Position numbers and translations under genes: made by a program. Below are positions 1-59,357 of a stretch of 59,357 nt of DNA, one piece after another (position 1 is the stretch's first letter; each line of letters begins with the position of its first letter). A model generated the notes under the pieces. That model saw only the letters and a program-made list of their open reading frames with translations. It ran no database searches and was not told the origin of the DNA. The stretch comes from a virus. The DNA lies in the IMG/VR virus record IMGVR_UViG_3300042486_000337, positions 1 to 59,357 of that record; one strand, written 5' to 3'.

Positions 1-128
1 TTAATGAAGCTTTACATGAAAATGGGTTAATTACCGAGAGTTCTGAAAAATCCAATGAAGTTTTTACATTCAAAGTAGGTAAGCACGTATTTGAAGGTAA
101 AGTAACCAAAATTAAAAAATTATCATAG
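1..128 (+). CDS. C-terminal end of an unidentified protein (partial)
   Basis: An open frame enters from the left edge (codons in phase with base 3) and ends at a TAG at 126-128, giving 41 residues that end in KVTKIKKLS. The segment is charged, with no recognisable motif, and the start lies outside the window. It is followed by a 56-base A/T-rich gap before the next gene, which runs in the same direction. Confidence 0.6.
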   Translation, partial: NEALHENGLITESSEKSNEVFTFKVGKHVFEGKVTKIKKLS

Positions 129-184
129 CCCCTTTATTTTTGAACTAAAATTACTATATTTTTTAGAAAATATATTAATTTATT

Positions 185-1393
185 ATGTCTAAAATCAAAG
201 TATTAGTAACACCTTCAGACCGTACCGGAGTTGGGAAATTCCGTTCTATTGACCCTCACGTATTTCTACAAAATTTATACGGAAATGAATTCCATGTTGA
301 TATAGTTTATGACCCATCATATGATGATATGAACTTTTGGAAAGATTATCAAATTGTTATTTACCATAGAAGTATTGGTCACGATTTTGATAGGGCTCAC
401 GCGTTAATTCAAAAATTAAACGAAATGGGTATTGTCACAATTTGTGATATTGACGACTATTGGATGCCGGGCAAAGAACACCCAATTCACGATATAATTA
501 GAGTTAATAAAATTAACGAAAAGATTATTGCAAATCTTAAAGTTTCAAAATATGTTACAACAACCACAGAATTATTTGCGGACGAAATTCGTAAAATAAA
601 CAAAAATGTTGTTGTTTTTCCTAACGCAATTAACCCAAATGAAGAACAATTTAAAGAACCTACAATAGAATCCGATAGATTACGAGTTGGATGGTTAGGT
701 GGTTCCTCTCACTTACACGATTTACAATTATTAGATTTTGCAAGACTTTCACAATATAAAGACAATTTACAATTTGTACTATGTGGATTTGATACAAGAG
801 GAACGGTAACCGAGATTAATAAACAAACAGGAGAACATAAGAAGAGAGATATTTTACCTCACGAAACAGTTTGGGCTCAGTATGAAAAAATATTCACACA
901 AAACCTTACAACGGTATCTGAAGAATATAAAAAATATCTGTTACAATATACTCAAGAAAAATATCCAAATGAATTAAACGAAGCATATGTTCGTGTTTGG
1001 ACACAACCCGTAACGGCTTATGCGAAGAATTACTCAAAATTTGACATCTCTCTCGCACCAATTAAAAACCACATGTTTAACCGAATGAAATCTCAATTGA
1101 AAGTAATTGAGGCAGGATTTTACAAGAAAGCTATTATTGCGTCAAATGTTGGTCCATACACGATAGATTTGAAACATTGTTTAGACCGTGGTAATTTTGT
1201 TGATGGAAACGCCTTATTAGTTGATGAGAATAGAAATCACTCTGATTGGTCAAAATACATTGAGAAATTATTAAAAAATCCAAATATGGTTAAAGATATG
1301 GGTGAGAGATTATATGAAACCGTAAAGGATAAGTATGACTTAAATAATGTAACAAAAGATAGAAGAGAATTTTATTTAAACACATTAAAGTAA
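185..1393 (+). CDS. GT-B fold glycosyltransferase (group 1 / GT4-like)
   Basis: A 402-residue protein that probably transfers a sugar from a nucleotide-sugar donor. Seen: a Rossmann-like N-terminal half with an IDDYW segment near residue 92, the PNAINP turn near 147 that often starts the donor domain, and a C-terminal stretch (about 290-325) with a LAPI...KVIEAGFYKKAIIASNVGPY pattern typical of GT4 donor-binding regions, where the conserved Glu precedes a 'pale/alternative site' loop. It is the first gene of a long plus-strand gene string dominated by glycosyltransferases; the exonuclease gene starts 8 bases after its stop. The acceptor cannot be deduced. The leader lacks a Shine-Dalgarno sequence, as expected for a Bacteroidetes host. 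Confidence 0.8.
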   Translation: MSKIKVLVTPSDRTGVGKFRSIDPHVFLQNLYGNEFHVDIVYDPSYDDMNFWKDYQIVIYHRSIGHDFDRAHALIQKLNEMGIVTICDIDDYWMPGKEHPIHDIIRVNKINEKIIANLKVSKYVTTTTELFADEIRKINKNVVVFPNAINPNEEQFKEPTIESDRLRVGWLGGSSHLHDLQLLDFARLSQYKDNLQFVLCGFDTRGTVTEINKQTGEHKKRDILPHETVWAQYEKIFTQNLTTVSEEYKKYLLQYTQEKYPNELNEAYVRVWTQPVTAYAKNYSKFDISLAPIKNHMFNRMKSQLKVIEAGFYKKAIIASNVGPYTIDLKHCLDRGNFVDGNALLVDENRNHSDWSKYIEKLLKNPNMVKDMGERLYETVKDKYDLNNVTKDRREFYLNTLK

Positions 1394-1401
1394 AAAAAAA
1401 T

Positions 1402-2103
1402 ATGATAAACACACCATTAACAAAATTATTATTTTTAGACATTGAAACCGTTGGAGTTCAACCTGATTGGGAATCTCTCCAAACGAATAGACCTGAATTG
1501 GCGTTTCAATTTGAGAACTATTACGATTGGTTTCAAAAAAGATTTCCTGAAGACGCTGACAAGCCTGTTGGAGATATGTTTGTTAATAGGTCGGCATTGG
1601 TACCGGAATTCGCAAGAATTGCTTGTGTGAGTGTTGCCTTCGTAACTGACAAAGGCGAAACCAAAATGCAATCATTTAGTAATCCTGACGAAAAAATAAT
1701 GTTACAAGAAGTTCAAAAACTATTATATAGAGTTGGAGAACTTGGTTTCTTTTTATGTGGCCATAATGTTAAAGGATTTGATATTCCAATGTTGGCGAAA
1801 AGAATGATTATGAATGGGATTATGCCACCAAAAATATTACCCGGACACGATACTAAACCATGGGAAATCAAAGCGTTAGACACCAAAGAAGTTTGGCAAT
1901 ATGGTGGATATGGTTCAATTGCGTCATTAGAACTTATGTGTGTATGTTTGGGTATTGAGTCTTCAAAAAACATGGAAGTAACCGGAAATAAAGTTCACGA
2001 GGCATTTTGGGTGAAAAAAGATATTAAGGGTATTATTGAATATTGTGAAAAGGACGTATCGGTTTTAATCGATGTCATAAAAAAATTAAATGAATTAAAA
2101 TAA
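1402..2103 (+). CDS. DnaQ-like (DEDDy) 3'-5' exonuclease
   Basis: A 233-residue single-domain exonuclease of the RNase H-like superfamily. The ExoI motif FLDIET gives Asp13 and Glu15, ExoII is in GHNVKGFDIP (Asp127), and ExoIII is Y214-x3-D218 (YCEKD). This tyrosine form marks the DEDDy class related to the exonuclease domain of family B polymerases. Such free-standing proteins are known in phages as proofreading or DNA-processing nucleases. The stop codon overlaps the start of the dUTPase gene (TAATG), suggesting translational coupling within a nucleotide/DNA metabolism pair. No polymerase is present in the window, so its partner is unknown. Confidence 0.85.
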   Translation: MINTPLTKLLFLDIETVGVQPDWESLQTNRPELAFQFENYYDWFQKRFPEDADKPVGDMFVNRSALVPEFARIACVSVAFVTDKGETKMQSFSNPDEKIMLQEVQKLLYRVGELGFFLCGHNVKGFDIPMLAKRMIMNGIMPPKILPGHDTKPWEIKALDTKEVWQYGGYGSIASLELMCVCLGIESSKNMEVTGNKVHEAFWVKKDIKGIIEYCEKDVSVLIDVIKKLNELK

Positions 2104-2732
2104 TGTTAGATATAAACAACTTAGGTCATTTTGACCCAAAAACGAAAGACGAGATTATTAGACAATTTGAGAAAATCAAAGCTGAAGCAGGTATTGAAAC
2201 TGAAGATGATAATTATCAAAAAGAACTTGATGAAATGTTAGGATTTTCTATGGATGAAATGGAAGAAGAGATAAATAAAATGTCGAAAACCAAAACCATA
2301 AAAGTTGAACTAACAAATGCGGATTCCGTTTTTCCAAAATATGCTTACCCATCAGATTCGGGATTTGATTTACATGCGTCGGAAGAAGTTATTATAGGTC
2401 CGTTTGGTAGAGCATTAGTTCCAACAGGATTAAAAGTTTCTTTTGAGGAAGGATATGAAATTCAAGTTAGACCAAAAAGTGGATTGGCAATTAAACAAGG
2501 ATTAACAGTTCTTAACACACCCGGAACCGTAGACCAGGGATATACCGGTGAAATTCAAGTTATTGTTTTCAACACCAATAATACGACGGTAACAATACCT
2601 AAAGGTATGAAAGTAGGTCAAGCGGTGTTATGTCCTGTAGTTCAAGGTAAATATGTTAATTTTGAATCGGTGGATAAAGTGGAGGACAAAGATAGAGGGA
2701 ATAATGGATTTGGTTCAACAGGATTAATTTAA
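2103..2732 (+). CDS. dut: dUTP pyrophosphatase (trimeric dUTPase) with N-terminal extension
   Basis: Hydrolyses dUTP to dUMP and pyrophosphate, keeping uracil out of phage DNA and feeding dTMP synthesis. The trimeric-type motifs are all visible: SDSGFDLHA (about 84-92), RPKSGLA (123-129), GTVDQGYTGE (141-150) and the C-terminal arm DRGNNGFGSTG (197-207). About 60 acidic, helical residues precede the core and are not part of the standard enzyme of roughly 145 residues. An internal ATG at 2280 would give exactly the usual length, so either the extension is real or translation starts there. The ATG at 2103 is favoured by its overlap with the upstream stop codon. Confidence 0.92.
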   Translation: MLDINNLGHFDPKTKDEIIRQFEKIKAEAGIETEDDNYQKELDEMLGFSMDEMEEEINKMSKTKTIKVELTNADSVFPKYAYPSDSGFDLHASEEVIIGPFGRALVPTGLKVSFEEGYEIQVRPKSGLAIKQGLTVLNTPGTVDQGYTGEIQVIVFNTNNTTVTIPKGMKVGQAVLCPVVQGKYVNFESVDKVEDKDRGNNGFGSTGLI

Positions 2733-2733
2733 T

Positions 2734-3888
2734 ATGAAGATAGGGTTAATTGGGTGCGATATAATTGGATTAACATTTGCGTTGTTGTGCGAACAAAATG
2801 GACATGAAATATTAATTTCAGAAGATGAAGATTTTGTATATAACTTAAATCAAAAAGTCGTCATAACTAACGAACCGTTAATTCAAAGTTTGTTATTAGA
2901 TAGTAATCGTTTGTCGGGAACCACAAACCCAATTGATGTTATTAAACATTCTGACATTATATTCACATTTTCAGAACCAATATCATCAATTGATGGTATA
3001 TACGACACCTCAAAAGTATTTGAGGTTATTAAACATTTTTTTACCGCGAATTCATTGGAGATTCCACTATATGATAAAAAATTTGTGGTATGTTCTACCA
3101 CCAACCCTGGTGATGTTGAACAAATTCAAAAAAAATTATCAATGTTTAATATTGAAGTGGCGTATAATCCACCAATTATTACCCATGGTAATTTGGTGAA
3201 GGATTACCAACATTCGGATATTACGATTATTGGTTCCGATTATGATAAAATAAAAGAAGATTTATCGTTAATATATCGTCAAATAATTAAAGGTTCAGTT
3301 CATCTTTATTTGATGTCTATTAAATCCGCCGAAATTACAAAAATTGGTATTGATGGTTTTTTAGCTACAAAAATAACTTACGCAAATGTAATATCAAATT
3401 TAATGGAAAAAATGGGAGTTGAGGATGAAATAAGTTTAGTGTTAAACGCAATTAACCGTGATTTGAGAATCGGTGAAAAACCTTTAACTTCCACCTATGG
3501 ATTCTCGGGCCCATCAATATCTAAATCAAATAGAACATTAATCAAATATTTGGAAGATTTGGGTTTGAGTTATGAGTTACCGTTGTCGGTTAAAAACGAT
3601 AATGAATACCATATTCAACATCTAAAATTGAAATACTTGGAGATAAATCCCGATAAATCAGTACCATTTATTTTTGAAGCCGTTGGAGATGTTAAAGAAG
3701 AGGTGTTTGACGAATCCCAAGAAATAAAATTATGTGTTGAGTTATTATCAGAAGGATACATGATACACACATATAAAAATGAAAACACATTTTCAAAATT
3801 ACTAAAATTAAGTGATTCTTATGAAAATAGATTAAAATTTTTTAAACAAGGAACATCCCCTCAAGGATGTAAAATTAAATTAAAATGA
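2734..3888 (+). CDS. UDP-glucose/GDP-mannose dehydrogenase-like protein lacking the catalytic cysteine
   Basis: A 384-residue protein with the nucleotide-sugar dehydrogenase layout: N-terminal dinucleotide-binding start (MKIGLIGCDIIG), the EPLIQSLL helix, a STTNPGD segment matching the family STVPPG turn (about 121-127), and the central helix ...AEITKIGIDGFLATKITY (about 199-216). In active enzymes the oxidation uses the cysteine of GxGFGGPCFPKD. Here the corresponding stretch reads YGFSGPSISKSN, so Ser261 replaces Cys and Asn replaces the following Asp. The NAD-binding GxGxxG is also imperfect (GCDIIG). It sits inside the glycosylation block. It may be a binding or regulatory relic, or do a different reaction; normal four-electron oxidation of a sugar looks unlikely. 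Confidence 0.72.
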   Translation: MKIGLIGCDIIGLTFALLCEQNGHEILISEDEDFVYNLNQKVVITNEPLIQSLLLDSNRLSGTTNPIDVIKHSDIIFTFSEPISSIDGIYDTSKVFEVIKHFFTANSLEIPLYDKKFVVCSTTNPGDVEQIQKKLSMFNIEVAYNPPIITHGNLVKDYQHSDITIIGSDYDKIKEDLSLIYRQIIKGSVHLYLMSIKSAEITKIGIDGFLATKITYANVISNLMEKMGVEDEISLVLNAINRDLRIGEKPLTSTYGFSGPSISKSNRTLIKYLEDLGLSYELPLSVKNDNEYHIQHLKLKYLEINPDKSVPFIFEAVGDVKEEVFDESQEIKLCVELLSEGYMIHTYKNENTFSKLLKLSDSYENRLKFFKQGTSPQGCKIKLK

Positions 3889-5408
3889 TAACAATAATAT
3901 ATTCTACGCACAAAGATTCAAACTATAATAAAGAATTTCAATTACATTTGAATAAAACAATTGGAGTTAAAAATTATGAAATATTAGAATTTGAAAACCA
4001 TAATCAATATTCATTAGCCGAAGTATATAATAAGGGGATTTCCCAATCAAAATACGATATTATTGTTTGTATCCATAACGACATTAAACTTGAAAATGGT
4101 TGGGGTAAAAAACTTTTATCCGATTTTTCCAATTCTCCCGAATTCGGTATAATTGGAAAGGCGGGTTCTTGTTATTTTCCCGAATCAGGAGTTTATTGGG
4201 AAAGAATGAACCAAACTATGGTTGGGCAAGTTTATCATCACCCTCCGGGTCAAAACAAATGGATAAATCGATACTCAACAAAATTACCGGAATTAATTCC
4301 TGTGGTTACAATTGATGGGTTGTTTATGGCGTTTAATAAGACAAAAATCAAACACACTTTTGATGAAACCATTGGTAAATTCCATTTTTACGACCACGGA
4401 TTTTGTGTTCCTAATTATTTAGATGGTGTTAAAATTGGGGTGACAACCTCGTTTGAAATCACTCATCAATCTATCGGACAACCGAACCAAGAATTTTTCG
4501 AGTCCAAAGATAAATTTTTGGAGAAATATAAGTCCATATTACCAATAGACTTAAAACCAAACAAAGTTTTTGTAGAACAATTAAAAGAAAAACCAATAAA
4601 AAATATTGGGAAAGTTGCGGTTATTATACCAACAAAAGGGAAGGTTAGTATGTTATTTGATTGTATTAACTCACTAATCACCCATTGTAATTCAAACATT
4701 TTTGAAATTTTTATTGCCGACACTGGTTCGTCCGAAGAAGAAAAAACAGAAATAAAATCATTCATTCTTGAGAATAAAGAAAAAGCCGTAATCAAACTAA
4801 TTGAATATGACTATTATAATTTCGCAAAAATAAATAATGATGTAGTTAAAAACCATATTGACGAAAGATTTGAATTTTTATTATTTTGCAATAATGATAT
4901 TGTTGTATTAAATAATGTTATTTATGGAATGTTAAAAACATTTAAAGAGAATGTTAATGTCGGGACTGTCGGAGCAAGACTTCATTACGGCGACAATACA
5001 ATCCAACATAATGGTATTATATTGATTGCGTATCCGGATAGGTCGATTAGGGTAACTCACGAAGGATTACGTAGTTATTACAAATATAATACCTCCCCAA
5101 AACAAGTGTTGGGTAATACCGGAGCATTACTTATGATTAGAAAATCTCTATTCGAGAAGTGTGAATATTTTAATGAGAGTTATTACGGTTGTTTTGAAGA
5201 TGTTGAACTTAACATAAAATGTATTTCTTTGGGGCACACCAATTACTTTAATGGTAATTTGGTGGCATATCATTTAGAAAGTCAAACAAGAAATCAATCT
5301 TCAGATAAAAACGAACAAGAATTAATTGACTATAACACCAAATTGGTTCCGTTCATTAACCAAAATTTAGATAAAATAAAGAATTTATTATTATATGCAA
5401 ATAATTGA
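3885..5408 (+). CDS. Two-domain glycosyltransferase (GT-A type, family 2-like)
   Basis: A 507-residue protein with two GT-A-like halves. The first (about 1-200) starts MITIIYSTHKDSNYN and carries NKGISQSKYDIIVCIHNDI, the usual position of the donor/metal-binding DxD-like site. The second (about 240-500) starts VAVIIPTKGKVSMLFDCINSL, a clear GT2 entry, with LLFCNNDIVVLN and a later GNTGALLMIRKSLFE...FEDVELNIKC segment typical of rhamnosyl-type GT2 enzymes. The ATG overlaps the previous stop (ATGA) and the 3' end overlaps the next gene by 14 bases. It may build a disaccharide step by step; the substrate is unknown. Confidence 0.82.
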   Translation: MITIIYSTHKDSNYNKEFQLHLNKTIGVKNYEILEFENHNQYSLAEVYNKGISQSKYDIIVCIHNDIKLENGWGKKLLSDFSNSPEFGIIGKAGSCYFPESGVYWERMNQTMVGQVYHHPPGQNKWINRYSTKLPELIPVVTIDGLFMAFNKTKIKHTFDETIGKFHFYDHGFCVPNYLDGVKIGVTTSFEITHQSIGQPNQEFFESKDKFLEKYKSILPIDLKPNKVFVEQLKEKPIKNIGKVAVIIPTKGKVSMLFDCINSLITHCNSNIFEIFIADTGSSEEEKTEIKSFILENKEKAVIKLIEYDYYNFAKINNDVVKNHIDERFEFLLFCNNDIVVLNNVIYGMLKTFKENVNVGTVGARLHYGDNTIQHNGIILIAYPDRSIRVTHEGLRSYYKYNTSPKQVLGNTGALLMIRKSLFEKCEYFNESYYGCFEDVELNIKCISLGHTNYFNGNLVAYHLESQTRNQSSDKNEQELIDYNTKLVPFINQNLDKIKNLLLYANN

Positions 5409-5961
5409 TGAAAATAAAATAACCTTCATAATACCTTCGGTAAATCGGGAGACACTAACTAATAGTGTTAATTCTCTTATAAACCAAACAAATGGTAATT
5501 GGAAATGTATTATTATTTATGATGGGGTTTCAGGTGTAGAATTTGAAGATGAAAGAATTAAATGTATTGAGATTAATAAACTGGGAAATAACACCTCTAC
5601 GCACGGAGTTTCGGGTTTGGTTAGGGATATTGGATTGGATTTGGTTGATACCGGTTGGATTGGATTTTTGGATGACGATGATAGTTTAGAACCCGAATAT
5701 GTTGAAACCTTATTTAGTAAATACACGGATTACGACTTTGTAATCTTTAGAATGATATGGGAAAATGGTAGAGTATTTCCGAGCGGGGAATCTTTATATT
5801 TTGGTAATGTTGGTATATCTTTTTGTTATAAAAATAAATTTGAAGGACTTAGGTTTGGTATCAATGATGATGGTGAAGACTTTAAATTTGTTGAAAAATT
5901 AACAAATTTGAGTAAAAATTATATCATAACCCCTGAAATCTTATATAGAGTAAACCACTAA
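5395..5961 (+). CDS. Family 2 glycosyltransferase
   Basis: A 188-residue GT-A protein. It opens with ITFIIPSVNRETLTNSVNSLINQTNGNWKC in pieces typical of GT2 (IIPS, SLINQT, W.C.I.YDG), and the metal-binding site is visible as GFLDDDDSLEPEY near residue 92. It is shorter than the usual 230-300 residues, so the acceptor-binding part is small or is supplied by a partner. It overlaps the previous gene by 14 bases and is followed by three more transferases in the same direction. Confidence 0.82.
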   Translation: MQIIDENKITFIIPSVNRETLTNSVNSLINQTNGNWKCIIIYDGVSGVEFEDERIKCIEINKLGNNTSTHGVSGLVRDIGLDLVDTGWIGFLDDDDSLEPEYVETLFSKYTDYDFVIFRMIWENGRVFPSGESLYFGNVGISFCYKNKFEGLRFGINDDGEDFKFVEKLTNLSKNYIITPEILYRVNH

Positions 5962-5975
5962 TAACACAATAAAAT

Positions 5976-6695
5976 ATGACGCTAAGAGTATTTGTAGTAA
6001 ATTTAAACAACAAAGGTTATACCGAAAAATGTATAAACCTATTACTTAACCAAAATTATAAAAATTTTAAGATAACCTTATTCGACCAAAATTCTAGAGA
6101 GGAAGGAACTACCGATATGTTAAATTATTTCGCAACTAAAAATGTTGATGTAATTAGAAATACAGATAACGACCCTCTAAATTCGGTGTGGAATTTACTT
6201 TACTCAACTTATTGTGAAGATATATTGTGTTTCTTAAATAATGATGTCCTATTTTATGATAATTTTATTTCGGACGTTATTAATGTATTCGAAAAAGAAC
6301 CAAATGTTGGAGTTGCGGTACATTCAACCAATCATGATGATTTTATAGTTAAAAAAGATATCACCGAATATGAAATTGTTGAGAGACACAAACATATGCA
6401 GGGTTGGGATTTTAGTATTAGGAGAGAATTATATACGATAATACCCGAAAATTTAAAAACTTTTTGTGGAGATGATTTTATTTTTCATCACTTATATGAA
6501 AAAGGATTTGATATGGCATACATTACAAGTTCACCTATGGTTCATTTCGAAGGTCAAAGTAAACCACATTTAGTTCATGGAGGACTTGAGTCGGATATTC
6601 AAACCTATATTAATATGGGATACCCACATAATTTGAAAATAAACACAAGATTTTCAAATGTGAAACCAAGTAAAATTTTTATACCTAATGACTAA
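5976..6695 (+). CDS. Family 2 glycosyltransferase
   Basis: A 239-residue GT-A protein. The opening LRVFVVNLNNKGYTEKCINLLLNQ with FKITLFDQNS and the LCFLNNDVLFYDNFI stretch (about 84-98) are the donor-binding core of a GT2 enzyme using an NND variant of DxD. The C-terminal part contains CGDDFIFHHLYEKGF, comparable with the ED-type catalytic base region, followed by HFEGQSK. It starts 14 bases after the preceding transferase and overlaps the next one by 8 bases. Substrate unknown. Confidence 0.8.
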   Translation: MTLRVFVVNLNNKGYTEKCINLLLNQNYKNFKITLFDQNSREEGTTDMLNYFATKNVDVIRNTDNDPLNSVWNLLYSTYCEDILCFLNNDVLFYDNFISDVINVFEKEPNVGVAVHSTNHDDFIVKKDITEYEIVERHKHMQGWDFSIRRELYTIIPENLKTFCGDDFIFHHLYEKGFDMAYITSSPMVHFEGQSKPHLVHGGLESDIQTYINMGYPHNLKINTRFSNVKPSKIFIPND

Positions 6696-7284
6696 TCAAC
6701 CTATTTTAGATATTATTGCGGTAACTTACGGACAAAACGAAATACTCAAATGTTTTATAAATTCAATAAAATCTCAAACAAATAGTAATTGGAGACTTTA
6801 TCTAATACATGACGGTAAAAACGAAGAATTACGAATTGATTTAGAGTCAAACGGATACTTAACCGAGAACATTACGTTTATAGAATATCCAGAAAGAACC
6901 ATGAATTACGGACATTTATTACGTAAGTGGGGATTAGAGAATTTGGTAACAAGTGAGTATGTGTTAATAACAAATGGTGATAACTATTATACTCCAAACA
7001 TGGTTGAGGAGGTATTGACTAACAACACGGATTTAATATATTTTGATTGTATCCATTCTCACGATAACGAACTAAACCACAACAAATCAACTTATGGATA
7101 TATGGATTGTAAATTAATTATTTCCAATATAGATATGGGTTGTGTTGTGGTTAGAAGTGAACTCGCAAAATCTATTGGGTTTAACTCGGTTAGTTATTCT
7201 GCGGATTGGGACTATTTTAATGAAATATTATTAACTAATCCATCTATAAAAAAAATAAATAAAGTTTTATTCGTTCACAATTAA
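6688..7284 (+). CDS. Family 2 glycosyltransferase (short)
   Basis: A 198-residue protein beginning ILDIIAVTYGQNEILKCFINSIKSQT, with NWRLYLIHDGKN, a GT2-like N-terminus resembling that of the 5395 gene (shared SQTNSNWRLYLIHDG / NQTNGNWKCIIIYDG pattern, so the two are probably paralogs). ITNGDNYYTPNMV occupies the DxD position, with a single Asp. The pairing SADWDYFNEIL late in the chain could be the catalytic-base region. Tight packing with its neighbours indicates co-expression. Confidence 0.75.
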   Translation: MTNQPILDIIAVTYGQNEILKCFINSIKSQTNSNWRLYLIHDGKNEELRIDLESNGYLTENITFIEYPERTMNYGHLLRKWGLENLVTSEYVLITNGDNYYTPNMVEEVLTNNTDLIYFDCIHSHDNELNHNKSTYGYMDCKLIISNIDMGCVVVRSELAKSIGFNSVSYSADWDYFNEILLTNPSIKKINKVLFVHN

Positions 7285-7302
7285 AAAAAAATAATAAATA
7301 AT

Positions 7303-8043
7303 ATGTCCACACAAACATTCATTTTCGTTCACGACCAAAATATAATTTTGGATTACATACAAGTTAATAAATTCAGTAATTTAGACAATTTAACTTATAT
7401 GTTTTTAGGTGGTGGAGACACCTCAAAAATTAAAGACTTATCAAATGTCATTATCTGTAGAGAATTACCGATTAACATTGAAGAATACCCAAAATTAACA
7501 TCATTTAGTGGGTGGTACGCAATTTGGAAAAACAATCTATATACTCACGACTTTATAAATTTATTTGAGTACGATATTAATTTATCTCCAAATTTTAATG
7601 AGACGACTCAAAATAACTTAACTTCAGAAACCGAAATTGTTGGGTATATCCCTTTTAGTCCTCATGATTACGCATTCTTGAAACATACTCCGTGGGTTAA
7701 AGAATTGTCAGAGTCAATTAAATCGAATTATAATATTGATATTATAAGTGAAATAAATGGATTACCTCATGATATAATTTGTTCCATGACCTCCAATCAC
7801 ACATTTAGTAAGAGTTCATTCGAGAAATATATGGAATGGATGGAACCAATGATTGATGATGTTAAAATTTCAAACTTATCCGGACATCAAGCAGAGCGTT
7901 CAATTAGTTTATTTTATCTATTACATAAATTAGAAAATGTTAAAGTTATTCCGGACATTTTACATCATTTTCAATTTGATAGTCATAAAACTCAAGGAAT
8001 TGGGGAAGAAAAATTCATAAATAATTACAGTAAATTACTATGA
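7303..8043 (+). CDS. Unrecognised protein in glycosyltransferase cluster
   Basis: A 246-residue protein that I do not assign to a family with confidence. It begins with a Rossmann-like alternation (TFIFVHDQNIILDYI...YMFLGGGDTSKIKDL) and has FEYDINLSPNF near residue 87, where an acidic triplet could serve as a donor-binding site. A region rich in His and Trp follows (PHDYAFLKHTPWV, LPHDIICSM, GHQAERSISLFYLLHKL). The position inside a run of transferases and the overlap with the next gene (ATGA) make a role in sugar transfer the best guess. Confidence 0.6.
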   Translation: MSTQTFIFVHDQNIILDYIQVNKFSNLDNLTYMFLGGGDTSKIKDLSNVIICRELPINIEEYPKLTSFSGWYAIWKNNLYTHDFINLFEYDINLSPNFNETTQNNLTSETEIVGYIPFSPHDYAFLKHTPWVKELSESIKSNYNIDIISEINGLPHDIICSMTSNHTFSKSSFEKYMEWMEPMIDDVKISNLSGHQAERSISLFYLLHKLENVKVIPDILHHFQFDSHKTQGIGEEKFINNYSKLL

Positions 8044-8696
8044 AATATTTAAGTTTCAGTTTATGGGGGGACAATCCTCTTTATAATGTTGGAGCAATTA
8101 GAAATGCAGAATTATATAAGACAATTTACCCTAATTGGCAAATGGTTGTTTATTATGATAATACAGTACCTGAAGAAACCATCACTACTTTAGATAGACT
8201 TGGAGTTGAATTATATAAAATGGATGGGTCAATTTACCCGGCGTTTTGGAGATTTTTAATCTCGGAGAAGAACGACTGTGAATATTCAGTATTTAGAGAT
8301 TGTGATTCTAGAATCTCAGTTCGAGAAAAGTTAGCGGTAGATGAATGGATAAATAGTGGTAAAAGTATTCATATCATGAGAGACCACCCATACCATAGAA
8401 TACCTGCAGGTAATAATTCGATTGGAATTTTAGCCGGAATGTGGGGAATTAAAGGTAGGATTATACCGATGATGGATATGATTGTTGAATTTATTAGAGG
8501 TAAACATAACAACTATGGGATAGACCAGAGTTTTTTGAAAATAATATATGATAGATTCAGTAACGACAGTGTCGTCCATGATGAATTTTTTGAGAATAAA
8601 CCATTCCCAATTAAAAGAGAAAATGGTAGATTTATTGGAGAAAGAATTGGTGTTGATGAGAATCCCGTTGGAAGTGATTATAAATTAGTTTTATGA
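8040..8696 (+). CDS. Putative glycosyltransferase (GT-A-like, RDCDSR motif)
   Basis: A 218-residue protein. Seen: a start MKYLSFSLWGDNPLYNVGAI typical of short phage and bacterial sugar-transferase-like proteins; a central YSVFRDCDSRISVREK segment (about 83-98) in which RDCDSR takes the place of a DxD metal site; and a histidine-rich IHIMRDHPYHR followed by GIGILAGMWGIKG-like residues. It overlaps both neighbours by 4 bases. Families of this look often modify surface glycans; the donor is unknown. Confidence 0.62.
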   Translation: MKYLSFSLWGDNPLYNVGAIRNAELYKTIYPNWQMVVYYDNTVPEETITTLDRLGVELYKMDGSIYPAFWRFLISEKNDCEYSVFRDCDSRISVREKLAVDEWINSGKSIHIMRDHPYHRIPAGNNSIGILAGMWGIKGRIIPMMDMIVEFIRGKHNNYGIDQSFLKIIYDRFSNDSVVHDEFFENKPFPIKRENGRFIGERIGVDENPVGSDYKLVL

Positions 8697-9406
8697 AAAT
8701 AAAATATGCGTTAATGGGGTCAAATGAAAACCCCTTGTATTTAGATTTTTGGCCTGTAGTTTCCAAAGTTTGGAAAGAGTTATTTAATATAACACCAGTT
8801 TTAGGTCTAATCGGTAATGAAGAGTCTGACCTATATGATGATGGAAATGGGTTAGTTATTAAATTAAAATCAATAGATGGTTTAGATGACGGGTTACTAT
8901 CACAAATAGTAAGATTATACCTACCAAAGTTTTTAGAAGGTAATTGTATTGTGTCAGACATTGATATGATACCATTATCCAAAAAATATTTTATAGACGG
9001 ATTAGATGAATATTCAGACAAAGAGTTCATTATAATGTCTTCACATCACCCACAAACTATCGACAGTAATCAATACCCAATGTGTTATGTTGCGGGTAAC
9101 GATAAACTGTTTAAACAAATATTCAATTTAGAAGATAGTTGGGATGTTTTCTCAAATAAAATACCTAATCAAGGGTGGTTCACCGACCAATGTTATTTAT
9201 ATGACGCAGTAAACTCAAATCCTGATATTACCTATAAATTCCCGGAAAGAGTTGGAGGATTTGTTGAAAATAGGGTAGATAGGATTGATTGGAAATACGA
9301 TATTAATAAATTAAAAGAAGGGTTTTATATTGATTGTCATTCATTGAGACCTTATATTAACCATAAAACGGAAGTTGATAATTTAATAAACTCACTATTG
9401 AAATAA
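8693..9406 (+). CDS. Putative glycosyltransferase (SDIDM motif)
   Basis: A 237-residue protein with LEGNCIVSDIDMIPLSKKYF (about 83-101), a classical D-x-D at the end of a beta strand as in nucleotide-sugar-dependent transferases. Cys- and Tyr-rich acceptor-side elements follow (YPMCYVAGND, GWFTDQCYLYDAV, comparable to the Trp-x-x-DQ loop in such folds). Its start overlaps the previous stop (ATGA), and only 6 bases separate it from the aminotransferase. Together with 7303 and 8040 it forms a trio of short unclassified transferase-like proteins. Confidence 0.65.
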   Translation: MKIKYALMGSNENPLYLDFWPVVSKVWKELFNITPVLGLIGNEESDLYDDGNGLVIKLKSIDGLDDGLLSQIVRLYLPKFLEGNCIVSDIDMIPLSKKYFIDGLDEYSDKEFIIMSSHHPQTIDSNQYPMCYVAGNDKLFKQIFNLEDSWDVFSNKIPNQGWFTDQCYLYDAVNSNPDITYKFPERVGGFVENRVDRIDWKYDINKLKEGFYIDCHSLRPYINHKTEVDNLINSLLK

Positions 9407-9412
9407 TATTAT

Positions 9413-10573
9413 ATGAAAAACATACAATTATTTATCCCTAAATTTAGAAAAAATGAAATCCTTGAAGAAATCTCCGAATGTTTGGATAAGGGTTGGACGG
9501 GTTTAGGTTATAAAACCATAGAAATTGAAAATAAATGGAAGGAATATACCGGATTATCACACGCACACTTCTTAAACTCTAACACATCAGGTTTACATTT
9601 GGCGATTAAAATATTAAAAGATGTTAATAAATGGAGTGACGGAGATGAAATAATAACAACCCCTTTAACATTTGTTTCTTCAAATCATGCGATAATGTAT
9701 GAAGGTATGACCCCAATATTTGCCGATGTTGATGAGTATTTATGTTTGAACCCAAAATCAGTTGAATCTAAAATTACTAAAAAAACTAAAGCAGTTTTAT
9801 TTGTTGGAATTGGTGGTAATACCGGTCAATATAATGAGATTGTTAGAATTTGTAGAAAACACAAATTAAAATTGATTTTAGACGCGGCACATATGTCAGG
9901 TACCTTTATTGAATGTCCTGAAACCAAAAGTGTTAAACATGTTGGTTATGATTCAGATGTAACCGTATTCAGTTTCCAAGCGGTTAAAAACCTACCTACC
10001 GCAGATTCAGGTATGATTTGTTTTAATAATGAAGATTATGACACTCTCTCACGAAAACTATCTTGGTTAGGGATTGATAAAGACACTTACCAGAGAACCA
10101 ACGATAAAGGTTCATATAAATGGGAATATGATTTAGTTGATGTCGGGTTCAAATATCATGGCAATTCAATTATGGCATCAATGGCGTTAGTTGGATTGAA
10201 ATATCTTGAGGAGGATAACGAATATCGTAGAAAAATTTCCGAAAAATATGAAAATGCGTTATCTAAACATAATATCGAAACCATTAAAATTCATAAGGAT
10301 TGTAAAAAATCTTCAAGACACTTATTTCAAATAGTAGTGGAAAACAGGAATAAATTTATGGAGATGTTAAATTCTAATGGAATCTACCCTGGTGTTCATT
10401 ATAGAGACAACACCAATTATAAAATGTACGAATACGGGAAAGTAGGGTGTCCTTACTCTAATAATATATCAGAAAAACTAATCTCATTACCTCTACATCT
10501 TAACTTAACTGATGATGATGTTGATTATGTAATTGAGAATGTTATTACCATAAATAAACAATTAAACAATTAA
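9413..10573 (+). CDS. DegT/DnrJ/EryC1/StrS family sugar aminotransferase
   Basis: A 386-residue PLP-dependent enzyme, expected to convert a nucleotide-linked keto-sugar to an amino-sugar. Visible: FLNSNTSGLHLAIKIL (53-68, PLP phosphate region), TTPLTFVSSNHAIMYEG, the Asp that contacts the PLP nitrogen in ILDAAH (Asp157), and the Schiff-base lysine in FSFQAVKNLPTADSG (Lys192). The length is normal. The gene implies an amino-sugar in the glycan made by this block; the 4-keto-sugar substrate must come from the host or from phage genes outside the window. Confidence 0.9.
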   Translation: MKNIQLFIPKFRKNEILEEISECLDKGWTGLGYKTIEIENKWKEYTGLSHAHFLNSNTSGLHLAIKILKDVNKWSDGDEIITTPLTFVSSNHAIMYEGMTPIFADVDEYLCLNPKSVESKITKKTKAVLFVGIGGNTGQYNEIVRICRKHKLKLILDAAHMSGTFIECPETKSVKHVGYDSDVTVFSFQAVKNLPTADSGMICFNNEDYDTLSRKLSWLGIDKDTYQRTNDKGSYKWEYDLVDVGFKYHGNSIMASMALVGLKYLEEDNEYRRKISEKYENALSKHNIETIKIHKDCKKSSRHLFQIVVENRNKFMEMLNSNGIYPGVHYRDNTNYKMYEYGKVGCPYSNNISEKLISLPLHLNLTDDDVDYVIENVITINKQLNN

Positions 10574-10580
10574 ATAAAAT

Positions 10581-11132
10581 ATGGAAAAAAATATAGAATT
10601 TTTTAACATTCAAGACGAACATCCTTCGGATTCGTTAAGGTTTTTAGACCCAAAAAATAAAAATTTTTTAGATTTAGGATGTGGGAGGCATACTGACAAG
10701 TCAGGTAATTGGACTCTACCTCCATCCGAATATACTCCAATATTTGCGGTAGAACGAGGAGCTAAAAAAGTGGTAGGTGTTGATTCAAGAGATGTTGAAA
10801 AATCTTTTTATGAAGAATACTTTAAAGAAAATTTTCCGGATATTGAATGTCATTTTTATACGGATTTAATTGAAAATTCAGAACAAGTTAAATCATTAAT
10901 TAAAACTCATGATATAGATTTCATTAAAACCGATATTGAAGGGTATGAGACATTATTTTTAACTTGGTCGAAAGAGGATTTTGAAAATATTACGGACTTT
11001 GTTATAGAGTACCATACTAACGAAATTAAAAACGGATTTTTAAATAAACTAAATGAGTGGGGATTCCAATTATACGCACAGGGAGTAACATGGGTAGATG
11101 GAATTGGGGTACTTTTTACGAAAAAAAACTAA
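10581..11132 (+). CDS. SAM-dependent methyltransferase (FkbM-like)
   Basis: A 183-residue Rossmann methyltransferase. FLDLGCGRHTD (about 31-41) is the SAM-binding glycine loop, VVGVDSRD holds the acidic residue that binds the ribose, and IDFIKTDIEGYETLFL matches the FkbM signature (D-x-E-G-x-E). FkbM-type enzymes O-methylate sugars or natural products, which fits the glycosylation context. A WTLPPSEYTPIFAVERGAKK insertion follows the glycine loop. The next gene starts one base after its stop codon. Confidence 0.82.
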   Translation: MEKNIEFFNIQDEHPSDSLRFLDPKNKNFLDLGCGRHTDKSGNWTLPPSEYTPIFAVERGAKKVVGVDSRDVEKSFYEEYFKENFPDIECHFYTDLIENSEQVKSLIKTHDIDFIKTDIEGYETLFLTWSKEDFENITDFVIEYHTNEIKNGFLNKLNEWGFQLYAQGVTWVDGIGVLFTKKN

Positions 11133-11133
11133 A

Positions 11134-11523
11134 ATGGAACTAATTGATTGTACTGAAAGATATTGGGAATTTGTGAGAAAATTAAGAACCGACGAAAAAA
11201 ATACTAGTTGGTTTTACACTCAACCGACAATCACATCTGAAGACCAAATAAAATACATGACAAATAATTCTTATAGGTATAAAATCTGTATTCATAATGG
11301 TGTTGAAGTCGGTTACATCGGATTACTTGATAATAATGAAATTACATATTGCGTTGATTCAAATTACAAAAATTTAGGGATTGGTACTTTTATGGTTGCC
11401 GAATTCATGAGAATTTACGATAATTTAATTGCATTTGTTATCCCTCAAAACATTTCAAGTAGTAAAGTTTTTGAAAAACTAGGTTTTGAAAAACATTATT
11501 TTTATAAATACAAAAAAATATGA
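11134..11523 (+). CDS. GNAT family acetyltransferase
   Basis: A 129-residue protein starting at the ATG at 11134, directly after the methyltransferase stop; an earlier in-frame ATG at 11098 would overlap that gene and give a non-family N-terminus. The fold is shown by GVEVGYIGLLDNNEITYCVDSNYKNLGIGTFM in pieces: the beta4 strand, then the acetyl-CoA loop NLGIGT (a variant of Q/RxxGxG/A), and the C-terminal SSKVFEKLGFEK. The family acetylates amines; in this setting the amino-sugar made by the DegT enzyme is an attractive but unproven substrate. Confidence 0.82.
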   Translation: MELIDCTERYWEFVRKLRTDEKNTSWFYTQPTITSEDQIKYMTNNSYRYKICIHNGVEVGYIGLLDNNEITYCVDSNYKNLGIGTFMVAEFMRIYDNLIAFVIPQNISSSKVFEKLGFEKHYFYKYKKI

Positions 11524-12167
11524 AGATTCTTATTTTAGTCTTAACTTATTTAGACGATAACATTTATTCCAAATTTTATGAAACCCAAAGAAAAACTTGG
11601 GATTCAATCGATGTTAAAGGAGTTGATACTTTTTATAACATAAATGGAGGAGATAAAAAAGAAATTAAAGGTAATTTAATTATAAACGACTTACCTGAAA
11701 CCGTATCAAATGAGGGGTATAAGATTATTAATTGTTTTAACCAAACATTAGATTGGGATTATGATTACATCTACCATACAAATTCAAGTTCATACGTTGA
11801 TAAAAAATTACTTTATGAGTGGTTATTAGACAAACCAAGAACTAACTTTTATTCAGGTGTTAAAGGTTCATATCAAGGATACCCTTTCTCATCAGGATGT
11901 GGATTCACAATCTCTAAAGATATTGTGAAATTAATTTTAGAACATCAAGACAATTGGTCTCACGGAGATGCCGATGACGCAACTTTAGGTATTTTATTAC
12001 ATGGGTTAGGAATCAATGTTTATGAAGCACCAAGATTCGATGTTATTGATTATGAAGGTGAAATACCAAACAATTTTTTTCATTATAGATGTAAAACAAA
12101 TAACCGTGAATTAGATATTAATAATTTAATAAGAATTCATAATTCAAAACTATCAAATATAATATGA
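11520..12167 (+). CDS. Putative glycosyltransferase (galactosyltransferase/fringe-like)
   Basis: A 215-residue protein beginning MKILILVLTYLDDNIYSKFYETQRKTW, with the 'RxTW' feature of GT31-like enzymes. DYDYIYHTNSSSYVDKKLL sits where the DxD-containing strand is expected, but the acidic motif is replaced by TNSSSYVD. YPFSSGCGFTISKDIVKLI followed by HGDADDATLGILL corresponds to the GxGY...EDV region of GT31. Similarity is by eye only. It overlaps both neighbours by 4 bases. Confidence 0.62.
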   Translation: MKILILVLTYLDDNIYSKFYETQRKTWDSIDVKGVDTFYNINGGDKKEIKGNLIINDLPETVSNEGYKIINCFNQTLDWDYDYIYHTNSSSYVDKKLLYEWLLDKPRTNFYSGVKGSYQGYPFSSGCGFTISKDIVKLILEHQDNWSHGDADDATLGILLHGLGINVYEAPRFDVIDYEGEIPNNFFHYRCKTNNRELDINNLIRIHNSKLSNII

Positions 12168-12544
12168 TACTAATACCTATCAGTGTAGGAGAATTAATTG
12201 ATAAATTATCAATTCTTCATATAAAACAAAATATGATTTCAGATGAAGTTAAGATAATGTTTATTAACAAAGAATTTGAATTATTATATAATTTTTCATC
12301 CGAATACCTTAGTAATGAAGAAATTTCCAAACTTTATCAACAATTAATTGATGTTAATACAACGTTATGGAAAATTGAAGACGAACTAAGGGTAATTGAG
12401 ACTCAAAAAATTTTTGATGATAAATTTATAGAATTGGCAAGATTAGTATATATAACTAACGATATTAGATTTACTATTAAAAATAAAATTAATGAGTTAA
12501 CAAATTCTGAAATAAGAGAACAAAAAGATTACGTAAAATATTAA
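12164..12544 (+). CDS. DUF6165-like protein
   Basis: A 126-residue helical protein beginning ILIPISVGELIDKLSILHIKQNMI. The ISVGELIDKLSIL stretch matches the hallmark of the small DUF6165 proteins, which are often found next to glycosyltransferases and polysaccharide genes. The function of that family is not established to my knowledge. The remainder is alternating charged helices without catalytic motifs. Overlap with the upstream gene (ATGA) suggests coupling. Confidence 0.65.
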   Translation: MILIPISVGELIDKLSILHIKQNMISDEVKIMFINKEFELLYNFSSEYLSNEEISKLYQQLIDVNTTLWKIEDELRVIETQKIFDDKFIELARLVYITNDIRFTIKNKINELTNSEIREQKDYVKY

Positions 12545-12546
12545 TT

Positions 12547-13620
12547 ATGAAAAAAATATTAATTCTTGGTGGTGGAGGGTTTATTGGAGGCCACTTAGCC
12601 AAAAAATTAAAAAATGAAGGTAACTGGGTTAGAGTTGTAGATATTAAAAAACATGAATACTTTACTGAAAGTGAGATGTGTGACGAATTTCTAAATTATG
12701 ATTTACGAGACCCAAAGAATGTGGATGCCGTTATTAGGTTAGAAACACAACATGATACAATATTACCATTTTCATACCACAAACAACCATTTTCAAAATT
12801 AACATCATTTGATGAAGTCTATCAATTGGCTGCCGATATGGGTGGAGCCGGTTATATCTTCACAGGAGAACATGATGCGGATGTGATGCACAACTCGGCA
12901 ATGATTAACTTAAATGTTGTGAAGTCATGTGTGGAACATGGAGTTAAAAAAGTATTCTATTCATCATCTGCCTGTATGTATCCGGAACATAATCAATTAG
13001 ACCCGAATAATCCAAATTGTGAAGAATCTTCAGCATATCCCGCAAACCCTGATTCAGAGTATGGTTGGGAGAAGTTATTCTCGGAAAGGTTATTTTTATC
13101 ATTTCATAGGAACTATGGATTAGATGTTAGAATCGCAAGATTTCACAATATCTTTGGTCCAATGGGAACTTGGAGAGGTGGTAAGGAAAAATCTCCAGCG
13201 GCAATGTGTCGAAAAGCAGCTGAAGCTAATGATGGAGACGTAATTGAAGTTTGGGGGGATGGTAAACAAACCCGTTCATTCCTCTACATTGACGATTGTA
13301 TTGAATCCGTATTAAGATTTATGAGACAAGATAATTTTATTGGTCCGGTTAATATAGGTTCCGAAGAAATGGTTGAAATTAATCAATTAGCGAAATTAGC
13401 AATAATTGCTTCGGGAAAAAACATTACAATACAAAATATTGGGGGTGACGAATTTAAAACCAAGTACGGATTTAAATGTCCCGTAGGAGTTCAAGGTAGA
13501 AATTCAGACAATAGATTGTATAAAGAAAAAATGAATTGGGAACCACAAATGTTATTGTCTGAAGGTATGATAAAAACATTTGATTGGATTAAAACCCAAG
13601 TCGATAACAATAAAAATTAA
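12547..13620 (+). CDS. GDP-mannose 3,5-epimerase-like SDR enzyme
   Basis: A 357-residue extended short-chain dehydrogenase. Seen: NAD loop GGGGFIGGHLA (8-18), QLAADMGGAGYI, FYSSSACMYPE with Cys143, catalytic Tyr172 and Lys176 in EYGWEKL, and a segment RFHNIFGPMGTWRGGKEKSPAAMCRKA (198 onward) that is almost word for word the plant GDP-mannose 3,5-epimerase signature; its GGKEK lysine and Cys143 correspond to the acid/base pair of that enzyme. An extra segment of about 25 residues (about 60-88) interrupts the N-terminal domain. It probably makes GDP-L-galactose or a related sugar as donor for the neighbouring transferases. Confidence 0.85.
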   Translation: MKKILILGGGGFIGGHLAKKLKNEGNWVRVVDIKKHEYFTESEMCDEFLNYDLRDPKNVDAVIRLETQHDTILPFSYHKQPFSKLTSFDEVYQLAADMGGAGYIFTGEHDADVMHNSAMINLNVVKSCVEHGVKKVFYSSSACMYPEHNQLDPNNPNCEESSAYPANPDSEYGWEKLFSERLFLSFHRNYGLDVRIARFHNIFGPMGTWRGGKEKSPAAMCRKAAEANDGDVIEVWGDGKQTRSFLYIDDCIESVLRFMRQDNFIGPVNIGSEEMVEINQLAKLAIIASGKNITIQNIGGDEFKTKYGFKCPVGVQGRNSDNRLYKEKMNWEPQMLLSEGMIKTFDWIKTQVDNNKN

Positions 13621-13630
13621 AACAATTTAA

Positions 13631-14377
13631 ATGGGTATTCCAAGAACAAAAAAAACAACACCTAACCCTATTACTCAAGAAGGGAATAATAAAACAAGGA
13701 AAGAATTAATTTGTTCAATCCTAAAGAAGAAAACAAAAGAAAAATTCTTAACTGAAACACAAAAAAAATATTACGATACTTTAGTTTCTAGCGAGATTAC
13801 AATATGTTCAGGTCCCGCAGGTGTTGGTAAAAGTTATATTACAATGAAGGCGGCAGTTGATTTACTTTCAGACCCAACAACTCCCTATGAGAAAATAATT
13901 ATAGTGAGACCAGCGGTTGAAGCGGAAGAGAAGTTGGGAAGTTTACCCGGAAATGTTGAAGAAAAATTGGACCCTTATATTTTCCCATCATATTATCTTT
14001 TGAATAAGATTATAGGTAAAGAAAATAGAGAAAAATTAAAAGAAATTGAAGTTATTGAAGTATTCGCCTTGGCATTTATGAGAGGGATGAATATTGACAA
14101 CTCGATTTTAATTTTTGAGGAAGGTCAAAATGCTACTCCAAGTCAAATGAAACTTCTATTGACAAGAATTGGGTTCAATAGTAAATTTTTTATATCGGGT
14201 GATGTTGAACAATCAGATAGATATAAAAATAAAACCCATAGTGGGTTATGGGACGCAATGGAAAAGTTTAGAAATGACAGTAATGTTTCAACATTTGAGT
14301 TCACAAATAAAAATGATATTGTTCGAAATCCACTAATTAGTAAAATATTACAAAAATACGATAACGAAACAGAATGA
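13631..14377 (+). CDS. phoH: PhoH-like ATPase
   Basis: A 248-residue P-loop ATPase. The Walker A is GPAGVGKS (61-68), IIVRPAVEAEEKLGSLPG is the strand and loop specific to PhoH, the Walker B is ILIFEEGQNATPSQMK, and FFISGDVEQSD is the sensor segment. PhoH-like genes are very common in phages of aquatic and gut bacteria; roles in RNA metabolism have been proposed but are unsettled. It interrupts the sugar genes and its stop overlaps the next gene (ATGA). Confidence 0.92.
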   Translation: MGIPRTKKTTPNPITQEGNNKTRKELICSILKKKTKEKFLTETQKKYYDTLVSSEITICSGPAGVGKSYITMKAAVDLLSDPTTPYEKIIIVRPAVEAEEKLGSLPGNVEEKLDPYIFPSYYLLNKIIGKENREKLKEIEVIEVFALAFMRGMNIDNSILIFEEGQNATPSQMKLLLTRIGFNSKFFISGDVEQSDRYKNKTHSGLWDAMEKFRNDSNVSTFEFTNKNDIVRNPLISKILQKYDNETE

Positions 14378-14970
14378 GAATTGGGATAGAGTTAAACGGA
14401 GTTTTACGAGACACCTTGAAAAAAATACAACAAGAATATGAAAAGTGGTATTTGGATAATCCTTTCAAAGAAGATGAAGAAAAATCTGAATATGAAGTTC
14501 TGTCAGATTTAACGACATTAGATATTATGAAACATCTTAAATTCAAAGATGAGGATGAATTATATAATTTCTTATACAAAGAACATACTATGGAAATCTT
14601 TGGTCATGCGGGTTCAGTGGAAACATCAAGTATGATGGACTTCAATGATTTTTATTTTGATATGAGGGACAACCATGATGTTTTGATTGTTTCTGATGAA
14701 ATTGGTAAATCAAAACCAGCGTCATTATTTTTCATTTCAAAGTTCGGATGTCTTGTTGAAACAGTTAAATTTTATAGTGAATCGACAATAAATTCAATGT
14801 GGGACTCAATAGATGTTTTACTTACAGCAAACCCTAACTTATTATTAAATTATCCTGAACATAAAGTTGTTATTAAATACGAAACCCAATATAATAAAGA
14901 GATTGAAGTTGAACATTCAATAACAAAAATCAAGGAATTACAAACTAAAATAAAAGAACTATATGATTGA
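14374..14970 (+). CDS. HAD-like protein with degenerate catalytic motif
   Basis: A 198-residue protein beginning MRIGIELNGVLRDTLKKI. In phage 5'-nucleotidase/HAD phosphatases this position reads DxDGVLRD; here Glu6 and Asn8 replace both catalytic aspartates. VLIVSDEIGKSKPASLFFISKFG resembles motif II/III of the same fold (the Lys of motif III is present). YSESTINSMWDSIDVLLTANPNLL resembles motif IV, with one Asp. It is therefore probably a catalytically dead HAD-fold protein that could bind rather than hydrolyse a nucleotide. It overlaps PhoH and the next gene. Confidence 0.6.
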   Translation: MRIGIELNGVLRDTLKKIQQEYEKWYLDNPFKEDEEKSEYEVLSDLTTLDIMKHLKFKDEDELYNFLYKEHTMEIFGHAGSVETSSMMDFNDFYFDMRDNHDVLIVSDEIGKSKPASLFFISKFGCLVETVKFYSESTINSMWDSIDVLLTANPNLLLNYPEHKVVIKYETQYNKEIEVEHSITKIKELQTKIKELYD

Positions 14971-15253
14971 AGTATTAGGTGAAAATTACTTTATTGACTT
15001 AGATAAAGTAGAAGAATATTTGAATATGTCAGACGAATATTCTGAAGATGAAGTTTCGGGAAACACCGAAGCAAGAATTAATATCATAAAATTTGAATTG
15101 GTTAAAATGTTGGTTGATACCGTTTTAACTGAACATAATGATATTGATGATAAAATATTGAACTCAAGTTCAAAATCAGGTGCAAATACCAGTATACCAT
15201 TCAGGATTGCATTCAATAGTTTACTAAACAAAAAACTAATAAATCGTTATTAA
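14963..15253 (+). CDS. Small acidic protein of unknown function
   Basis: A 96-residue protein beginning MIEVLGENYFIDLDKVEEYLNMSDEY, with a highly acidic first half and a basic C-terminus (FNSLLNKKLINRY). It overlaps the preceding gene by 8 bases and lies 3 bases before a glycosyltransferase gene. I recognise no family. Confidence 0.65.
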   Translation: MIEVLGENYFIDLDKVEEYLNMSDEYSEDEVSGNTEARINIIKFELVKMLVDTVLTEHNDIDDKILNSSSKSGANTSIPFRIAFNSLLNKKLINRY

Positions 15254-15256
15254 TAT

Positions 15257-16309
15257 ATGGATACATCAATAAATGAAAAAGTAAAAAAATCGATAGAACT
15301 ATTAAGAAATAAACAATCAAGAATTTATTTCTTAGTTCAAGATACTAAAGGAAACGCAAGAGCTTCAGTTAGGTTAATATATCAAATGGCCAAATCTTTA
15401 TTAGATGAAGGTTTCAATCCGATAATTCTTCACGAAAAGAATGAGTATGCCGGTGTTGTCGCTTGGTTAGATGAGGAATATATGTCAATACCTCACAAAT
15501 CAATCGAAGGACAGAATTTAGAAATTGCACCTGAGGATTTCATCGTAGTACCTGAAATTTTTGGATTTGTTATGGAACAGATTAAAAATTTACCTTGTGG
15601 TAAAATTGTTTTAACCCAAAATTATAATCATATTGTTGAAACTTTACAACCGGGTCAAAATTGGTCTCAATATGGTTTTTTAAAATGTTTGACAACAACA
15701 ACAAAACAACAAGAGTATGTTGAAACTGTTATGAGACAATCTACTTTTGATATCATTAAACCATTAATTACTGATAATTTTTATCCAAAATCTACACCAC
15801 CAATGCCGATTATCGGTGTTCATACGAAAGACCAATCGGATACAATTAATATTATTAAAACATTTTATCTTAAATTCCCACAATATAGATGGTTTACTTT
15901 TAGAGATTTGAGAGGACTTTCAGAAAAAGAGTTTGGTAATTCACTAAGAGAATGTTTTATGAGTGTTTGGATTGACGATGAAAGTGGATTTGGAACATTC
16001 CCGTTAGAGTCTATGGCGTCAGGAGTACCAGTGATTGGTAAAGTTCCTAACATTCAACCTGAATGGATGAATGAAGATAATGGAGTGTGGATGACTAATA
16101 AACCAATGATGTGTGATTATATAGCCGATTTTATACAAAATTGGTTAGAGGATAATATTAAACCTGAACTTTACGATAATATGAAGAAAACGGTTGAATC
16201 TTATACCAATAAACAAGAATTTGACTCGAATGTTGTTTCATTATTTGAAGGTTATTTAAATACGAGAGCAGATTCATTTGAACAACAAATAACTAAAACT
16301 GAAGAATAA
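15257..16309 (+). CDS. GT-B glycosyltransferase (family 4-like)
   Basis: A 350-residue protein. RASVRLIYQMAKSLLDEGFNPIILHEK is the N-terminal Rossmann start of a GT4 enzyme, and the C-terminal donor site is clear: VWIDDESGFGTFPLESMASGVPVIGK, with the E-x7-E type glutamate in FPLESMASG and the preceding GFG turn. It then ends with the usual long helices. Together with the GT2 gene directly after it, it forms a second transferase pair, after the PhoH interruption. Confidence 0.85.
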   Translation: MDTSINEKVKKSIELLRNKQSRIYFLVQDTKGNARASVRLIYQMAKSLLDEGFNPIILHEKNEYAGVVAWLDEEYMSIPHKSIEGQNLEIAPEDFIVVPEIFGFVMEQIKNLPCGKIVLTQNYNHIVETLQPGQNWSQYGFLKCLTTTTKQQEYVETVMRQSTFDIIKPLITDNFYPKSTPPMPIIGVHTKDQSDTINIIKTFYLKFPQYRWFTFRDLRGLSEKEFGNSLRECFMSVWIDDESGFGTFPLESMASGVPVIGKVPNIQPEWMNEDNGVWMTNKPMMCDYIADFIQNWLEDNIKPELYDNMKKTVESYTNKQEFDSNVVSLFEGYLNTRADSFEQQITKTEE

Positions 16310-16310
16310 T

Positions 16311-17117
16311 ATGGAAAATAAATTATCATTATCAATAATCCTCCCAATAAAATCATCTAAAACTAGAGACTTTGAAGACTATTTTGAAAAGGCTATAACT
16401 TCAATTAAAAATCAAACTGTTGATATTGAAGAACTTGTTATCGTTCACTCAAATGAAGAATCGTTAATTGAACATTTGAATAGTTATGATTTTGGAAATT
16501 TAACTGTAAATAAATTGTTGTGGGATAAAGAACCTAGTTATGCTGAACAAGTTAATTATGGTGTTAAAAACGCTAAAGGAGAATGGATTTCTCTTTTTGA
16601 ATTTGACGATGAATATTCGTCAATTTGGTTTAAAAATGTTAAAAATTATATCGAATCGTTCCCTAATACTAAAATATTTTTACCTGTTGTGGTAGAAACC
16701 GACGAAAAAGGTGTATTTGCAGGATTCACTAATGAAGCAACATTTGCGGCTAATTTCAGTCAAGAAATGGGTGTTTTAACGAATGAAACTCTTCAAGACT
16801 ATCAAAATTTTCAAACCGCAGGTGCTGTAATTAAAAAACAAGTAATTGAGGATTTTGGAGGGTTTAAGTCTTCAATTAAATTAACATTTGTTTATGAATT
16901 TTTATTAAGATTAACATATAATTCAGTTTCAATAATGACAATCCCTAAACTTGGATACAAACACACAAATATGAGAGAAGGGTCAATATTTTGGAATTAT
17001 AAGTTTGGCGAAAATAAAATGTTAGAAGACGAAGTTAAATTTTGGGTCCAAACGGCAAAAAAAGAATATTTCTTTATTGATGATAGAGACATAAAATATC
17101 AAGCAAGTAATGAATAA
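16311..17117 (+). CDS. Family 2 glycosyltransferase
   Basis: A 268-residue GT-A enzyme: LSIILPIKSSK start, FEKAITSIKNQTVDIEELVIVHSNE, then NAKGEWISLFEFDDEYSSIWF, where EFDDE is the metal-binding acidic cluster. A later FQTAGAVIKKQVIEDFGGF segment is the acceptor-side region of GT2 proteins. The stop codon overlaps the start of the sigma-factor gene (TAATG), linking the end of the sugar block to transcription and late genes. Confidence 0.83.
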   Translation: MENKLSLSIILPIKSSKTRDFEDYFEKAITSIKNQTVDIEELVIVHSNEESLIEHLNSYDFGNLTVNKLLWDKEPSYAEQVNYGVKNAKGEWISLFEFDDEYSSIWFKNVKNYIESFPNTKIFLPVVVETDEKGVFAGFTNEATFAANFSQEMGVLTNETLQDYQNFQTAGAVIKKQVIEDFGGFKSSIKLTFVYEFLLRLTYNSVSIMTIPKLGYKHTNMREGSIFWNYKFGENKMLEDEVKFWVQTAKKEYFFIDDRDIKYQASNE

Positions 17118-17866
17118 TGCAAGAACCCTTATCAGCAATTACAGAAGATGTCTCAACAAAAAAAAGAGGTCGGAAAACCGTTAATATAAATTATTTTGAT
17201 GTTAGGGAGGAAGATGCCGTTAAAGAGTTTTTATTGGCAAAAACATCCGAAGAAAAAAATAGAATTTATAACGAATTTTTAAGAGCTCCTTTGGATAAGA
17301 TGATATCTTCAATTATTAGGCGATATAAGTTGTATCGTAAAGATATGGATTTTACAGAAATCCATTGCGATACTCATTCATTTTTAATGACCAAGGTTGA
17401 TAAATTTAAACCTTCAAAAGAGAAAAAAGCATATTCCTACTTCGGGACTATATGTAAAAATTACTTAATGGGTCAAATAATAAAAGACCAGAAGGAAATT
17501 AATCGAAAAATTTCTTATGAAGATGTATCGGAAAGTATTGAAGAAAGACCGGATATGTCATATAGAATTGATGAAGAAGTTGTTGATACAACCATGATTA
17601 TTGGGGAGTACTTGAAAGAATTAAAAGAATTTATAGATAGTGAAAATCTAAATGATAGTGAGAAGAAATTAGGTTATGCGTTAATAGATGTCTTTGATAA
17701 TTATGAAACAATTTTCTCAAGCTCGGATAACAATAAATTCAATAAAAATATTATATTACTCTCATTAAGAGATATGACAAATCTTTCAACTAAAGAAATA
17801 CGGAACTCAATGAAAAGATTTAAAAAATTATACATTGTCATTCAAAACAAAATGAAAATAGATTAA
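17117..17866 (+). CDS. 55: T4 gp55-like late sigma factor
   Basis: A 249-residue protein with a sigma region 2-like core: FLRAPLDKMISSIIRRYKLYRK, DFTEIHCDTHSFLMTKVDKFKPSKEKKAYSYFGTICKNYLMGQI (in pieces) corresponds to the core-binding and promoter-melting helices, where 'K-F-x-P-x-K-x-x-A-x-x-Y' is the signature seen in phage late sigma factors. A helical C-terminal part ends with LSTKEIRNSMKRFKKLYIVIQNKMK, possibly a weak region-4-like helix-turn-helix. It would direct host RNA polymerase to late genes such as the tail genes immediately downstream. The N-terminus (STKKRGRKTVNI) is basic. Confidence 0.78.
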   Translation: MQEPLSAITEDVSTKKRGRKTVNINYFDVREEDAVKEFLLAKTSEEKNRIYNEFLRAPLDKMISSIIRRYKLYRKDMDFTEIHCDTHSFLMTKVDKFKPSKEKKAYSYFGTICKNYLMGQIIKDQKEINRKISYEDVSESIEERPDMSYRIDEEVVDTTMIIGEYLKELKEFIDSENLNDSEKKLGYALIDVFDNYETIFSSSDNNKFNKNIILLSLRDMTNLSTKEIRNSMKRFKKLYIVIQNKMKID

Positions 17867-17882
17867 AGAGTATTTATAGATT

Positions 17883-18251
17883 ATGCCAAGACCACAAAGA
17901 AAAGAAATTAATTTTACTAAAGATTCAATATTATCATTGATGCAGGAAATCTATAATGAACTAGTTGAACAAAGACAAACTGCAATAAGAATTCAAAATA
18001 AAATGTTATTGATGTTAAAAGACTCATCTGACATGACTAAAATTGGACCGGTTATTGAGAAACAACAAAAAATCGTAAATGATTGTGTTGAAAAAAAAAT
18101 TAGTTTATCCAAACTACAATCAAGTATTTGGGAAAAAACAAATAATAACAATGAAGAATCTTTTTCTCTTGCTGATTTAGATGATGACCTTATTCAAAAT
18201 TTAATTGAAAAGGATATCACAAATGATGAAGAGACTTATAAAATGAAATAA
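17883..18251 (+). CDS. Small helical protein upstream of tail genes
   Basis: A 122-residue, almost entirely helical protein with coiled-coil character (EIYNELVEQRQTAIRIQNKMLLML, VIEKQQKIVNDCVEKKISLSKLQSSI) and an acidic C-terminus. An 8-base TATTTATA element lies 4 bases before its ATG. Its position between the sigma factor and the baseplate-region genes suggests a baseplate, tail or chaperone protein, but I recognise no family. Confidence 0.68.
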   Translation: MPRPQRKEINFTKDSILSLMQEIYNELVEQRQTAIRIQNKMLLMLKDSSDMTKIGPVIEKQQKIVNDCVEKKISLSKLQSSIWEKTNNNNEESFSLADLDDDLIQNLIEKDITNDEETYKMK

Positions 18252-18256
18252 CTTTA

Positions 18257-20308
18257 ATGGCGGATTTATCTAATAGTTTTGACAGTGCAAAAAGTCAAAT
18301 AAGTTCTCTTAAGACTTATATTGAGACTTCAAATGCCGTAAAACAATTAAAAAAATCGGCAGGTAATTCTTTGACTCAATCTAAAGATGAATTGAACTCC
18401 TCTTTAGAGAGTATAACCAAAAACCAAAAAAGATATTTAAGAAATCAACCTACGTCATCAGACCAACTTTTAGAGTTGATTAATCTTACTAAAGGTAGTG
18501 GATTTGACACAGGGAAATATTTAAGGACCAAACTTTTAGAAGTTGCGGTAAAAATTGAACCAGAAATTGTAAAAATAATAAGTGAGTCGGCGGCTAAAGC
18601 GTTAGGATGTTCTCAAGAACAAACATTTAGGGGGTTTAATAAAATTGATTTAGAGTTAAATCCTTTACCTACTTTACCCGAAGGTACAGGTATATATGTA
18701 CCAATTCAATCTTTAGACTTAGCATCATTATTAAAAACACCTCTTGATAGTAAATTAGGTAAAATATCGTTTGAAAAAGATGTTCCTGAGGTTAACAATG
18801 GGATATACAAACCATATTTTGGACCAAAACCTTTTCCAATGAACAAAGAGTTAAAGGAAAGGTTAAATACAACAACTCAATCGTTCCAACAACAATATGG
18901 TAAATTTTATCAAGGTACTTCAGGACGACCTTTGTTTGATTTTGTTTATTCAGAAACTAATCAATTTAATGTTAAACAACCTTCTTATAGAGTTGCGTTA
19001 ATTAACGATGATATTAGTCCTAATAATGTTTTTAAATTTTTAAATGATTATTATTCCACCATAAAATTAATCGATAGTGTAAATATTACAGAAACTTTAA
19101 TAAATATTATTTCTGGTGCGATTAGTATACAGGCAGGTCAGAGTGCAGGACAAATAGGTGAAAATTCAAAATTTTTATTAATCCTTCAAAGAATATTAGG
19201 ACTTTGTTTTGATAGTAGGTCAGAAATTGATGTGAGTGGTGTTGCAAAAATTGCGGAATTAGATGGTGTTGATAACTCATTCTTTGAACTTACAGAAGTA
19301 GATTTAAGGAATATTGATGTAAGGATTAGTAACATTCAAAATGGTGTTATGGAGTTTGAAGATTGTGAAAATGTAAAATTACCTGTTGATTCTGAAACTT
19401 TAATTGATGAGTTAATTAAGTTTAGAAATACTCTTAGTGGTCAAACAACTGAACAACAAGTTAACAGTATTAATAATATTTTAGATACGTTATATCAGAA
19501 CCCTGAATGGAATAATGTATTACCATCAAATTTTAATGTTGAATTGGCTGTTAACCAAAACTTTCTAAAACAAATACCTTTAGCGGTTGCATCCGCAGTT
19601 TTAACGCCAAAAGTTTTATTTCCAATTTTTATTTTGATTCAAGTTGTTGAAAGTCAAGCAATCAATAACTATAACACCGCAGTTACAAATACGAATCCAA
19701 TTATACAATCGGGTAATACCGCGACCGGAGGTGTGAATAATACGGTGAACAATTCTGTTGATTTTTTAAAAGTTTTCAAAAGTTTTAATATAGAAGCGGT
19801 TTCAAGGATAGGGGCAGTCTTTTTAAGTGTGTTATTTGAAGAATTAAAACGAGACATAATAAATCTTTTATCTTCAATAATTTCGGAAGTCGTTATAAAT
19901 CAAAAATTAAAAAAATATCGAATAATATTAAGATTGATTAATATTTTAGCGATAATCAGTCAATTCGTTAGTGATTATCGTAAATGTAAATCATTAATTG
20001 ATAACATATTACAACTATTGAGGTTAATTTTTGGTAGGCCGGACGGGTCAGTACCATTACCATTACTTGTCTTATCCCAATATTTACCAGGTTATGACCC
20101 TGATAGAGCAACAATTAACACAATAGAGTTATTGCAGTCAGTCGGAGTTCCTACAGGACCATTACCTGATGGGTCACCAAATTTAATGACAATATATAAC
20201 TTAATGAGTAATCGAGGGGCTGATGAAGAAGAGACCGATAATGGTAAAACAGAAGGTGCCGTAATAACTCCAGCGGGTATTCTACCCGTTTTTAGTAAAA
20301 AAAGATAA
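18257..20308 (+). CDS. Large putative tail/baseplate-region virion protein
   Basis: A 683-residue protein. The N-terminus (1-70) is a helical Ser/Lys/Gln-rich region. The middle contains proline-rich turns (ELNPLPTLPEGTGIYVP, KPYFGPKPFPMN). The C-terminal third has long hydrophobic helices (about 430-460 and 535-600), including LAVASAVLTPKVLFPIFILIQVV. The C-terminus, GAVITPAGILPVFSKK, resembles ends of T4-like baseplate proteins. It is directly upstream of the gp5-like gene and of similar size to baseplate hub or wedge components, so a structural role is likely. Homology is not certain. Confidence 0.6.
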   Translation: MADLSNSFDSAKSQISSLKTYIETSNAVKQLKKSAGNSLTQSKDELNSSLESITKNQKRYLRNQPTSSDQLLELINLTKGSGFDTGKYLRTKLLEVAVKIEPEIVKIISESAAKALGCSQEQTFRGFNKIDLELNPLPTLPEGTGIYVPIQSLDLASLLKTPLDSKLGKISFEKDVPEVNNGIYKPYFGPKPFPMNKELKERLNTTTQSFQQQYGKFYQGTSGRPLFDFVYSETNQFNVKQPSYRVALINDDISPNNVFKFLNDYYSTIKLIDSVNITETLINIISGAISIQAGQSAGQIGENSKFLLILQRILGLCFDSRSEIDVSGVAKIAELDGVDNSFFELTEVDLRNIDVRISNIQNGVMEFEDCENVKLPVDSETLIDELIKFRNTLSGQTTEQQVNSINNILDTLYQNPEWNNVLPSNFNVELAVNQNFLKQIPLAVASAVLTPKVLFPIFILIQVVESQAINNYNTAVTNTNPIIQSGNTATGGVNNTVNNSVDFLKVFKSFNIEAVSRIGAVFLSVLFEELKRDIINLLSSIISEVVINQKLKKYRIILRLINILAIISQFVSDYRKCKSLIDNILQLLRLIFGRPDGSVPLPLLVLSQYLPGYDPDRATINTIELLQSVGVPTGPLPDGSPNLMTIYNLMSNRGADEEETDNGKTEGAVITPAGILPVFSKKR

Positions 20309-20309
20309 T

Positions 20310-20519
20310 ATGACTAATGAAAATTTTGAAAAGATTTTAGAAGAATTAACTAACATAAAAAATCAACCAAATAGTAAATTGGTTGAAATTATGGATGTTT
20401 TATCATCTGAATTTGATATCACAAAAACAAATATAATTAATATGACAGTTTATTTAGATAAACTTGAGGAGTTATATAATAAAACATTATCAGAATACGA
20501 ATTAAGAAACAATGGTTGA
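20310..20519 (+). CDS. Small helical protein of unknown function
   Basis: A 69-residue acidic helical protein (MTNENFEKILEELTNIKNQ, VYLDKLEELYNKTLSEYEL). It starts 1 base after the large tail-region protein and overlaps the gp5-like gene by 8 bases, so it is translated from the same transcript. It may be an assembly factor for the neighbouring tail proteins; this rests only on position. Confidence 0.65.
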   Translation: MTNENFEKILEELTNIKNQPNSKLVEIMDVLSSEFDITKTNIINMTVYLDKLEELYNKTLSEYELRNNG

Positions 20520-22065
20520 TAATACAATACTTTTTCAGGCGGTTGTTCTTGACAATGAAGACCCTATGATGTTAGGTCGAGTTAGAGCAAGATTTTTAAA
20601 CCCTTCAACGGAAACGGGAAGTTATGAAGATATTCTTGCGTCAATTCAAAACCCAATATGGAATGAAGAGAGAGATAAATGGACGGCGAGAGACCCTTTT
20701 ATTTTTACCCCATTATTACCTTATTTCATATATCAAGTTCCAAAAGTTAATGAATTTATTCAATTAATTTACTTAAATAAGGATTTTAAGTTTCAGAACC
20801 AATATTACATACAAACTAACTTTTCAACACCTACCGCAACAAGATTTGAATATTTCCAAGGTGGAAACAAATTTACAGGATTAGGGACTCAATTTATGTC
20901 TCCAAAACCGTTAAAAAATCAAGATGGTACATATACCGATTCTGCGATACATAAAGGAGTGTTTCCAGAACCCGGTGATAATTCATTACTAGGTAGAGGT
21001 AGTTCGGATGTTGTTGTAAAACAAGATGAGGTATTAATTAGGTCCGGTAAATTTAAAGGCCCGACTTTAGAACCTAATGTTGTTCCATCGGCAAACTCAA
21101 GACGAGGTTTTTTACAGTTATCTCGTTTTAATTCATCAAAAGTCAAAACACCCGATAAGATTATCACCGAATTTAATGAACAGGTGGTTTTAATTAATTA
21201 TTTGATTGAATGGACTATCACAAACCCTGAAAATACTCAAAATAAATTTGCGGGGTCAGTATATCTTTATAAATTAAAAAACGACATTTCAACAAATTCC
21301 AAAAATTTGACGATTGGTTCTGTAGTTAATGAAAACTTAAAATCTCTCATTGCCACCGAAAGTTTTAATTTATTATCCAAAGAAGATGTGGTATTATTTA
21401 TTAATAATTTTATTAGAACGTGTAATAATACCAACAAAACCAAAACAGGTATTGTATTATTTACAGATTCTAATACTAAATTCCCAATTTTTTATAGACC
21501 AAATAATTTAACGTACAATATCTTAAAATCTTCAATCCCAACAACAGGAACGACACTTCAATCTACCACCACATATAAAAATGTATCGGACATTTATAAC
21601 CAAATTAAATTAAGTCCCACACTTAAACAAGGTGGATATGGTTTAATTTACGCACAAGATAAAGTAGGAACACCATTTGACTTAAAATCTACAAAGGTTC
21701 CCCAATCATCCTATTTGAAAGAAGATTCTACTTATGGTGCGTTAGGTAGTGATTATTTGTTTTTGTTATCCCATAATTCACAAATACCGGGTAAAGGAAA
21801 AATTAATTTTGACGATACTTTATATGGGATTAGTTTAGATAAATTTGTTGATGAGATACTTCCAAAAACATCAAGTTTAGTGAGAGGTGAAGAACTTTTA
21901 GATTTAATTAATTTGATAGTGAGGTTTCTTTTAAGTCATACTCATGCGTACCCTGGGTTGGCACCAGTGTCAATAACACAAGATGGTTCAAATGTTCAAG
22001 ACATACTTACTGAACTACAAAACGCCTCAACAAAAATTCTTAATCGCAATATTCGACTTAATTGA
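20512..22065 (+). CDS. 5: gp5-like baseplate hub protein (OB-fold)
   Basis: A 517-residue protein whose N-terminus, FQAVVLDNEDPMMLGRVRARFL, is the OB-fold of T4 gp5/VgrG-type baseplate proteins ('V.D..DP...GRVRV...'). It is followed by W..RDPFIFTPLLPYF and VPKVNEFIQLIYL, matching the 'D.. .P..P......P..GE.V.V.F' pattern. The C-terminus contains FLLSHTHAYPGLAPVSI, the usual end segment before the needle. No lysozyme domain is visible between them, unlike T4 gp5, so peptidoglycan cleavage may be by another protein. It is expected at the centre of the baseplate. Confidence 0.75.
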   Translation: MVDNTILFQAVVLDNEDPMMLGRVRARFLNPSTETGSYEDILASIQNPIWNEERDKWTARDPFIFTPLLPYFIYQVPKVNEFIQLIYLNKDFKFQNQYYIQTNFSTPTATRFEYFQGGNKFTGLGTQFMSPKPLKNQDGTYTDSAIHKGVFPEPGDNSLLGRGSSDVVVKQDEVLIRSGKFKGPTLEPNVVPSANSRRGFLQLSRFNSSKVKTPDKIITEFNEQVVLINYLIEWTITNPENTQNKFAGSVYLYKLKNDISTNSKNLTIGSVVNENLKSLIATESFNLLSKEDVVLFINNFIRTCNNTNKTKTGIVLFTDSNTKFPIFYRPNNLTYNILKSSIPTTGTTLQSTTTYKNVSDIYNQIKLSPTLKQGGYGLIYAQDKVGTPFDLKSTKVPQSSYLKEDSTYGALGSDYLFLLSHNSQIPGKGKINFDDTLYGISLDKFVDEILPKTSSLVRGEELLDLINLIVRFLLSHTHAYPGLAPVSITQDGSNVQDILTELQNASTKILNRNIRLN

Positions 22066-22084
22066 TATTTATAAATAAAAATTA

Positions 22085-23602
22085 ATGTCAATATTAAGGT
22101 CTTACATAAATAAGAATAATACAATTACATCAAATTCTTATACCAATACAGGTAGAAACCCTGTTATTGAACTGAATTTTGGGGATGCTAGTACCATTAC
22201 CCGAAATTTTGGATTTACGCGATTTATTTTCGATTTAGATTTAGAATTATTACGAGAAAATATTTCATCAGGAATTATTTCTACAGGATGTACCACAGGA
22301 ATGACACATAGTCTGTTTATGACAAATACATCCTCATTTGATAATGAGTTGTTAAATACTGTGATGTCAAATGAAAGAAGACGAGCAACATCATTTGATT
22401 TGATTTTATTTCGAATCCCAAAAACTTCAGGTTCAACAGGAAACCCCCAATTTTGGGATGAAGGTGTCGGATACGATTATGCCGATTTTAACGTAAGTCA
22501 AAGTACTCCCGCCGGAAACTCAACACCTTTAACTTATGTTGATAGTAGGTCATTTTCCACTCGACCATCCAATTGGTTTCAAACAACAACAATCAGTGAT
22601 TGGTCTCAAGAAGGTCTATACAATAATAAAAATGAGGGGGTAGTTAATTATTCGGAATTAACCATAATCGCAAGACAACATTTCGAATTGGGGAATGAAG
22701 ACCTTGAAATGGATATGACGGAGGAGATTAACGGAATCTTAAACGGAACCATAACCGGAGTTACAGGATGGGGAATTGCATATCTACCCCAAATAGAAAA
22801 TATTACGGGTTTAACCGATAGTTATAGTGTTGCATTCTTTTCAAGACACACACAAACATTTTATCAACCATTTTTACAAACAACTTATGATGATTTAATA
22901 AAGGATGATAGAAACTTATTTCTAAAAAACCAACAAAACAAATTATACTTATATGTTTACCAAAATGGTGATTTTGTAAACTTAGATGCTGACCCGGTTG
23001 TTAGAATTGAAGACCGGAATGGTGATGCGGTTTCAGGAATGACAACATTACAAACTTGTTTAAAAACAAAAGGAATTTATGAAGTAATCGTTCCTAACGG
23101 ATTTTCGGGTTCTCCAACTCCTTGTGTATTTTATGACATTTGGTCAGGGTTAACAATTAACGGACAATCACTTCCAAACGTGACAAATCAATTCACACTA
23201 CAACAATATACCGCAGGAATACAAATTGGTTCCAAATCAAAAGAACCGTCAAAATTTGGTTTTGATTTCTATGGTATATTACAAGATGAACAAATCCTTA
23301 ATACTGATATTAGAAAGGTTGGTGTTACAATTAAAAAGGCATATACAGGACAAGTTCCTTTGGAAAATGTTTCAGCGTTCTATAGAGTGTTCGTAAAAGA
23401 AGGAACTACTGAAGTTTTAGTTCAAGATTGGACGCCAATCAATAGAACTCCAAATGAATATTATTTCATATTTGATATGAGAGACAAAATACCTAATCAA
23501 TATTATGTTGATATTCAGGTGAATACTTCAGGGGAGAAAGATACTTATAAGAGACAATTGACATTTAGTGTCGTTAATAAAAAACAAAATTATACAACAT
23601 AA
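22085..23602 (+). CDS. Putative virion structural protein (beta-rich)
   Basis: A 505-residue beta-rich protein with many Thr, Ser and aromatic residues (SILRSYINKNNTITSNSYTN, NFGDASTITRNFGFTRFIFDLDL). Several sections look like Ig-like or jelly-roll modules, for example VRIEDRNGDAVSGMTTLQ...KTKGIYEVIVP near residues 300-340 and a repeat-like IRKVGVTIKKAYTGQVPLENVSAFYRVFV. It follows the gp5-like gene, with TATTTATA at 22066-22073, 11 bases upstream of the ATG. It is probably a tail or fibre-connecting protein; no named family is recognised. Confidence 0.6.
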   Translation: MSILRSYINKNNTITSNSYTNTGRNPVIELNFGDASTITRNFGFTRFIFDLDLELLRENISSGIISTGCTTGMTHSLFMTNTSSFDNELLNTVMSNERRRATSFDLILFRIPKTSGSTGNPQFWDEGVGYDYADFNVSQSTPAGNSTPLTYVDSRSFSTRPSNWFQTTTISDWSQEGLYNNKNEGVVNYSELTIIARQHFELGNEDLEMDMTEEINGILNGTITGVTGWGIAYLPQIENITGLTDSYSVAFFSRHTQTFYQPFLQTTYDDLIKDDRNLFLKNQQNKLYLYVYQNGDFVNLDADPVVRIEDRNGDAVSGMTTLQTCLKTKGIYEVIVPNGFSGSPTPCVFYDIWSGLTINGQSLPNVTNQFTLQQYTAGIQIGSKSKEPSKFGFDFYGILQDEQILNTDIRKVGVTIKKAYTGQVPLENVSAFYRVFVKEGTTEVLVQDWTPINRTPNEYYFIFDMRDKIPNQYYVDIQVNTSGEKDTYKRQLTFSVVNKKQNYTT

Positions 23603-23603
23603 T

Positions 23604-24068
23604 ATGAAAAAAGTAGTAAAATTGACTGAGTCAGATTTAAACAGAATCGTAAAAAAAGTTCTTAACGAACAAGAGGTTGAAAATGCAAATTATATGTTCT
23701 TTTCAAATTTACAACAAATGAAAAGACAAATTGAAATGATGTTAGATATGGACCCTGAAGAAATAAACAGAATTATCCAAAATGGGCACGATTGGGCTGA
23801 CGACCATATTTCAGAGGCCAAAACAAATATGGACCAAGTATTTGATTTCTTAAAAAATGAAATGGAATATGAAGAGGCGGAATATGAAAATATTTATGAA
23901 GGTAAAAAAAAAGCGGGTACAAAACTTTGTTCAAGAGGTTTAGCAGCCGCTAAGGGTAAATTTAAAGTTCACCCCTCGGCTTATAGTAATGCTTACGGCG
24001 TACAGGTATGTCAAGGAACAAAACCAGGGTTAGATGGTAAAAAAAGTTGTTCACCACCTTACTGTTAA
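23604..24068 (+). CDS. Small protein with capsid-targeting-like N-terminal peptide
   Basis: A 154-residue protein. I chose the ATG at 23604, because it yields the N-terminus MKKVVKLTESDL...IVKKVLNEQ shared with the genes at 26572 and 48494; the earlier ATG at 23568 lies within the upstream gene. The peptide ends in VLNE, an L-x-E site like those cut by T4 gp21 protease. The middle is acidic and helical (MLDMDPEEINRII). The C-terminal 55 residues, LCSRGLAAAKGKFKVHPSAY...VCQGTKPGLDGKKS, form a Cys-containing basic module that I have seen in many uncultured-phage proteins, of unknown function. Confidence 0.72.
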   Translation: MKKVVKLTESDLNRIVKKVLNEQEVENANYMFFSNLQQMKRQIEMMLDMDPEEINRIIQNGHDWADDHISEAKTNMDQVFDFLKNEMEYEEAEYENIYEGKKKAGTKLCSRGLAAAKGKFKVHPSAYSNAYGVQVCQGTKPGLDGKKSCSPPYC

Positions 24069-24137
24069 TTTTTAAAAAATATTTTTTATTTTTGTTTTTT
24101 TTTGTTTATCATTATGAAAAACTAATTCATAAGTATT

Positions 24138-24542
24138 ATGGTAAACTTATTACACAAATTAAAAAGGAAAGTTCAAAAGAAATACATCTCATTAGCGAGA
24201 ACGGTACAATTCCAAAACAATCAAAAAACAATATATGAATCTGAATGTATTTCAATTTGTAAAAAATTGATTATTAAAGAGAATTCTACACTTATGTCAA
24301 CACCAATTTCTAATAAGAAATATATTAGAAATGATGAAAATGACATATTTGTAATTTTGGATTCAAACCATGTCCAAGTAATTAATCACATTTATTCTTA
24401 CAATGTTCTATTAAGTGATAAGTCTTGGGACTTCTTAACAAGTTATTTTAATAATGAGGTTGAAAGACGAAGAATTGAATTTGAAAAAGAGATAACATCA
24501 AACATCCAACATTCATTAAAAAACATCTTAACTAAATTATAA
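24138..24542 (+). CDS. Hypothetical basic protein
   Basis: A 134-residue protein beginning MVNLLHKLKRKVQKKYISLAR, basic at the N-terminus, with a beta-rich centre (NDIFVILDSNHVQVINHIYSY) and a helical C-terminus (EVERRRIEFEKEITSNIQHSL). Its TAATG junction overlaps the next gene. No family recognised. Base composition and codon use look like the neighbours. Confidence 0.6.
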   Translation: MVNLLHKLKRKVQKKYISLARTVQFQNNQKTIYESECISICKKLIIKENSTLMSTPISNKKYIRNDENDIFVILDSNHVQVINHIYSYNVLLSDKSWDFLTSYFNNEVERRRIEFEKEITSNIQHSLKNILTKL

Positions 24543-24916
24543 TGAGAAATAAAGCATTCAAAAATACATTATATGGAGGAATATTAATGATTGTGGTGGT
24601 CGTTTCATTACTTGCCTCCTTGATGTTTAACATTTACAATTATGTTAGACCGAAAGTAAGTAATTTTATAAAGAGTGGTGAAACTCAACAACAAGATAGT
24701 GTTTATGAAGTTACATCAACATTAATTCTTGAACCTGAAACGCCAAAATTTGAGGTTATTGAAAAATATCCTGAAATTGATAGTCATCAAAAAATTCCCG
24801 TTAAAAAAATAATTGAAGATAAACCTAAAAAATCTATTAAAGTAGATGCACCTAAAGATACCATATCTTCAATCAGAGAGGTTAAAGTTAGGATGGTGAT
24901 AGATACTTCCGATTAA
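24542..24916 (+). CDS. Single-pass membrane protein
   Basis: A 124-residue protein with one hydrophobic segment at about residues 12-32 (YGGILMIVVVVSLLASLMFNIY) after a short basic N-terminus, predicting an N-in, C-out inner-membrane protein. The outside part is Pro/Lys/Glu-rich and disordered, resembling TonB or spanin-like linkers (EPETPKFEVIEKYPEID, KKIIEDKPKKSIKV). A spanin-like or envelope role is possible; there is no direct evidence. It is convergent with the next gene, the two ends overlapping by 4 bases. Confidence 0.6.
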   Translation: MRNKAFKNTLYGGILMIVVVVSLLASLMFNIYNYVRPKVSNFIKSGETQQQDSVYEVTSTLILEPETPKFEVIEKYPEIDSHQKIPVKKIIEDKPKKSIKVDAPKDTISSIREVKVRMVIDTSD

Positions 24917-25353
24917 GAGTTTTTTACCTCATTTAAGACCTGTAGAATAATTTCTCGTAGAGATTCGTTCTTTGGTTTATAACTAGTCATTTTAGGTTTG
25001 TTACCTGTTCCCGATTTAGGGTTTGATTTTTCGGCCTTTCTTTTTTGTTGACAAGCACTTTTTTTTTCGGAATCTGTCATCTTACCTGCAACTCCAGCCG
25101 CACGACATTTAGGGTATCCTTTATCTTTTGCTTCAGGTCTACCACAAGGTGGATGTTTACCATCAACCTTACGACAAATATTAACCCAAGGGCCTTTTGG
25201 TTGTTTACTACCTTTTGGTTTTTTCTTCGTTCCAAACCATACCGCCAAATCTTCTTTTAATAGTTCGGTTATTTGATGAGTAATTTCATCTGGGGAACCT
25301 ACATTGACAACATTATCTGAATCAATAACTTCACTAATTCTATTTCTTTCCAT
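24913..25353 (-). CDS. DUF5872-like basic Cys-containing protein
   Basis: A 146-residue minus-strand protein. After an acidic first 35 residues comes VWFGTKKKPKGSKQPKGPWVNIC, then CGRPEAKDKGYPKC and MTDSEKKSACQQKRKAEKSNPKSGTGNKP (in pieces), the arrangement of the DUF5872-type proteins found in many phages and large viruses. The C-terminus, SLREIILQVLNEVKNS, repeats the amphipathic helix plus L-N-E seen at the N-termini of other proteins in this window. It may be a DNA-binding or packaged protein, given its strong positive charge. Confidence 0.65.
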   Translation of the reverse strand: MERNRISEVIDSDNVVNVGSPDEITHQITELLKEDLAVWFGTKKKPKGSKQPKGPWVNICRKVDGKHPPCGRPEAKDKGYPKCRAAGVAGKMTDSEKKSACQQKRKAEKSNPKSGTGNKPKMTSYKPKNESLREIILQVLNEVKNS

Positions 25354-25384
25354 ATACTTACTATAAATATATTGACATTACATT

Positions 25385-25591
25385 ATGGAAGAAGAAAAAC
25401 AACCCATCGCATACCTTTTTGAAGAGGTTGCACTTTACAAACCTGAAGACCTTGAAAACTTAATAGATAACTTAACAGATGAACAGGCGAAGTTTATGAT
25501 AATACGGGCCGTTCAAATGGCGTATAAACATGGGATATTCTCTTTAACCGAATCGGAAATTATTTCAAAATCTTTAAGAAGATTAAAATAA
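25385..25591 (+). CDS. Small helical protein of unknown function
   Basis: A 68-residue protein, acidic and helical (AYLFEEVALYKPEDLENLIDNL, KFMIIRAVQMAYKHGIFSL). It is preceded by TATAAATA at 25362-25369 and followed within 10 bases by a strong hairpin terminator. No family recognised. Confidence 0.62.
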   Translation: MEEEKQPIAYLFEEVALYKPEDLENLIDNLTDEQAKFMIIRAVQMAYKHGIFSLTESEIISKSLRRLK

Positions 25592-25596
25592 AAAAA

Positions 25597-25620
25597 AAGA
25601 GTCTCACGGGACTCTTTTTT
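25597..25620. terminator. Bidirectional hairpin terminator
   Basis: AAAGAGTC / GACTCTTT forms a perfect stem around TCACGG, with A-runs on one side and T-runs on the other. It lies between convergent genes ending at 25591 (plus) and 25627 (minus) and can serve both. Confidence 0.85.
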
Positions 25621-25626
25621 TATTTA

Positions 25627-26409
25627 TTATATTTCATTACCACAAGAAGGACAAAATTTCCATTTGAATTTAACTGATTTACCACACTCGGTACAATATT
25701 GTCGAATTTCATTTGATTCAACATTCTTATTACTCACAGGTAAAATTTTGAACTTAACCTTATGTGATGTGAAATAATTAAAATTTTCAAATGTGTTTGT
25801 AAAAGTTTGTTCGGATTTTCCTCCTTTCTCAACTCTACCGGTTTCAATAGACCTTTTATTTGGTCCCGTCGGAGTAGTATTACCAAAATTTAATGTTGAA
25901 TTTGCATTAGTATTATACGAAACCGATGATAAACTAGTTGTCCAAGTCATATCACCATAATATGGTGAATTTGTTAAGTTTGGATTACCCGGTCTATTTT
26001 CCAATGTTGTTGTTACATTACCATTTAAGTTTAAATACCCCCCATATGATGAAAATACTTGTTCATCATAAAATTCAACTTGAACATCCCCATTTAACTC
26101 AATTGCTTCCCGATTTTCGGAAGTATTTTTAACATCATAGGTATTGAACTCAAATTTATTATTTGAGTCAAGGAAACGTTCCAAAAACACCCTTTGACCC
26201 GGACGAACGACAATACCATTAGATGATATGTATTCACCATTCAATTTGATTTTACAGAGAACCGATTTTTGGGTTGGATTATGAATTTCGAATTCGAAAT
26301 TGTCTTTATCGTTAAGGAATACGATATGACCATTATAGACTTTAAGACGCGACTTTTTCTTTGTGATATGGGCAGTCGGTTTACCCACCTGTTTTGTTGT
26401 GTAATTCAT
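25627..26409 (-). CDS. Beta-rich protein with C-terminal zinc ribbon
   Basis: A 260-residue minus-strand protein. Residues 1-120 are beta-rich (LKVYNGHIVFLNDKDNFEFEIHN, GIVVRPGQRVFLERFL). A Gly/Asn/Thr-rich low-complexity segment follows (about 130-200). The C-terminus, YCTECGKSVKFKWKFCPSCGN, is a CxxC...CxxC zinc ribbon. The N-terminal part resembles small bacterial beta-sandwich proteins, but I cannot name it. The folded GC-rich stretch at 26430-26500 would form its 5' leader. Confidence 0.6.
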   Translation of the reverse strand: MNYTTKQVGKPTAHITKKKSRLKVYNGHIVFLNDKDNFEFEIHNPTQKSVLCKIKLNGEYISSNGIVVRPGQRVFLERFLDSNNKFEFNTYDVKNTSENREAIELNGDVQVEFYDEQVFSSYGGYLNLNGNVTTTLENRPGNPNLTNSPYYGDMTWTTSLSSVSYNTNANSTLNFGNTTPTGPNKRSIETGRVEKGGKSEQTFTNTFENFNYFTSHKVKFKILPVSNKNVESNEIRQYCTECGKSVKFKWKFCPSCGNEI

Positions 26410-26429
26410 TTCTTTAAATTTTACAATAG

Positions 26430-26505
26430 TTAATGACTATGTTACCAATACCTTCGTGTCCGTGAATACTCTACAGCTCGTTATGGCTGGGGACTGATAA
26501 ACTAA
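26430..26505 (-). promoter_or_regulatory. GC-rich folded leader upstream of the zinc-ribbon gene
   Basis: Between the genes starting at 26409 (minus) and 26572 (plus) is a short stretch clearly richer in G and C than its surroundings. On the minus strand it forms CAGC...GCTG and TTC-GTG type hairpins and is followed by GGTATTGGTAACATAGTC before the ATG. It does not match a riboswitch class I know. It could be a leader regulating the minus-strand gene, or a remnant of an RNA gene. Confidence 0.3.
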
Positions 26506-26571
26506 AATCTATTTATAAATATATGATAGAGTTATTTTAGATAAATAAGATATTTATATAAAAAACCAAAA

Positions 26572-27138
26572 ATGAAAAAAGTAATACGTTTAAGTGAAAA
26601 TGACTTAATTAATATCGTTAAAAGAATTGTTAATGAGCAAGTTAGTGATGAATATTTGGATAGAAATTACAATACATCACAAAATTATTTAACGCAAAAA
26701 CCGACAGGAGAGGGTAATAAGAATAAGTTTAAAGTCATAACCCCTAAAAAATTACCGGAATATATGAAATGGTATCCTTCGGGTAATTACGTACAAATTC
26801 AAGATTTTATGCAAAAACAATATGGTAATTCACCTGGTTTATCTAAAGAACAATTATTAAAAGTTAAATCACCGAATTATGTTTTATTTCAACAATTTTT
26901 AAATACAGTTAACGCCGGATTATGGGTTGCCGCAAAATTAAACATGAATGGTAAAAAATTTATACAAGATTATAACTTAAGTAATTTAAATAGAGAAAAT
27001 AGTGGATTCTATGTTACAAAAGACTTTTTAAAACTATTTGAGGAAAATTTACCTAAAATAGGTAGAGAACCAATACTTAAACAATTTATTGCCAAAGTTA
27101 TTGATGACAGACTAAGACAAGTTGGAACTTATGGTTAA
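26572..27138 (+). CDS. Protein with capsid-targeting-like N-terminal peptide
   Basis: A 188-residue protein with the N-terminus MKKVIRLSENDL...IVKRIVNEQ, nearly the same as in the 23604 gene and ending in a V-N-E site. The rest (QKPTGEGNKNKFKVITPKKL..., GLWVAAKLNMNGKKFIQDYNL) is basic and helical without a recognised domain. TATTTATA at 26551-26558 lies 13 bases before the start. It is convergent with the next gene (4-base overlap). A co-packaged internal head protein is my preferred reading. Confidence 0.65.
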   Translation: MKKVIRLSENDLINIVKRIVNEQVSDEYLDRNYNTSQNYLTQKPTGEGNKNKFKVITPKKLPEYMKWYPSGNYVQIQDFMQKQYGNSPGLSKEQLLKVKSPNYVLFQQFLNTVNAGLWVAAKLNMNGKKFIQDYNLSNLNRENSGFYVTKDFLKLFEENLPKIGREPILKQFIAKVIDDRLRQVGTYG

Positions 27139-27563
27139 GGTATCACAAGATTAGTCGGATAACCAAAAGAACATAATTGAGATACCATATTTTCAAGTGT
27201 TGTTATTAAAACAGTGTCAAATAAAGTATCTTTCTCTTTATATATTGCAACTTTCCAAATCTTTCCACCTTTGGTTAAATAACTTAAGTATATCCATTTT
27301 TCTTCGTTATTTTGTCTATACTCAATTAAAGTAGCATCAGTACCATTTATACTAACTTTTTTTGATTTAGTATCAATCACCCATTTTGTTTTAACGGATT
27401 TAATATCCAAATATTCAATTAATTTTAAGTCTTCTAAACTACCAAATGATGTTTCTATTGGAGCCTTAAACCATTGAGTACTATCTAATTCAAATGTAAT
27501 TACTTGAGAAAATGAAACTGACGTTACAAATAAAAACAGGACGATTGAAATTATCTTTTTCAT
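27135..27563 (-). CDS. Exported small protein, paralog of the next gene
   Basis: A 142-residue protein with a signal peptide (MKKIISIVLFLFVTSVSFSQ; cleavage likely before or after Gln20), the SFSQ end being typical of Bacteroidetes secreted proteins. The mature part is beta-rich (VITFELDSTQWFKAP, YLDIKSVKTKWVIDTKSKKVSING) and ends FGYPTNLVIP. It shares VITFELD, a central W.ID stretch and the FGYP.NL end with the gene at 27602, so the two are tandem duplicates. The products should reach the periplasm or outside; function unknown. Confidence 0.68.
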   Translation of the reverse strand: MKKIISIVLFLFVTSVSFSQVITFELDSTQWFKAPIETSFGSLEDLKLIEYLDIKSVKTKWVIDTKSKKVSINGTDATLIEYRQNNEEKWIYLSYLTKGGKIWKVAIYKEKDTLFDTVLITTLENMVSQLCSFGYPTNLVIP

Positions 27564-27601
27564 ATATATAATAAATTTAGAGTTTAGAATTTTTTTTTAA
27601 T

Positions 27602-28039
27602 TTAGAATTTTGTTTTTAAATTGATTGGATATCCAAAATAACCTTTTTTATAATTGGGGTCTTTATCTAATTTTGTTACAATAACAATATCTTTATTTGT
27701 TCCTGTTTCGGTCCCAATTGCTAATTTATGTAGTTCACCTTTGGGGTCCAAAAACTCAATGTAAATACATTTTTCGTTTGAATTTGTATCTGAACTTATT
27801 ATTGTAATAATTTTCTTTCCAACCTTGAATGTATTTTGGTTTAAATCAATTGTCCAAACATGTTTTCTAATTTTATTCAAATCAAAATACTCAAGTTTAT
27901 CTAATCTTGACGCTTCGTTAATACTTAGGTTTGAAGGACACTTGAATAATTGTATCTCATCTAACTCAAATGTAATTACTTGAGAAAATGAAATTGTGGT
28001 GATGATTAATGATAGGATAATTGAAATTATTTTTTTCAT
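27602..28039 (-). CDS. Exported small protein, paralog of the previous gene
   Basis: A 145-residue protein with signal peptide MKKIISIILSLIITTISFSQ, then VITFELDEIQLFKCP and a beta-rich body (HVWTIDLNQNTFKVGKKIITIIS, IYIEFLDPKGELHKLAIG), ending FGYPINLKTKF. It is paralogous to the gene at 27135 along its whole length. A Bacteroidetes-type promoter (TATCTTTG on the minus strand at 28060-28067) lies just upstream, so this pair probably forms its own transcript, possibly active early. Confidence 0.68.
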   Translation of the reverse strand: MKKIISIILSLIITTISFSQVITFELDEIQLFKCPSNLSINEASRLDKLEYFDLNKIRKHVWTIDLNQNTFKVGKKIITIISSDTNSNEKCIYIEFLDPKGELHKLAIGTETGTNKDIVIVTKLDKDPNYKKGYFGYPINLKTKF

Positions 28040-28059
28040 AATGATTATAATTTAGACCA

Positions 28060-28067
28060 CAAAGATA
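28060..28067 (-). promoter_or_regulatory. Bacteroidetes-type -7 promoter element
   Basis: The plus strand reads CAAAGATA, which is TATCTTTG on the minus strand (consensus TAnnTTTG). It lies about 20 bases upstream of the exported-protein gene at 28039. Confidence 0.6.
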
Positions 28068-28079
28068 ATGTATTTTTTT

Positions 28080-28766
28080 TTAATCGTTAAAAATTTTATT
28101 TGATTTTCGAATATTTTCTTCACCCCACATTGGTTGTAGGTTTTCTAATGACCAACATTTCATAAATTCACTATCTCCCATTTTTTGTATATTAAATGAC
28201 GAGATAGGTAGTTTATGGTCAACATGCCATTCACCATAATTTTCCCATGTTATTCCTTCGGTAAATTGTTTTTCCAAATGAACGATTAATTGTTCAGGAG
28301 TATATTGTAACACATCAAAATATGATTGATTCTTATCGACCCGGTTTTCTTTTAATACCTGATATATCGCAGTTCTAAAATTACTGATTAATTTATAGAG
28401 GGGGTCATTGGCTTTACGAGTTTTTTCGTAATTACGTCTTAATTGTCTAATCTTATCTCTATTCTTTTCTCTATATTCTTTAATGTATTCATTCCATTTT
28501 TCTTTATTTTCTGAATACCATTTTTTATGATATTCTAATTTTTTTTCTTTATGTTTATAATAAGTTCGTTTATCTGACGCTTTTTTACCACCAAGAAATC
28601 TTCTACCGGATGGTCCCATAACAACACCATTTTCTTTTAATACTTTTAAAATTGTTGGTTTACTAATTCCTGTTTTTTCTGCTATAGTATGAGACCCCAA
28701 AAGGTCTTCATTATACATTTTAAGTATATTTTTTAGTTCTTCTTCTGTTGGTATAAATTTTTTCAT
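28080..28766 (-). CDS. HNH homing-type endonuclease with N-terminal helix-turn-helix
   Basis: A 228-residue protein. Residues 10-50 (NILKMYNEDLLGSHTIAEKTGISKPTILKVL) form a helix-turn-helix. A long basic coiled region follows (HKEKKLEYHKKWYSENKEKW). The C-terminal HNH is WHVDHKLPISSFN...CWSLENLQPMWGEENIRKSNK, with the His-Asp-His and Asn residues and the terminal NxxK typical of free-standing phage homing endonucleases. It sits immediately downstream of the major capsid gene, a classic target neighbourhood for such elements. No intron is seen in the capsid gene. Confidence 0.85.
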   Translation of the reverse strand: MKKFIPTEEELKNILKMYNEDLLGSHTIAEKTGISKPTILKVLKENGVVMGPSGRRFLGGKKASDKRTYYKHKEKKLEYHKKWYSENKEKWNEYIKEYREKNRDKIRQLRRNYEKTRKANDPLYKLISNFRTAIYQVLKENRVDKNQSYFDVLQYTPEQLIVHLEKQFTEGITWENYGEWHVDHKLPISSFNIQKMGDSEFMKCWSLENLQPMWGEENIRKSNKIFND

Positions 28767-28823
28767 ATAATATAAATATACAACAATTATACCAAAAAAC
28801 CTATTATTAAAATAAAGACATAA

Positions 28824-28850
28824 AAAAAAGGGACATATAGTCCCTTTTTT
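28824..28850 (-). terminator. Hairpin terminator after the capsid gene
   Basis: AAAAAGGGAC / GTCCCTTTTT with loop ATATA, followed in the minus direction by a T-run. It lies between the capsid stop (28873) and the HNH gene, so it ends the head-gene transcript. Confidence 0.85.
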
Positions 28851-28872
28851 ATTAAAAATTTTAAGATTTTGA

Positions 28873-30726
28873 TTATCTCAATTCTCTTAAATCGAATGTT
28901 CTAACACCATCAACAGTAATTCTTCCGTAAAATCTGTTGTTGACCATCTTCTTCGCGTATCTAGTCATGATACCTTTGATTGGTGTAAAGTTAAACGGAT
29001 TGTACATTGTAGGAGTTAATTGTAATGGAACGTATGGTGCGTAGATGTAACCTGTATCTAATAAAGATGTTCCTTTGTGTCCCATTAACACTTGGTTAGG
29101 TGGGAAGTAAGGGTCTCTATATACTTGGTAACGACCTGCTAATGTTCCAACTCTTTCAATACCCATGTTATATTGGTCTTGTTCAGGAGCCGCGTTTGAT
29201 ACGTGGAAATATTCCAAGTCATCAAAAATAGCACTGATTTCAGAAGAAACAACAATCCAGTTAGCTCCACCTCTCAACGTTGATTTGTGGATTTGAGCTG
29301 AAATTTGGTTGATAGCTGTGATTAAAGTTTGGTTCCAATCTTTTTGAGTATAAGGAACTGCACTTGAACCAAGACGTTTCCAACCATTGTAATCCCATCT
29401 CAAGTTCCAAGCCGCACCTTTACGTAAATCTCTTAAGATTTCACGGTCGATTTCAGCCGCAACTTGCTCAGATAACAATGCAGTTAACTCAGCTTCAGCG
29501 TCAATGTTATGGAAAGCCGCAACGTCTTGTGCCATTTCAGGAGACCATTGAGCTCTTAATTTTCTTTCTGTTACAGAAACAGTTACTGATTGAAGGTCAA
29601 AAGAAACCTCACCAATTCTATCTTCAAACTCTAAGTTTTTGTAAAGTCTGTAAGTTGCAACAAATGCGTTATTTGCCACTGTATTAGACGAAAATGTTGA
29701 ACCTGTGTAACCGTCTAATGAACCACCACAAGTAATACATACAGGTGTTTGTAAATCAACTTCTAAATATATAAAACCATTAACGTCACATATGTTATCA
29801 TATTGACCACCGTCTGTTAAACTAGAAGGGAATGACGCAGTAGCGTTATTATTACCGTATTGTACAATTCCTTTACCATATCTTTGAGTTACAACTCTAA
29901 ATAAATAAGGGTTATTTACGTTTGCCGATGTTGTTGTGTTTCCTGCGGCACCTTTGATAGTTAAGTCAGATAAAAACGACTCAGTATCTATTGGGTTACC
30001 ATCAGGTCCAATTAACTTTCCGCCAGCAACTTGTGAAAATCCTGACATAATAAGTAATACTTTTCTATAACTACCATTACCATCAGTTCCTCCGGTAACA
30101 CTGTTATAAGCCGCTGGTTCCAAATTACCTGTATTACTATTCCACTGTGCAGTAACAACCGAAGTAGTTGGTGCGGTAATTGCAGAAAACTGTCCTTTAG
30201 AATAATCAAATAAACCTGGTGGGTCTAATGCCGGTTCGTTACCTTCATAAAATCTATCATAAAGGTCTTTAGTGTTGTTATAATCATAACCACTTCCTGG
30301 ACCGTTAGGACCATCAATAGCGTTGTCATATCCTGGTGCTCCAAAAGGTTTACGGTGGATACCATTAGTTGATGTTGAATCTTCAGTGTACGCCTGAATG
30401 TTAGGTACAAAGTAGAACAATTTACCGATTGGTAAGTTCATTGCCTGTACTGAAACGATGTCGTTCGCTAATAATTTAGAGAATACACGTCTAACGATTG
30501 GGAAAACCACTGTTTCAAATGCACCTGTATCAGATGTAGATGATGCCTCATTAATTAAATATGATGCTTGGTTTTCGTATAATTGTGCTACGTTTTCTCT
30601 CATGTGACCTTTAAGACCCTCTAAGAATCCTAATTTATCCCATTTGTTGATTGTGTCTTCTTTAATAACTTTAAGGTGTTTTAAACCAATGTTACCTACA
30701 AGACCTGATTCTAATAATGCTCCCAT
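28873..30726 (-). CDS. 23: Major capsid protein (T4 gp23-like)
   Basis: A 617-residue capsid protein, larger than T4 gp23 (521). The gp23 signature is clear near residues 55-105: NQASYLINEASSTSDTGAF, VVFPIVRRVFSKLLANDIVSVQ and PIGKLFYFVP. YLINE-A matches the place where gp21 removes the N-terminal piece of gp23 (I/L-x-E). A Gly/Asn/Thr-rich middle part (about 120-330) includes insertions relative to T4. The C-terminal region resumes the HK97-like core (AAEIDREILRDLRKGAAWN, MYNPFNFTPIKGIMTRYAKKMVN). It forms the head shell. Confidence 0.93.
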   Translation of the reverse strand: MGALLESGLVGNIGLKHLKVIKEDTINKWDKLGFLEGLKGHMRENVAQLYENQASYLINEASSTSDTGAFETVVFPIVRRVFSKLLANDIVSVQAMNLPIGKLFYFVPNIQAYTEDSTSTNGIHRKPFGAPGYDNAIDGPNGPGSGYDYNNTKDLYDRFYEGNEPALDPPGLFDYSKGQFSAITAPTTSVVTAQWNSNTGNLEPAAYNSVTGGTDGNGSYRKVLLIMSGFSQVAGGKLIGPDGNPIDTESFLSDLTIKGAAGNTTTSANVNNPYLFRVVTQRYGKGIVQYGNNNATASFPSSLTDGGQYDNICDVNGFIYLEVDLQTPVCITCGGSLDGYTGSTFSSNTVANNAFVATYRLYKNLEFEDRIGEVSFDLQSVTVSVTERKLRAQWSPEMAQDVAAFHNIDAEAELTALLSEQVAAEIDREILRDLRKGAAWNLRWDYNGWKRLGSSAVPYTQKDWNQTLITAINQISAQIHKSTLRGGANWIVVSSEISAIFDDLEYFHVSNAAPEQDQYNMGIERVGTLAGRYQVYRDPYFPPNQVLMGHKGTSLLDTGYIYAPYVPLQLTPTMYNPFNFTPIKGIMTRYAKKMVNNRFYGRITVDGVRTFDLRELR

Positions 30727-30759
30727 TTTAGTATTGTTTTGTTTTAAATTTATTTTTTA

Positions 30760-32253
30760 TTACCCCAACTTACTAATCAAATCCTTCATTCTTAATAATT
30801 GTGGATTCTCATAGGTTTTAGTTTCAATTAGAGTAGTTGATGAACCTGTAGATACGGTTTTATTTAATTTAGTACCTACTGATTCGTTTATTGATTTTGT
30901 TTCTACCTTAGCTAACTCATCTTTGATTGACTTATAAAGATTTTTAGATTCTTTTAAAGTCTCAACATCGTCAAATCTTCTAAGGATATTTATTTTTTCT
31001 TTTTTAGTTGTTGAATGTTCTGTGAACAATCTAGTAGCGTAAGCCAAGTTTGAATTGAATATAGCAACTTCATTAAGTTTTTCTCTGAAAACATTTAATG
31101 CTTTTCTATACTCATCATTCTTTTGTCTCAACATACTAACTTCTTCTTGAGTAGATTCAGTTTTAACACCATTTTTACCATAAGCAAAATTTCTGTTAGG
31201 TGTAATACCTTTTCTTAATCCTCTACCTTCTTTAGAACCCATTCCATAGGTTCTTGCCGCTTCCTTAGTTTCTTCTTTTTCGAAAGCCTTTCTTTTAAGA
31301 GTGTCTCCTTTTTTAGTTGTGTAATTACCTTCTTTAGTTTCAGATTTAACAACTTTGGATTTACCTTCCATGTTCGCACCTTTCTTATATTCGAATTTAG
31401 CTTTTCCGGTACCCATTGTTTTTGGACCTTGTTTTTTGTCTTCTTTAAATCCTCCTGCAGCTTTGTCTTTGTAAGAGAATTTAGGACCTTTACCAATTCC
31501 AACACCTTTAGGTTTGTAGGTTTCATTAGTCATGTCTTCCATTTCGATTTCATAAACAACTTCGTCGTCCATGTCTTCTTCGTCCATTTCGATTTCGTAA
31601 ACAACTTCATCCATGTCTTCTTCATCCATTTCTTCTCCAATGTCTGACATATCACCACTAAAAATAGCATCAATAACACTCTGAACATCTTCGTCTTCTT
31701 CGTCAAGTTCTTCCATGTCATCATACTCTTCCATTATGTCGTCATCTTCTTCGTCAAGTTCTTCCATGTCATCTTCTTCCATCATGTCTTCCTCAGATTC
31801 ACCAAGTTTTACAAGATATTCAACATCAGCGTCACTATCAGTTAAATGAACATCACCACCGTCTTTTTTTACGATAATACCATCATTTTCACCCATCGCT
31901 TTGAATACTTTTAAGATTTCTTCATCAGATGCGTTAGTTAAGTCGATTGGAGTTTCTTCGTCTTCAAAATCCATGTCCATATCCATGCTAATTTCCATAT
32001 CATCTTCATCAGAAGAATCCATATCATCCATGTCTATGTCCATTTCTACGTCATCGTTATCAACTGACATATCGATATCAGTATCTAATTCAACCTCATC
32101 TTCTTCATCTTGTTCAGAAAGAGATTCCTTTACTAATTGATTGATTTCTTTCTTCATTGTAGAAGCAAGTATTCCTTTTGCATTTTCGGCTATAGCTTCT
32201 TCAACTTGTTTCATTTGAATAAGAGCCTCTTGAACTAATTTGTTTTCACTCAT
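30760..32253 (-). CDS. 22: Acidic prohead scaffold protein (gp22-like by position)
   Basis: A 497-residue, extremely acidic protein between the protease and capsid genes, where T4 has gp22. It has an N-terminal helix with an ESLSEQ site (L-S-E), then long Asp/Glu/Met runs with internal duplications (DMEELDEEDDD ... DDMEELDEEDED, and VVYEIEMDEEDMD followed by VVYEIEMEDM). A basic Lys/Gly-rich section (about 250-370) and a helical C-terminus follow. L/I-x-E sites suggest that, as in T4, the scaffold is shredded by the prohead protease. Sequence homology to gp22 is not visible; the call rests on order and composition. Confidence 0.75.
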   Translation of the reverse strand: MSENKLVQEALIQMKQVEEAIAENAKGILASTMKKEINQLVKESLSEQDEEDEVELDTDIDMSVDNDDVEMDIDMDDMDSSDEDDMEISMDMDMDFEDEETPIDLTNASDEEILKVFKAMGENDGIIVKKDGGDVHLTDSDADVEYLVKLGESEEDMMEEDDMEELDEEDDDIMEEYDDMEELDEEDEDVQSVIDAIFSGDMSDIGEEMDEEDMDEVVYEIEMDEEDMDDEVVYEIEMEDMTNETYKPKGVGIGKGPKFSYKDKAAGGFKEDKKQGPKTMGTGKAKFEYKKGANMEGKSKVVKSETKEGNYTTKKGDTLKRKAFEKEETKEAARTYGMGSKEGRGLRKGITPNRNFAYGKNGVKTESTQEEVSMLRQKNDEYRKALNVFREKLNEVAIFNSNLAYATRLFTEHSTTKKEKINILRRFDDVETLKESKNLYKSIKDELAKVETKSINESVGTKLNKTVSTGSSTTLIETKTYENPQLLRMKDLISKLG

Positions 32254-32382
32254 ATAGGAAATATATTTATTTTACCTAATAAATATTACCAAAAAAATAA
32301 AAATCCCATTTATTGGTAGGGAAATGTTATTTTTTTTATTTTTATAGGTTTATGTATTATATAAATATTCCCGGAAATAAAA

Positions 32383-32406
32383 AAAGTGGTCTAAATAGAC
32401 CACTTT
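32383..32406. terminator. Hairpin terminator (first of a tandem pair)
   Basis: AAAGTGGTCT / AGACCACTTT with loop AAAT is a perfect 10-base stem in the gap before the scaffold gene. On the minus strand it follows the protease and DUF4494 genes. Confidence 0.75.
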
Positions 32407-32411
32407 AACTT

Positions 32412-32433
32412 AATTGGTTTAAATAAACCAATT
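32412..32433. terminator. Hairpin terminator (second of a tandem pair)
   Basis: AATTGGTTT / AAACCAATT with a short A/T loop, flanked by T-runs. It lies directly after the stop of the minus-strand gene at 32451. Two stacked hairpins here suggest the protease transcript is deliberately reduced before the scaffold and capsid genes. Confidence 0.7.
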
Positions 32434-32450
32434 TATTTTTTTGTTTTAGA

Positions 32451-32660
32451 TTAATCAATAACTTCATCTATTTTACTCTCCGAAACTGAAGTTATTCTCC
32501 ACTCGTTAGCAAAACCTTGGTATTTCTCGGTAACCTTTGCTTCAACATCAGTTACTGAATATCCCTTTACAAGTTTCTCTTCTCTAATTTTTTTAATCTT
32601 ACCTGTATTGTCATCAGGTAAATCGTATTGAACTTTTGCTACAAAAAATTTTTCTTCCAT
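32451..32660 (-). CDS. DUF4494-like small protein
   Basis: A 69-residue protein matching the DUF4494 layout, which is common in Bacteroidetes chromosomes: FFVAKVQYDL...GKIKKIREEKLVKGYSVTDVEAKVTEK (in pieces), then EWRITSVSESKIDEVI. In the family the pattern is 'W.ecKV.Y......G..kkv.e.ylVdA.sfteAea.i'. Function unknown. Its presence inside the head module suggests acquisition from a Bacteroidetes host. Confidence 0.7.
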   Translation of the reverse strand: MEEKFFVAKVQYDLPDDNTGKIKKIREEKLVKGYSVTDVEAKVTEKYQGFANEWRITSVSESKIDEVID

Positions 32661-32670
32661 ATTTTTAAAT

Positions 32671-33396
32671 TTATTTTCCTAAATAATCGGTTAACTTCCT
32701 CATTAAGTCAACCCCTTTCGATTGAAATTCTGAATTTTCCGGTGATTTATATTTTTTTTCTTCTTCTAAATTCTCTTCATATCTTTCTCTATCCTCAGGT
32801 TTATTGAATAAATAAGCTCCCGGTGTTGATGGAGATGAAACTAAGTCAAAACAAATTAATTCAAAATCATCCTGAACTTCATTTCTTTCACCGACCTTCT
32901 TCAAAGAACCTACCCCTCTTGAAGAAACTCCCATAGTTACACCTTGTCTCATAAGGTTAGCCGCTTGGTCTCCTTTGGTGGATACGATACCTCTTTCGTG
33001 GAATCCCGGTGATGTTAATAATTTAAGTTTTCCCATCAATATATTTTTGTCCCACCAAATATCTGTAATGATGTGAGATACTCGGTCCAAATCGATTAAA
33101 GATGATTCCGGGTGATTAAGTTCTGAGGTGGATAATCCTTTTGCGATAGCCTTTTTATAATTATCCGCTTCTCTTTTTAATATCCTTTCAGGGTAAAATC
33201 TTCCATTTCTATTTGGGGTGTCATATTTCTGTAACACAGCATAGAACTCAAACGGATTTCTGTAGTCCAAATTTGCGGATTCTTTTAGAATGTCGGCATT
33301 TCGTATATCTTTTGGTGATACCCATCCTGCGTCCGTTTCGATTAGGATACCGTGACCAATTTCATTTGCTTCTAATATTCGTAATTGTTTCATCAA
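32671..33396 (-). CDS. 21: Prohead core protease (T4 gp21-like)
   Basis: A 241-residue serine protease of the herpes/T4 assembly type. The catalytic His is in ELNHPESSLIDLDRVSH (His95) and the serine in MGVSSRGVGSL (Ser158 or 159). NPFEFYAVLQKYDTPNRNGRFYPERIL is the N-terminal substrate-pocket segment common to phage prohead proteases. Known gp21 cuts after (L/I)-x-E in scaffold, capsid and internal head proteins. Several proteins here carry such sites close to their N-termini. The gene lies between the portal-side genes and the scaffold, as in T4. Confidence 0.92.
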   Translation of the reverse strand: MMKQLRILEANEIGHGILIETDAGWVSPKDIRNADILKESANLDYRNPFEFYAVLQKYDTPNRNGRFYPERILKREADNYKKAIAKGLSTSELNHPESSLIDLDRVSHIITDIWWDKNILMGKLKLLTSPGFHERGIVSTKGDQAANLMRQGVTMGVSSRGVGSLKKVGERNEVQDDFELICFDLVSSPSTPGAYLFNKPEDRERYEENLEEEKKYKSPENSEFQSKGVDLMRKLTDYLGK

Positions 33397-33430
33397 TAGT
33401 TTTTAAGATAAATATATCAATATATTATCT

Positions 33431-33862
33431 TTATTTATTTTTTGATGAAGAAAAAGTAAAGAATTCGTTTTCCGTTACATTTTCTCTTACAATATTTTTA
33501 ATTATTTCTTTAATAGATTCTTTTAATTCAGGACATTTAAAGTCAATCTCTTTCGTTGGATACAAATTAACTTCTAAATTTAAGAATGACTTTTTTCCGG
33601 GAGATAAACCACTACTTCTTAAATCTAAATCAACGATTGTATAGTCTTTAAATAAATCTTTATCGATTGAATTAAAAACAGAAGTTTTGATTTCTTTATT
33701 TAAATTACTAACAATTCGACTCCAATTATTGTAGTCTGATTTTGGGGATACCCATGTTTGAATGTTTATGTATATTGATTTTAAGTTTGTGGAATCTACG
33801 GTACCATACACCGATTTAATTGGATTAAATAGGTTTAACCTTACACTTTTTCCTTTTTTCAT
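33431..33862 (-). CDS. Hypothetical protein in head module
   Basis: A 143-residue protein (KKGKSVRLNLFNPIKSVYGTVDS..., TWVSPKSDYNNWSRIVSNLNKEIKT) with a mixed alpha/beta pattern and a helical end (CPELKESIKEIIKNIVRENV). It lies just upstream of the protease gene in the same direction. No family recognised; its location suggests a head-assembly or virion role. Confidence 0.6.
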   Translation of the reverse strand: MKKGKSVRLNLFNPIKSVYGTVDSTNLKSIYINIQTWVSPKSDYNNWSRIVSNLNKEIKTSVFNSIDKDLFKDYTIVDLDLRSSGLSPGKKSFLNLEVNLYPTKEIDFKCPELKESIKEIIKNIVRENVTENEFFTFSSSKNK

Positions 33863-33944
33863 TCATAATTTATATTACTCATGTTTATTTTTTAAAAAAA
33901 TAACAAAAAAAATGATAATAGTCAAAGATTTTTCAAATATTCGA

Positions 33945-33952
33945 TATATTTG
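33945..33952 (+). promoter_or_regulatory. Bacteroidetes-type -7 element directly before rpsU
   Basis: TATATTTG matches TAnnTTTG. It ends only 6 bases before the bS21 start codon, so transcription from it would start almost at the ATG, giving a leaderless or nearly leaderless messenger. Confidence 0.5.
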
Positions 33953-33958
33953 TAATAT

Positions 33959-34147
33959 ATGATAATAGTAAAAGTAACAAACGACGGAATTGAGAAAGCA
34001 TTAAAAGCTTATAAATACAAAGTTAACAAAACTCAACAAAATAAAATTCTTTTAAGTAAGAAAGAATTTGTTAAAAAATCTATTGTGAGGAGAACGCAGA
34101 TACAGAAAGCATCTTTTACTCAAAAAATTAAAAACTCTTTAGATTGA
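33959..34147 (+). CDS. rpsU: Ribosomal protein bS21 (phage-encoded)
   Basis: A 62-residue basic protein, MIIVKVTNDGIEKALKAY at the start, then KYKVNKTQQNKILLSKKEFVKKS and VRRTQIQKASF. This matches bacterial bS21, especially the Bacteroidetes form ('I.V..gE.IdkALKryKrK...t....lr.r..f.kpS..rR.q..kA.y'). bS21 sits at the 30S platform next to the anti-Shine-Dalgarno end of 16S RNA. Phage-borne copies are known in phages of Bacteroidetes and others and are thought to swap into host ribosomes. It is a plus-strand gene within minus-strand head genes, overlapping the tail of the 34139 gene by 9 bases. Confidence 0.88.
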   Translation: MIIVKVTNDGIEKALKAYKYKVNKTQQNKILLSKKEFVKKSIVRRTQIQKASFTQKIKNSLD

Positions 34148-34840
34148 TTCTTCTAAAGTTTTTAACTTAAGAAAATTTAATTGGTCGAATTTTTCTGTTT
34201 TTAATTTATCTATTGTTTCTGATAATTTTGTTTTTAATTCGAACTCTTTTTCGTTTTCCAACATAGTGTTAAGTTTATTAATCGCACTTTCTCGGATAGT
34301 TTCAAACTTAGTCTCAAGAGTTTTTGTGTCTTCAGAAATTAATTTAATAAATTCTTTTTTAGATGATTCGTCTAATGACTCAATATATTTTTGTAATGTT
34401 TGATTCGCAATACTTACCATTGATTTTAATGGTATATTAATCGATTCTTTAATCGTGTCTTCGGTTTGAGTAACTAATGTATTAAGAATACTCTTTTTTG
34501 AATTTACTCTTTCTAATAAATTCAATTTTTTAGAATAAACAAGTGAATCAATATCAGAATATTTGTTTATGATATTTTCCGATAAGGTTTTCGGTAATTT
34601 AATATTTGGTAATATTTGTTGGATTAGTGTAATACCTTCCTCTAAAAAATCTTTTGCATCAGATTCATTTAACCCTTGAGGTAAACTCAATTGGTCATAC
34701 AATGAATATAACTTTGACATATGTTTATTATTCAAAACATTTTGTTTGAATTCTCTTAAAAATTTTTTGAACTCCTTTTCATTATTATAGGATTCAATAA
34801 GATTTTTCTCTATTAAAGATTTAAATTGTCCGAAAGTCAT
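34139..34840 (-). CDS. Helical protein beside portal; possible prohead core protein
   Basis: A 233-residue, almost wholly helical, Lys/Glu/Ser-rich protein. The N-terminus, MTFGQFKSLIEKNLIESY, is an amphipathic helix of the kind seen in T4 internal and core proteins, and L-L-E and I-x-E sites recur (LLERV, TLEES). In T4 the small core proteins gp67 and gp68 lie between gp20 and gp21, the position this gene occupies. That is the best hypothesis, without sequence proof. Confidence 0.6.
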   Translation of the reverse strand: MTFGQFKSLIEKNLIESYNNEKEFKKFLREFKQNVLNNKHMSKLYSLYDQLSLPQGLNESDAKDFLEEGITLIQQILPNIKLPKTLSENIINKYSDIDSLVYSKKLNLLERVNSKKSILNTLVTQTEDTIKESINIPLKSMVSIANQTLQKYIESLDESSKKEFIKLISEDTKTLETKFETIRESAINKLNTMLENEKEFELKTKLSETIDKLKTEKFDQLNFLKLKTLEESI

Positions 34841-34864
34841 TATAGTACATTTTGTTTATAAATA

Positions 34865-36712
34865 TTATGAATTTAATAACTTATCCAATTCTTTTGAAAT
34901 TTCTCCCAAAGAATCTTGACCTTGACCTAAATCAAGGATTTTGGAACCTTCTAAAAAATTCGTCTCAATCAATAAATTCATATTTTTATTTTTTGATTCT
35001 GGTGTTACTTCCGCTTCTCCTCCCATTGGTGGTGGAGGCGTTTCTTCTCCTCCCATTGGTGGTTCTTCTCCTCCCATTGGTGGTAATCCTCCCATATCGC
35101 CTCCCATTGGTGGTTCTTCTCCTTCAGGTGGAGTTTCTCCCGGAGCAGTAGGTTTTCCATTGTTACCATACAACTTGTCAATATTATCGAATATACCTGT
35201 TTTAGAAATAACCGTAGGTGTTGCTTTAAGTTCTTCACCAACCGCTCTTTCAATTCTTTGTTGTTGTAAATCCAATCTAATTTCTTCATCAGACCATCCG
35301 AATATATGTTTCTTAGCCCACGTTGATGATGTCGGTTGGATACCATTTCCTGGGTCTGCAACTAAATCTTTATATAATAAAACTTTTTCTTTCCAAACAT
35401 CGATTTTTAGTAAATCTGCTTGTGTAGATGGGTTAGTTAGTCCTAATGTAAAGTTTTGTAATTCATCCTCAAAACCTAACAAGAATAGATGAATGATTGC
35501 AATTTTGTTTAACTCCGCAATCATACTTTTTTGAATTCTATTAATAGTTCTCGCAAAACGAATATCTTGTAATGATAAGTTTTTACCATCACCAACAACT
35601 TCCTCAAATCCTAAAAATGCTTTAGGAACACGAAGTGCTGTTAATAATTTCTTTTGAATGTATTCTATATCAGCAATCTCCGATAAATTTGTCGCTCCTG
35701 GTAATGTTGAGATTGGGTCTGGTGCTGCAGGGTCACGAACAGGAATAAAATAATCTTGGTCAACTGCCATTTGGTTAAATCTCATATCGACATTACCTGT
35801 CTTTGAATCTACAACTTGTTCTCTTTTAAATTTGTTTGCAACACGATTAACATATGCTTCAACATCATCATCGTTCATGTTCCCAACAAATACTTTAAAC
35901 AATTTTCTTTCAGGTGCTCTTGATGTACGATAAATTAACATCGCGTCTTCAGATAACAATAATTGTTTCCAAATACGTCTTGCTTTTTCCAACATAGAAG
36001 TACCATAAGGAAGTTTTCGGTCATCACCCAATAATCTAAAATGGGCAACTTCCCATGATTGGAATTCCATATTTCTATTTTTCCAAGTAAAGTGAAGGGC
36101 TTTTTTATCCTCATCTTTTTCTTTTGTAATATCTTGTGAAATTCTACCTGAAACACCAATTTCATGTCTTTCAATTTCAATTGTTGGTAATTGTTGACAA
36201 CCAATAATACCTTTTTCAGGGTCTAATTTTAAGTAAACGAAGTTATCACCATATTTACACGTGTTTCTTGTCCACATTGGTAAATTGGTATTAATATCAA
36301 GGGAATTATTGAATAAATCTGCTAAAACAGATTTAATTCTTTTTGATTCTGAATAAATATGAAGAATAAACCCGTCTTCATTTGTCGTTGTGGATTCTTC
36401 AGAATATATATCCAACGCCGCGGAAATTTCCGGAGTATATTCCATAGATTCGTAATCGTATTGGGCCGATAATCTTGTTGGTTCGTAATATATTGCTTGA
36501 GAATATAAATTATTTTCAACTTTAGCCCATTGGTTTGTTAAATAATATGTTTGTTGGGCTTGAAGTTTTTCTCTTTCAAAATCATCTCTATTTGTTGTTC
36601 TTAAAAGTTCTTTTTTATCAAACTTAAAAGTTGGGTAGTCTTGTTTTAATAAAGAGTTTGGTCCGAATGTTTTGGATAACCTTTGCCAGACCGTAAGATT
36701 GTTTTCGCTCAT
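34865..36712 (-). CDS. 20: Portal protein (T4 gp20-like)
   Basis: A 615-residue portal subunit. Seen: YEPTRLSAQYDYESMEYTPEISAALDIYSEESTT (in pieces), the gp20 signature of the wing region; LHFTWKNRNMEFQSWEVAHFRLLGDDRKLPYGTSMLEKAR; IYRTSRAPERKLFKVFVGNM; and KFKREQVVDSKTGNVD followed by FIPVRDPAAPDPISTLPGA. The dodecameric portal at one vertex is the DNA gate and terminase dock. The C-terminal 90 residues carry a Pro/Met/Gly repeat (PPMGGEE and variants), not present in T4 gp20 to my knowledge. Confidence 0.93.
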   Translation of the reverse strand: MSENNLTVWQRLSKTFGPNSLLKQDYPTFKFDKKELLRTTNRDDFEREKLQAQQTYYLTNQWAKVENNLYSQAIYYEPTRLSAQYDYESMEYTPEISAALDIYSEESTTTNEDGFILHIYSESKRIKSVLADLFNNSLDINTNLPMWTRNTCKYGDNFVYLKLDPEKGIIGCQQLPTIEIERHEIGVSGRISQDITKEKDEDKKALHFTWKNRNMEFQSWEVAHFRLLGDDRKLPYGTSMLEKARRIWKQLLLSEDAMLIYRTSRAPERKLFKVFVGNMNDDDVEAYVNRVANKFKREQVVDSKTGNVDMRFNQMAVDQDYFIPVRDPAAPDPISTLPGATNLSEIADIEYIQKKLLTALRVPKAFLGFEEVVGDGKNLSLQDIRFARTINRIQKSMIAELNKIAIIHLFLLGFEDELQNFTLGLTNPSTQADLLKIDVWKEKVLLYKDLVADPGNGIQPTSSTWAKKHIFGWSDEEIRLDLQQQRIERAVGEELKATPTVISKTGIFDNIDKLYGNNGKPTAPGETPPEGEEPPMGGDMGGLPPMGGEEPPMGGEETPPPPMGGEAEVTPESKNKNMNLLIETNFLEGSKILDLGQGQDSLGEISKELDKLLNS

Positions 36713-36923
36713 AATATAAATTTACTAATTACCTTGATAATATAAATAGTTACCTAGTATCAAATAACCAAATGTATTTTTGGTAACCTTTGAATATTTA
36801 CATTAATAAGACATTTTTGCAATAATTTGACATTACACATAATGAGACAACAAGAATATAAAAAAAAAAATACTGAATATAATTCAGTAGATGGATTATT
36901 TTCAACAGAAATTAATGGTGAAT

Positions 36924-37283
36924 TTATAATAATCTGCTTTTAAATTTTAAAACTCCATCAATTGCGATTGCCCCAAACAACAAAACAAACTTATCTTCAT
37001 TAATATGTTTAATAATGTCTTCTATTGAATTATTGTCGTCAACAGAATATACGTTTACCCCATACTTAACAACGGGTAAAGTACAAACTAATAATTTATC
37101 ATTGGATAGTAACGGGTTAATTTTATTTAAACATTCTTGTGATAAACCTTCATTTATTTCTCCATTGTTTAATTGATAGAGTATTGTTTGTGTAAATTCT
37201 TGTTTTTTATATTGTTCTTCAACAATAAATAAATCGGTATCAAATGACTCAGTCTTATATAAATTATTAATAGTATTTTCCAT
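36924..37283 (-). CDS. Hypothetical protein between portal and terminase
   Basis: A 119-residue acidic protein (ENTINNLYKTESFDTDLFIVEEQYKK..., CTLPVVKYGVNVYSVDDNNSIEDIIKHI). No family recognised. In T4 the corresponding spot between gp17 and gp20 is taken by tail tube and sheath genes, which are absent here, so the head module has been rearranged. The 211-base gap after it (36713-36923) contains A/T-rich promoter-like sequence and a doubtful 33-codon plus-strand reading frame. Confidence 0.58.
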   Translation of the reverse strand: MENTINNLYKTESFDTDLFIVEEQYKKQEFTQTILYQLNNGEINEGLSQECLNKINPLLSNDKLLVCTLPVVKYGVNVYSVDDNNSIEDIIKHINEDKFVLLFGAIAIDGVLKFKSRLL

Positions 37284-37337
37284 ATATTTTATAGTATTAA
37301 AATATAAATTAACTTGTTTCCTCAGTAATGTAAATAC

Positions 37338-39101
37338 TTATCGTGAACCAAATAACCATCCATATTTTTGATAATCACCCTTTGTCGCATCACCGTTATT
37401 ACTTAAATTACCATTCCTACCCATTTGAGGAACCATAGGGTTGAAAAAATCAGATGAGTTTTTATTTTCATTTACGGTCGTCGCCCATGAATTTAACATC
37501 GCTTTTGTATGATTGGTAACTTTTTCTATTGATTGGAATGACTTTTCCGCAACATATAACGCCATGGATACAGACATAATACAATCATCATGATGACCTT
37601 TTTGGTGGTCGGGTCTACCATTCACATAGACAAACGTATTCATTTCATTGTATAGTCTATTTGAGTATACTTTGAACCCATGTCTAACGCCTTCTTCAAA
37701 CGCTGCGATAATCTGAACTCTTTTTGAATTAAAGTTAATACCAGGTATTTTATCGTTTATTTTCGGGTCCCATTTCCACTTATTACTTGTGTCAACATTA
37801 TCAACATATAAACCTCCTTGATAATTTAACTCTTGTAGTTTTCTTGCGGTGGAAATTCCCATACCTCCGGTGATATCAATCACACAATAGGCATTATACA
37901 TTGTTCCCCATTTATACGCAATCTCCGCCAACACATCAGGTGGAACTTTTGAAACATATTCCAATACTTGTTCTCTGGTGTCAAAATCAATAATCTGTAT
38001 ACACGAGAAATCTTCAGAATCTCCTCTTGACACATCGACTCCCATAACATATTTATGACCATTCACAGGTTCTTCAAATATCCATAACGAACCACCCATA
38101 AGTTTAGCTCGTGGTTCACGTAACATATTTTTTGAAATATTCTGCATTAATTCAGACTCAAATACGTTATCACCGGAACCCAAGAAGTTACATTCTAACT
38201 CTTGAGCCACCTTTCTTCGGTCAAACTTTAACTTTTTAACCATACCCTCAAACCATGCGGAACATGGTTTATATCCTTGAGATATATAATCAGTTACAAC
38301 CGAATGGTCTCTTTCATACGGATTTTCCATCGATAAATTGATAATATCTTTTTCAGAATATTCTTCTCGATTTAACAAGTAATGAACTAAGTCATTGGTT
38401 TTAACCATATACAAATCTTTTGTATATCTCGGGTCACGATACCAAAACATTTCAGATATTTTGAAATCGTTCATATTTCTTAATGATTGGTCGTAAATTT
38501 CGTAATAAATCGGGTCGTATCCGTTTGGAGTGGATACCACAATAACTTTACCCCCTGTAGATAAGGACGCCATACACGCTGACCAAAAGTCTGAATCCGC
38601 TTCGATAAACGCCGCCTCGTCAAATACAAGAATGGTTGGGGTATAACCCCTCAAGGCATCTTTTGATGTTGCTACCGCCTTTACTTCACAATCATTACTA
38701 AGTTTAAAGTGTCTTTGCGAGTTTTTTTCTTTTGAGAAAGTAACTCCGACCCATGCCGGCCATTGTTCGGTAAATCCTCTCACCTTATTGGCCATCTCAA
38801 CTGATGTGTCCAATTTGTTGGCAATGATTAGGATTTTTTCAGGTTTGTTTTTCTTCGCAAAAACTAATCTTTTTGATATCCAAGCGGCGGTAACTGTGGA
38901 TACACCCGCCTGACGATACTTTAACGCAATATTCTCGTTATACCTATCGTAATCTTCTATTAAACTGACTTGGTCGGGGAATAAGTCCAATGGGACGTAT
39001 TTGGATACGGTATTATCGTAAGTTTGTAAGTAAGTTCGAAGTGCGTAAGGAGTATTCCTCATACACTTCGTAACTTCAATTATTAATTGTTCTCTGTTCA
39101 C
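37338..39101 (-). CDS. 17: Terminase large subunit (T4 gp17-like)
   Basis: A 587-residue DNA-packaging motor. The ATPase domain has KYRQAGVSTVTAAW (Walker A-like, 61-74), ILIIANKLDTS, TILVFDEAAFIE (Walker B with catalytic Glu162) and VVSTPNGYDPIYYEIY (coupling motif). The nuclease domain has MGVDVSRGDSEDFSCI (Asp356), CVIDITGGMGI and HHDDCIMSVSMAL acidic residues. It cuts concatemeric DNA and pumps it through the portal. Its length matches gp17 (610). No small subunit is recognised nearby. Confidence 0.94.
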   Translation of the reverse strand: MNREQLIIEVTKCMRNTPYALRTYLQTYDNTVSKYVPLDLFPDQVSLIEDYDRYNENIALKYRQAGVSTVTAAWISKRLVFAKKNKPEKILIIANKLDTSVEMANKVRGFTEQWPAWVGVTFSKEKNSQRHFKLSNDCEVKAVATSKDALRGYTPTILVFDEAAFIEADSDFWSACMASLSTGGKVIVVSTPNGYDPIYYEIYDQSLRNMNDFKISEMFWYRDPRYTKDLYMVKTNDLVHYLLNREEYSEKDIINLSMENPYERDHSVVTDYISQGYKPCSAWFEGMVKKLKFDRRKVAQELECNFLGSGDNVFESELMQNISKNMLREPRAKLMGGSLWIFEEPVNGHKYVMGVDVSRGDSEDFSCIQIIDFDTREQVLEYVSKVPPDVLAEIAYKWGTMYNAYCVIDITGGMGISTARKLQELNYQGGLYVDNVDTSNKWKWDPKINDKIPGINFNSKRVQIIAAFEEGVRHGFKVYSNRLYNEMNTFVYVNGRPDHQKGHHDDCIMSVSMALYVAEKSFQSIEKVTNHTKAMLNSWATTVNENKNSSDFFNPMVPQMGRNGNLSNNGDATKGDYQKYGWLFGSR

Positions 39102-39104
39102 ACA

Positions 39105-40433
39105 TTAATTTCTTGGTGCTCTAGGTATCCCTAAGTCACTTAAAAAGTCATCTAACATGTCATCATCGTCATCGTTAGAATCGTTTGAATCATCATCCTC
39201 AGATTCATAACCTTGACTTTCTTTATAATCTTCAAACTGTTGTTTCAAAACCATTGCTTCTTTAACGATTTCTTTAAATCTGTTTGTTGCTAGTTTGACT
39301 TTTGATTTATCGTCAGAAATTACATTTCCAATTACTTCTAAAAACTCTTTAGCTTCTATCCGGTATAATAAGATGTGAAAATAGTTAATCAACCCTTTAT
39401 TGTCAGGGTCGAACATTTCATCTGGTAATGCAAATCTAATTCTCTCAACTATTTCAGGCCCAATCCTTAATTGCATTGGTTCGTTACTTAAAGTGTCTGT
39501 TTGACCTAAAACTTTATTCGCTAATTTTGGGTCTTTAGGATACCCGTATTTTCCTTTGGCTTCTTCTAAACCTTTTATAATCTCATGACAAAGTATTGGA
39601 AATATAAGACCTGTCGCAATGATTTTAATATCAGGTTGGTTCTCACCACCTTCACCACCTTCACCATCTTCATCCTTATCAGCATTACCTAATTCAACTT
39701 TACCTGCAATTCCTTGACCTGTTTTACTCATCATTTCAATCATTTGTTCCATAGTAAAATACAGGAAATCGTTGATTGCCATAATACCTAAATAATCATT
39801 ATATAATGATGGATTAATTGCGTCTAATCTTGATTTTATTTCCGGTTTTTGGAAAAGGTAATGACCTTTTTTTGCTGCACCTTGAATAATCGCATTGATA
39901 ATGTTTCTCTTATGTTTTTCTAACTCTAAAATTTCTTCATCAGTCAAATCTTCAATATCAAAAGATGGAAAACTTGGTTTATTTTCCTCATCATCTTCTT
40001 CCTCGTCTTCCTCGTCTTCAGGTTCAAATCTAAAATTAGATGTGTCCGGCATACCTAAATTAGCTTCAATTTGATACCGGTCTTGAGGTGTTTCACTTTC
40101 ATCCAAAGAAGCTTCAATTGCCAATTGAATTAATTCATCTCTATGTCTAGCCTCAATACTCATAATATTAGGAACTTTTCTCATCATCTCTTGATAAACC
40201 ATTAGTTGAACTTGTTGAGAACTAAGGTCTTCAATTCCGGTTACTTGACTTAATTTTTGAGCAACTTTCTGAAACCTTTTACTAACCAATTTTTGAACAT
40301 CCTCACTACCTCCTCTTAATGCAGGATTACTTGCATAAAGATTTTCAGGACTAACTAATTTTTGTACCAAGTACGGGTCCATTCTTTCGGGTCTATCCCC
40401 ATAATCTATTTGTTCGTTGAATTTCTTTCTCAT
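39105..40433 (-). CDS. Acidic protein adjacent to terminase, function unknown
   Basis: A 442-residue protein starting just upstream of the terminase gene (3-base gap). The N-terminus, DYGDRPERMDPYLVQKLVSPENLYASNPALRGG, is well ordered and basic-polar. An Asp/Glu-only tract (EDEEDEEEDDEE) is near residue 140; a hydrophobic helical core follows (about 170-400), with an acidic tail DDDSNDSNDDDDDMLDDFL. Tight coupling to gp17 suggests a packaging or head-related function. I recognise no family. Confidence 0.6.
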   Translation of the reverse strand: MRKKFNEQIDYGDRPERMDPYLVQKLVSPENLYASNPALRGGSEDVQKLVSKRFQKVAQKLSQVTGIEDLSSQQVQLMVYQEMMRKVPNIMSIEARHRDELIQLAIEASLDESETPQDRYQIEANLGMPDTSNFRFEPEDEEDEEEDDEENKPSFPSFDIEDLTDEEILELEKHKRNIINAIIQGAAKKGHYLFQKPEIKSRLDAINPSLYNDYLGIMAINDFLYFTMEQMIEMMSKTGQGIAGKVELGNADKDEDGEGGEGGENQPDIKIIATGLIFPILCHEIIKGLEEAKGKYGYPKDPKLANKVLGQTDTLSNEPMQLRIGPEIVERIRFALPDEMFDPDNKGLINYFHILLYRIEAKEFLEVIGNVISDDKSKVKLATNRFKEIVKEAMVLKQQFEDYKESQGYESEDDDSNDSNDDDDDMLDDFLSDLGIPRAPRN

Positions 40434-40436
40434 ATA

Positions 40437-41378
40437 TTATTTTTCTAAAATTTTCATTATTGTGTCAATTACTTTTTCTTTTGCAGTCTCGGGGTTAATT
40501 TTACCCGCCTTTGGAACTGGTTTAACCGCCGGTGCGGGATTTTTTCCCGGATTAAATGGTTTTTCTTTTGGTGTTGTTGTTGGTTTTGTTGTTGGTCTCG
40601 TTGCCGGTTTTGCCGGAGCAGTTGCCTGTTCTTTTGTCTCTCTTTTTTTAGCCTTTGGAGCTGGTTTAACCGCCGGTGCGGGATTTTTTCCCGGATTAAA
40701 TGGTTTTTCTTTCGGCTTTTCTGTTGGTTTAGTACTTGGTCTTGTTGCTGGTTTTGCCGGTGCCGGTGCAGTTGCCTGTTCTTTAGTTTCACGTCTCTTA
40801 ACATTAGGAGACACTGGTTTCTTACCTAAATCTGTTTTTCTTTTAGGTGAAGCAGGTTCACCTGCCGGCTGAGATTCAGAGATTACTTTTAATAAATCAC
40901 CTTTTGTTATTCTTGGAGGTAAATGTTTTTCCACAATTTTTTCTATTTTAGTTTCAAGGAACAAAGATAATGGATTTTTTCCTTCTTTCAATTGTTTTTT
41001 TACCGCCATCACACATCTTTCAAATTTTCTTGTCTTTTTAGGACCTACTTGTGCGTGACAAATGGCCCAAGGATTTGGCCCATCTTTATAATCTTTTTCA
41101 AAAATACCCATACCATCTTCAGTTGCGTCTGGGTCATTAACCACATTTAAAGTATCATCTTCTTCAATTTCTTTTTCGGTCATAGTCACTGACACTCCTT
41201 TAGCATTCATATCTTTAGCGATTTGAGCGGCATTTGGGTTTTTACTACTAACCTTTACTTCCGTCTCACTTATCATTCTTGAATACAAAACATTAATTTG
41301 TGTTTCAGTTAATTTACTAACCGTTTTGGATGATAAACCTTTATCTATCAATTTAAGGGCTTTTCTGTTAATTCTCAT
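40437..41378 (-). CDS. Lys/Pro/Ala-rich repeat protein
   Basis: A 313-residue protein. N-terminal half: helical, then NPWAICHAQVGPKKTRKFERCVMAVKKQLKEGKNP (in pieces), a Cys/Trp module that I have seen in other uncultured-phage proteins ('WAIC...G....ekyErCV..VKk'). C-terminal half: two copies of a 48-residue Lys/Pro/Ala repeat (KEQATAPA..., KEKPFNPGKNPAPAVKP). The strong positive charge and disorder would suit a DNA-binding internal protein packaged with the genome. Within the head module; role unproven. Confidence 0.6.
   Translation of the reverse strand: MRINRKALKLIDKGLSSKTVSKLTETQINVLYSRMISETEVKVSSKNPNAAQIAKDMNAKGVSVTMTEKEIEEDDTLNVVNDPDATEDGMGIFEKDYKDGPNPWAICHAQVGPKKTRKFERCVMAVKKQLKEGKNPLSLFLETKIEKIVEKHLPPRITKGDLLKVISESQPAGEPASPKRKTDLGKKPVSPNVKRRETKEQATAPAPAKPATRPSTKPTEKPKEKPFNPGKNPAPAVKPAPKAKKRETKEQATAPAKPATRPTTKPTTTPKEKPFNPGKNPAPAVKPVPKAGKINPETAKEKVIDTIMKILEK
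40513..40800 (-). repeat. Tandem 144-bp coding repeat (two copies)
   Basis: The stretch encoding the Lys/Pro/Ala module occurs twice at a spacing of exactly 144 bases (for example CTGGTTTAACCGCCGGTGCG at 40517 and 40661 on the plus strand), keeping the reading frame. The copies are nearly identical at DNA level, so the duplication is recent or maintained by recombination. Confidence 0.8.
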
Positions 41379-41763
41379 ATATTAATTTTTTTTCAAATTC
41401 TAATACTAAATCTCGTTCATTTAGTTTGTTTTTTATTTCATCTTCAGAACAACCAAATCTAAATACTAATCTTTTTTGTCCTTCTGTTTCATCTTGCTCC
41501 CACGCTAAGGCAACCACATCATCCATCGAGTCTATCATAGAAAAAAAATCGGAGTTTTGAATTAATTCTAATTTAACATCAGTATTTCTCAAAACTCCTA
41601 CTCTCTTAATATATTGTAATTCGGGTGGTGACGGATATCCATTGCAAGGTTTATTTTCCCACGATTCTCCCCAAACATCCAAACTATCCGAAAAAATGAA
41701 TTCGTATAAATTATCTCCTTTATAGTTAGGACCAAGTCCATTAACATAAATTAAATAACTCAT
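41368..41763 (-). CDS. Hypothetical protein in head module
   Basis: A 131-residue protein: SYLIYVNGLGPNYKGDNLYEFIFSD start, WGESWENKPCNGYPSPPELQYIKRVGVL in the centre and SMDDVVALAWEQDETEGQKRLVF. The compact alpha/beta pattern looks like a small globular protein; no family recognised. It overlaps both neighbouring genes (11 and 4 bases), implying coupled translation with the two low-complexity proteins. Confidence 0.62.
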   Translation of the reverse strand: MSYLIYVNGLGPNYKGDNLYEFIFSDSLDVWGESWENKPCNGYPSPPELQYIKRVGVLRNTDVKLELIQNSDFFSMIDSMDDVVALAWEQDETEGQKRLVFRFGCSEDEIKNKLNERDLVLEFEKKLIYEN

Positions 41764-43481
41764 ATAATTTCTCCTGTCGGTGTAATTTTAATTTGTCCTT
41801 TTTTAGTTTCAAAAACTAAATTCTTTTTATTTGTTTTTCCAACAAAATTACAACCCGTATTTTCTTTTAAAAATTTCTCAGCTGACAATTCTTGCTCAAC
41901 AGTTTCGGTCATTTTAACAACAGAATCCATTATTTGTTTTACTTGAGTTTTTTTTCTTAAAGTCTTTTCAACTTGTTTTTCTTGACTCTCTCTAATTTCT
42001 TTTTTTGTATGTTCGAAATATTTTGAAATAACTTTATCAACTTTTGACTCTCCGAATATACCATCAAATATTGCTCCATTCCCTTGGTTATCTTTACTGA
42101 TTGATTTTCTTGGGTTAATTTTTAATGGATGCTCGTTGTCTTTTCTATTTTTTCTATTTAATTCAAATTCGTAATCTTCACCACTCATTTGATTATTAAG
42201 ACTGTCTAACCATTCTGATTCAAAAGTATCTTCAAAATCATCATCATCACCTCTTTTACTAAATAACCATTTATATTCATCAAATTCTTCATTATCATAA
42301 TCATACGAATCATCTTCATCCATTTCAGATTTTCTGGTTTTCACTTTAAATGGTCTTCCTGTTTTTTCTTTATAAAGATTAAACATTCTTTCACCACTTG
42401 TTCCACCAAACCATTTTTGTTTGTCTCCGTATTTGTCATATAATTGTTGGAAAGTTTCAAATTCTTCAGTATCAAAATTATCATCTCCACCAATTCCCAT
42501 TATATCAAAATCTTTAGCAGGTCTATCGTTTTCATCATAATAATTGTCACCTCTGAAATCTTTTCTTCTCATATTACCGAATGAACCGTACATATCTTCG
42601 TCCATTTCACCTTCCATTGGAATGTCCATATCCGCCTGAATATCTTCAACTTCACTATCATCAGTCATGTCTTCTCCGTCCATATCATCACCACCCAAAT
42701 CTTCAGTATCTTCTTCAAATTTAGACAAGATATCTTCAGTATCTTCTTCAGATAATGAATTTAAATCAAATGAAGATAATACCATGTTGATAACATACTT
42801 GATGTCTTCTGAAGTCATTCCTTCTTGACTTTCAAGAGTTCTAATTTTTTGAGTTAATTTACCTGTAAGTTTTTGAATGGATTTGAAAGTAACTTGACTT
42901 TCATTATCTCCGTCTACCTCAACATCAATATCTTCTACTTCAGTATCCATTCCCATATCTTCACCTTCAGGGGATTCCATTCCCATGTCATCCATTCCCA
43001 TATCTTCACCTCCATCCATTGGTGATGGTGGTAATTCAGGTGATGGAACCGCTGGTGGTTCCGCCGGTGGAGCCGGAGCTTCAATTGCCGGTGTTGCAGG
43101 TTTTGGTGTTTTTAATGTGAATTTTTTTTGTTCACCATATAATGAAAGACCTTCTTCGTTCTCATTAATTCGATTTAATTCACCCGCCAAAAGGTTCAAT
43201 CTTTTAAAGGCTTGAGAATATGATGAATAATATTTTCTATTTTTCATCGGTTCAATATAATCAGTTTCTGACTCGGTAATTGTTTTTTTAATAATATAAC
43301 CTTGTCTTTCTCTAACAATTTGATAATTGTTTCCGTCCGCAAGAGATATAGAATACTCTGACTTTGCAGTTTCATTAATAGTTTGAGGAATTGTCTCTTT
43401 GAAACGAGCAATTTCCATAATTCTATTTATCTTATCTTGGCCTGTTAGTTTTTCACTACCAATTGGTTTTAATCCTGACAT
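41760..43481 (-). CDS. Large acidic, Met-rich head-module protein
   Basis: A 573-residue protein. The start (GSEKLTGQDKINRIMEIARFKETI) is helical. A Pro/Ala linker (about 130-155: KPATPAIEAPAPPAEPP) leads into an acidic Asp/Gly/Met tract, then helical regions with many L/I-x-E sites (KIRTLESQEGM, DLNSLSEED, TVEQELSAEKF). The C-terminal part is basic, with a beta-rich end (GCNFVGKTNKKNLVFETKKGQIKITPTGEII). The composition resembles the scaffold protein, so a second core or internal head protein is plausible. No homolog recognised. Confidence 0.6.
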   Translation of the reverse strand: MSGLKPIGSEKLTGQDKINRIMEIARFKETIPQTINETAKSEYSISLADGNNYQIVRERQGYIIKKTITESETDYIEPMKNRKYYSSYSQAFKRLNLLAGELNRINENEEGLSLYGEQKKFTLKTPKPATPAIEAPAPPAEPPAVPSPELPPSPMDGGEDMGMDDMGMESPEGEDMGMDTEVEDIDVEVDGDNESQVTFKSIQKLTGKLTQKIRTLESQEGMTSEDIKYVINMVLSSFDLNSLSEEDTEDILSKFEEDTEDLGGDDMDGEDMTDDSEVEDIQADMDIPMEGEMDEDMYGSFGNMRRKDFRGDNYYDENDRPAKDFDIMGIGGDDNFDTEEFETFQQLYDKYGDKQKWFGGTSGERMFNLYKEKTGRPFKVKTRKSEMDEDDSYDYDNEEFDEYKWLFSKRGDDDDFEDTFESEWLDSLNNQMSGEDYEFELNRKNRKDNEHPLKINPRKSISKDNQGNGAIFDGIFGESKVDKVISKYFEHTKKEIRESQEKQVEKTLRKKTQVKQIMDSVVKMTETVEQELSAEKFLKENTGCNFVGKTNKKNLVFETKKGQIKITPTGEII

Positions 43482-43501
43482 ATTTTTATTAGTTTTTTAG
43501 T

Positions 43502-43696
43502 TTAATTATTTAACCCGTTAAATCCACCTAAAGTGATTGCGTTTAACTGAACATATTCATTACCTACTTCGTCAGTGTAAATTGGATGTGGTGCAACTGC
43601 ATTAACTGGTCCTCCTTGAGTAGTAGAACCTCCACTAAAATTACCTAAAATCGCGATTGAATAATCGTATTGTGAATTTGCTGAATATGTTGGCAT
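43502..43696 (-). CDS. Small Gly/Asn-rich protein
   Basis: A 64-residue protein (PTYSANSQYDYSIAILGNFSGG, ...VGNEYVQLNAITLGGFNGLNN), neutral and beta-prone, with a TATTTATA element on its own strand about 15 bases upstream. It could be a small virion decoration or stabilising protein, but no family is recognised. Confidence 0.58.
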   Translation of the reverse strand: MPTYSANSQYDYSIAILGNFSGGSTTQGGPVNAVAPHPIYTDEVGNEYVQLNAITLGGFNGLNN

Positions 43697-43742
43697 ATAT
43701 ATTATTTTCTTTATAAATATATGAATAATTCAAATAATTTAA

Positions 43743-44468
43743 TTATTCTTGAATTGTTCTTTCTATGGATAATTCTTTATCTGTTTGTTTATTTAAAGTA
43801 TCAAATAATTTTTGGATGTGTCCTGACCTTCTTAAAAACTTGAAAACCAAATTCTCGTATGCTAACTCACCATCTTTTTCCAACCCACATTGTCGATATT
43901 CTTTCAATTTTTTTCTCAAACCTTCCAAATCTTTTTCCTCCTCAATTGCGGTTTCTATCTTCTCAACCCAAGTTTTTATTTTAGATTCAAGAACTGACTT
44001 ATCAACATTTTCTTTGAATTTTTTTGGATTACTAATCCATTCATTATTCATTATGGAATAAACTCCGGAACTATAATGAGGTTCTTTTGAATCTTCGGCA
44101 TATAATTCAACATCATATCCAAAAATTTTGATATTATGTTTGTCATTAAAGACTTGTTTTTTCAAATTAAATAATTCTTTATACAATTCAGATTGTTTTC
44201 CAAATTGGTTGAAATCTATTACAATATGTAAATCAAAGTCCGAAAATTCAGACCAGTTGTAATTTGATAAAGAACCCGTAAGATGAATGTTATCGACAAA
44301 TATATCTTCACCTAAAAATTCAACAAATTTTTCCGCAATTTTCATAAGAGCCTTTCTAACTTTCGGTTTCATAACCGATTTGCTAGCATCGTCAGGATTT
44401 TCCCATATTTTTGGGTTCAAGGTTTCTTTTACAGAAAAACTATCAAGAATTTTTTTAAAATTACTCAT
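43743..44468 (-). CDS. Nucleotidyltransferase (MNT/pol-beta-like) domain protein
   Basis: A 241-residue protein with the minimal nucleotidyltransferase core: IHLTGSLSNYNWSEFSDFDLHIVID (about 60-84). The GS motif is followed by the D-x-D metal pair (SDFDLH), and the third acidic residue is in GYDVELYAED (about 119-128). The C-terminal half is helical. Such enzymes transfer NMP to proteins, drugs or RNA ends. With a tRNA-rich phage, RNA modification is conceivable, but the target is not shown. It starts 3 bases from an AATAAATA element. Confidence 0.8.
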   Translation of the reverse strand: MSNFKKILDSFSVKETLNPKIWENPDDASKSVMKPKVRKALMKIAEKFVEFLGEDIFVDNIHLTGSLSNYNWSEFSDFDLHIVIDFNQFGKQSELYKELFNLKKQVFNDKHNIKIFGYDVELYAEDSKEPHYSSGVYSIMNNEWISNPKKFKENVDKSVLESKIKTWVEKIETAIEEEKDLEGLRKKLKEYRQCGLEKDGELAYENLVFKFLRRSGHIQKLFDTLNKQTDKELSIERTIQE

Positions 44469-44489
44469 CTTTAATAAATAGTATGAACT

Positions 44490-44732
44490 TTAAAGTTTTT
44501 TATATGGAAATTTCTTTGCAATATCCGTTGTAAAAAATTTACCTTGTGATTCAGATAATCTTAGTCTTGTGTAGGTCTGATGAGGAACTCCCTCATACTT
44601 ATATTTGAATCCATTGTTAAATTCAACAACCAACTCTTTAGTTTCCGTATCGTATTCTGTTGATTTTAGATTTGAAGATTTAATTTCATTTCTAATTTTT
44701 GTTCCAATAATTTCTTCTTTTACTATTGCCAT
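44490..44732 (-). CDS. KTSC domain protein
   Basis: An 80-residue protein that is essentially one KTSC domain: SSNLKSTEYDTETKELVVEF, GFKYKYEGVPHQTYTRL, then SQGKFFTTDIAKKFPYKKL. The conserved Lys/Ser/Tyr residues of the family are present. KTSC proteins occur in phages and bacteria and have been linked to nucleic-acid binding, without a settled function. Confidence 0.85.
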   Translation of the reverse strand: MAIVKEEIIGTKIRNEIKSSNLKSTEYDTETKELVVEFNNGFKYKYEGVPHQTYTRLRLSESQGKFFTTDIAKKFPYKKL

Positions 44733-44757
44733 ATTATACAGGTTTTTATTATAAATA

Positions 44758-44785
44758 TAAAACCCCCACCATTTGGTGAGGGTTT
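44758..44785 (-). terminator. Hairpin terminator after the UVR-domain gene
   Basis: On the minus strand AAACCCTCACC / GGTGGGGGTTT forms a strong stem with loop AAAT and is followed by T-rich sequence. It starts 4 bases after the UVR gene stop. Confidence 0.85.
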
Positions 44786-44788
44786 CGT

Positions 44789-45220
44789 TTAAGATTTTAA
44801 TTTTTTCAGTTCTTCTCGTAATTCAATCGACCTTTCAAAATTTTGTTCTTCAATTGACTTTTTAAGTTCCAACTCAAGTTTGTTAATGGTGTCTTGATTT
44901 GACTCAAGTTTTTTAATCTCATCTCTAAGTTTAACCGCTTCTTCGAAATTTTCTTCCTCAATCGCAATTTTAAGTTTTGCTCTCAAAGAGTCAGTACCTG
45001 ATGATTTATTTGATTTGGATGGTGTTCCTCCTGTTCTTACAAAACTAGTAATTAAAAAACTTCCATCAGGTGATTTATAAGTTTCTTTAGACCAGTTACC
45101 ATTTTCATCAGAACCTGTTTCTGATTGTTTATTCATCATTCCTTCGAACATTGCGTCAAAGTCATTAAACATGAAGTTAAAATCTCCAAAGAGGTCATTA
45201 AATTTTTTTCTATTAAACAT
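44789..45220 (-). CDS. UVR-motif protein (McsA/ClpC-adaptor-like)
   Basis: A 143-residue protein. The N-terminal 80 residues are variable and aromatic (FNRKKFNDLFGDFNFMFNDFDAMFEG), with a beta-prone middle (WSKETYKSPDGSFLITSFVR). The C-terminus holds two UVR motifs, LKIAIEEENFEEAVKLRDEIKKLE and LKKSIEEQNFERSIELREELKKLK. UVR motifs occur in UvrB/UvrC and in McsA and ClpC, where they mediate protein contacts. The gene is divergent from the ClpC-like ATPase at 45433, which carries a UVR motif itself, so an adaptor-unfoldase pair is likely. Confidence 0.78.
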   Translation of the reverse strand: MFNRKKFNDLFGDFNFMFNDFDAMFEGMMNKQSETGSDENGNWSKETYKSPDGSFLITSFVRTGGTPSKSNKSSGTDSLRAKLKIAIEEENFEEAVKLRDEIKKLESNQDTINKLELELKKSIEEQNFERSIELREELKKLKS

Positions 45221-45249
45221 ATTTTTCTGTTGTTTTAAAGTTTATTGTT

Positions 45250-45257
45250 TATCTTTG
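45250..45257 (+). promoter_or_regulatory. Possible upstream promoter for the ClpC-like gene
   Basis: TATCTTTG followed by C (consensus TAnnTTTG). A transcript from here would carry a leader of about 175 bases that includes the palindromes at 45319 and 45362. Confidence 0.4.
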
Positions 45258-45318
45258 CATAAACAAATTTTATTCCTTTGATAATTATATGACATTTTTT
45301 CATAATACCAAATACAAT

Positions 45319-45346
45319 CTGTCAATATGACCGGACATAATGACAG
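45319..45346. promoter_or_regulatory. 28-bp imperfect palindromic operator
   Basis: CTGTCAATATGACC / GGACATAATGACAG: the two halves are complementary except for two symmetric A/A positions per half. A palindrome this long in an A/T-rich intergenic region, 60 bases upstream of a -7 element, looks like a binding site for a dimeric or tetrameric repressor controlling the ClpC-like gene and perhaps its divergent neighbour. Confidence 0.6.
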
Positions 45347-45361
45347 GGTATTAAAAAAATG

Positions 45362-45374
45362 TGACATTTTGTCA
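45362..45374. promoter_or_regulatory. Second TGACA-type inverted repeat
   Basis: TGACATTTTGTCA repeats the TGACA/TGTCA arms of the 28-bp palindrome with a 3-base centre. It lies just before the TTG (45381-45383) that could act as the -33 element, so a bound regulator would cover the promoter. Confidence 0.55.
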
Positions 45375-45404
45375 AATAATTTGGATAAGAACGGAATTTG
45401 TTAT

Positions 45405-45412
45405 TATATTTG
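45405..45412 (+). promoter_or_regulatory. Bacteroidetes-type promoter of the ClpC-like gene
   Basis: TATATTTG followed by C matches TAnnTTTG; a TTG lies 21 bases upstream (45381-45383). The expected start of transcription is about 15 bases before the ATG at 45433. Confidence 0.65.
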
Positions 45413-45432
45413 CATATTAAAATTATAAACTT

Positions 45433-47445
45433 ATGAACGATTTAATGGATGACGAAGACAAAATGATGAGTAAAAAAACAAAATCATCAGATTCTAATAC
45501 ACCTGTGTTGGATAATTTCAGTAGAGATTTAAATAAACTTGCTGAAGCGGGTAAACTTGACCCTGTAATTGGTCGTGAAAGAGAAATCTTAAGGATTGCT
45601 CAAATTTTATCTCGTAGAAAGAAAAACAATCCTATTATTATAGGTGAACCTGGTTGTGGTAAAACCGCTCTTGTTGAAGGTTTGGCGATTAAAATAGTGA
45701 AAGGGGAATGTCCTCGTAATTTAATGGATAAACGAATAGTTAATCTTGACCTTACCTCTGTTGTTGCGGGTACCAAATATCGTGGTCAATTTGAAGAAAG
45801 AATGAAAGTAATTCTTGAAGAACTTCAATCAAATCCAAATATCATAGTGTTTATTGATGAGATTCATACCTTGGTTGGTTCTGGTAATTCTTCAGGTTCT
45901 ATGGATGGTTCAAATATCTTCAAACCGGCACTTGCTCGTGGAGAAGTTCAATGTATTGGAGCAACAACATTAGACGAGTTCCGTAAGAATATTGAGAAAG
46001 ACGGAGCGTTGGAGCGTAGGTTCCAAAAAGTTGTTGTTGAGGCATCTTCAGTTAGTGAAACAATTCAAATTCTTAAGAATGTTCGAGAAAAATATGAATC
46101 TTTCCATAAGGTTCATTATAGCGACGAAGTTATTGAAACTTGTGTTAAATTGGCTGACCGATATATCACGGACAGAGAGTTTCCGGATAAAGCATTTGAT
46201 ATCTTGGATGAGGTTGGGGCAAGAATGCAAACCGAATTAAAAACTCCTGAGATTATTGAGGAACTTAAGAAAAAAGCGGCTGAGATTAAACAACTAAAAC
46301 TTGATGTTGTTAAAAGACAAAACTATGAACAAGCCGCAGAACTTCGTGATAAAGAGAAAAAACTTTTAACGAAACTTGACCAAGAGAAGTTGAAGTTCGA
46401 AGAACAAATGTCAAGAGAAAAACAAGTTATTATGTTGGAACACGTTTATGATGTGGTTTCAAATATGACTAAAATCCCGGTTAATAAGATGAGTGTTGAT
46501 GATACCAAAGCATTAATGGATTTGGATAAAAACTTAATTGGTAAAGTTATCGGTCAAGATGATGCGGTTGTTAAAATTGCGAAATCAATTAAACGAAATC
46601 GTTTGGGAATCAAAGACCCGAATAAACCAATTGGGTCATTCATATTCTTGGGTTCAACCGGTGTGGGTAAAACATATTTGGCAAAACAAATGGCCAAAGA
46701 AATGTTTGGTTCTGAAGATGCTCTTATTCGTGTGGATATGAGTGAATACCAAGAAAAACATAGTATTTCTAAAATGTTAGGAACTACGGCTGGATTTGTT
46801 GGGTATGAGGATGGTGGTCATCTAACTGAAAAGGTTAAGAATAAACCTTACTCAGTTATTTTATTTGATGAGATTGAGAAAGCTCATAAAGATATATTCA
46901 CCATTTTACTTCAAATATTGGATGATGGACACGTAACTGATGGTCAAGGTAGAAAAATCAACTTCAAAAATACTTTAATTATTTTGACATCAAACTTGGG
47001 TGTTAAGAAATTACAAGATTTTGGAACCGGAATTGGATTCTCAACTAATTCATATAGTAATGAAGAAATTAAGAAACAAATGTTAATGAAAGAAATGAAG
47101 AATTTCTTCTCTCCTGAGTTCTTAAATCGTATCGACGATACAATCGTATTCAACACATTGAAACAAGACGATATCAAGAAAATTACCGATATTGAATTGA
47201 AAAAATTAATGAATCGTCTTACTGATATGAAATATACAATTGGGTATGATGATACTTTGGTTGAGTATTTAGCTAAAGTCGGGTATGATGAATTATATGG
47301 AGCCCGTCCATTAAAAAGAGCAATCCAAGATAAAGTTGAGGACTTATTATCTGAGGAGGTTCTGACTGGTAAATTGGTTGAGGGTAAAACCTATGTTATC
47401 AAAGTTGTTGATGACAATGTCGTTATTCAAAAGAAAGGGAGGTAG
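45433..47445 (+). CDS. ClpC-like double AAA+ unfoldase without the N-terminal Clp domain
   Basis: A 670-residue Hsp100 ATPase. AAA1: GEPGCGKTA (71-79), FIDEIHTLVG (140-149). A middle UVR motif (KLDVVKRQNYEQAAELRDKEKKL, about 290-315) marks it as ClpC-type. AAA2: GSTGVGKTYLAK (about 407), ILFDEIEKAHKDIF, and arginine-finger region SPEFLNRIDD. GIGFST near 534 provides the IGF tripeptide used by ClpA/ClpX/ClpC to dock on ClpP. The usual N domain of about 140 residues is replaced by 25 polar residues, so substrate choice must come from adaptors, perhaps the UVR protein next door. Start is 21 bases after the promoter. Confidence 0.92.
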   Translation: MNDLMDDEDKMMSKKTKSSDSNTPVLDNFSRDLNKLAEAGKLDPVIGREREILRIAQILSRRKKNNPIIIGEPGCGKTALVEGLAIKIVKGECPRNLMDKRIVNLDLTSVVAGTKYRGQFEERMKVILEELQSNPNIIVFIDEIHTLVGSGNSSGSMDGSNIFKPALARGEVQCIGATTLDEFRKNIEKDGALERRFQKVVVEASSVSETIQILKNVREKYESFHKVHYSDEVIETCVKLADRYITDREFPDKAFDILDEVGARMQTELKTPEIIEELKKKAAEIKQLKLDVVKRQNYEQAAELRDKEKKLLTKLDQEKLKFEEQMSREKQVIMLEHVYDVVSNMTKIPVNKMSVDDTKALMDLDKNLIGKVIGQDDAVVKIAKSIKRNRLGIKDPNKPIGSFIFLGSTGVGKTYLAKQMAKEMFGSEDALIRVDMSEYQEKHSISKMLGTTAGFVGYEDGGHLTEKVKNKPYSVILFDEIEKAHKDIFTILLQILDDGHVTDGQGRKINFKNTLIILTSNLGVKKLQDFGTGIGFSTNSYSNEEIKKQMLMKEMKNFFSPEFLNRIDDTIVFNTLKQDDIKKITDIELKKLMNRLTDMKYTIGYDDTLVEYLAKVGYDELYGARPLKRAIQDKVEDLLSEEVLTGKLVEGKTYVIKVVDDNVVIQKKGR

Positions 47446-47449
47446 TTAA

Positions 47450-47482
47450 AAAAAGGAGGTAATTTTATATTACCTCCTTTTT
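47450..47482. terminator. Bidirectional terminator between convergent genes
   Basis: AAAAAGGAGGTAA / TTACCTCCTTTTTT with loop TTTATA. It contains AGGAGG, but this is explained by the hairpin and is not a ribosome binding site. It serves the ClpC-like gene (plus) and the endonuclease gene (minus), overlapping the end of the latter. Confidence 0.9.
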
Positions 47483-48403
47483 TAATAAATTAGTTATTTC
47501 ATTTATGGATAAAAAATAAGGAATTCTTATTAATTTAATACCTTCCAATTTACAAAAGATATTTTTTATTTCATCCCTCATTTTAGTTTTAATATATTCA
47601 TCCTCGCCACCAAAAAAATCAATAGGTTTAAAGTGTTGTATTCCGTCAAATTCAATACAAATACTTTTATCAGGTAAAATAAAATCAAATCTTAAATTAT
47701 TCTCGTTTTTACAACCTGTAATAGATTTATTATATTGAAAATTAATGTCATTTTTTATTAAAAAATCATAAATTTTTTTCTCCCCATAACTAATTTTTTC
47801 TTTTTTATCTATTCCTAACCAATCGTAATAATCAACCCATCCTTTACCTTTATAGGTTTTTTCGGGTTTTTTTGGTATATCTTTTGGAAGTTCGCTTAAA
47901 TTTAGTTGTCTCCATTCTTTAACCATTTTCAAATTTAAACTACGAGCCCATAGTTTAGCCTCCTCAAAAGATTTATAAAGTTTTTGGTTATCTGAAACTC
48001 TTCCAGTACCTAAAAATTCTCCCCATCCTTCCCATTTAGATTTATATGTCATATATGGATTGTAAGGGATTTTAATATCGTCTTTAATAATCTCCTTAAT
48101 TTTTTTAAAAAAATCCATTTTACTTATTATATTCTTCTTAAGAATAACTTTCTTACATTCTTCATAGTCGTAATAAACATTATTTATCTTTTTCTTAAAA
48201 ATTGGTTTATCTAAAAAATCCGACCAATTTAGCCAAACTTCTTTACCATAAAAAGTTACCGGATTTAAAGGTGCTCTTTTACCATCAATAGATGTTAAAC
48301 TTTTATAAGTTTTAATATATTGATTTTTACTATTAATTGATAGAGAATTAACTATTTTTTTTAATTCCTCGTAGTTATAATATTTATTTTTTATATCCAA
48401 CAT
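47465..48403 (-). CDS. Endonuclease with integrase-type (INT) repeats
   Basis: A 312-residue protein. The N-terminal 200 residues contain three imperfect repeats with P...Y...W.GW.DFLG (PVTFYGKEVWLNWSDFLD, PYMTYKSKWEGWGEFLG, PEKTYKGKGWVDYYDWLG), the 'integrase repeat' unit thought to bind DNA. The C-terminal 110 residues look like a PD-(D/E)xK or DUF559-type nuclease: LRFDFILPDKSICIEFDGIQHF, where Asp and E-x-D fit the catalytic core, then KTKMRDEIKNIFCKLEGIKLIRIP. It is probably a mobile homing-type nuclease. Confidence 0.78.
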   Translation of the reverse strand: MLDIKNKYYNYEELKKIVNSLSINSKNQYIKTYKSLTSIDGKRAPLNPVTFYGKEVWLNWSDFLDKPIFKKKINNVYYDYEECKKVILKKNIISKMDFFKKIKEIIKDDIKIPYNPYMTYKSKWEGWGEFLGTGRVSDNQKLYKSFEEAKLWARSLNLKMVKEWRQLNLSELPKDIPKKPEKTYKGKGWVDYYDWLGIDKKEKISYGEKKIYDFLIKNDINFQYNKSITGCKNENNLRFDFILPDKSICIEFDGIQHFKPIDFFGGEDEYIKTKMRDEIKNIFCKLEGIKLIRIPYFLSINEITNLLKKEVI

Positions 48404-48493
48404 ATCCCATTTATATATAAATATCAGGTAATATTAAATAGTTCGGGATTTTTAGGTTAAAAAACTTTATTTATTTTTTTTATATTTATAAAT

Positions 48494-48850
48494 ATGAAAA
48501 CCATTAAACTAACTGAAACAGAATTAAAATCGTTGATTACAACTATCGTACAAGAAACAAAATTCAACACAATTAACTATTCTGATTTAACAAAATCAGG
48601 TGATTGGGATGTTAATCGACATACAAGAGATGAATTAGGTGTTAATATGTATAAGTTAGATGGGGGTATATTAAAAAAAACTACCAAGCGTAAATCCGGT
48701 GATAAATTATTTTTTTTAACTGACAAAGAATTCGAAAAATCAAATGAATTTTTACTAAAAGCAAGAGATTTAGAATCTCAAGCTAAAAAATTAAGACTTG
48801 CCGCAAAATACATAATGGATTCCGGTTCATCCCAACCTTATAATATATGA
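48494..48850 (+). CDS. Protein with capsid-targeting-like N-terminal peptide
   Basis: A 118-residue protein beginning MKTIKLTETELKSLITTIVQE, another member of the N-terminal peptide family (amphipathic helix then V-Q-E). The body (KSGDWDVNRHTRDELGVNMYKLDGG, SGDKLFFLTDKEFEKSN) is small and ends in a basic helix (ARDLESQAKKLRLAAKYIM). TATTTATA at 48483-48490 is 3 bases before the ATG. The stop overlaps the start of the 58-residue zinc-ribbon gene (ATGA). Confidence 0.65.
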   Translation: MKTIKLTETELKSLITTIVQETKFNTINYSDLTKSGDWDVNRHTRDELGVNMYKLDGGILKKTTKRKSGDKLFFLTDKEFEKSNEFLLKARDLESQAKKLRLAAKYIMDSGSSQPYNI

Positions 48851-49023
48851 AAGAATTAATTAGAAAAATTTTAAGAGAAGCCATTAAAAACAACAAAGTT
48901 ATTTGTGATGGATGTGGATGGTCTTGGGATTTATCCGATGGAGGTGATGACCCGTATATTTGTCATAAATGTGGTCATGATAATGAACAAAAAAAATCGG
49001 ATGATTTCTCATCCGACTTATAA
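48847..49023 (+). CDS. Short zinc-ribbon protein with targeting-like N-terminus
   Basis: A 58-residue protein: MKELIRKILREAIKNN, then CDGCGWSWDLSDGGDDPYICHKCGHDN (in pieces). Two CxxC pairs form a zinc ribbon with a WSWDL...GGDDPY centre, a module repeated in many phage proteins. The N-terminus is a compact form of the peptide family, with a perfect L-R-E-A cleavage-type site like the T4 F-I-A-E-A. It overlaps the preceding gene by 4 bases, so it is expressed with it. Confidence 0.68.
   Translation: MKELIRKILREAIKNNKVICDGCGWSWDLSDGGDDPYICHKCGHDNEQKKSDDFSSDL
48997..49016 (-). terminator. Terminator for the peptidase gene, inside the zinc-ribbon reading frame
   Basis: TCGGATGA / TCATCCGA with loop TTTC; on the minus strand it is followed by eight T. 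It ends the minus-strand peptidase transcript, yet lies within the last codons (DDFSSD) of the plus-strand zinc-ribbon gene. Confidence 0.75.
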
Positions 49024-49866
49024 TTAAAATACTGACCTAGTTCTCCAATTATACTGGACAGATTTCATGTAATGCAATCTATTACCCAAATCCTCAATCA
49101 TTTTTCTACCCATATCAATGCCGTTGAATACATCTTCAACAACAACATATTCATTTTTGGTGTGGTAGTTGTAATACCCGATTGAAATATTAATACAAGA
49201 GAAATCAAATTTACCTCTCAAAGCGTAAACGTCCGTATAAGGATGGACCATATATTCCATATCATTTTGATTCATACCTTCAGTTAATATTTTATCACAA
49301 GTATTAAAGAATTCGGAATCTCTGTCAAATAAAACTTGTCCAAAACATTTTTCAGTAATCATCCAGTTTTCCGGAGCATCAAATTGGATTCCATAACCAA
49401 CATTTGAGAAGAAATCTTCACTTGCTTTTAATGACCCATGACAACCTGTTTCTTCAGATACAAAGAATGCCGCTTTCAAATAAGGTAATTCTTCCAATAA
49501 AGTCAAACATGCGAACACACCACATTTATCGTCACCTCCAATACCTGTTGGTTTTCCTTGGTCATTATATGCTTTATACGACAACTTTATTTCACGTTGC
49601 GCATTTGGTAACATTTCTTCGGAAATATTAATTGTGTCGATATTATGGACCGTATCGGTATGTGATATCACACATGGGAAATAAAAATCTTCAGGTAATT
49701 CCGCGGACTCTTGTTTTGTTGCATACACGTTATTGTGCTCATCAACAAAATGTGAGATATTGTTTTCAGTTAACCAATTAACCAAAAATTCAACCATTTT
49801 TTCCTCTTGATATGTTTTTGTTGGAACACTCAAAACCTGTTTAAGTAAATCTGTATTTTTTTTCAT
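49024..49866 (-). CDS. M20/M42-type metallopeptidase (peptidase T-like)
   Basis: A 280-residue dizinc peptidase. Metal ligands and catalytic residues are visible: SHTDTVHN (His69, Asp71), GIGGDDKCGV (bridging Asp112), FVSEETGCHG (general base Glu138 and ligand Glu139), QFDAPEN (Asp163) and a late YHTKNEYV (His about 234). It lacks the full dimerisation lid of bacterial PepT, being about 100 residues shorter. It may release amino acids from peptides, for example products of the phage ClpC/tmRNA pathway. A TATATTTGC promoter lies immediately upstream. Confidence 0.85.
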   Translation of the reverse strand: MKKNTDLLKQVLSVPTKTYQEEKMVEFLVNWLTENNISHFVDEHNNVYATKQESAELPEDFYFPCVISHTDTVHNIDTINISEEMLPNAQREIKLSYKAYNDQGKPTGIGGDDKCGVFACLTLLEELPYLKAAFFVSEETGCHGSLKASEDFFSNVGYGIQFDAPENWMITEKCFGQVLFDRDSEFFNTCDKILTEGMNQNDMEYMVHPYTDVYALRGKFDFSCINISIGYYNYHTKNEYVVVEDVFNGIDMGRKMIEDLGNRLHYMKSVQYNWRTRSVF

Positions 49867-49870
49867 AATG

Positions 49871-49878
49871 CAAATATA
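49871..49878 (-). promoter_or_regulatory. Bacteroidetes-type -7 element before the peptidase gene
   Basis: The plus strand reads GCAAATATA at 49870-49878, i.e. TATATTTGC on the minus strand, only 5 bases before the ATG complement at 49866. The transcript would be leaderless or nearly so, as proposed for rpsU. Confidence 0.55.
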
Positions 49879-49912
49879 GTAAAAATATTTTAAACATTAT
49901 AGAAAAAATATT

Positions 49913-51019
49913 TTAAGTGTCAAATCTATCAAACAATTCTAGTTGATATAACAAATTATAAAAATTTTCCTCAGTTAATTTTAGTTTTTTAATAAATTTT
50001 TGGGGGTGATGTATCGAGACATCAATTCTCATTCCTTCTCGGTCAAGTCCGTCAATTCTATATTGAATTTTTGGGTCTTTAGGTAGTTTATACCATTGAC
50101 CATATTTAAACTTACTTAAAATACGTTTTTTTAAATTTAAAAATTCGGCTATACTAGAACCTCCTTCTTCCATTTCTTCCTCCAAAGAATCAATAATATA
50201 GTCTAATTTTCTTTCAACATCGTTATTAAAATTTTTACTATCAAAATATTTATCATCTTGAAATTCATACATCATTTCTGACCAACCACCGAGACCTCGG
50301 TCCTCATTTGCCTTAAAAATTTCGGTAACCAAAGTCATTGCGTCAGGAGCGTCAGTAATACCTAATCGTAATGCCCATACTCTCAAGTTTGCAACTGTCG
50401 TAGAAATCTCATCATATTTTCTGTAAAACTCAAAATCAATTTTTTTTAAATAACCTTCCAATTCATTGTTGATTGTTTCTTGACCCACCTTCACCACTTC
50501 TTCATCTTTATAAGAAGTATAGTTTGAGATAATGTCATCAATTTGCTCCGGAAATAAATCATAAAGTAAATTATTAAATTCCTTCCTATACTCATCATCA
50601 TCTATAATAAATTCTTTCTCGGGTAAAATCAAATCCGATATTAACTTTAATTTTTCTTTATTTTCTTCATCAAAATACCATAGTATACCATAACCTTCTA
50701 AAAAATCTTCTAACGAATTATTAAAATCGGTAAATTCGAAATATCCATAAGATGAATTTATTTGTCCTTCTGCCCATATATCATCCTCAGTTAGACCTAT
50801 TTCTTTAAAAAAACTTTCATCATTTTTAAATTCAATTATAATATCACTAGCACCTAATGGATTTTGTTGTATGACACTTATTAAATTATCCATATCTTGT
50901 AAATCATAACGGTCTATTTGACCTCTACTGAATTTTTTTAAGGCATCAATAAAATTATCAGGAGTATTCCCATCTTCCTGATTTTCAAATATTTTTCTTT
51001 TATTCTTAAGTAATCTCAC
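49913..51019 (-). CDS. Large acidic protein of unknown function
   Basis: A 368-residue acidic protein (DALKKFSRGQIDRYDLQDMDNLI, GYFEFTDFNNSLEDFLEGYGILW, YIIDSLEEEMEEGGSSIAEFLNLKKRIL). It has a mixed helical pattern, no signal peptide and no transmembrane segment. The N-terminus (RLLKNKRKIFENQ) is basic and contains an F-E-N-Q segment. No family recognised. It is divergent from the tmRNA gene, with which it shares the upstream region (51020-51128). Confidence 0.6.
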   Translation of the reverse strand: MRLLKNKRKIFENQEDGNTPDNFIDALKKFSRGQIDRYDLQDMDNLISVIQQNPLGASDIIIEFKNDESFFKEIGLTEDDIWAEGQINSSYGYFEFTDFNNSLEDFLEGYGILWYFDEENKEKLKLISDLILPEKEFIIDDDEYRKEFNNLLYDLFPEQIDDIISNYTSYKDEEVVKVGQETINNELEGYLKKIDFEFYRKYDEISTTVANLRVWALRLGITDAPDAMTLVTEIFKANEDRGLGGWSEMMYEFQDDKYFDSKNFNNDVERKLDYIIDSLEEEMEEGGSSIAEFLNLKKRILSKFKYGQWYKLPKDPKIQYRIDGLDREGMRIDVSIHHPQKFIKKLKLTEENFYNLLYQLELFDRFDT

Positions 51020-51073
51020 AATTGTTTTTTTACTATAAATACTCTTTTGATTAGGAAATTAAATATTTATTCT

Positions 51074-51081
51074 TATCTTTG
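51074..51081 (+). promoter_or_regulatory. Promoter of the tmRNA gene
   Basis: TATCTTTG followed by C, a perfect TAnnTTTG element, about 48 bases upstream of the mature tmRNA 5' end. The precursor leader would be removed by RNase P. Confidence 0.65.
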
Positions 51082-51128
51082 CATTACAAATCACGAGAAA
51101 TGATTTATCGTTCTTTGAAAAATAATAT

Positions 51129-51508
51129 GGGGGTAAAATGGAATTGACTGGTACATCTGGTTATTTGGGGCACGTCGAAGCTGAATTAACTTCGTTATCA
51201 ACTGATTTAAAACAACAGACGGCAACGTTCTAAACAAAATGGCTCTAGTAGGTCTTGTTAAACAAGATGAGCTTGTAGCAGTAGCATAGTCTCTACTACA
51301 TTCGGGTCGGGGGGACATTAACCCAGGAACAGAAGTCCTTGATGGGTGGAAAAATGACTAAACCTTAAATTGAGTCGTCCATTGGTTGTTAGGTTTACGA
51401 TGGTGAAGAACAAACCAACTATTTCGGAACATTAGAAAATGTTGTCCTAAACGTGTAGTCCTAAATAGGTAGTGTAGTCAGGACGAGGTTTCGAAACCTC
51501 TACCTCCA
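51129..51508 (+). ncRNA. ssrA: tmRNA (ssrA), one-piece, phage-encoded
   Basis: Ends pair as a tRNA acceptor stem: 5' GGGGGTA with 3' TACCTCC plus discriminator A51508 (CCA not encoded). The 5' tRNA-like segment AATGGAATTGACTGG and the T arm GAGG-TTTCGAA-ACCTC are typical of tmRNA. The tag reading frame runs from GCT (51242) to TAG (51287-51289) and encodes ALVGLVKQDELVAVA; the exact resume codon is inferred. The end ELVAVA is a hydrophobic degron-like tail, but differs from the usual YALAA. Downstream sequence folds into pseudoknot-like helices. The tmRNA rescues stalled ribosomes and tags the product for ClpP-type proteases. Confidence 0.93.
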
Positions 51509-51516
51509 CTCAGATA

Positions 51517-51542
51517 AAGGGTCTCTTATGAGACCCTTTTTT
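51517..51542 (+). terminator. Terminator after tmRNA
   Basis: AAGGGTCTC / GAGACCCTT with loop TTAT, followed by T6, 9 bases after the tmRNA 3' end. Confidence 0.88.
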
Positions 51543-51603
51543 AGTTTAAATTTGGAGATTCATTTTATTTTGTTATTATTAAGTATTCAAACCATTTTTA
51601 TCT

Positions 51604-51816
51604 ATGATTGATATAAAAAAAATATTAGAAACCGAAGGACCAACTCGTAATTTAATAAATTCCGTACCTGAAGGATTTTTATTAGTTCATGAGAAAACAT
51701 TAGAAGATTTGAAAGAATTTGAAACTTGGAAGTCTTGGAAAAATGGTAGAACTTCAATTAAAGAATTAAATAATAAAAATTTTATAAAATATGAGAAAAT
51801 TAATAAGACCCCGTAA
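51604..51816 (+). CDS. Small hypothetical protein
   Basis: A 70-residue protein (MIDIKKILETEGPTRNLINS, GFLLVHEKTLEDLKEFETWKSWKNGR), charged and helical, overlapping the PspC gene by 26 bases in another frame. No family recognised. Confidence 0.58.
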   Translation: MIDIKKILETEGPTRNLINSVPEGFLLVHEKTLEDLKEFETWKSWKNGRTSIKELNNKNFIKYEKINKTP

Positions 51817-51973
51817 TTCTACTATTGCCGGAGTATGTGATGCAATTGGAAATTATTTAGGAATTGATGGAACAATTATAAAGATAGTGTTCTTTGGATT
51901 ACTCTTCACCCCGGTTCCAATTACAATAATATATCTATTATTATGGTTTTTTATCCCTAAAGAAAAATTTTAG
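51791..51973 (+). CDS. PspC domain mini-protein
   Basis: A 60-residue membrane protein that is just one PspC domain: KLIRPRNSTIAGVCDAIGNYLGID followed by a hydrophobic helix (IIKIVFFGLLFTPVPITIIYLLLWFFI) and a basic end. In bacteria PspC proteins sense inner-membrane stress and interact with PspA/PspB or with toxins. A phage copy next to a murein hydrolase-like gene could stabilise the membrane or time lysis; this is inferred from position. Confidence 0.85.
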   Translation: MRKLIRPRNSTIAGVCDAIGNYLGIDGTIIKIVFFGLLFTPVPITIIYLLLWFFIPKEKF

Positions 51974-51994
51974 AAATTTTGAGTATTTATTAGT

Positions 51995-52639
51995 ATGAAT
52001 ACTCAAAACAAAACTATTAAAGAAATTTTATCGTTATATAATGTCATTCTTGAGAACAAGAATATTAATGAAGCGTCAAATAGCTACGACAATGTTAATT
52101 TTAACAATACTGTTGTAAAAGATGCCAACCCATTAAACGATAATATAAACACGGCATTGTTGCAAGATATTGAAACTGCGGCTAAATCTGCTGGTGTTGT
52201 TGTTGATATTACAACAGCAATTTCAGGACATAAAGAAAAAACCGAAAGTGGTAATACTAGTCGGCATGTACCAGGAAATGCTGTCGATATTGCAATTGTG
52301 AATGGTGTGTCGGTTAGAGATAGTACTATAAGAGATAAAGTATTAAAATTTGTTGATGAACTAGTTAAATTGGGATATGAAAAAAATCTAGCAGAAATAG
52401 AGTCAAGACCAAAAGTGGTACTTACTTATGGTTTCGAAGGACACGATAATCATGTTCATGTCTCCAATACAACTCAAGAGGCGTCAAGTAATAAAAAAAC
52501 TGAAACAGAACCTAAACCAGAAACTAGTTCCACTAATTTAAGTTCCCAAAGAGACCCAATTATTGCTGCCGCGGGAAATATGTTATCAAATATGTTAGGA
52601 CTTAAAGAGAATATTAATAGAATTAAAAACTTACTATAA
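51995..52639 (+). CDS. M15-type D,D-peptidase (possible endolysin or virion peptidoglycan hydrolase)
   Basis: A 214-residue protein. The M15/VanY zinc site is visible: SRHVPGNAVDIAI (His91-x6-Asp98) and GHDNHVHVS (His153, His155), with VKFVDELVKLGYE between. The N-terminus, TIKEILSLYNVILENKNINEAS, is an amphipathic helix followed by I-N-E-A, again like a gp21 cleavage site, so the enzyme may be packaged in the head or virion rather than be a cytosolic endolysin. The Ser/Thr/Lys-rich tail is probably a linker. No holin is identified next to it apart from the PspC protein. Confidence 0.8.
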   Translation: MNTQNKTIKEILSLYNVILENKNINEASNSYDNVNFNNTVVKDANPLNDNINTALLQDIETAAKSAGVVVDITTAISGHKEKTESGNTSRHVPGNAVDIAIVNGVSVRDSTIRDKVLKFVDELVKLGYEKNLAEIESRPKVVLTYGFEGHDNHVHVSNTTQEASSNKKTETEPKPETSSTNLSSQRDPIIAAAGNMLSNMLGLKENINRIKNLL

Positions 52640-52644
52640 CAAAA

Positions 52645-52670
52645 AAAATCCACCGATTGGTGGATTTTTT
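52645..52670. terminator. Bidirectional terminator
   Basis: AAAATCCACC / GGTGGATTTTTT with loop GATT, between the M15 gene (plus) and the lipoprotein gene (minus). Confidence 0.88.
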
Positions 52671-52693
52671 AATTTAATCATCTTCTATTTTAA

Positions 52694-52858
52694 TTATTTA
52701 CTTTCAGTCATTGTTGTATCAACAACTAATGAAGTTGTGTCAGTAGACATAGTTGAATCAACAACCATTGTTGTATCTTCAGAAGTAATTTCAGTTGATG
52801 TTCCACTACCACAAGAAACTAATGTTACGATTGTGATTAGAGTTAAGATTTTTTTCAT
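52694..52858 (-). CDS. Small lipoprotein
   Basis: A 54-residue protein, MKKILTLITIVTLVSCGSGTS at the start (lipobox LVSC, lipidated Cys16, followed by Gly and Ser as in Bacteroidetes surface lipoproteins), then a Thr/Ser/Asp/Val-rich imperfect repeat (TTMVVDSTMSTDTTSLVVDTTM). The repeated TTxVVDxTM unit is about 13 residues long. The product should be anchored in a membrane; it could be an exclusion or superinfection-immunity lipoprotein, or a spanin-like partner. It has its own promoter upstream. Confidence 0.7.
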   Translation of the reverse strand: MKKILTLITIVTLVSCGSGTSTEITSEDTTMVVDSTMSTDTTSLVVDTTMTESK

Positions 52859-52904
52859 TTTTACTAATTTTTTTTGTTTATAATAATTATTATTCTTGAG
52901 ATTA

Positions 52905-52934
52905 TAAATATACGAATATTTCGTCTTTTGTCAA
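52905..52934 (-). promoter_or_regulatory. Promoter of the small lipoprotein gene
   Basis: On the minus strand TTG (52934-52932) is followed after 19 bases by TATATTTA (52912-52905), matching the Bacteroidetes -33/-7 spacing with one deviation in the last base of the -7 box. Confidence 0.5.
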
Positions 52935-52945
52935 TTATTTTTTTG

Positions 52946-53030
52946 CGGAAGGTGTGGGATTCGAACCCACGGGCCGATTTCTCGACCACAGTTTAGCAAA
53001 CTGCCGCATTTACCGCTCTGCCAACCTTCC
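52946..53030 (-). tRNA. tRNA-Ser (anticodon GCT)
   Basis: Acceptor GGAAGGT/ACCTTCC with G73, anticodon hairpin CAGT-TTGCTAA-ACTG, long variable arm (class II), T arm GTGGGTTCGAATCCCAC. CCA is not encoded. It is the last tRNA of the minus-strand island. Confidence 0.93.
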
Positions 53031-53031
53031 G

Positions 53032-53352
53032 TTATTTTAACCACTCCAATATATAATAACTTAATTTATAACCTACAAAGGCACCCAATGCTGATGATGT
53101 TGGGAATATGACAATTTTACCGAGGTCGGTAACATACTTAGGACGGTTGATTATTTTACCGACATAAGCGTAATAGATTAGATACGCACCTAATACCGCA
53201 ATATCCTTTTTAGTGGCAATTGCTACCACGATAACCGCACCCAAGAATCCATATAAAGCATTATCAATTATTGCTTCGATAATTTCTCTCGTGGTTGCGT
53301 CTTTGTACTCTTTTACAATTTTTTCGAATGATTTTTTATTCTTTTTAAACAT
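53032..53352 (-). CDS. Small membrane protein inside the tRNA array
   Basis: A 106-residue protein. A basic/acidic N-terminal helix (KKNKKSFEKIVKEYKDATTREIIEAII) is followed by two or three hydrophobic segments (LYGFLGAVIVVAIATK, VLGAYLIYYAYVGKI, FPTSSALGAFVGYKLSYYIL). It lies between tRNA-Ser and tRNA-Met with almost no spacing, so it is probably on the same transcript. No family recognised; small phage membrane proteins in such places can be exclusion or lysis factors. Confidence 0.65.
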   Translation of the reverse strand: MFKKNKKSFEKIVKEYKDATTREIIEAIIDNALYGFLGAVIVVAIATKKDIAVLGAYLIYYAYVGKIINRPKYVTDLGKIVIFPTSSALGAFVGYKLSYYILEWLK

Positions 53353-53380
53353 ATTATTTATTTTTTTATTATCAAAATTG

Positions 53381-53452
53381 TTGCGATGGAAGGAATTGAA
53401 CCTTCGACTTCTTGGATATGAATCAAGTGTTCTACCACTGAACTACATCGCA
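53381..53452 (-). tRNA. tRNA-Met/Ile2-type (anticodon CAT)
   Basis: Acceptor TGCGATG/CATCGCA, A73, anticodon loop TTCATAT within CTTGA/CCAAG (one A-C mismatch), T arm GAAGGTTCAATTCCTTC. CAT could be read as elongator Met or, if modified to lysidine, Ile for AUA. Confidence 0.9.
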
Positions 53453-53457
53453 ATTTG

Positions 53458-53529
53458 CGGTTTTGGAAGGATTCGAACCCTCATTAAAAAGGCCGTAACT
53501 TTTCGTGCTATCCATTACACTACAAAACC
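53458..53529 (-). tRNA. tRNA-Arg (anticodon ACG)
   Basis: Acceptor GGTTTTG/CAAAACC with G73, anticodon hairpin AAAAG-TTACGGC-CTTTT, T loop TTCGAAT. Short class I variable region. Confidence 0.93.
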
Positions 53530-53534
53530 AATAG

Positions 53535-53606
53535 TTATCCGACCTGGATTCGAACCAGGACAAACAATCTCAAAAATTGTGATGCTAACCGTTACATCAT
53601 CGGACA
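53535..53606 (-). tRNA. tRNA-Gln (anticodon TTG)
   Basis: Acceptor TGTCCGA/TCGGATA (one G-T pair), A73, anticodon hairpin ACAAT-TTTTGAG-ATTGT, T arm CTGGTTCGAATCCAG. Confidence 0.92.
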
Positions 53607-53613
53607 ATAAATG

Positions 53614-53695
53614 TGGGAGTGATAGGACTCGAACCTATGAACTCGAATGAGGTCTGATTTACAGTCAGATGCAATTGCCGCTATGCGACACTCCC
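53614..53695 (-). tRNA. tRNA-Tyr (anticodon GTA)
   Basis: Acceptor GGGAGTG/CACTCCC, A73, anticodon hairpin TCTGA-CTGTAAA-TCAGA, and a long variable arm, as expected for bacterial tRNA-Tyr. Confidence 0.92.
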
Positions 53696-53706
53696 AATTA
53701 AATTAG

Positions 53707-53792
53707 CACGGGTGGTAGGATTCGAACCCACGTCAGGACTTTCGTCCATACAGTTTTGGAGACTGCTGCCTAAACCACTCGGCCACACCCGT
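53707..53792 (-). tRNA. Class II tRNA with anticodon CCA (Trp anticodon on a Ser-like body)
   Basis: Acceptor ACGGGTG/CACCCGT with G73, D arm GGCCGAGTGGTTTAGGC typical of tRNA-Ser, anticodon hairpin GCAGT-CTCCAAA-ACTGT (loop identical to tRNA-Trp, anticodon CCA reading UGG), then a long variable arm GGAC-GAAA-GTCC. tRNA-Trp is normally class I. So this is either a tRNA-Trp that gained a variable arm or a tRNA-Ser whose anticodon changed. Confidence 0.85.
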
Positions 53793-53803
53793 ATTTTTTT
53801 TTG

Positions 53804-53875
53804 AGTTTGGAGTCGGAATCGAACCGACCTATCTCATTTTGCAGACGAGAACCTAAACCACTCGGCCATCCAAAC
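53804..53875 (-). tRNA. tRNA-Cys (anticodon GCA)
   Basis: Acceptor GTTTGGA/TCCAAAC with U73 (the Cys identity base), anticodon hairpin CTCGT-CTGCAAA-ATGAG, T arm GTCGGTTCGATTCCGAC, short variable region. Confidence 0.93.
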
Positions 53876-53882
53876 ATAAATT

Positions 53883-53975
53883 TACCGAAACACCGAGTAC
53901 CACAATTACGGTGTGCCTCCACGCTTCTCCGTGGACCAATGCTGTTTTTACCCGTGGTTACACCATTCGGTAGGG
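53883..53975 (-). ncRNA. Structured spacer RNA between tRNA-Cys and tRNA-Lys
   Basis: About 90 bases closed by ACCGAA...TTCGGT, with inner hairpins CACCG...CGGTG and CCACG...CGTGG. It is much richer in G/C than protein-coding neighbours and has no reading frame. It is either a processing spacer or a small RNA on the minus-strand tRNA transcript. Confidence 0.45.
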
Positions 53976-53978
53976 TAG

Positions 53979-54053
53979 TGACCCCGGGAGGATTCGAACC
54001 TCCGACTTCCTGGTTAAAAGCCAGGTGCTCTAAACCAACTGAGCTACGAAGTC
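53979..54053 (-). tRNA. tRNA-Lys (anticodon TTT)
   Basis: Acceptor GACTTCG/CGGGGTC (two G-T pairs), A73, anticodon hairpin CCTGG-CTTTTAA-CCAGG, T arm GGAGGTTCGAATCCTCC. Confidence 0.93.
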
Positions 54054-54060
54054 AAAAATT

Positions 54061-54128
54061 GCAGGATATCGTTTAACCTGCGGTGTTGATATCATTACAC
54101 ACCTTCACTCGTGACCGAGTAACGATTT
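54061..54128 (-). ncRNA. Structured spacer of three consecutive hairpins
   Basis: Between tRNA-Lys and tRNA-Ile: GCAGG...CCTGC, GGTGT...ACACC and ACTCG-TGAC-CGAGT, three perfect 5-base stems in 66 bases. Probably a processed spacer or small RNA. Confidence 0.42.
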
Positions 54129-54133
54129 TTTTG

Positions 54134-54205
54134 TTGTCACGAGAGGATTCGAACCTCTGACGACTTCCGTATCAGGGAAGGCTTCTACCACTGAATTACG
54201 TGACA
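54134..54205 (-). tRNA. tRNA-Ile (anticodon GAT)
   Basis: Acceptor TGTCACG/CGTGACA, A73, anticodon hairpin CTTCC-CTGATAC-GGAAG, T arm AGAGGTTCGAATCCTCT. Confidence 0.93.
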
Positions 54206-54211
54206 ATATAG

Positions 54212-54283
54212 TAGGGGTAGCGAGAGTCGAACTCGCCGCTTCTTGCTCCCAAAGCAAGCGTCTCACCCCGAGACTATACCCCT
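54212..54283 (-). tRNA. tRNA-Pro (anticodon TGG)
   Basis: Acceptor AGGGGTA/TACCCCT, A73, anticodon hairpin CTTGC-TTTGGGA-GCAAG, T arm GCGAGTTCGACTCTCGC. It is the first tRNA after the promoter at 54337. Confidence 0.93.
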
Positions 54284-54336
54284 GTTTTTACGGTTACATT
54301 ATTTCAAAGAACAATTTCGTTTTTTATTTGACGATA

Positions 54337-54344
54337 CAAAGATA
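54337..54344 (-). promoter_or_regulatory. Promoter for the first tRNA transcript
   Basis: CAAAGATA on the plus strand (TATCTTTG on the minus strand), about 55 bases upstream of tRNA-Pro; it should drive the run from tRNA-Pro down to tRNA-Ser(GCT). Confidence 0.6.
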
Positions 54345-54378
54345 CAACTTTTTTTTTAATCGGGTCATAAAAACAAAA

Positions 54379-54409
54379 AACCCCAAACTTTTTTTAGAAG
54401 TTCGGGGTT
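54379..54409 (-). terminator. Terminator A (copy 1 of an identical pair)
   Basis: On the minus strand AACCCCGAACTT / AAGTTTGGGGTT then T-rich. More than 30 bases, including the loop and the T-tract, are identical to the terminator at 58681-58710. Confidence 0.85.
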
Positions 54410-54437
54410 CTCGATTTTATTATTAACTAACCTAATC

Positions 54438-54548
54438 TTACCTTATATTGGATTCACCAATAACCGAACTATGCGTAATACGCGGATACCAACAGATACT
54501 AATCTGGGGTTGACGTTTACTAATCATATTTTTGTTTATTGGTTTCAT
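54438..54548 (-). CDS. Possible small ORF in promoter-terminator cassette A
   Basis: A 36-codon frame (MKPINKNMISKRQPQISICW... ending ESNIR) that begins a few bases after AAAAAAATG and stops shortly before terminator A. Upstream on the minus strand is TTGACA-N16-TATTAT (also TTG-N19-TATTATTG). The second cassette (58752-58829) has the same layout but a different peptide. Coding is uncertain; the unit may instead express a short RNA. Confidence 0.3.
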   Translation of the reverse strand: MKPINKNMISKRQPQISICWYPRITHSSVIGESNIR

Positions 54549-54639
54549 TTTTTTAAATTTTTTGTTGTTTACTATATAACTATCTCAATAATAGGAAAAG
54601 TTCCTGAAATGTCAATTTTTTTTTATTTTTTTTTGAATT

Positions 54640-55132
54640 AAAAAAGAAAGGTTCAAAATCATCCCCGCGCCATCGGGTGAACCTTCCAAGTTTCTAATAA
54701 TCTTGGCGACAAATAATATCCCATACCGATACTCCTAAGATTCGTTAGACCATAGTAACCATCCACGGTAGGTGTATACTCTCACCCATCTTTCAGGGTT
54801 ACCCTCAGAACATCTTCACCCTACCACCATAGTTACGTGGGGTCTCACTCGGAAGCGGAGTGTATACTATAAGATTGTTCAGTATTCTTATAGCTTGTGG
54901 GTTGTGCTACGACTAATTAAAGCCCCTTACCCCTTTTACCCATAATAGGGGACTCTTATACTATTTTGATACATGGTCTTCTTCCAAATCTCGATTCGAC
55001 CGGTTAAGGACGAGTCCTTTCGGAATCATAATAGTATTATTGTGTTACCTCCCCCATAGCCTTGAAGCCTTCCAGTCAGGGTCACACACCATAACGGACG
55101 AGCATTTCCGTTAATCGTGGGGTCTTATTATT
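54640..55132 (-). ncRNA. Large structured non-coding RNA (about 490 bases)
   Basis: Starts right after the zinc-ribbon stop codon and ends with a terminator-like hairpin AAGGTTCA...TGAACCTTTC plus T-run. No reading frame of note. Perfect helices on the minus strand include AACGGA...TCCGTT, ATACTATT...AATAGTAT enclosing GATTC...GAATC and AAGGA-CTCG-TCCTT, CTATAAGA...TCTTATAG, CACTC...GAGTG, GTAAC...GTTAC with inner GGTAGG...CCTACC and GGGTAACCC, and AATCTT...AAGATT. Size, fold density and location among phage tRNAs recall the ornate RNAs GOLLD and ROOL, but I cannot align it to either. Confidence 0.65.
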
Positions 55133-55309
55133 TTACAAGGTACTTATTTCATTTATTGAACCTTCACTATCTGTGTGATATTTTATCACCACCAATTTAC
55201 TACATTTTCTACAAGGTTCTGTTGAACCTCCAAGTGTTCTTGGGGATAACTTGAAGATTACAGGATTTGAACAATGAGGACAAGATACTGATACTGGTAT
55301 TTTATTCAT
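55133..55309 (-). CDS. Small zinc-ribbon protein upstream of the large RNA
   Basis: A 58-residue protein, MNKIPVSVSCPHCSNPVIFK..., with CPHC and CRKC pairs spaced by 22 residues, a classic zinc ribbon, then a beta-rich end (LVVIKYHTDSEGSI). It lies 12 bases after the 55322 gene and its stop is directly followed by the structured RNA, so protein and RNA probably share one transcript from the promoter at 55600. An RNA-binding function would fit. Confidence 0.72.
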   Translation of the reverse strand: MNKIPVSVSCPHCSNPVIFKLSPRTLGGSTEPCRKCSKLVVIKYHTDSEGSINEISTL

Positions 55310-55321
55310 ATTTTTATTTTT

Positions 55322-55582
55322 TTATATTTTACATTTATTTTTCTCAAACCATTCATCCAAAGTGAGAACATATTTATCTATGTTTTTGATATAATCTTCT
55401 TTCCAAATGGTTTTTTCTTCAATTTGGTATTCAAAAACACCAATACCAATTTCATTAAGTATACGAGGATTTTCCAACACGTCAAGTATGAACTTTTCTT
55501 TTGATTTATATTCAAAAGGAATATTCCATTCCCAACATTCAGGTTCAGAACAATATGTGTAATCAAATACTAATTTTTCCAT
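55322..55582 (-). CDS. Hypothetical acidic protein in the RNA island
   Basis: An 86-residue protein (EKLVFDYTYCSEPECWEWNIPFEY, GIGVFEYQIEEKTIWKEDYI), acidic and rich in Trp/Tyr, with no known motif. First gene behind the TATCTTTGC promoter. Confidence 0.65.
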   Translation of the reverse strand: MEKLVFDYTYCSEPECWEWNIPFEYKSKEKFILDVLENPRILNEIGIGVFEYQIEEKTIWKEDYIKNIDKYVLTLDEWFEKNKCKI

Positions 55583-55599
55583 AACTCGTTATTTAGAAT

Positions 55600-55608
55600 G
55601 CAAAGATA
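55600..55608 (-). promoter_or_regulatory. Promoter for the 55322 gene, zinc-ribbon gene and large RNA
   Basis: GCAAAGATA on plus, i.e. TATCTTTGC on minus, about 18 bases before the start codon at 55582. Confidence 0.65.
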
Positions 55609-55642
55609 ATACTTTTAATTTAAATGGTGGAATTTTTTTTTG

Positions 55643-55759
55643 AAGTCGGAACAGGATTCGAACCTGTAATTAAGAGAGGTCACTTACCGCCGATGGGACA
55701 TATACCATCACCCTCTGTATTGCCATACCGCGCCGCGTTACCAGTTCCGCCACCCGACT
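55643..55759 (-). tRNA. Oversized tRNA-like element A (117 bases)
   Basis: Acceptor AGTCGGG/TCCGACT, D arm GGCGGAACTGGTAACGC, T arm ACAGGTTCGAATCCTGT. The middle is about 30 bases too long and lacks a 5+7+5 anticodon arm: it has a GTA-TGGCAA-TAC mini hairpin, then AGAGG...CCTCT enclosing GATGG...CCATC. If the mini hairpin is the anticodon loop, the anticodon would be GGC (Ala). Could be an interrupted tRNA, a pseudo-tRNA or a tRNA-like RNA. Confidence 0.5.
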
Positions 55760-55764
55760 ATATT

Positions 55765-55960
55765 CGGGTCGGGATTAAGCTTCTCCCATATGACCCTACT
55801 CTCTTTAGTTGGTTTGTTTATATAAGACACAAACCCATCTCTCTGTAAAAAACTTCAGTCTTCGTAAGGTGAACCTTCTACCCCTCCACCAACTAATCAA
55901 TCGATTGTTACTTTAACGTCTCAACAATCCACATCGGTAGATGACAAGAAAAAAAGACGG
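55765..55960 (-). ncRNA. Structured spacer RNA (about 190 bases)
   Basis: Minus-strand helices GATTGTT...AACAATC, TTAGTTGGT...ACCAACTAA and GTTTGT...ACAAAC inside it, AGGTTCACCT. No reading frame. It separates element A from tRNA-Met. Confidence 0.42.
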
Positions 55961-55964
55961 CTTG

Positions 55965-56039
55965 TGCTCCCTTCAGGATTTGAACCTGAGACCTTCGCCT
56001 TATGAGGGCGCCGCTCTTACCGGGCTGAGCTAAGAGAGC
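55965..56039 (-). tRNA. tRNA-Met (anticodon CAT), second copy
   Basis: Acceptor GCTCTCT/AGGGAGC, A73, anticodon hairpin GCGCC-CTCATAA-GGCGA, T arm CAGGTTCAAATCCTG. The D loop contains CAGCCCGGT. Confidence 0.92.
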
Positions 56040-56042
56040 GAA

Positions 56043-56187
56043 ATTAAAAAACAAGTTACACGATTTGGTCTACACCGAAATACTTTTCAACCAAACCCCT
56101 TCCAATACGATATTCGGTTTATCGTATTGTCCCCCTCCCTCATAAGAGTTCAGGGTTAAAAGCCTACCAGTCTTACCTCACTTGTTT
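56043..56187 (-). ncRNA. Structured spacer RNA closed by ACAAGT/ACTTGT
   Basis: About 140 bases with a closing helix ACAAGT...ACTTGT followed by T6 on the minus strand (terminator-like), a perfect 9-base stem CAATACGAT...ATCGTATTG and TTTGGT...ACCAAA. It looks like an independent small RNA ahead of tRNA-Met. Confidence 0.48.
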
Positions 56188-56191
56188 TTAG

Positions 56192-56273
56192 CGGAAGGGA
56201 CAGGATTCGAACCTGCAAAGCTTTTACACCCGACGGTTTTCAAGACCGCTCGACGACCATTGTCCACCCTTCC
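56192..56273 (-). tRNA. tRNA-Ser (anticodon TGA)
   Basis: Acceptor GGAAGGG/CCCTTCC with G73, anticodon hairpin CGGT-CTTGAAA-ACCG, extended variable region, T arm GCAGGTTCGAATCCTGT. The D arm (GGACAATGGTCGTCG) is unusual for Ser. Confidence 0.88.
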
Positions 56274-56318
56274 ATTTTTAACCGACCTAGCTCGGTAAAC
56301 ACATCGGATTTTTTTTTG

Positions 56319-56392
56319 GGGGTCTAACGGGACTTGAACCCGCGACCTCTTGATTCACAATCAAGCGCTCTAACCACTGAGCTATAGACCAC
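56319..56392 (-). tRNA. tRNA-His (anticodon GTG)
   Basis: Anticodon hairpin CTTGA-TTGTGAA-TCAAG. The 8-base acceptor with extra G-1 opposite C73 expected for His is visible (one T-C mismatch at pair 1-72). T arm GCGGGTTCAAGTCCCGT. Confidence 0.9.
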
Positions 56393-56470
56393 ATATAAAG
56401 TGCCAGTCTTTCCTGGCCGTCACCTTGCGCCGCAGGGATGCCCGCATTGCCGTTGGTTGCGTTTGTTATT

Positions 56471-56583
56471 GCTGACTAACAAGGACTTGAACCTGATTCC
56501 TGTTTCCCGGGTCGGGACCGTTGAAAGCTTACCACTTTTCGTATCCCTACTGTGTTCTACCGTGCCCATTACACCATAGTCAA
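56471..56583 (-). tRNA. Oversized tRNA-like element E (113 bases)
   Basis: Acceptor TTGACTA/TAGTCAG and T arm TCAGGTTCAAGTCCTTG. D arm GTGT...ACAC has an expanded loop containing GGGCACGGTAGA. Between D and T arms are about 58 bases with a TCCCG-ACC-CGGGA hairpin but no standard anticodon arm. Confidence 0.45.
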
Positions 56584-56632
56584 TCGGATGCTTCGAATCA
56601 TCCAGTCTCAAGTTAATTACTTTTGAGGTTTG

Positions 56633-56737
56633 TAGTCAGGACAGGAATCGAACCTGCGAGTGCTTTGCCATAAAGAGTGCCATTAGCCGTTAATCTCAAC
56701 CTTGGGAGGTGCCACGTTACCACTACGCCACCTGACT
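56633..56737 (-). tRNA. Oversized tRNA-like element F (105 bases)
   Basis: Acceptor AGTCAGG/CCTGACT (perfect), D arm GGCGTAGTGGTAACGT, T arm GCAGGTTCGATTCCTGT. The middle has a 3-base stem ACC-TCCCAA-GGT (anticodon CCC, Gly, if real), then ATTA-ACGGC-TAAT and CTTT-ATGGC-AAAG hairpins instead of a short variable loop. Confidence 0.5.
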
Positions 56738-56892
56738 AATTTAGTAATTCATCTGTTGAGTAACCAGTCAATAGTAAACATCTAATTTCAGTCTTCATCA
56801 TTTTAATGAAAATTAAAAAACTTCTTTTAGATGGTCTTTTTTGAAAATTACCCCATACGTATTTTAATGTTTTAAACATACCTTTAATTTTG

Positions 56893-56991
56893 TAGTCAGA
56901 ACAGGATTCGAACCTGTAGTTTTGCCAATCCCTTTTTGGTTTTATATGTTAGAGGGCTAACACAAGCGTCTACCAATTTCGCCACCTGACT
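56893..56991 (-). tRNA. Oversized tRNA-like element G (99 bases)
   Basis: Acceptor AGTCAGG/TCTGACT, Leu-type D arm GGCGAAATTGGTAGACGC, T arm ACAGGTTCGAATCCTGT. The anticodon position is a TGTTAG-CCCT-CTAACA hairpin with a four-base loop, followed by a variable arm CCAA...TTGG. No normal seven-base anticodon loop can be drawn. Confidence 0.5.
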
Positions 56992-56999
56992 AGTTTTTA

Positions 57000-57221
57000 T
57001 TATTTAATGGCGTTTAAGTATTTTAAACAATCGTCCACACATTCTTCCATTGTTTCAAATCCAAACCATTCACATTCTTTTATAACTTGGTTACCAGGTT
57101 GTTGAAGGTTTTTCCAAGTAATTCTTGAATACCATTCACCATCACTTCTTCTAACCTCATTTTGAAAAGCAATTGAATACCCTGAATCAAAAACTTGTTC
57201 TATTTTTTTACTTAAATTCAT
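57000..57221 (-). CDS. Hypothetical protein in the RNA island
   Basis: A 73-residue protein (LSKKIEQVFDSGYSIAFQNEVRRSDGEWY, WKNLQQPGNQVIKECEWFGFETMEECVDDCLKYL). Compact alpha/beta pattern; a helical end with two Cys. A TATCTTTG promoter (57246-57253, minus) lies 25 bases upstream. No family recognised. Confidence 0.65.
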   Translation of the reverse strand: MNLSKKIEQVFDSGYSIAFQNEVRRSDGEWYSRITWKNLQQPGNQVIKECEWFGFETMEECVDDCLKYLNAIK

Positions 57222-57245
57222 ATAACTTTTATTTTTTTAACACCA

Positions 57246-57253
57246 CAAAGATA
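57246..57253 (-). promoter_or_regulatory. Bacteroidetes-type -7 element
   Basis: CAAAGATA on plus (TATCTTTG on minus), 25 bases before the start at 57221. The same 20-odd-base context (ACACCACAAAGATAA...CATTTATTTTTAATGG) recurs at 58631-58662, showing duplicated promoter segments. Confidence 0.6.
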
Positions 57254-57287
57254 ATACATTTATTTTTAATGGTATGTTTTTTTTTTG

Positions 57288-57367
57288 ATGTCAGGACAGG
57301 ATTCGAACCTGTACTCCAGTCTTAGTGGATTTACAACAGCTAGCTTTACCAATTCAGCCACCTGACT
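57288..57367 (-). tRNA. tRNA-like element I (80 bases; possibly Thr TGT)
   Basis: Acceptor and T arm as in the related elements (GTCAGG/CCTGAC, first pair mismatched; ACAGGTTCGAATCCTGT), D arm GGCTGAATTGGTAAAGC. The anticodon region GCTG-TTGTAAA-TCCAC would give TGT (Thr), but the stem does not pair. Possibly a decayed tRNA-Thr or a member of the non-canonical family. Confidence 0.5.
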
Positions 57368-57379
57368 AATTAAAAAAAT

Positions 57380-57478
57380 GAGGTAACTAAATGCCATACA
57401 GCGTAACATTTATTCAGGGGATATTAGCGATGAGTATGTTGCGTTGTTGCCTTGCTAAATTCTCTTTACCTTATTAAC
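57380..57478 (-). ncRNA. Spacer with closing helix, otherwise unassigned
   Basis: The plus strand shows GGTAA...TTACC closing about 90 bases, with GC-richer core GCGTAAC...GTTGCG. No reading frame; a spacer between elements I and J. Confidence 0.33.
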
Positions 57479-57489
57479 TCAATTTATTG

Positions 57490-57615
57490 TAGTCAGGACA
57501 GGATTCGAACCTGTATGAGGTAACTGTTGTGAGGCTTTTAAGCCGAGCAGTGTCATTTCCTTACGCTTACTCTATTACTCACTCGCAATTCGCTGTACCA
57601 CTTCGCCACCTGACT
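57490..57615 (-). tRNA. Oversized tRNA-like element J (126 bases)
   Basis: Acceptor AGTCAGG/CCTGACT, T arm ACAGGTTCGAATCCTGT, Leu-like start GGCGAAGTGGTACAGC. Between them is a long stretched hairpin: GTAA...CTG...GGCT-TAAA-AGCC...CAG...TTAC. Read as a six-base loop the tip is GGC-TTAAAA-GCC, compatible with a Leu TAA anticodon. About 40 bases longer than a normal class II tRNA. Confidence 0.5.
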
Positions 57616-57617
57616 TC

Positions 57618-57818
57618 CCCCATTTGTTCGTTCATCTCGGAGATGGGTGCTCCTGCACGTGTTTCCACCCACGGGATGGTAGCTTTGCTCCTCAGTATTT
57701 ATGGACTGAGTACCTGTTGAGTAACCATTGGCTACTAATGGTATTTTTTTACCCCACTTCACCAGTAGAGTGGACTGGCTACCATATAGGGAGTGGGGGT
57801 TTCCCGTTATTTCGGGAC
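57618..57818 (-). ncRNA. Structured RNA of at least six hairpins (about 200 bases)
   Basis: Minus-strand stems TCCCG-AAATAA-CGGGA, CCCCACT...AGTGGGG enclosing CCAGT...ACTGG, ACCATT...AATGGT, CTCAGT...ACTGAG and CATCT-CCG-AGATG. Such density of perfect stems is unlikely by chance in this A/T-rich genome. No coding frame fits. Confidence 0.5.
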
Positions 57819-57822
57819 TCCG

Positions 57823-57897
57823 TGGTGAGAATCGGACTCGAACCGATATCCCTGGATTTTCAGTCCAGTGCGAACTGACCATCTGCGCTATCTCACC
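57823..57897 (-). tRNA. tRNA-Phe (anticodon GAA)
   Basis: Acceptor GGTGAGA/TCTCACC, A73, anticodon hairpin CTGGA-CTGAAAA-TCCAG, T arm ATCGGTTCGAGTCCGAT. Confidence 0.92.
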
Positions 57898-57908
57898 TTT
57901 TGTTTTTG

Positions 57909-58046
57909 TGATGTATGTAGGGTTTGAACCTACGGCATTTAATAGGGTACAACATCTTTAAAGTTATTTCTCAAACTCGTCACTTTACCTATTAAAAGTT
58001 ATATCCTGACCCAAACACAAAACGTTACAGGTTTTGTCAATACATC
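57909..58046 (-). tRNA. Oversized tRNA-like element L (138 bases)
   Basis: Acceptor GATGTAT/ATACATC, A73 and a perfect T arm GTAGGTTCAAACCCTAC. In place of the D arm is a 7-base helix ACAAAAC...GTTTTGT. In place of anticodon and variable arms is a long branch TTTAATAGG...CCTATTAAA. There is no anticodon arm, so the layout is closer to the tRNA-like half of tmRNA than to a tRNA. Confidence 0.45.
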
Positions 58047-58051
58047 ATTTG

Positions 58052-58124
58052 TGGTAAGAGATGGAATCGAACCATCGGCACCTCGGGCTTCAACCAAGTG
58101 CTCTACCTACTGAGCTATCTCACC
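58052..58124 (-). tRNA. tRNA with anticodon GAA (second Phe-type)
   Basis: Acceptor GGTGAGA/TCTTACC, D arm GCTCAGTAGGTAGAGC, anticodon hairpin CTTGG-TTGAAGC-CCGAG, T arm GATGGTTCGATTCCATC. Position 37 is G instead of A, unusual for Phe; otherwise canonical. Confidence 0.88.
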
Positions 58125-58127
58125 AAA

Positions 58128-58269
58128 TGATGATAATGTTGGAGTACCCGTCTCGCTCCAATCTTAAGTGCTTATTCGTAGTTTTACGAGGACCTCGGCA
58201 GGGGGCGGTGAATTCCGATTCCGTCCTGGATTGTCGACATCCGATGGGCGGGGAAAACCATTATCATAT
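58128..58269 (-). ncRNA. Structured RNA closed by GATAATG/CATTATC
   Basis: A 140-base multibranch unit: closing helix GATAATG...CATTATC, inner stems TTGGAG...CTCCAA, CGAGG-TC-CTCG, CGTA-AAAC-TACG and GGAT...ATCC. G/C-rich relative to neighbours, no reading frame. The remaining 80 bases to tRNA-Glu hold GTTAAAC...GTTTAAC. Confidence 0.48.
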
Positions 58270-58351
58270 TTTTTTTTGTCTTTCCAAAATGTCCGTTAAA
58301 CTTTCTAGGTAGCGGCACCTTTACACGGCCGTTTAACTCTACTTGTGATGG

Positions 58352-58423
58352 TAGTCGGTAGGAGAATCGAACTCCTCTTACCAGGATGAAAACCTGGGGT
58401 CCTTACCGATAGACGAACCGACC
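58352..58423 (-). tRNA. tRNA-Glu (anticodon TTC)
   Basis: Acceptor GGTCGGT/ACCGACT (G-T first pair), A73, anticodon hairpin CCAGG-TTTTCAT-CCTGG, T arm AGGAGTTCGATTCTCCT. Confidence 0.93.
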
Positions 58424-58470
58424 ATATTTAGTTCCACTATTTCAATGAACTCCTTTGTTATTTTTGATAG

Positions 58471-58480
58471 TGCAAAGATA
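58471..58480 (-). promoter_or_regulatory. Promoter upstream of tRNA-Glu
   Basis: TGCAAAGATA on plus, i.e. TATCTTTGCA on minus, about 50 bases before tRNA-Glu; it probably drives the run of tRNAs and RNA elements below it. Confidence 0.62.
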
Positions 58481-58514
58481 CAAAGTTTTTTTTAAAGTCA
58501 AACTTTTTTTTTTG

Positions 58515-58586
58515 TGGCCCCTGTAGGAATCGAACCTACTCTAAATGGTATGTAAGACCACCGCTTTCCCATTAAGCTAAAGGGCC
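58515..58586 (-). tRNA. tRNA-Val (anticodon TAC)
   Basis: Acceptor GGCCCTT/AGGGGCC, A73, anticodon hairpin GTGGT-CTTACAT-ACCAT, T arm GTAGGTTCGATTCCTAC. Confidence 0.93.
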
Positions 58587-58636
58587 AATTTTATTTTTCC
58601 ACCATTTCAAAGAACTCATTCTGTTTTTTAACACCA

Positions 58637-58644
58637 CAAAGATA
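58637..58644 (-). promoter_or_regulatory. Promoter upstream of tRNA-Val
   Basis: CAAAGATA on plus (TATCTTTG on minus), with flanks shared with the element at 57246. Confidence 0.6.
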
Positions 58645-58680
58645 AAACATTTATTTTTAATGGGAGGATAAAAAACAAAA

Positions 58681-58710
58681 AACCCCAAACTTTTTTTAGA
58701 AGTTCGGGGT
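58681..58710 (-). terminator. Terminator B (copy 2 of an identical pair)
   Basis: Same stem, loop and T-tract as terminator A at 54379-54409. It follows the small ORF cassette at 58752-58829. Confidence 0.85.
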
Positions 58711-58751
58711 CATATTATAAATTTTATATTATACTATCCTATATTCGAACT

Positions 58752-58829
58752 TCAACAACGCATACCAAACGAGAAACAAACTTCGTGTTGCTCGACAAAT
58801 GATGATATATGGTTTATTGATGTTCTCAT
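58752..58829 (-). CDS. Possible small ORF in promoter-terminator cassette B
   Basis: A 25-codon frame (MRTSINHISSFVEQHEVCF...) with the same setting as cassette A: minus-strand TTGACA-N16-TATTAT upstream, ATTAAAAAAATG start region and the identical terminator downstream. The peptides differ, so the conserved unit may be an RNA. Uncertain. Confidence 0.28.
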   Translation of the reverse strand: MRTSINHISSFVEQHEVCFSFGMRC

Positions 58830-58893
58830 TTTTTTAATTTTATTATAATTATCTTAATAATAGTAAAAAGTTTTATTTTGTCAAATATTTTTT

Positions 58894-59040
58894 TTAATCT
58901 GCAATATAACTACCCAATCTTATTGGTAAAGTAATAGGTGAACACATAAATACCAAAAGTCCCGCAATCCCTCCTAATCTTATGGTTGGAGTAATCATTA
59001 TTAGATAACTTAACACAATATATAGTTCTAAATTTGTCAT
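58894..59040 (-). CDS. Small membrane peptide
   Basis: A 48-residue, highly hydrophobic protein (MTNLELYIVLSYLIMITPTIR, GGIAGLLV FMCSPITLP) with one or two membrane segments. It starts 3 bases after the stop of the gene at 59044, in the same direction. No family recognised. Confidence 0.5.
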   Translation of the reverse strand: MTNLELYIVLSYLIMITPTIRLGGIAGLLVFMCSPITLPIRLGSYIAD

Positions 59041-59043
59041 ATC

Positions 59044-59357
59044 TTATTTTTTTATTCTTTGGTCATTTTCATCTTTAAATTTCGCATACCAATAGTTTTT
59101 GGCGGCATCTGATTTAGCACCTGCAATAAAGGAACCATAATTATCCCCTGCGGTATCGTCATTATTTGACCATCTATCCGCATTTGTTTCAAAAACCCAT
59201 TTGTTCGCACCATCTTCAATTGTTTCTTGTTTTTTAATAGTACAACAACAAACATCATTATTGCAGTTATCACAAGGTTCTTGTTTATGTTCTAAAATTT
59301 GACATTCTCCACAAACAACAGAACAATTATTACTACAAGTTCTATCTTGTTTAGGTT
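59044..59357 (-). CDS. Cys-rich protein, 5' end outside the window (partial)
   Basis: The last 103 residues of a protein whose start lies beyond the right edge. The visible N-terminal part is Cys-rich (DRTCSNNCSVVCGECQILEHK, EPCDNCNNDVCCC), suggesting metal binding; the C-terminal part is polar (NKWVFETNADRWSNNDDTAGD, GAKSDAAKNYWYAKFKDEND). The coding frame is clear from the Cys pattern. Family unknown. Confidence 0.55.
   Translation of the reverse strand, partial: PKQDRTCSNNCSVVCGECQILEHKQEPCDNCNNDVCCCTIKKQETIEDGANKWVFETNADRWSNNDDTAGDNYGSFIAGAKSDAAKNYWYAKFKDENDQRIKK

Follow-up and report, generated by a model that had tools for sequence, protein, structure and literature searches.

Within the tRNA gene array of a T4-like phage lies a gap whose content raises two questions: does it hold a discrete RNA, and, if so, is that RNA a member of a known family? 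The sequence analysed here, hereafter the window, is a single IMG/VR virus record (IMGVR_UViG_3300042486_000337) taken over its full 59,357 bases. Its gene content is that of a T4-like phage, with a major head protein, portal, terminase large subunit, head maturation protease and PhoH, and its right end carries a minus-strand array of 18 or more tRNA genes. A first-pass annotation, made from the sequence without database searches, had read the gap within this array as a highly folded RNA, either a divergent member of the GOLLD or ROOL families or a new class. GOLLD and ROOL, which occur in phages and prophages near tRNA islands, form RNA-only cages (PMC12286853); GOLLD is a 14-mer RNA nanocage that binds ribosomes in pull-downs and whose level rises during lysis (PMC12286853).

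Extent and homologues of the RNA

Relatives of the window were collected through the terminase and peptidase genes, and two of them contained the RNA, at 85% and 66% identity and with sharp ends. Three sequence patterns from conserved parts of the RNA were run on IMG/VR and yielded many more loci, and a fourth, in which the letters of the P7 stem were left free, yielded 20 further members; six of the 26 new loci from the later pattern search were removed as chance-matched coding sequence. The RNA is carried by 61 IMG/VR phage contigs besides the window, with 46 distinct full-length sequences of about 370–530 nt and one locus in each of the first 41 contigs. The carriers are large T4-like freshwater phages, and the RNA lies between tRNA genes. 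Searches by blastn found no match in cultured phages or plasmids. The exact 5′ motif was present in 0 of 84,980 bacterial and archaeal genomes (one per species), and these therefore hold no prophage copies with that motif. No description of the RNA was found in the literature, with coverage of subscription papers incomplete.

Homologue conservation placed the start of the RNA at GACCCCAC (window 55124) and its 3′ terminus at the GAACCUUU arm (window 54647), after which comes CTTTTTT. RNA position 1 corresponds to window 55124 and position 478 to window 54647 (window = 55125 – position). The extent first proposed, 54640–55132, was nearly exact, and the comparative evidence confirms a discrete RNA on the minus strand. 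Other early observations also held: the RNA begins 8 nt beyond the stop codon (55133–55135) of a zinc-ribbon gene, ends in a terminator-like hairpin (P13 plus T-run), and lacks a conserved reading frame, since no overlapping ORF exceeds 57 aa and homologue indels are many and of varied length. The description 'highly folded', if taken in the energetic sense, was unsupported. Shuffled sequences averaged –133.2 kcal/mol, close to the minimum free energy of –136.6 kcal/mol for the RNA (z = –0.47), and 30 of 100 did as well; since energy alone would leave the case undecided, the z-score was dropped as evidence of structure; the above-chance signal is comparative.

Conserved secondary structure and pseudoknots

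Thirty-one distinct full-length members, which average 79% identity with a minimum of 66%, were aligned. Conserved complementarity, scanned for without bias, supplied the stems of one structure, comprising 87 pairs in 18 helices, three of which are pseudoknots (Table 1). Standard pairs fill 98.5% of the 2694 base-pair cells, and both sides have changed in 40 of the 87 pairs (221 cells). None of 500 shuffles reached any of five pairing measures, and sliding the partners by 1–3 columns reduced pairing to 32–46% and both-side changes to 6–15 pairs. In this alignment P1 alone is invariant; each of the other helices varies in one or more pairs, and 16 helices hold a pair changed on both sides. The first reading had proposed at least eight helices, with nested long-range pairings; the helices are borne out, as is the long range of some, but several of these are not nested and instead cross as pseudoknots. 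Covariation across homologues, the lack of which had been named beforehand as a possible refutation, was found.

Fifteen distinct members that came to light later, each 72–88% identical to its nearest earlier member, served as a further test of the structure. P6, P7, P8, P11 and P12 pair without exception in these sequences, PK3 fails in a single cell (Table 1), and new compensatory pair types appear in P1, P2 and P11. The inner part of P3 is weaker. The low scores of PK1 and P13 stem from alignment shifts: on inspection by eye, PK1 is again paired, through the fresh sequence AUCUG with CAGAU, and P13 pairs AAAGGUCGUC with GGCGACCUUU. A covariation test that covered every pair of columns against a tree-based null lacked the power to reach significance across the alignment, although its top-scoring pairs are mostly helix pairs; the case therefore rests on the counts for the defined structure and on the later members.

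In PK1 the P2 loop pairs with the strand preceding P5, in PK2 the P5 loop with a strand following P6, in PK3 the P7 loop with a downstream GUYC, and in PK4 the loop of the 3′ hairpin with a strand following P11. Because PK4 did not lend itself to counting by columns, each member's own strand and loop were compared with permuted partners instead: the longest Watson–Crick run averaged 5.05 for own partners vs 4.02 ± 0.12 (standard deviation) for permuted ones, with the pair types CGCC/GGCG, UACCA/UGGUA, CAUCA/UGAUG, CACUAA/UUAGUG and CGGAU/AUCCG. With PK1–PK3 covarying column by column and PK4 backed by this permutation test, the RNA has at least four pseudoknots. A further candidate, PK5, is invariant in all members and for that reason has no support from covariation; it is suggested by complementarity. 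Unpaired core positions are about as conserved as paired ones (0.838 and 0.845, respectively), and 71 of 210 are invariant in the 46 members, as would be expected of tertiary contacts or a binding surface. That the locus encodes a real, conserved structured RNA is, in our judgement, virtually certain.

Table 1. Elements of the RNA, with window coordinates (later, the 15 members found later)
Feature	RNA positions	Window	Strand	Observations
RNA, conserved part	1–478	54647..55124	–	478 nt; homologues in 61 other contigs, 31-member alignment
P1 (CCCCA/UGGGG)	3–7/69–73	55052..55122	–	invariant in first 31; one compensatory C-G to U-A later
P2 hairpin	12–17/28–33	55092..55113	–	3 pairs changed on both sides; new C-G type later
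PK1 (GCUC/GAGU)	P2 loop 22–25 with 170–173	54952..55103	–	ACUC/GAGU, AUCC/GGAU, AUCUG/CAGAU, ACC/GGU across members
P1b	38–41/80–83	55042..55087	–	single compensatory change (L199)
P3 hairpin	45–47/63–65 and 52–55/59–62	55060..55080	–	U-A to C-G in 3 members
Variable peripheral domain	~84–165	54960..55041	–	missing or different sequence in other members (alignment)
P5	174–178/191–195	54930..54951	–	2 pairs changed on both sides
PK2	P5 loop 183–187 with 223–227	54898..54942	–	100% paired; A-U to G-C in 3 members
P6 hairpin	201–204/211–214	54911..54924	–	loop UUAA invariant; 2 covarying pairs; 60/60 later
P7 hairpin	231–239/251–259	54866..54894	–	6/9 pairs changed on both sides; 100% paired in 31 + 15 members (135/135 later)
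PK3 (GAAC/GUUC or GGAC/GUCC)	P7 loop 245–248 with 314–317	54808..54880	–	12 compensated members; 100% of 31, 59/60 later
P8 hairpin	263–267/275–279	54846..54862	–	one pair changed on both sides; 100% paired (75/75 later)
P9 hairpin	282–286/297–302	54823..54843	–	2 pairs changed on both sides
P10	326–329/338–341	54784..54799	–	3/4 pairs changed on both sides
P11	355–359/397–401	54724..54770	–	5/5 pairs covary; 75/75 later, new pair types
P12 hairpin	375–380/387–392	54733..54750	–	5/6 pairs covary; 90/90 later
Candidate PK5 (GUAAC/GUUAC)	P9 loop 289–293 with 366–370	54755..54836	–	complementary, invariant in 46/46
P13 3′ hairpin, plus T-run	441–446/471–476 and 448–450/460–462	54640..54684	–	GGUUC/GAACC, GAUCC/GGAUC, GGUAC/GUACC, GGUGU/ACACC
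PK4 (CGCC/GGCG)	417–420 with P13 loop 454–457	54668..54708	–	permutation test

Variable domains and accessory elements

The 5′ and central parts of the RNA are the most conserved, and the 3′ domain (P11–P13) is the most variable, although its helices stay the same across three or more sequence types. Other members lack the peripheral domain of the window RNA (positions 84–165) or have a different sequence in its place, and most of them carry an insert of ~60 nt at the tip of P10. P13 is not always a terminator, the 3′ T-run being short in one subgroup.

Directly 5′ of the RNA, and seen nowhere else, an extra element of ~70 nt (AGAGAGAACCGUGAGU...GUCAUACUCU) was found in 15 distinct cases, ending 2–5 nt before the RNA (for example, L132:815-878, L184:4505-4568 and L191:6305-6368). 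Both sides of its outer stem change in step, and it had no match above chance in Rfam. It may be an optional 5′ domain of the RNA. A second small structured element (GGAUGAGGCCGCAAUCGGAUUCC...) was observed between tRNAs in eight contigs (L163, L170, L171, L172, L174, L180, L188 and L201), sometimes just before the RNA and sometimes elsewhere.

Relation to known RNA families

The covariance models of Rfam 15 had no match to the RNA, even at E ≤ 10. The families covered include GOLLD and ROOL as well as RNase P RNA, group I and II introns, tmRNA, 6S RNA and the self-cleaving families, in agreement with the first-pass annotation, which had seen no features of RNase P RNA, tmRNA or group I or II introns; no housekeeping RNA matched. 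Like tmRNA (RF00023), the RNA is phage-borne, and a tmRNA gene lies nearby (51129–51511, 88.8 bits), but this is a separate gene on the plus strand of the window, opposite to the RNA. OLE RNA is a cellular RNA of Bacillota with protein partners. The RNA resembles it as a large ornate RNA and differs in having no match to any Rfam model.

The likeness to GOLLD is considerable: both are large, elaborately folded, phage-borne genes near tRNA genes, with conserved and variable domains and without a known protein partner. However, GOLLD is ~800 nt long with a conserved 3′ and a variable 5′ part (PMC12286853), whereas the RNA is shorter, is most variable in its 3′ domain and has its own helices and pseudoknots. 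The GOLLD model (RF02032), for which a match above 150 bits was the criterion, gave no hit to the RNA at E ≤ 10 and none to it in seven RNA-bearing loci; in contig L181, GOLLD scored 340.5 bits elsewhere than the RNA. A covariance model of the central part of the RNA, with which three positives score 155–179 bits, gave no match in six other GOLLD loci and nothing below E = 0.08 in 47 related records that lack the RNA.

GOLLD is a separate gene, and it is present above cut-off in many of the same contigs: 23 of the first 41 records and 9 of the later 20, or 32 of 62 with the window, from which GOLLD is absent. In the first 23 of these records it lies on the same strand as the RNA, always downstream by ~3–12 kb; in two whole-contig cases of a later subgroup it lies ~5 kb upstream, again on the same strand. 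Only 3 of the 47 related records without the RNA have GOLLD, and some of the RNA-bearing records without it are long (269 kb and 299 kb). Since GOLLD is lacking in about half of the records with the RNA and three relatives have GOLLD alone, the two are not obligate partners. The association is nevertheless strong; lineage may explain it, and because the records are related by descent it does not prove a joint function.

ROOL resembles the RNA in its setting in phage tRNA islands, similar length and several pseudoknots, but the ROOL model (RF03087) matched none of 42 records (the window and 41 homologue records) in a search whose controls gave no positive, and had no hit to the RNA itself at E ≤ 10. 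Of the two readings first offered, that of a new class is supported by the Rfam and ROOL results and the separate GOLLD gene, and membership of GOLLD or ROOL is not supported. Being long and noncoding, with helices that covary and more than one pseudoknot, the RNA is of the kind of the large ornate phage RNAs, best read as a new class that possibly works like GOLLD and ROOL and is a member of neither family.

Genomic neighbourhood

No conserved protein neighbour was found across the homologue loci. The upstream neighbours differ, and in contigs other than the window they include unrelated protein genes. The zinc-ribbon gene upstream of the RNA in the window (58 aa), first put forward as the source of a partner protein, has no relative among ~230 fetched loci, and that proposal is not upheld. 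In many contigs a tRNA ends 3–5 nt before the RNA or begins 5–10 nt after it. In L176, the tRNA ending 3 nt before the RNA was labelled tRNA-Pyl by ARAGORN, which suggests a CUA anticodon. tmRNA scores above cut-off in 33 of 42 RNA-bearing records.

In 13 of 44 cases, vs 2.8 expected, the 160 nt upstream of the RNA contain a TAnnTTTG box of Bacteroidetes type, and in four of these 13 the box lies 20–24 nt before the RNA. On the strength of these boxes, our sole indication of the phylum, the carrier phages probably infect Bacteroidota.

Several other features of these loci were observed. Four stretches of the window on the minus strand (55643–55759, 56633–56737, 56893–56991 and 57490–57615) are tRNA matches of 99–126 nt uncalled by ARAGORN, and appear to be tRNAs with unusually long inserts or variable arms. 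Long, G+C-richer, structured-looking spacers between tRNAs (53876–53977, 54054–54132, 55760–55963, 56040–56190 and 56392–56632) are possible further small RNAs of the array. A freshwater-1 RNA (RF02979) match of 61.9 bits, against a cut-off of 72, lies in the same tRNA array as the RNA at L165:996-1056. Window 185–13620 (plus strand) holds a long run of genes whose ORF translations read as glycosyltransferases, sugar epimerases, aminotransferases and methyltransferases.

Discussion

We propose, with a probability of roughly 0.6, that the RNA represents a new class of large structured noncoding RNA of T4-like phage tRNA arrays that acts in trans as a particle or scaffold, as GOLLD and ROOL may. 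It would probably be transcribed either from its own Bacteroidetes-type promoter or within the tRNA transcript; in the latter case, processing of the flanking tRNAs would free its ends, and in many members the 3′ hairpin and T-run would also terminate it. Folding through at least four pseudoknots would give a compact body with exchangeable outer domains. In the manner supposed for GOLLD and ROOL, this body would then be a stable, trans-acting RNA particle or scaffold within an island of translation RNAs (tRNAs, tmRNA and often GOLLD), possibly in connection with ribosomes or tRNAs. A stable, trans-acting RNA is the part of this proposal that we consider quite probable. Assembly into a homo-oligomeric particle is doubtful: the RNA has no strongly self-complementary loop pointing to self-assembly, only the A/U-rich UUAA of P6. 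Bolder still, and unlikely, is the idea of a natural RNA-only particle class unrelated in sequence to GOLLD, ROOL and OLE and made together with GOLLD in a common island of tRNAs, tmRNA and ornate RNAs, with one phage building two RNA assemblies that act on translation.

Alternatively, the RNA could act in cis, as a leader or attenuator setting the expression or processing of adjacent tRNAs, with the PK4-tied 3′ hairpin and T-run switching termination. The hairpin and T-run at the end of the RNA, often only 5–8 nt before the next tRNA, the tie that PK4 makes between the hairpin loop and an upstream segment, and the small structured elements just 5′ of the RNA in some contigs would all suit such a switch. 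We nonetheless regard it as quite unlikely, given that the next downstream tRNA in the window is ~360 nt away, that in other members the RNA is followed by a protein gene or by another type of tRNA, that the T-run is short in one subgroup, and that an RNA of 480 nt and four pseudoknots would make a large switch.

A ribozyme, such as one processing phage tRNA precursors, would account for the tRNA setting, the pseudoknotted fold and the conserved unpaired core, which includes an invariant GUUACUA preceded by a conserved GGAUG. Yet the RNase P, intron and self-cleaving families of Rfam 15 are unmatched, and related phages have tRNA arrays without the RNA in the sequence covered, leaving this explanation improbable. 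We hold a decoy or inhibitor RNA, aimed at tRNA- or ribosome-cutting nucleases or defence systems of the host, to be equally improbable: the patchy distribution, the swapping of outer domains and the company of tRNAs and tmRNA would fit it, but the invariant core suggests one fixed function. That the RNA is a divergent GOLLD or a detached 5′ half of it is very improbable indeed, for although the two share phages and strand and lie 3–12 kb apart in the first contig set, GOLLD is present as a separate full-length RF02032 match, the RNA has no RF02032 score, their order is reversed in one subgroup, and the RNA model is unmatched in the six other GOLLD loci.

Our strongest claims concern the structure and distribution of this putative trans-acting RNA, and our weakest what it does. 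The RNA classes of such size and complexity known from bacteria and phages are few. How common RNA-only assemblies are, and what they do, are questions that the 2025 cryo-EM work on GOLLD, ROOL and OLE did not settle. The new class is a direct further case, with a covariation-supported model that includes pseudoknots and with dozens of natural variants, and its fixed core and swapped outer domains make it suited to structural work. The frequent presence of GOLLD and tmRNA in the same contigs ties these RNAs together and to translation.
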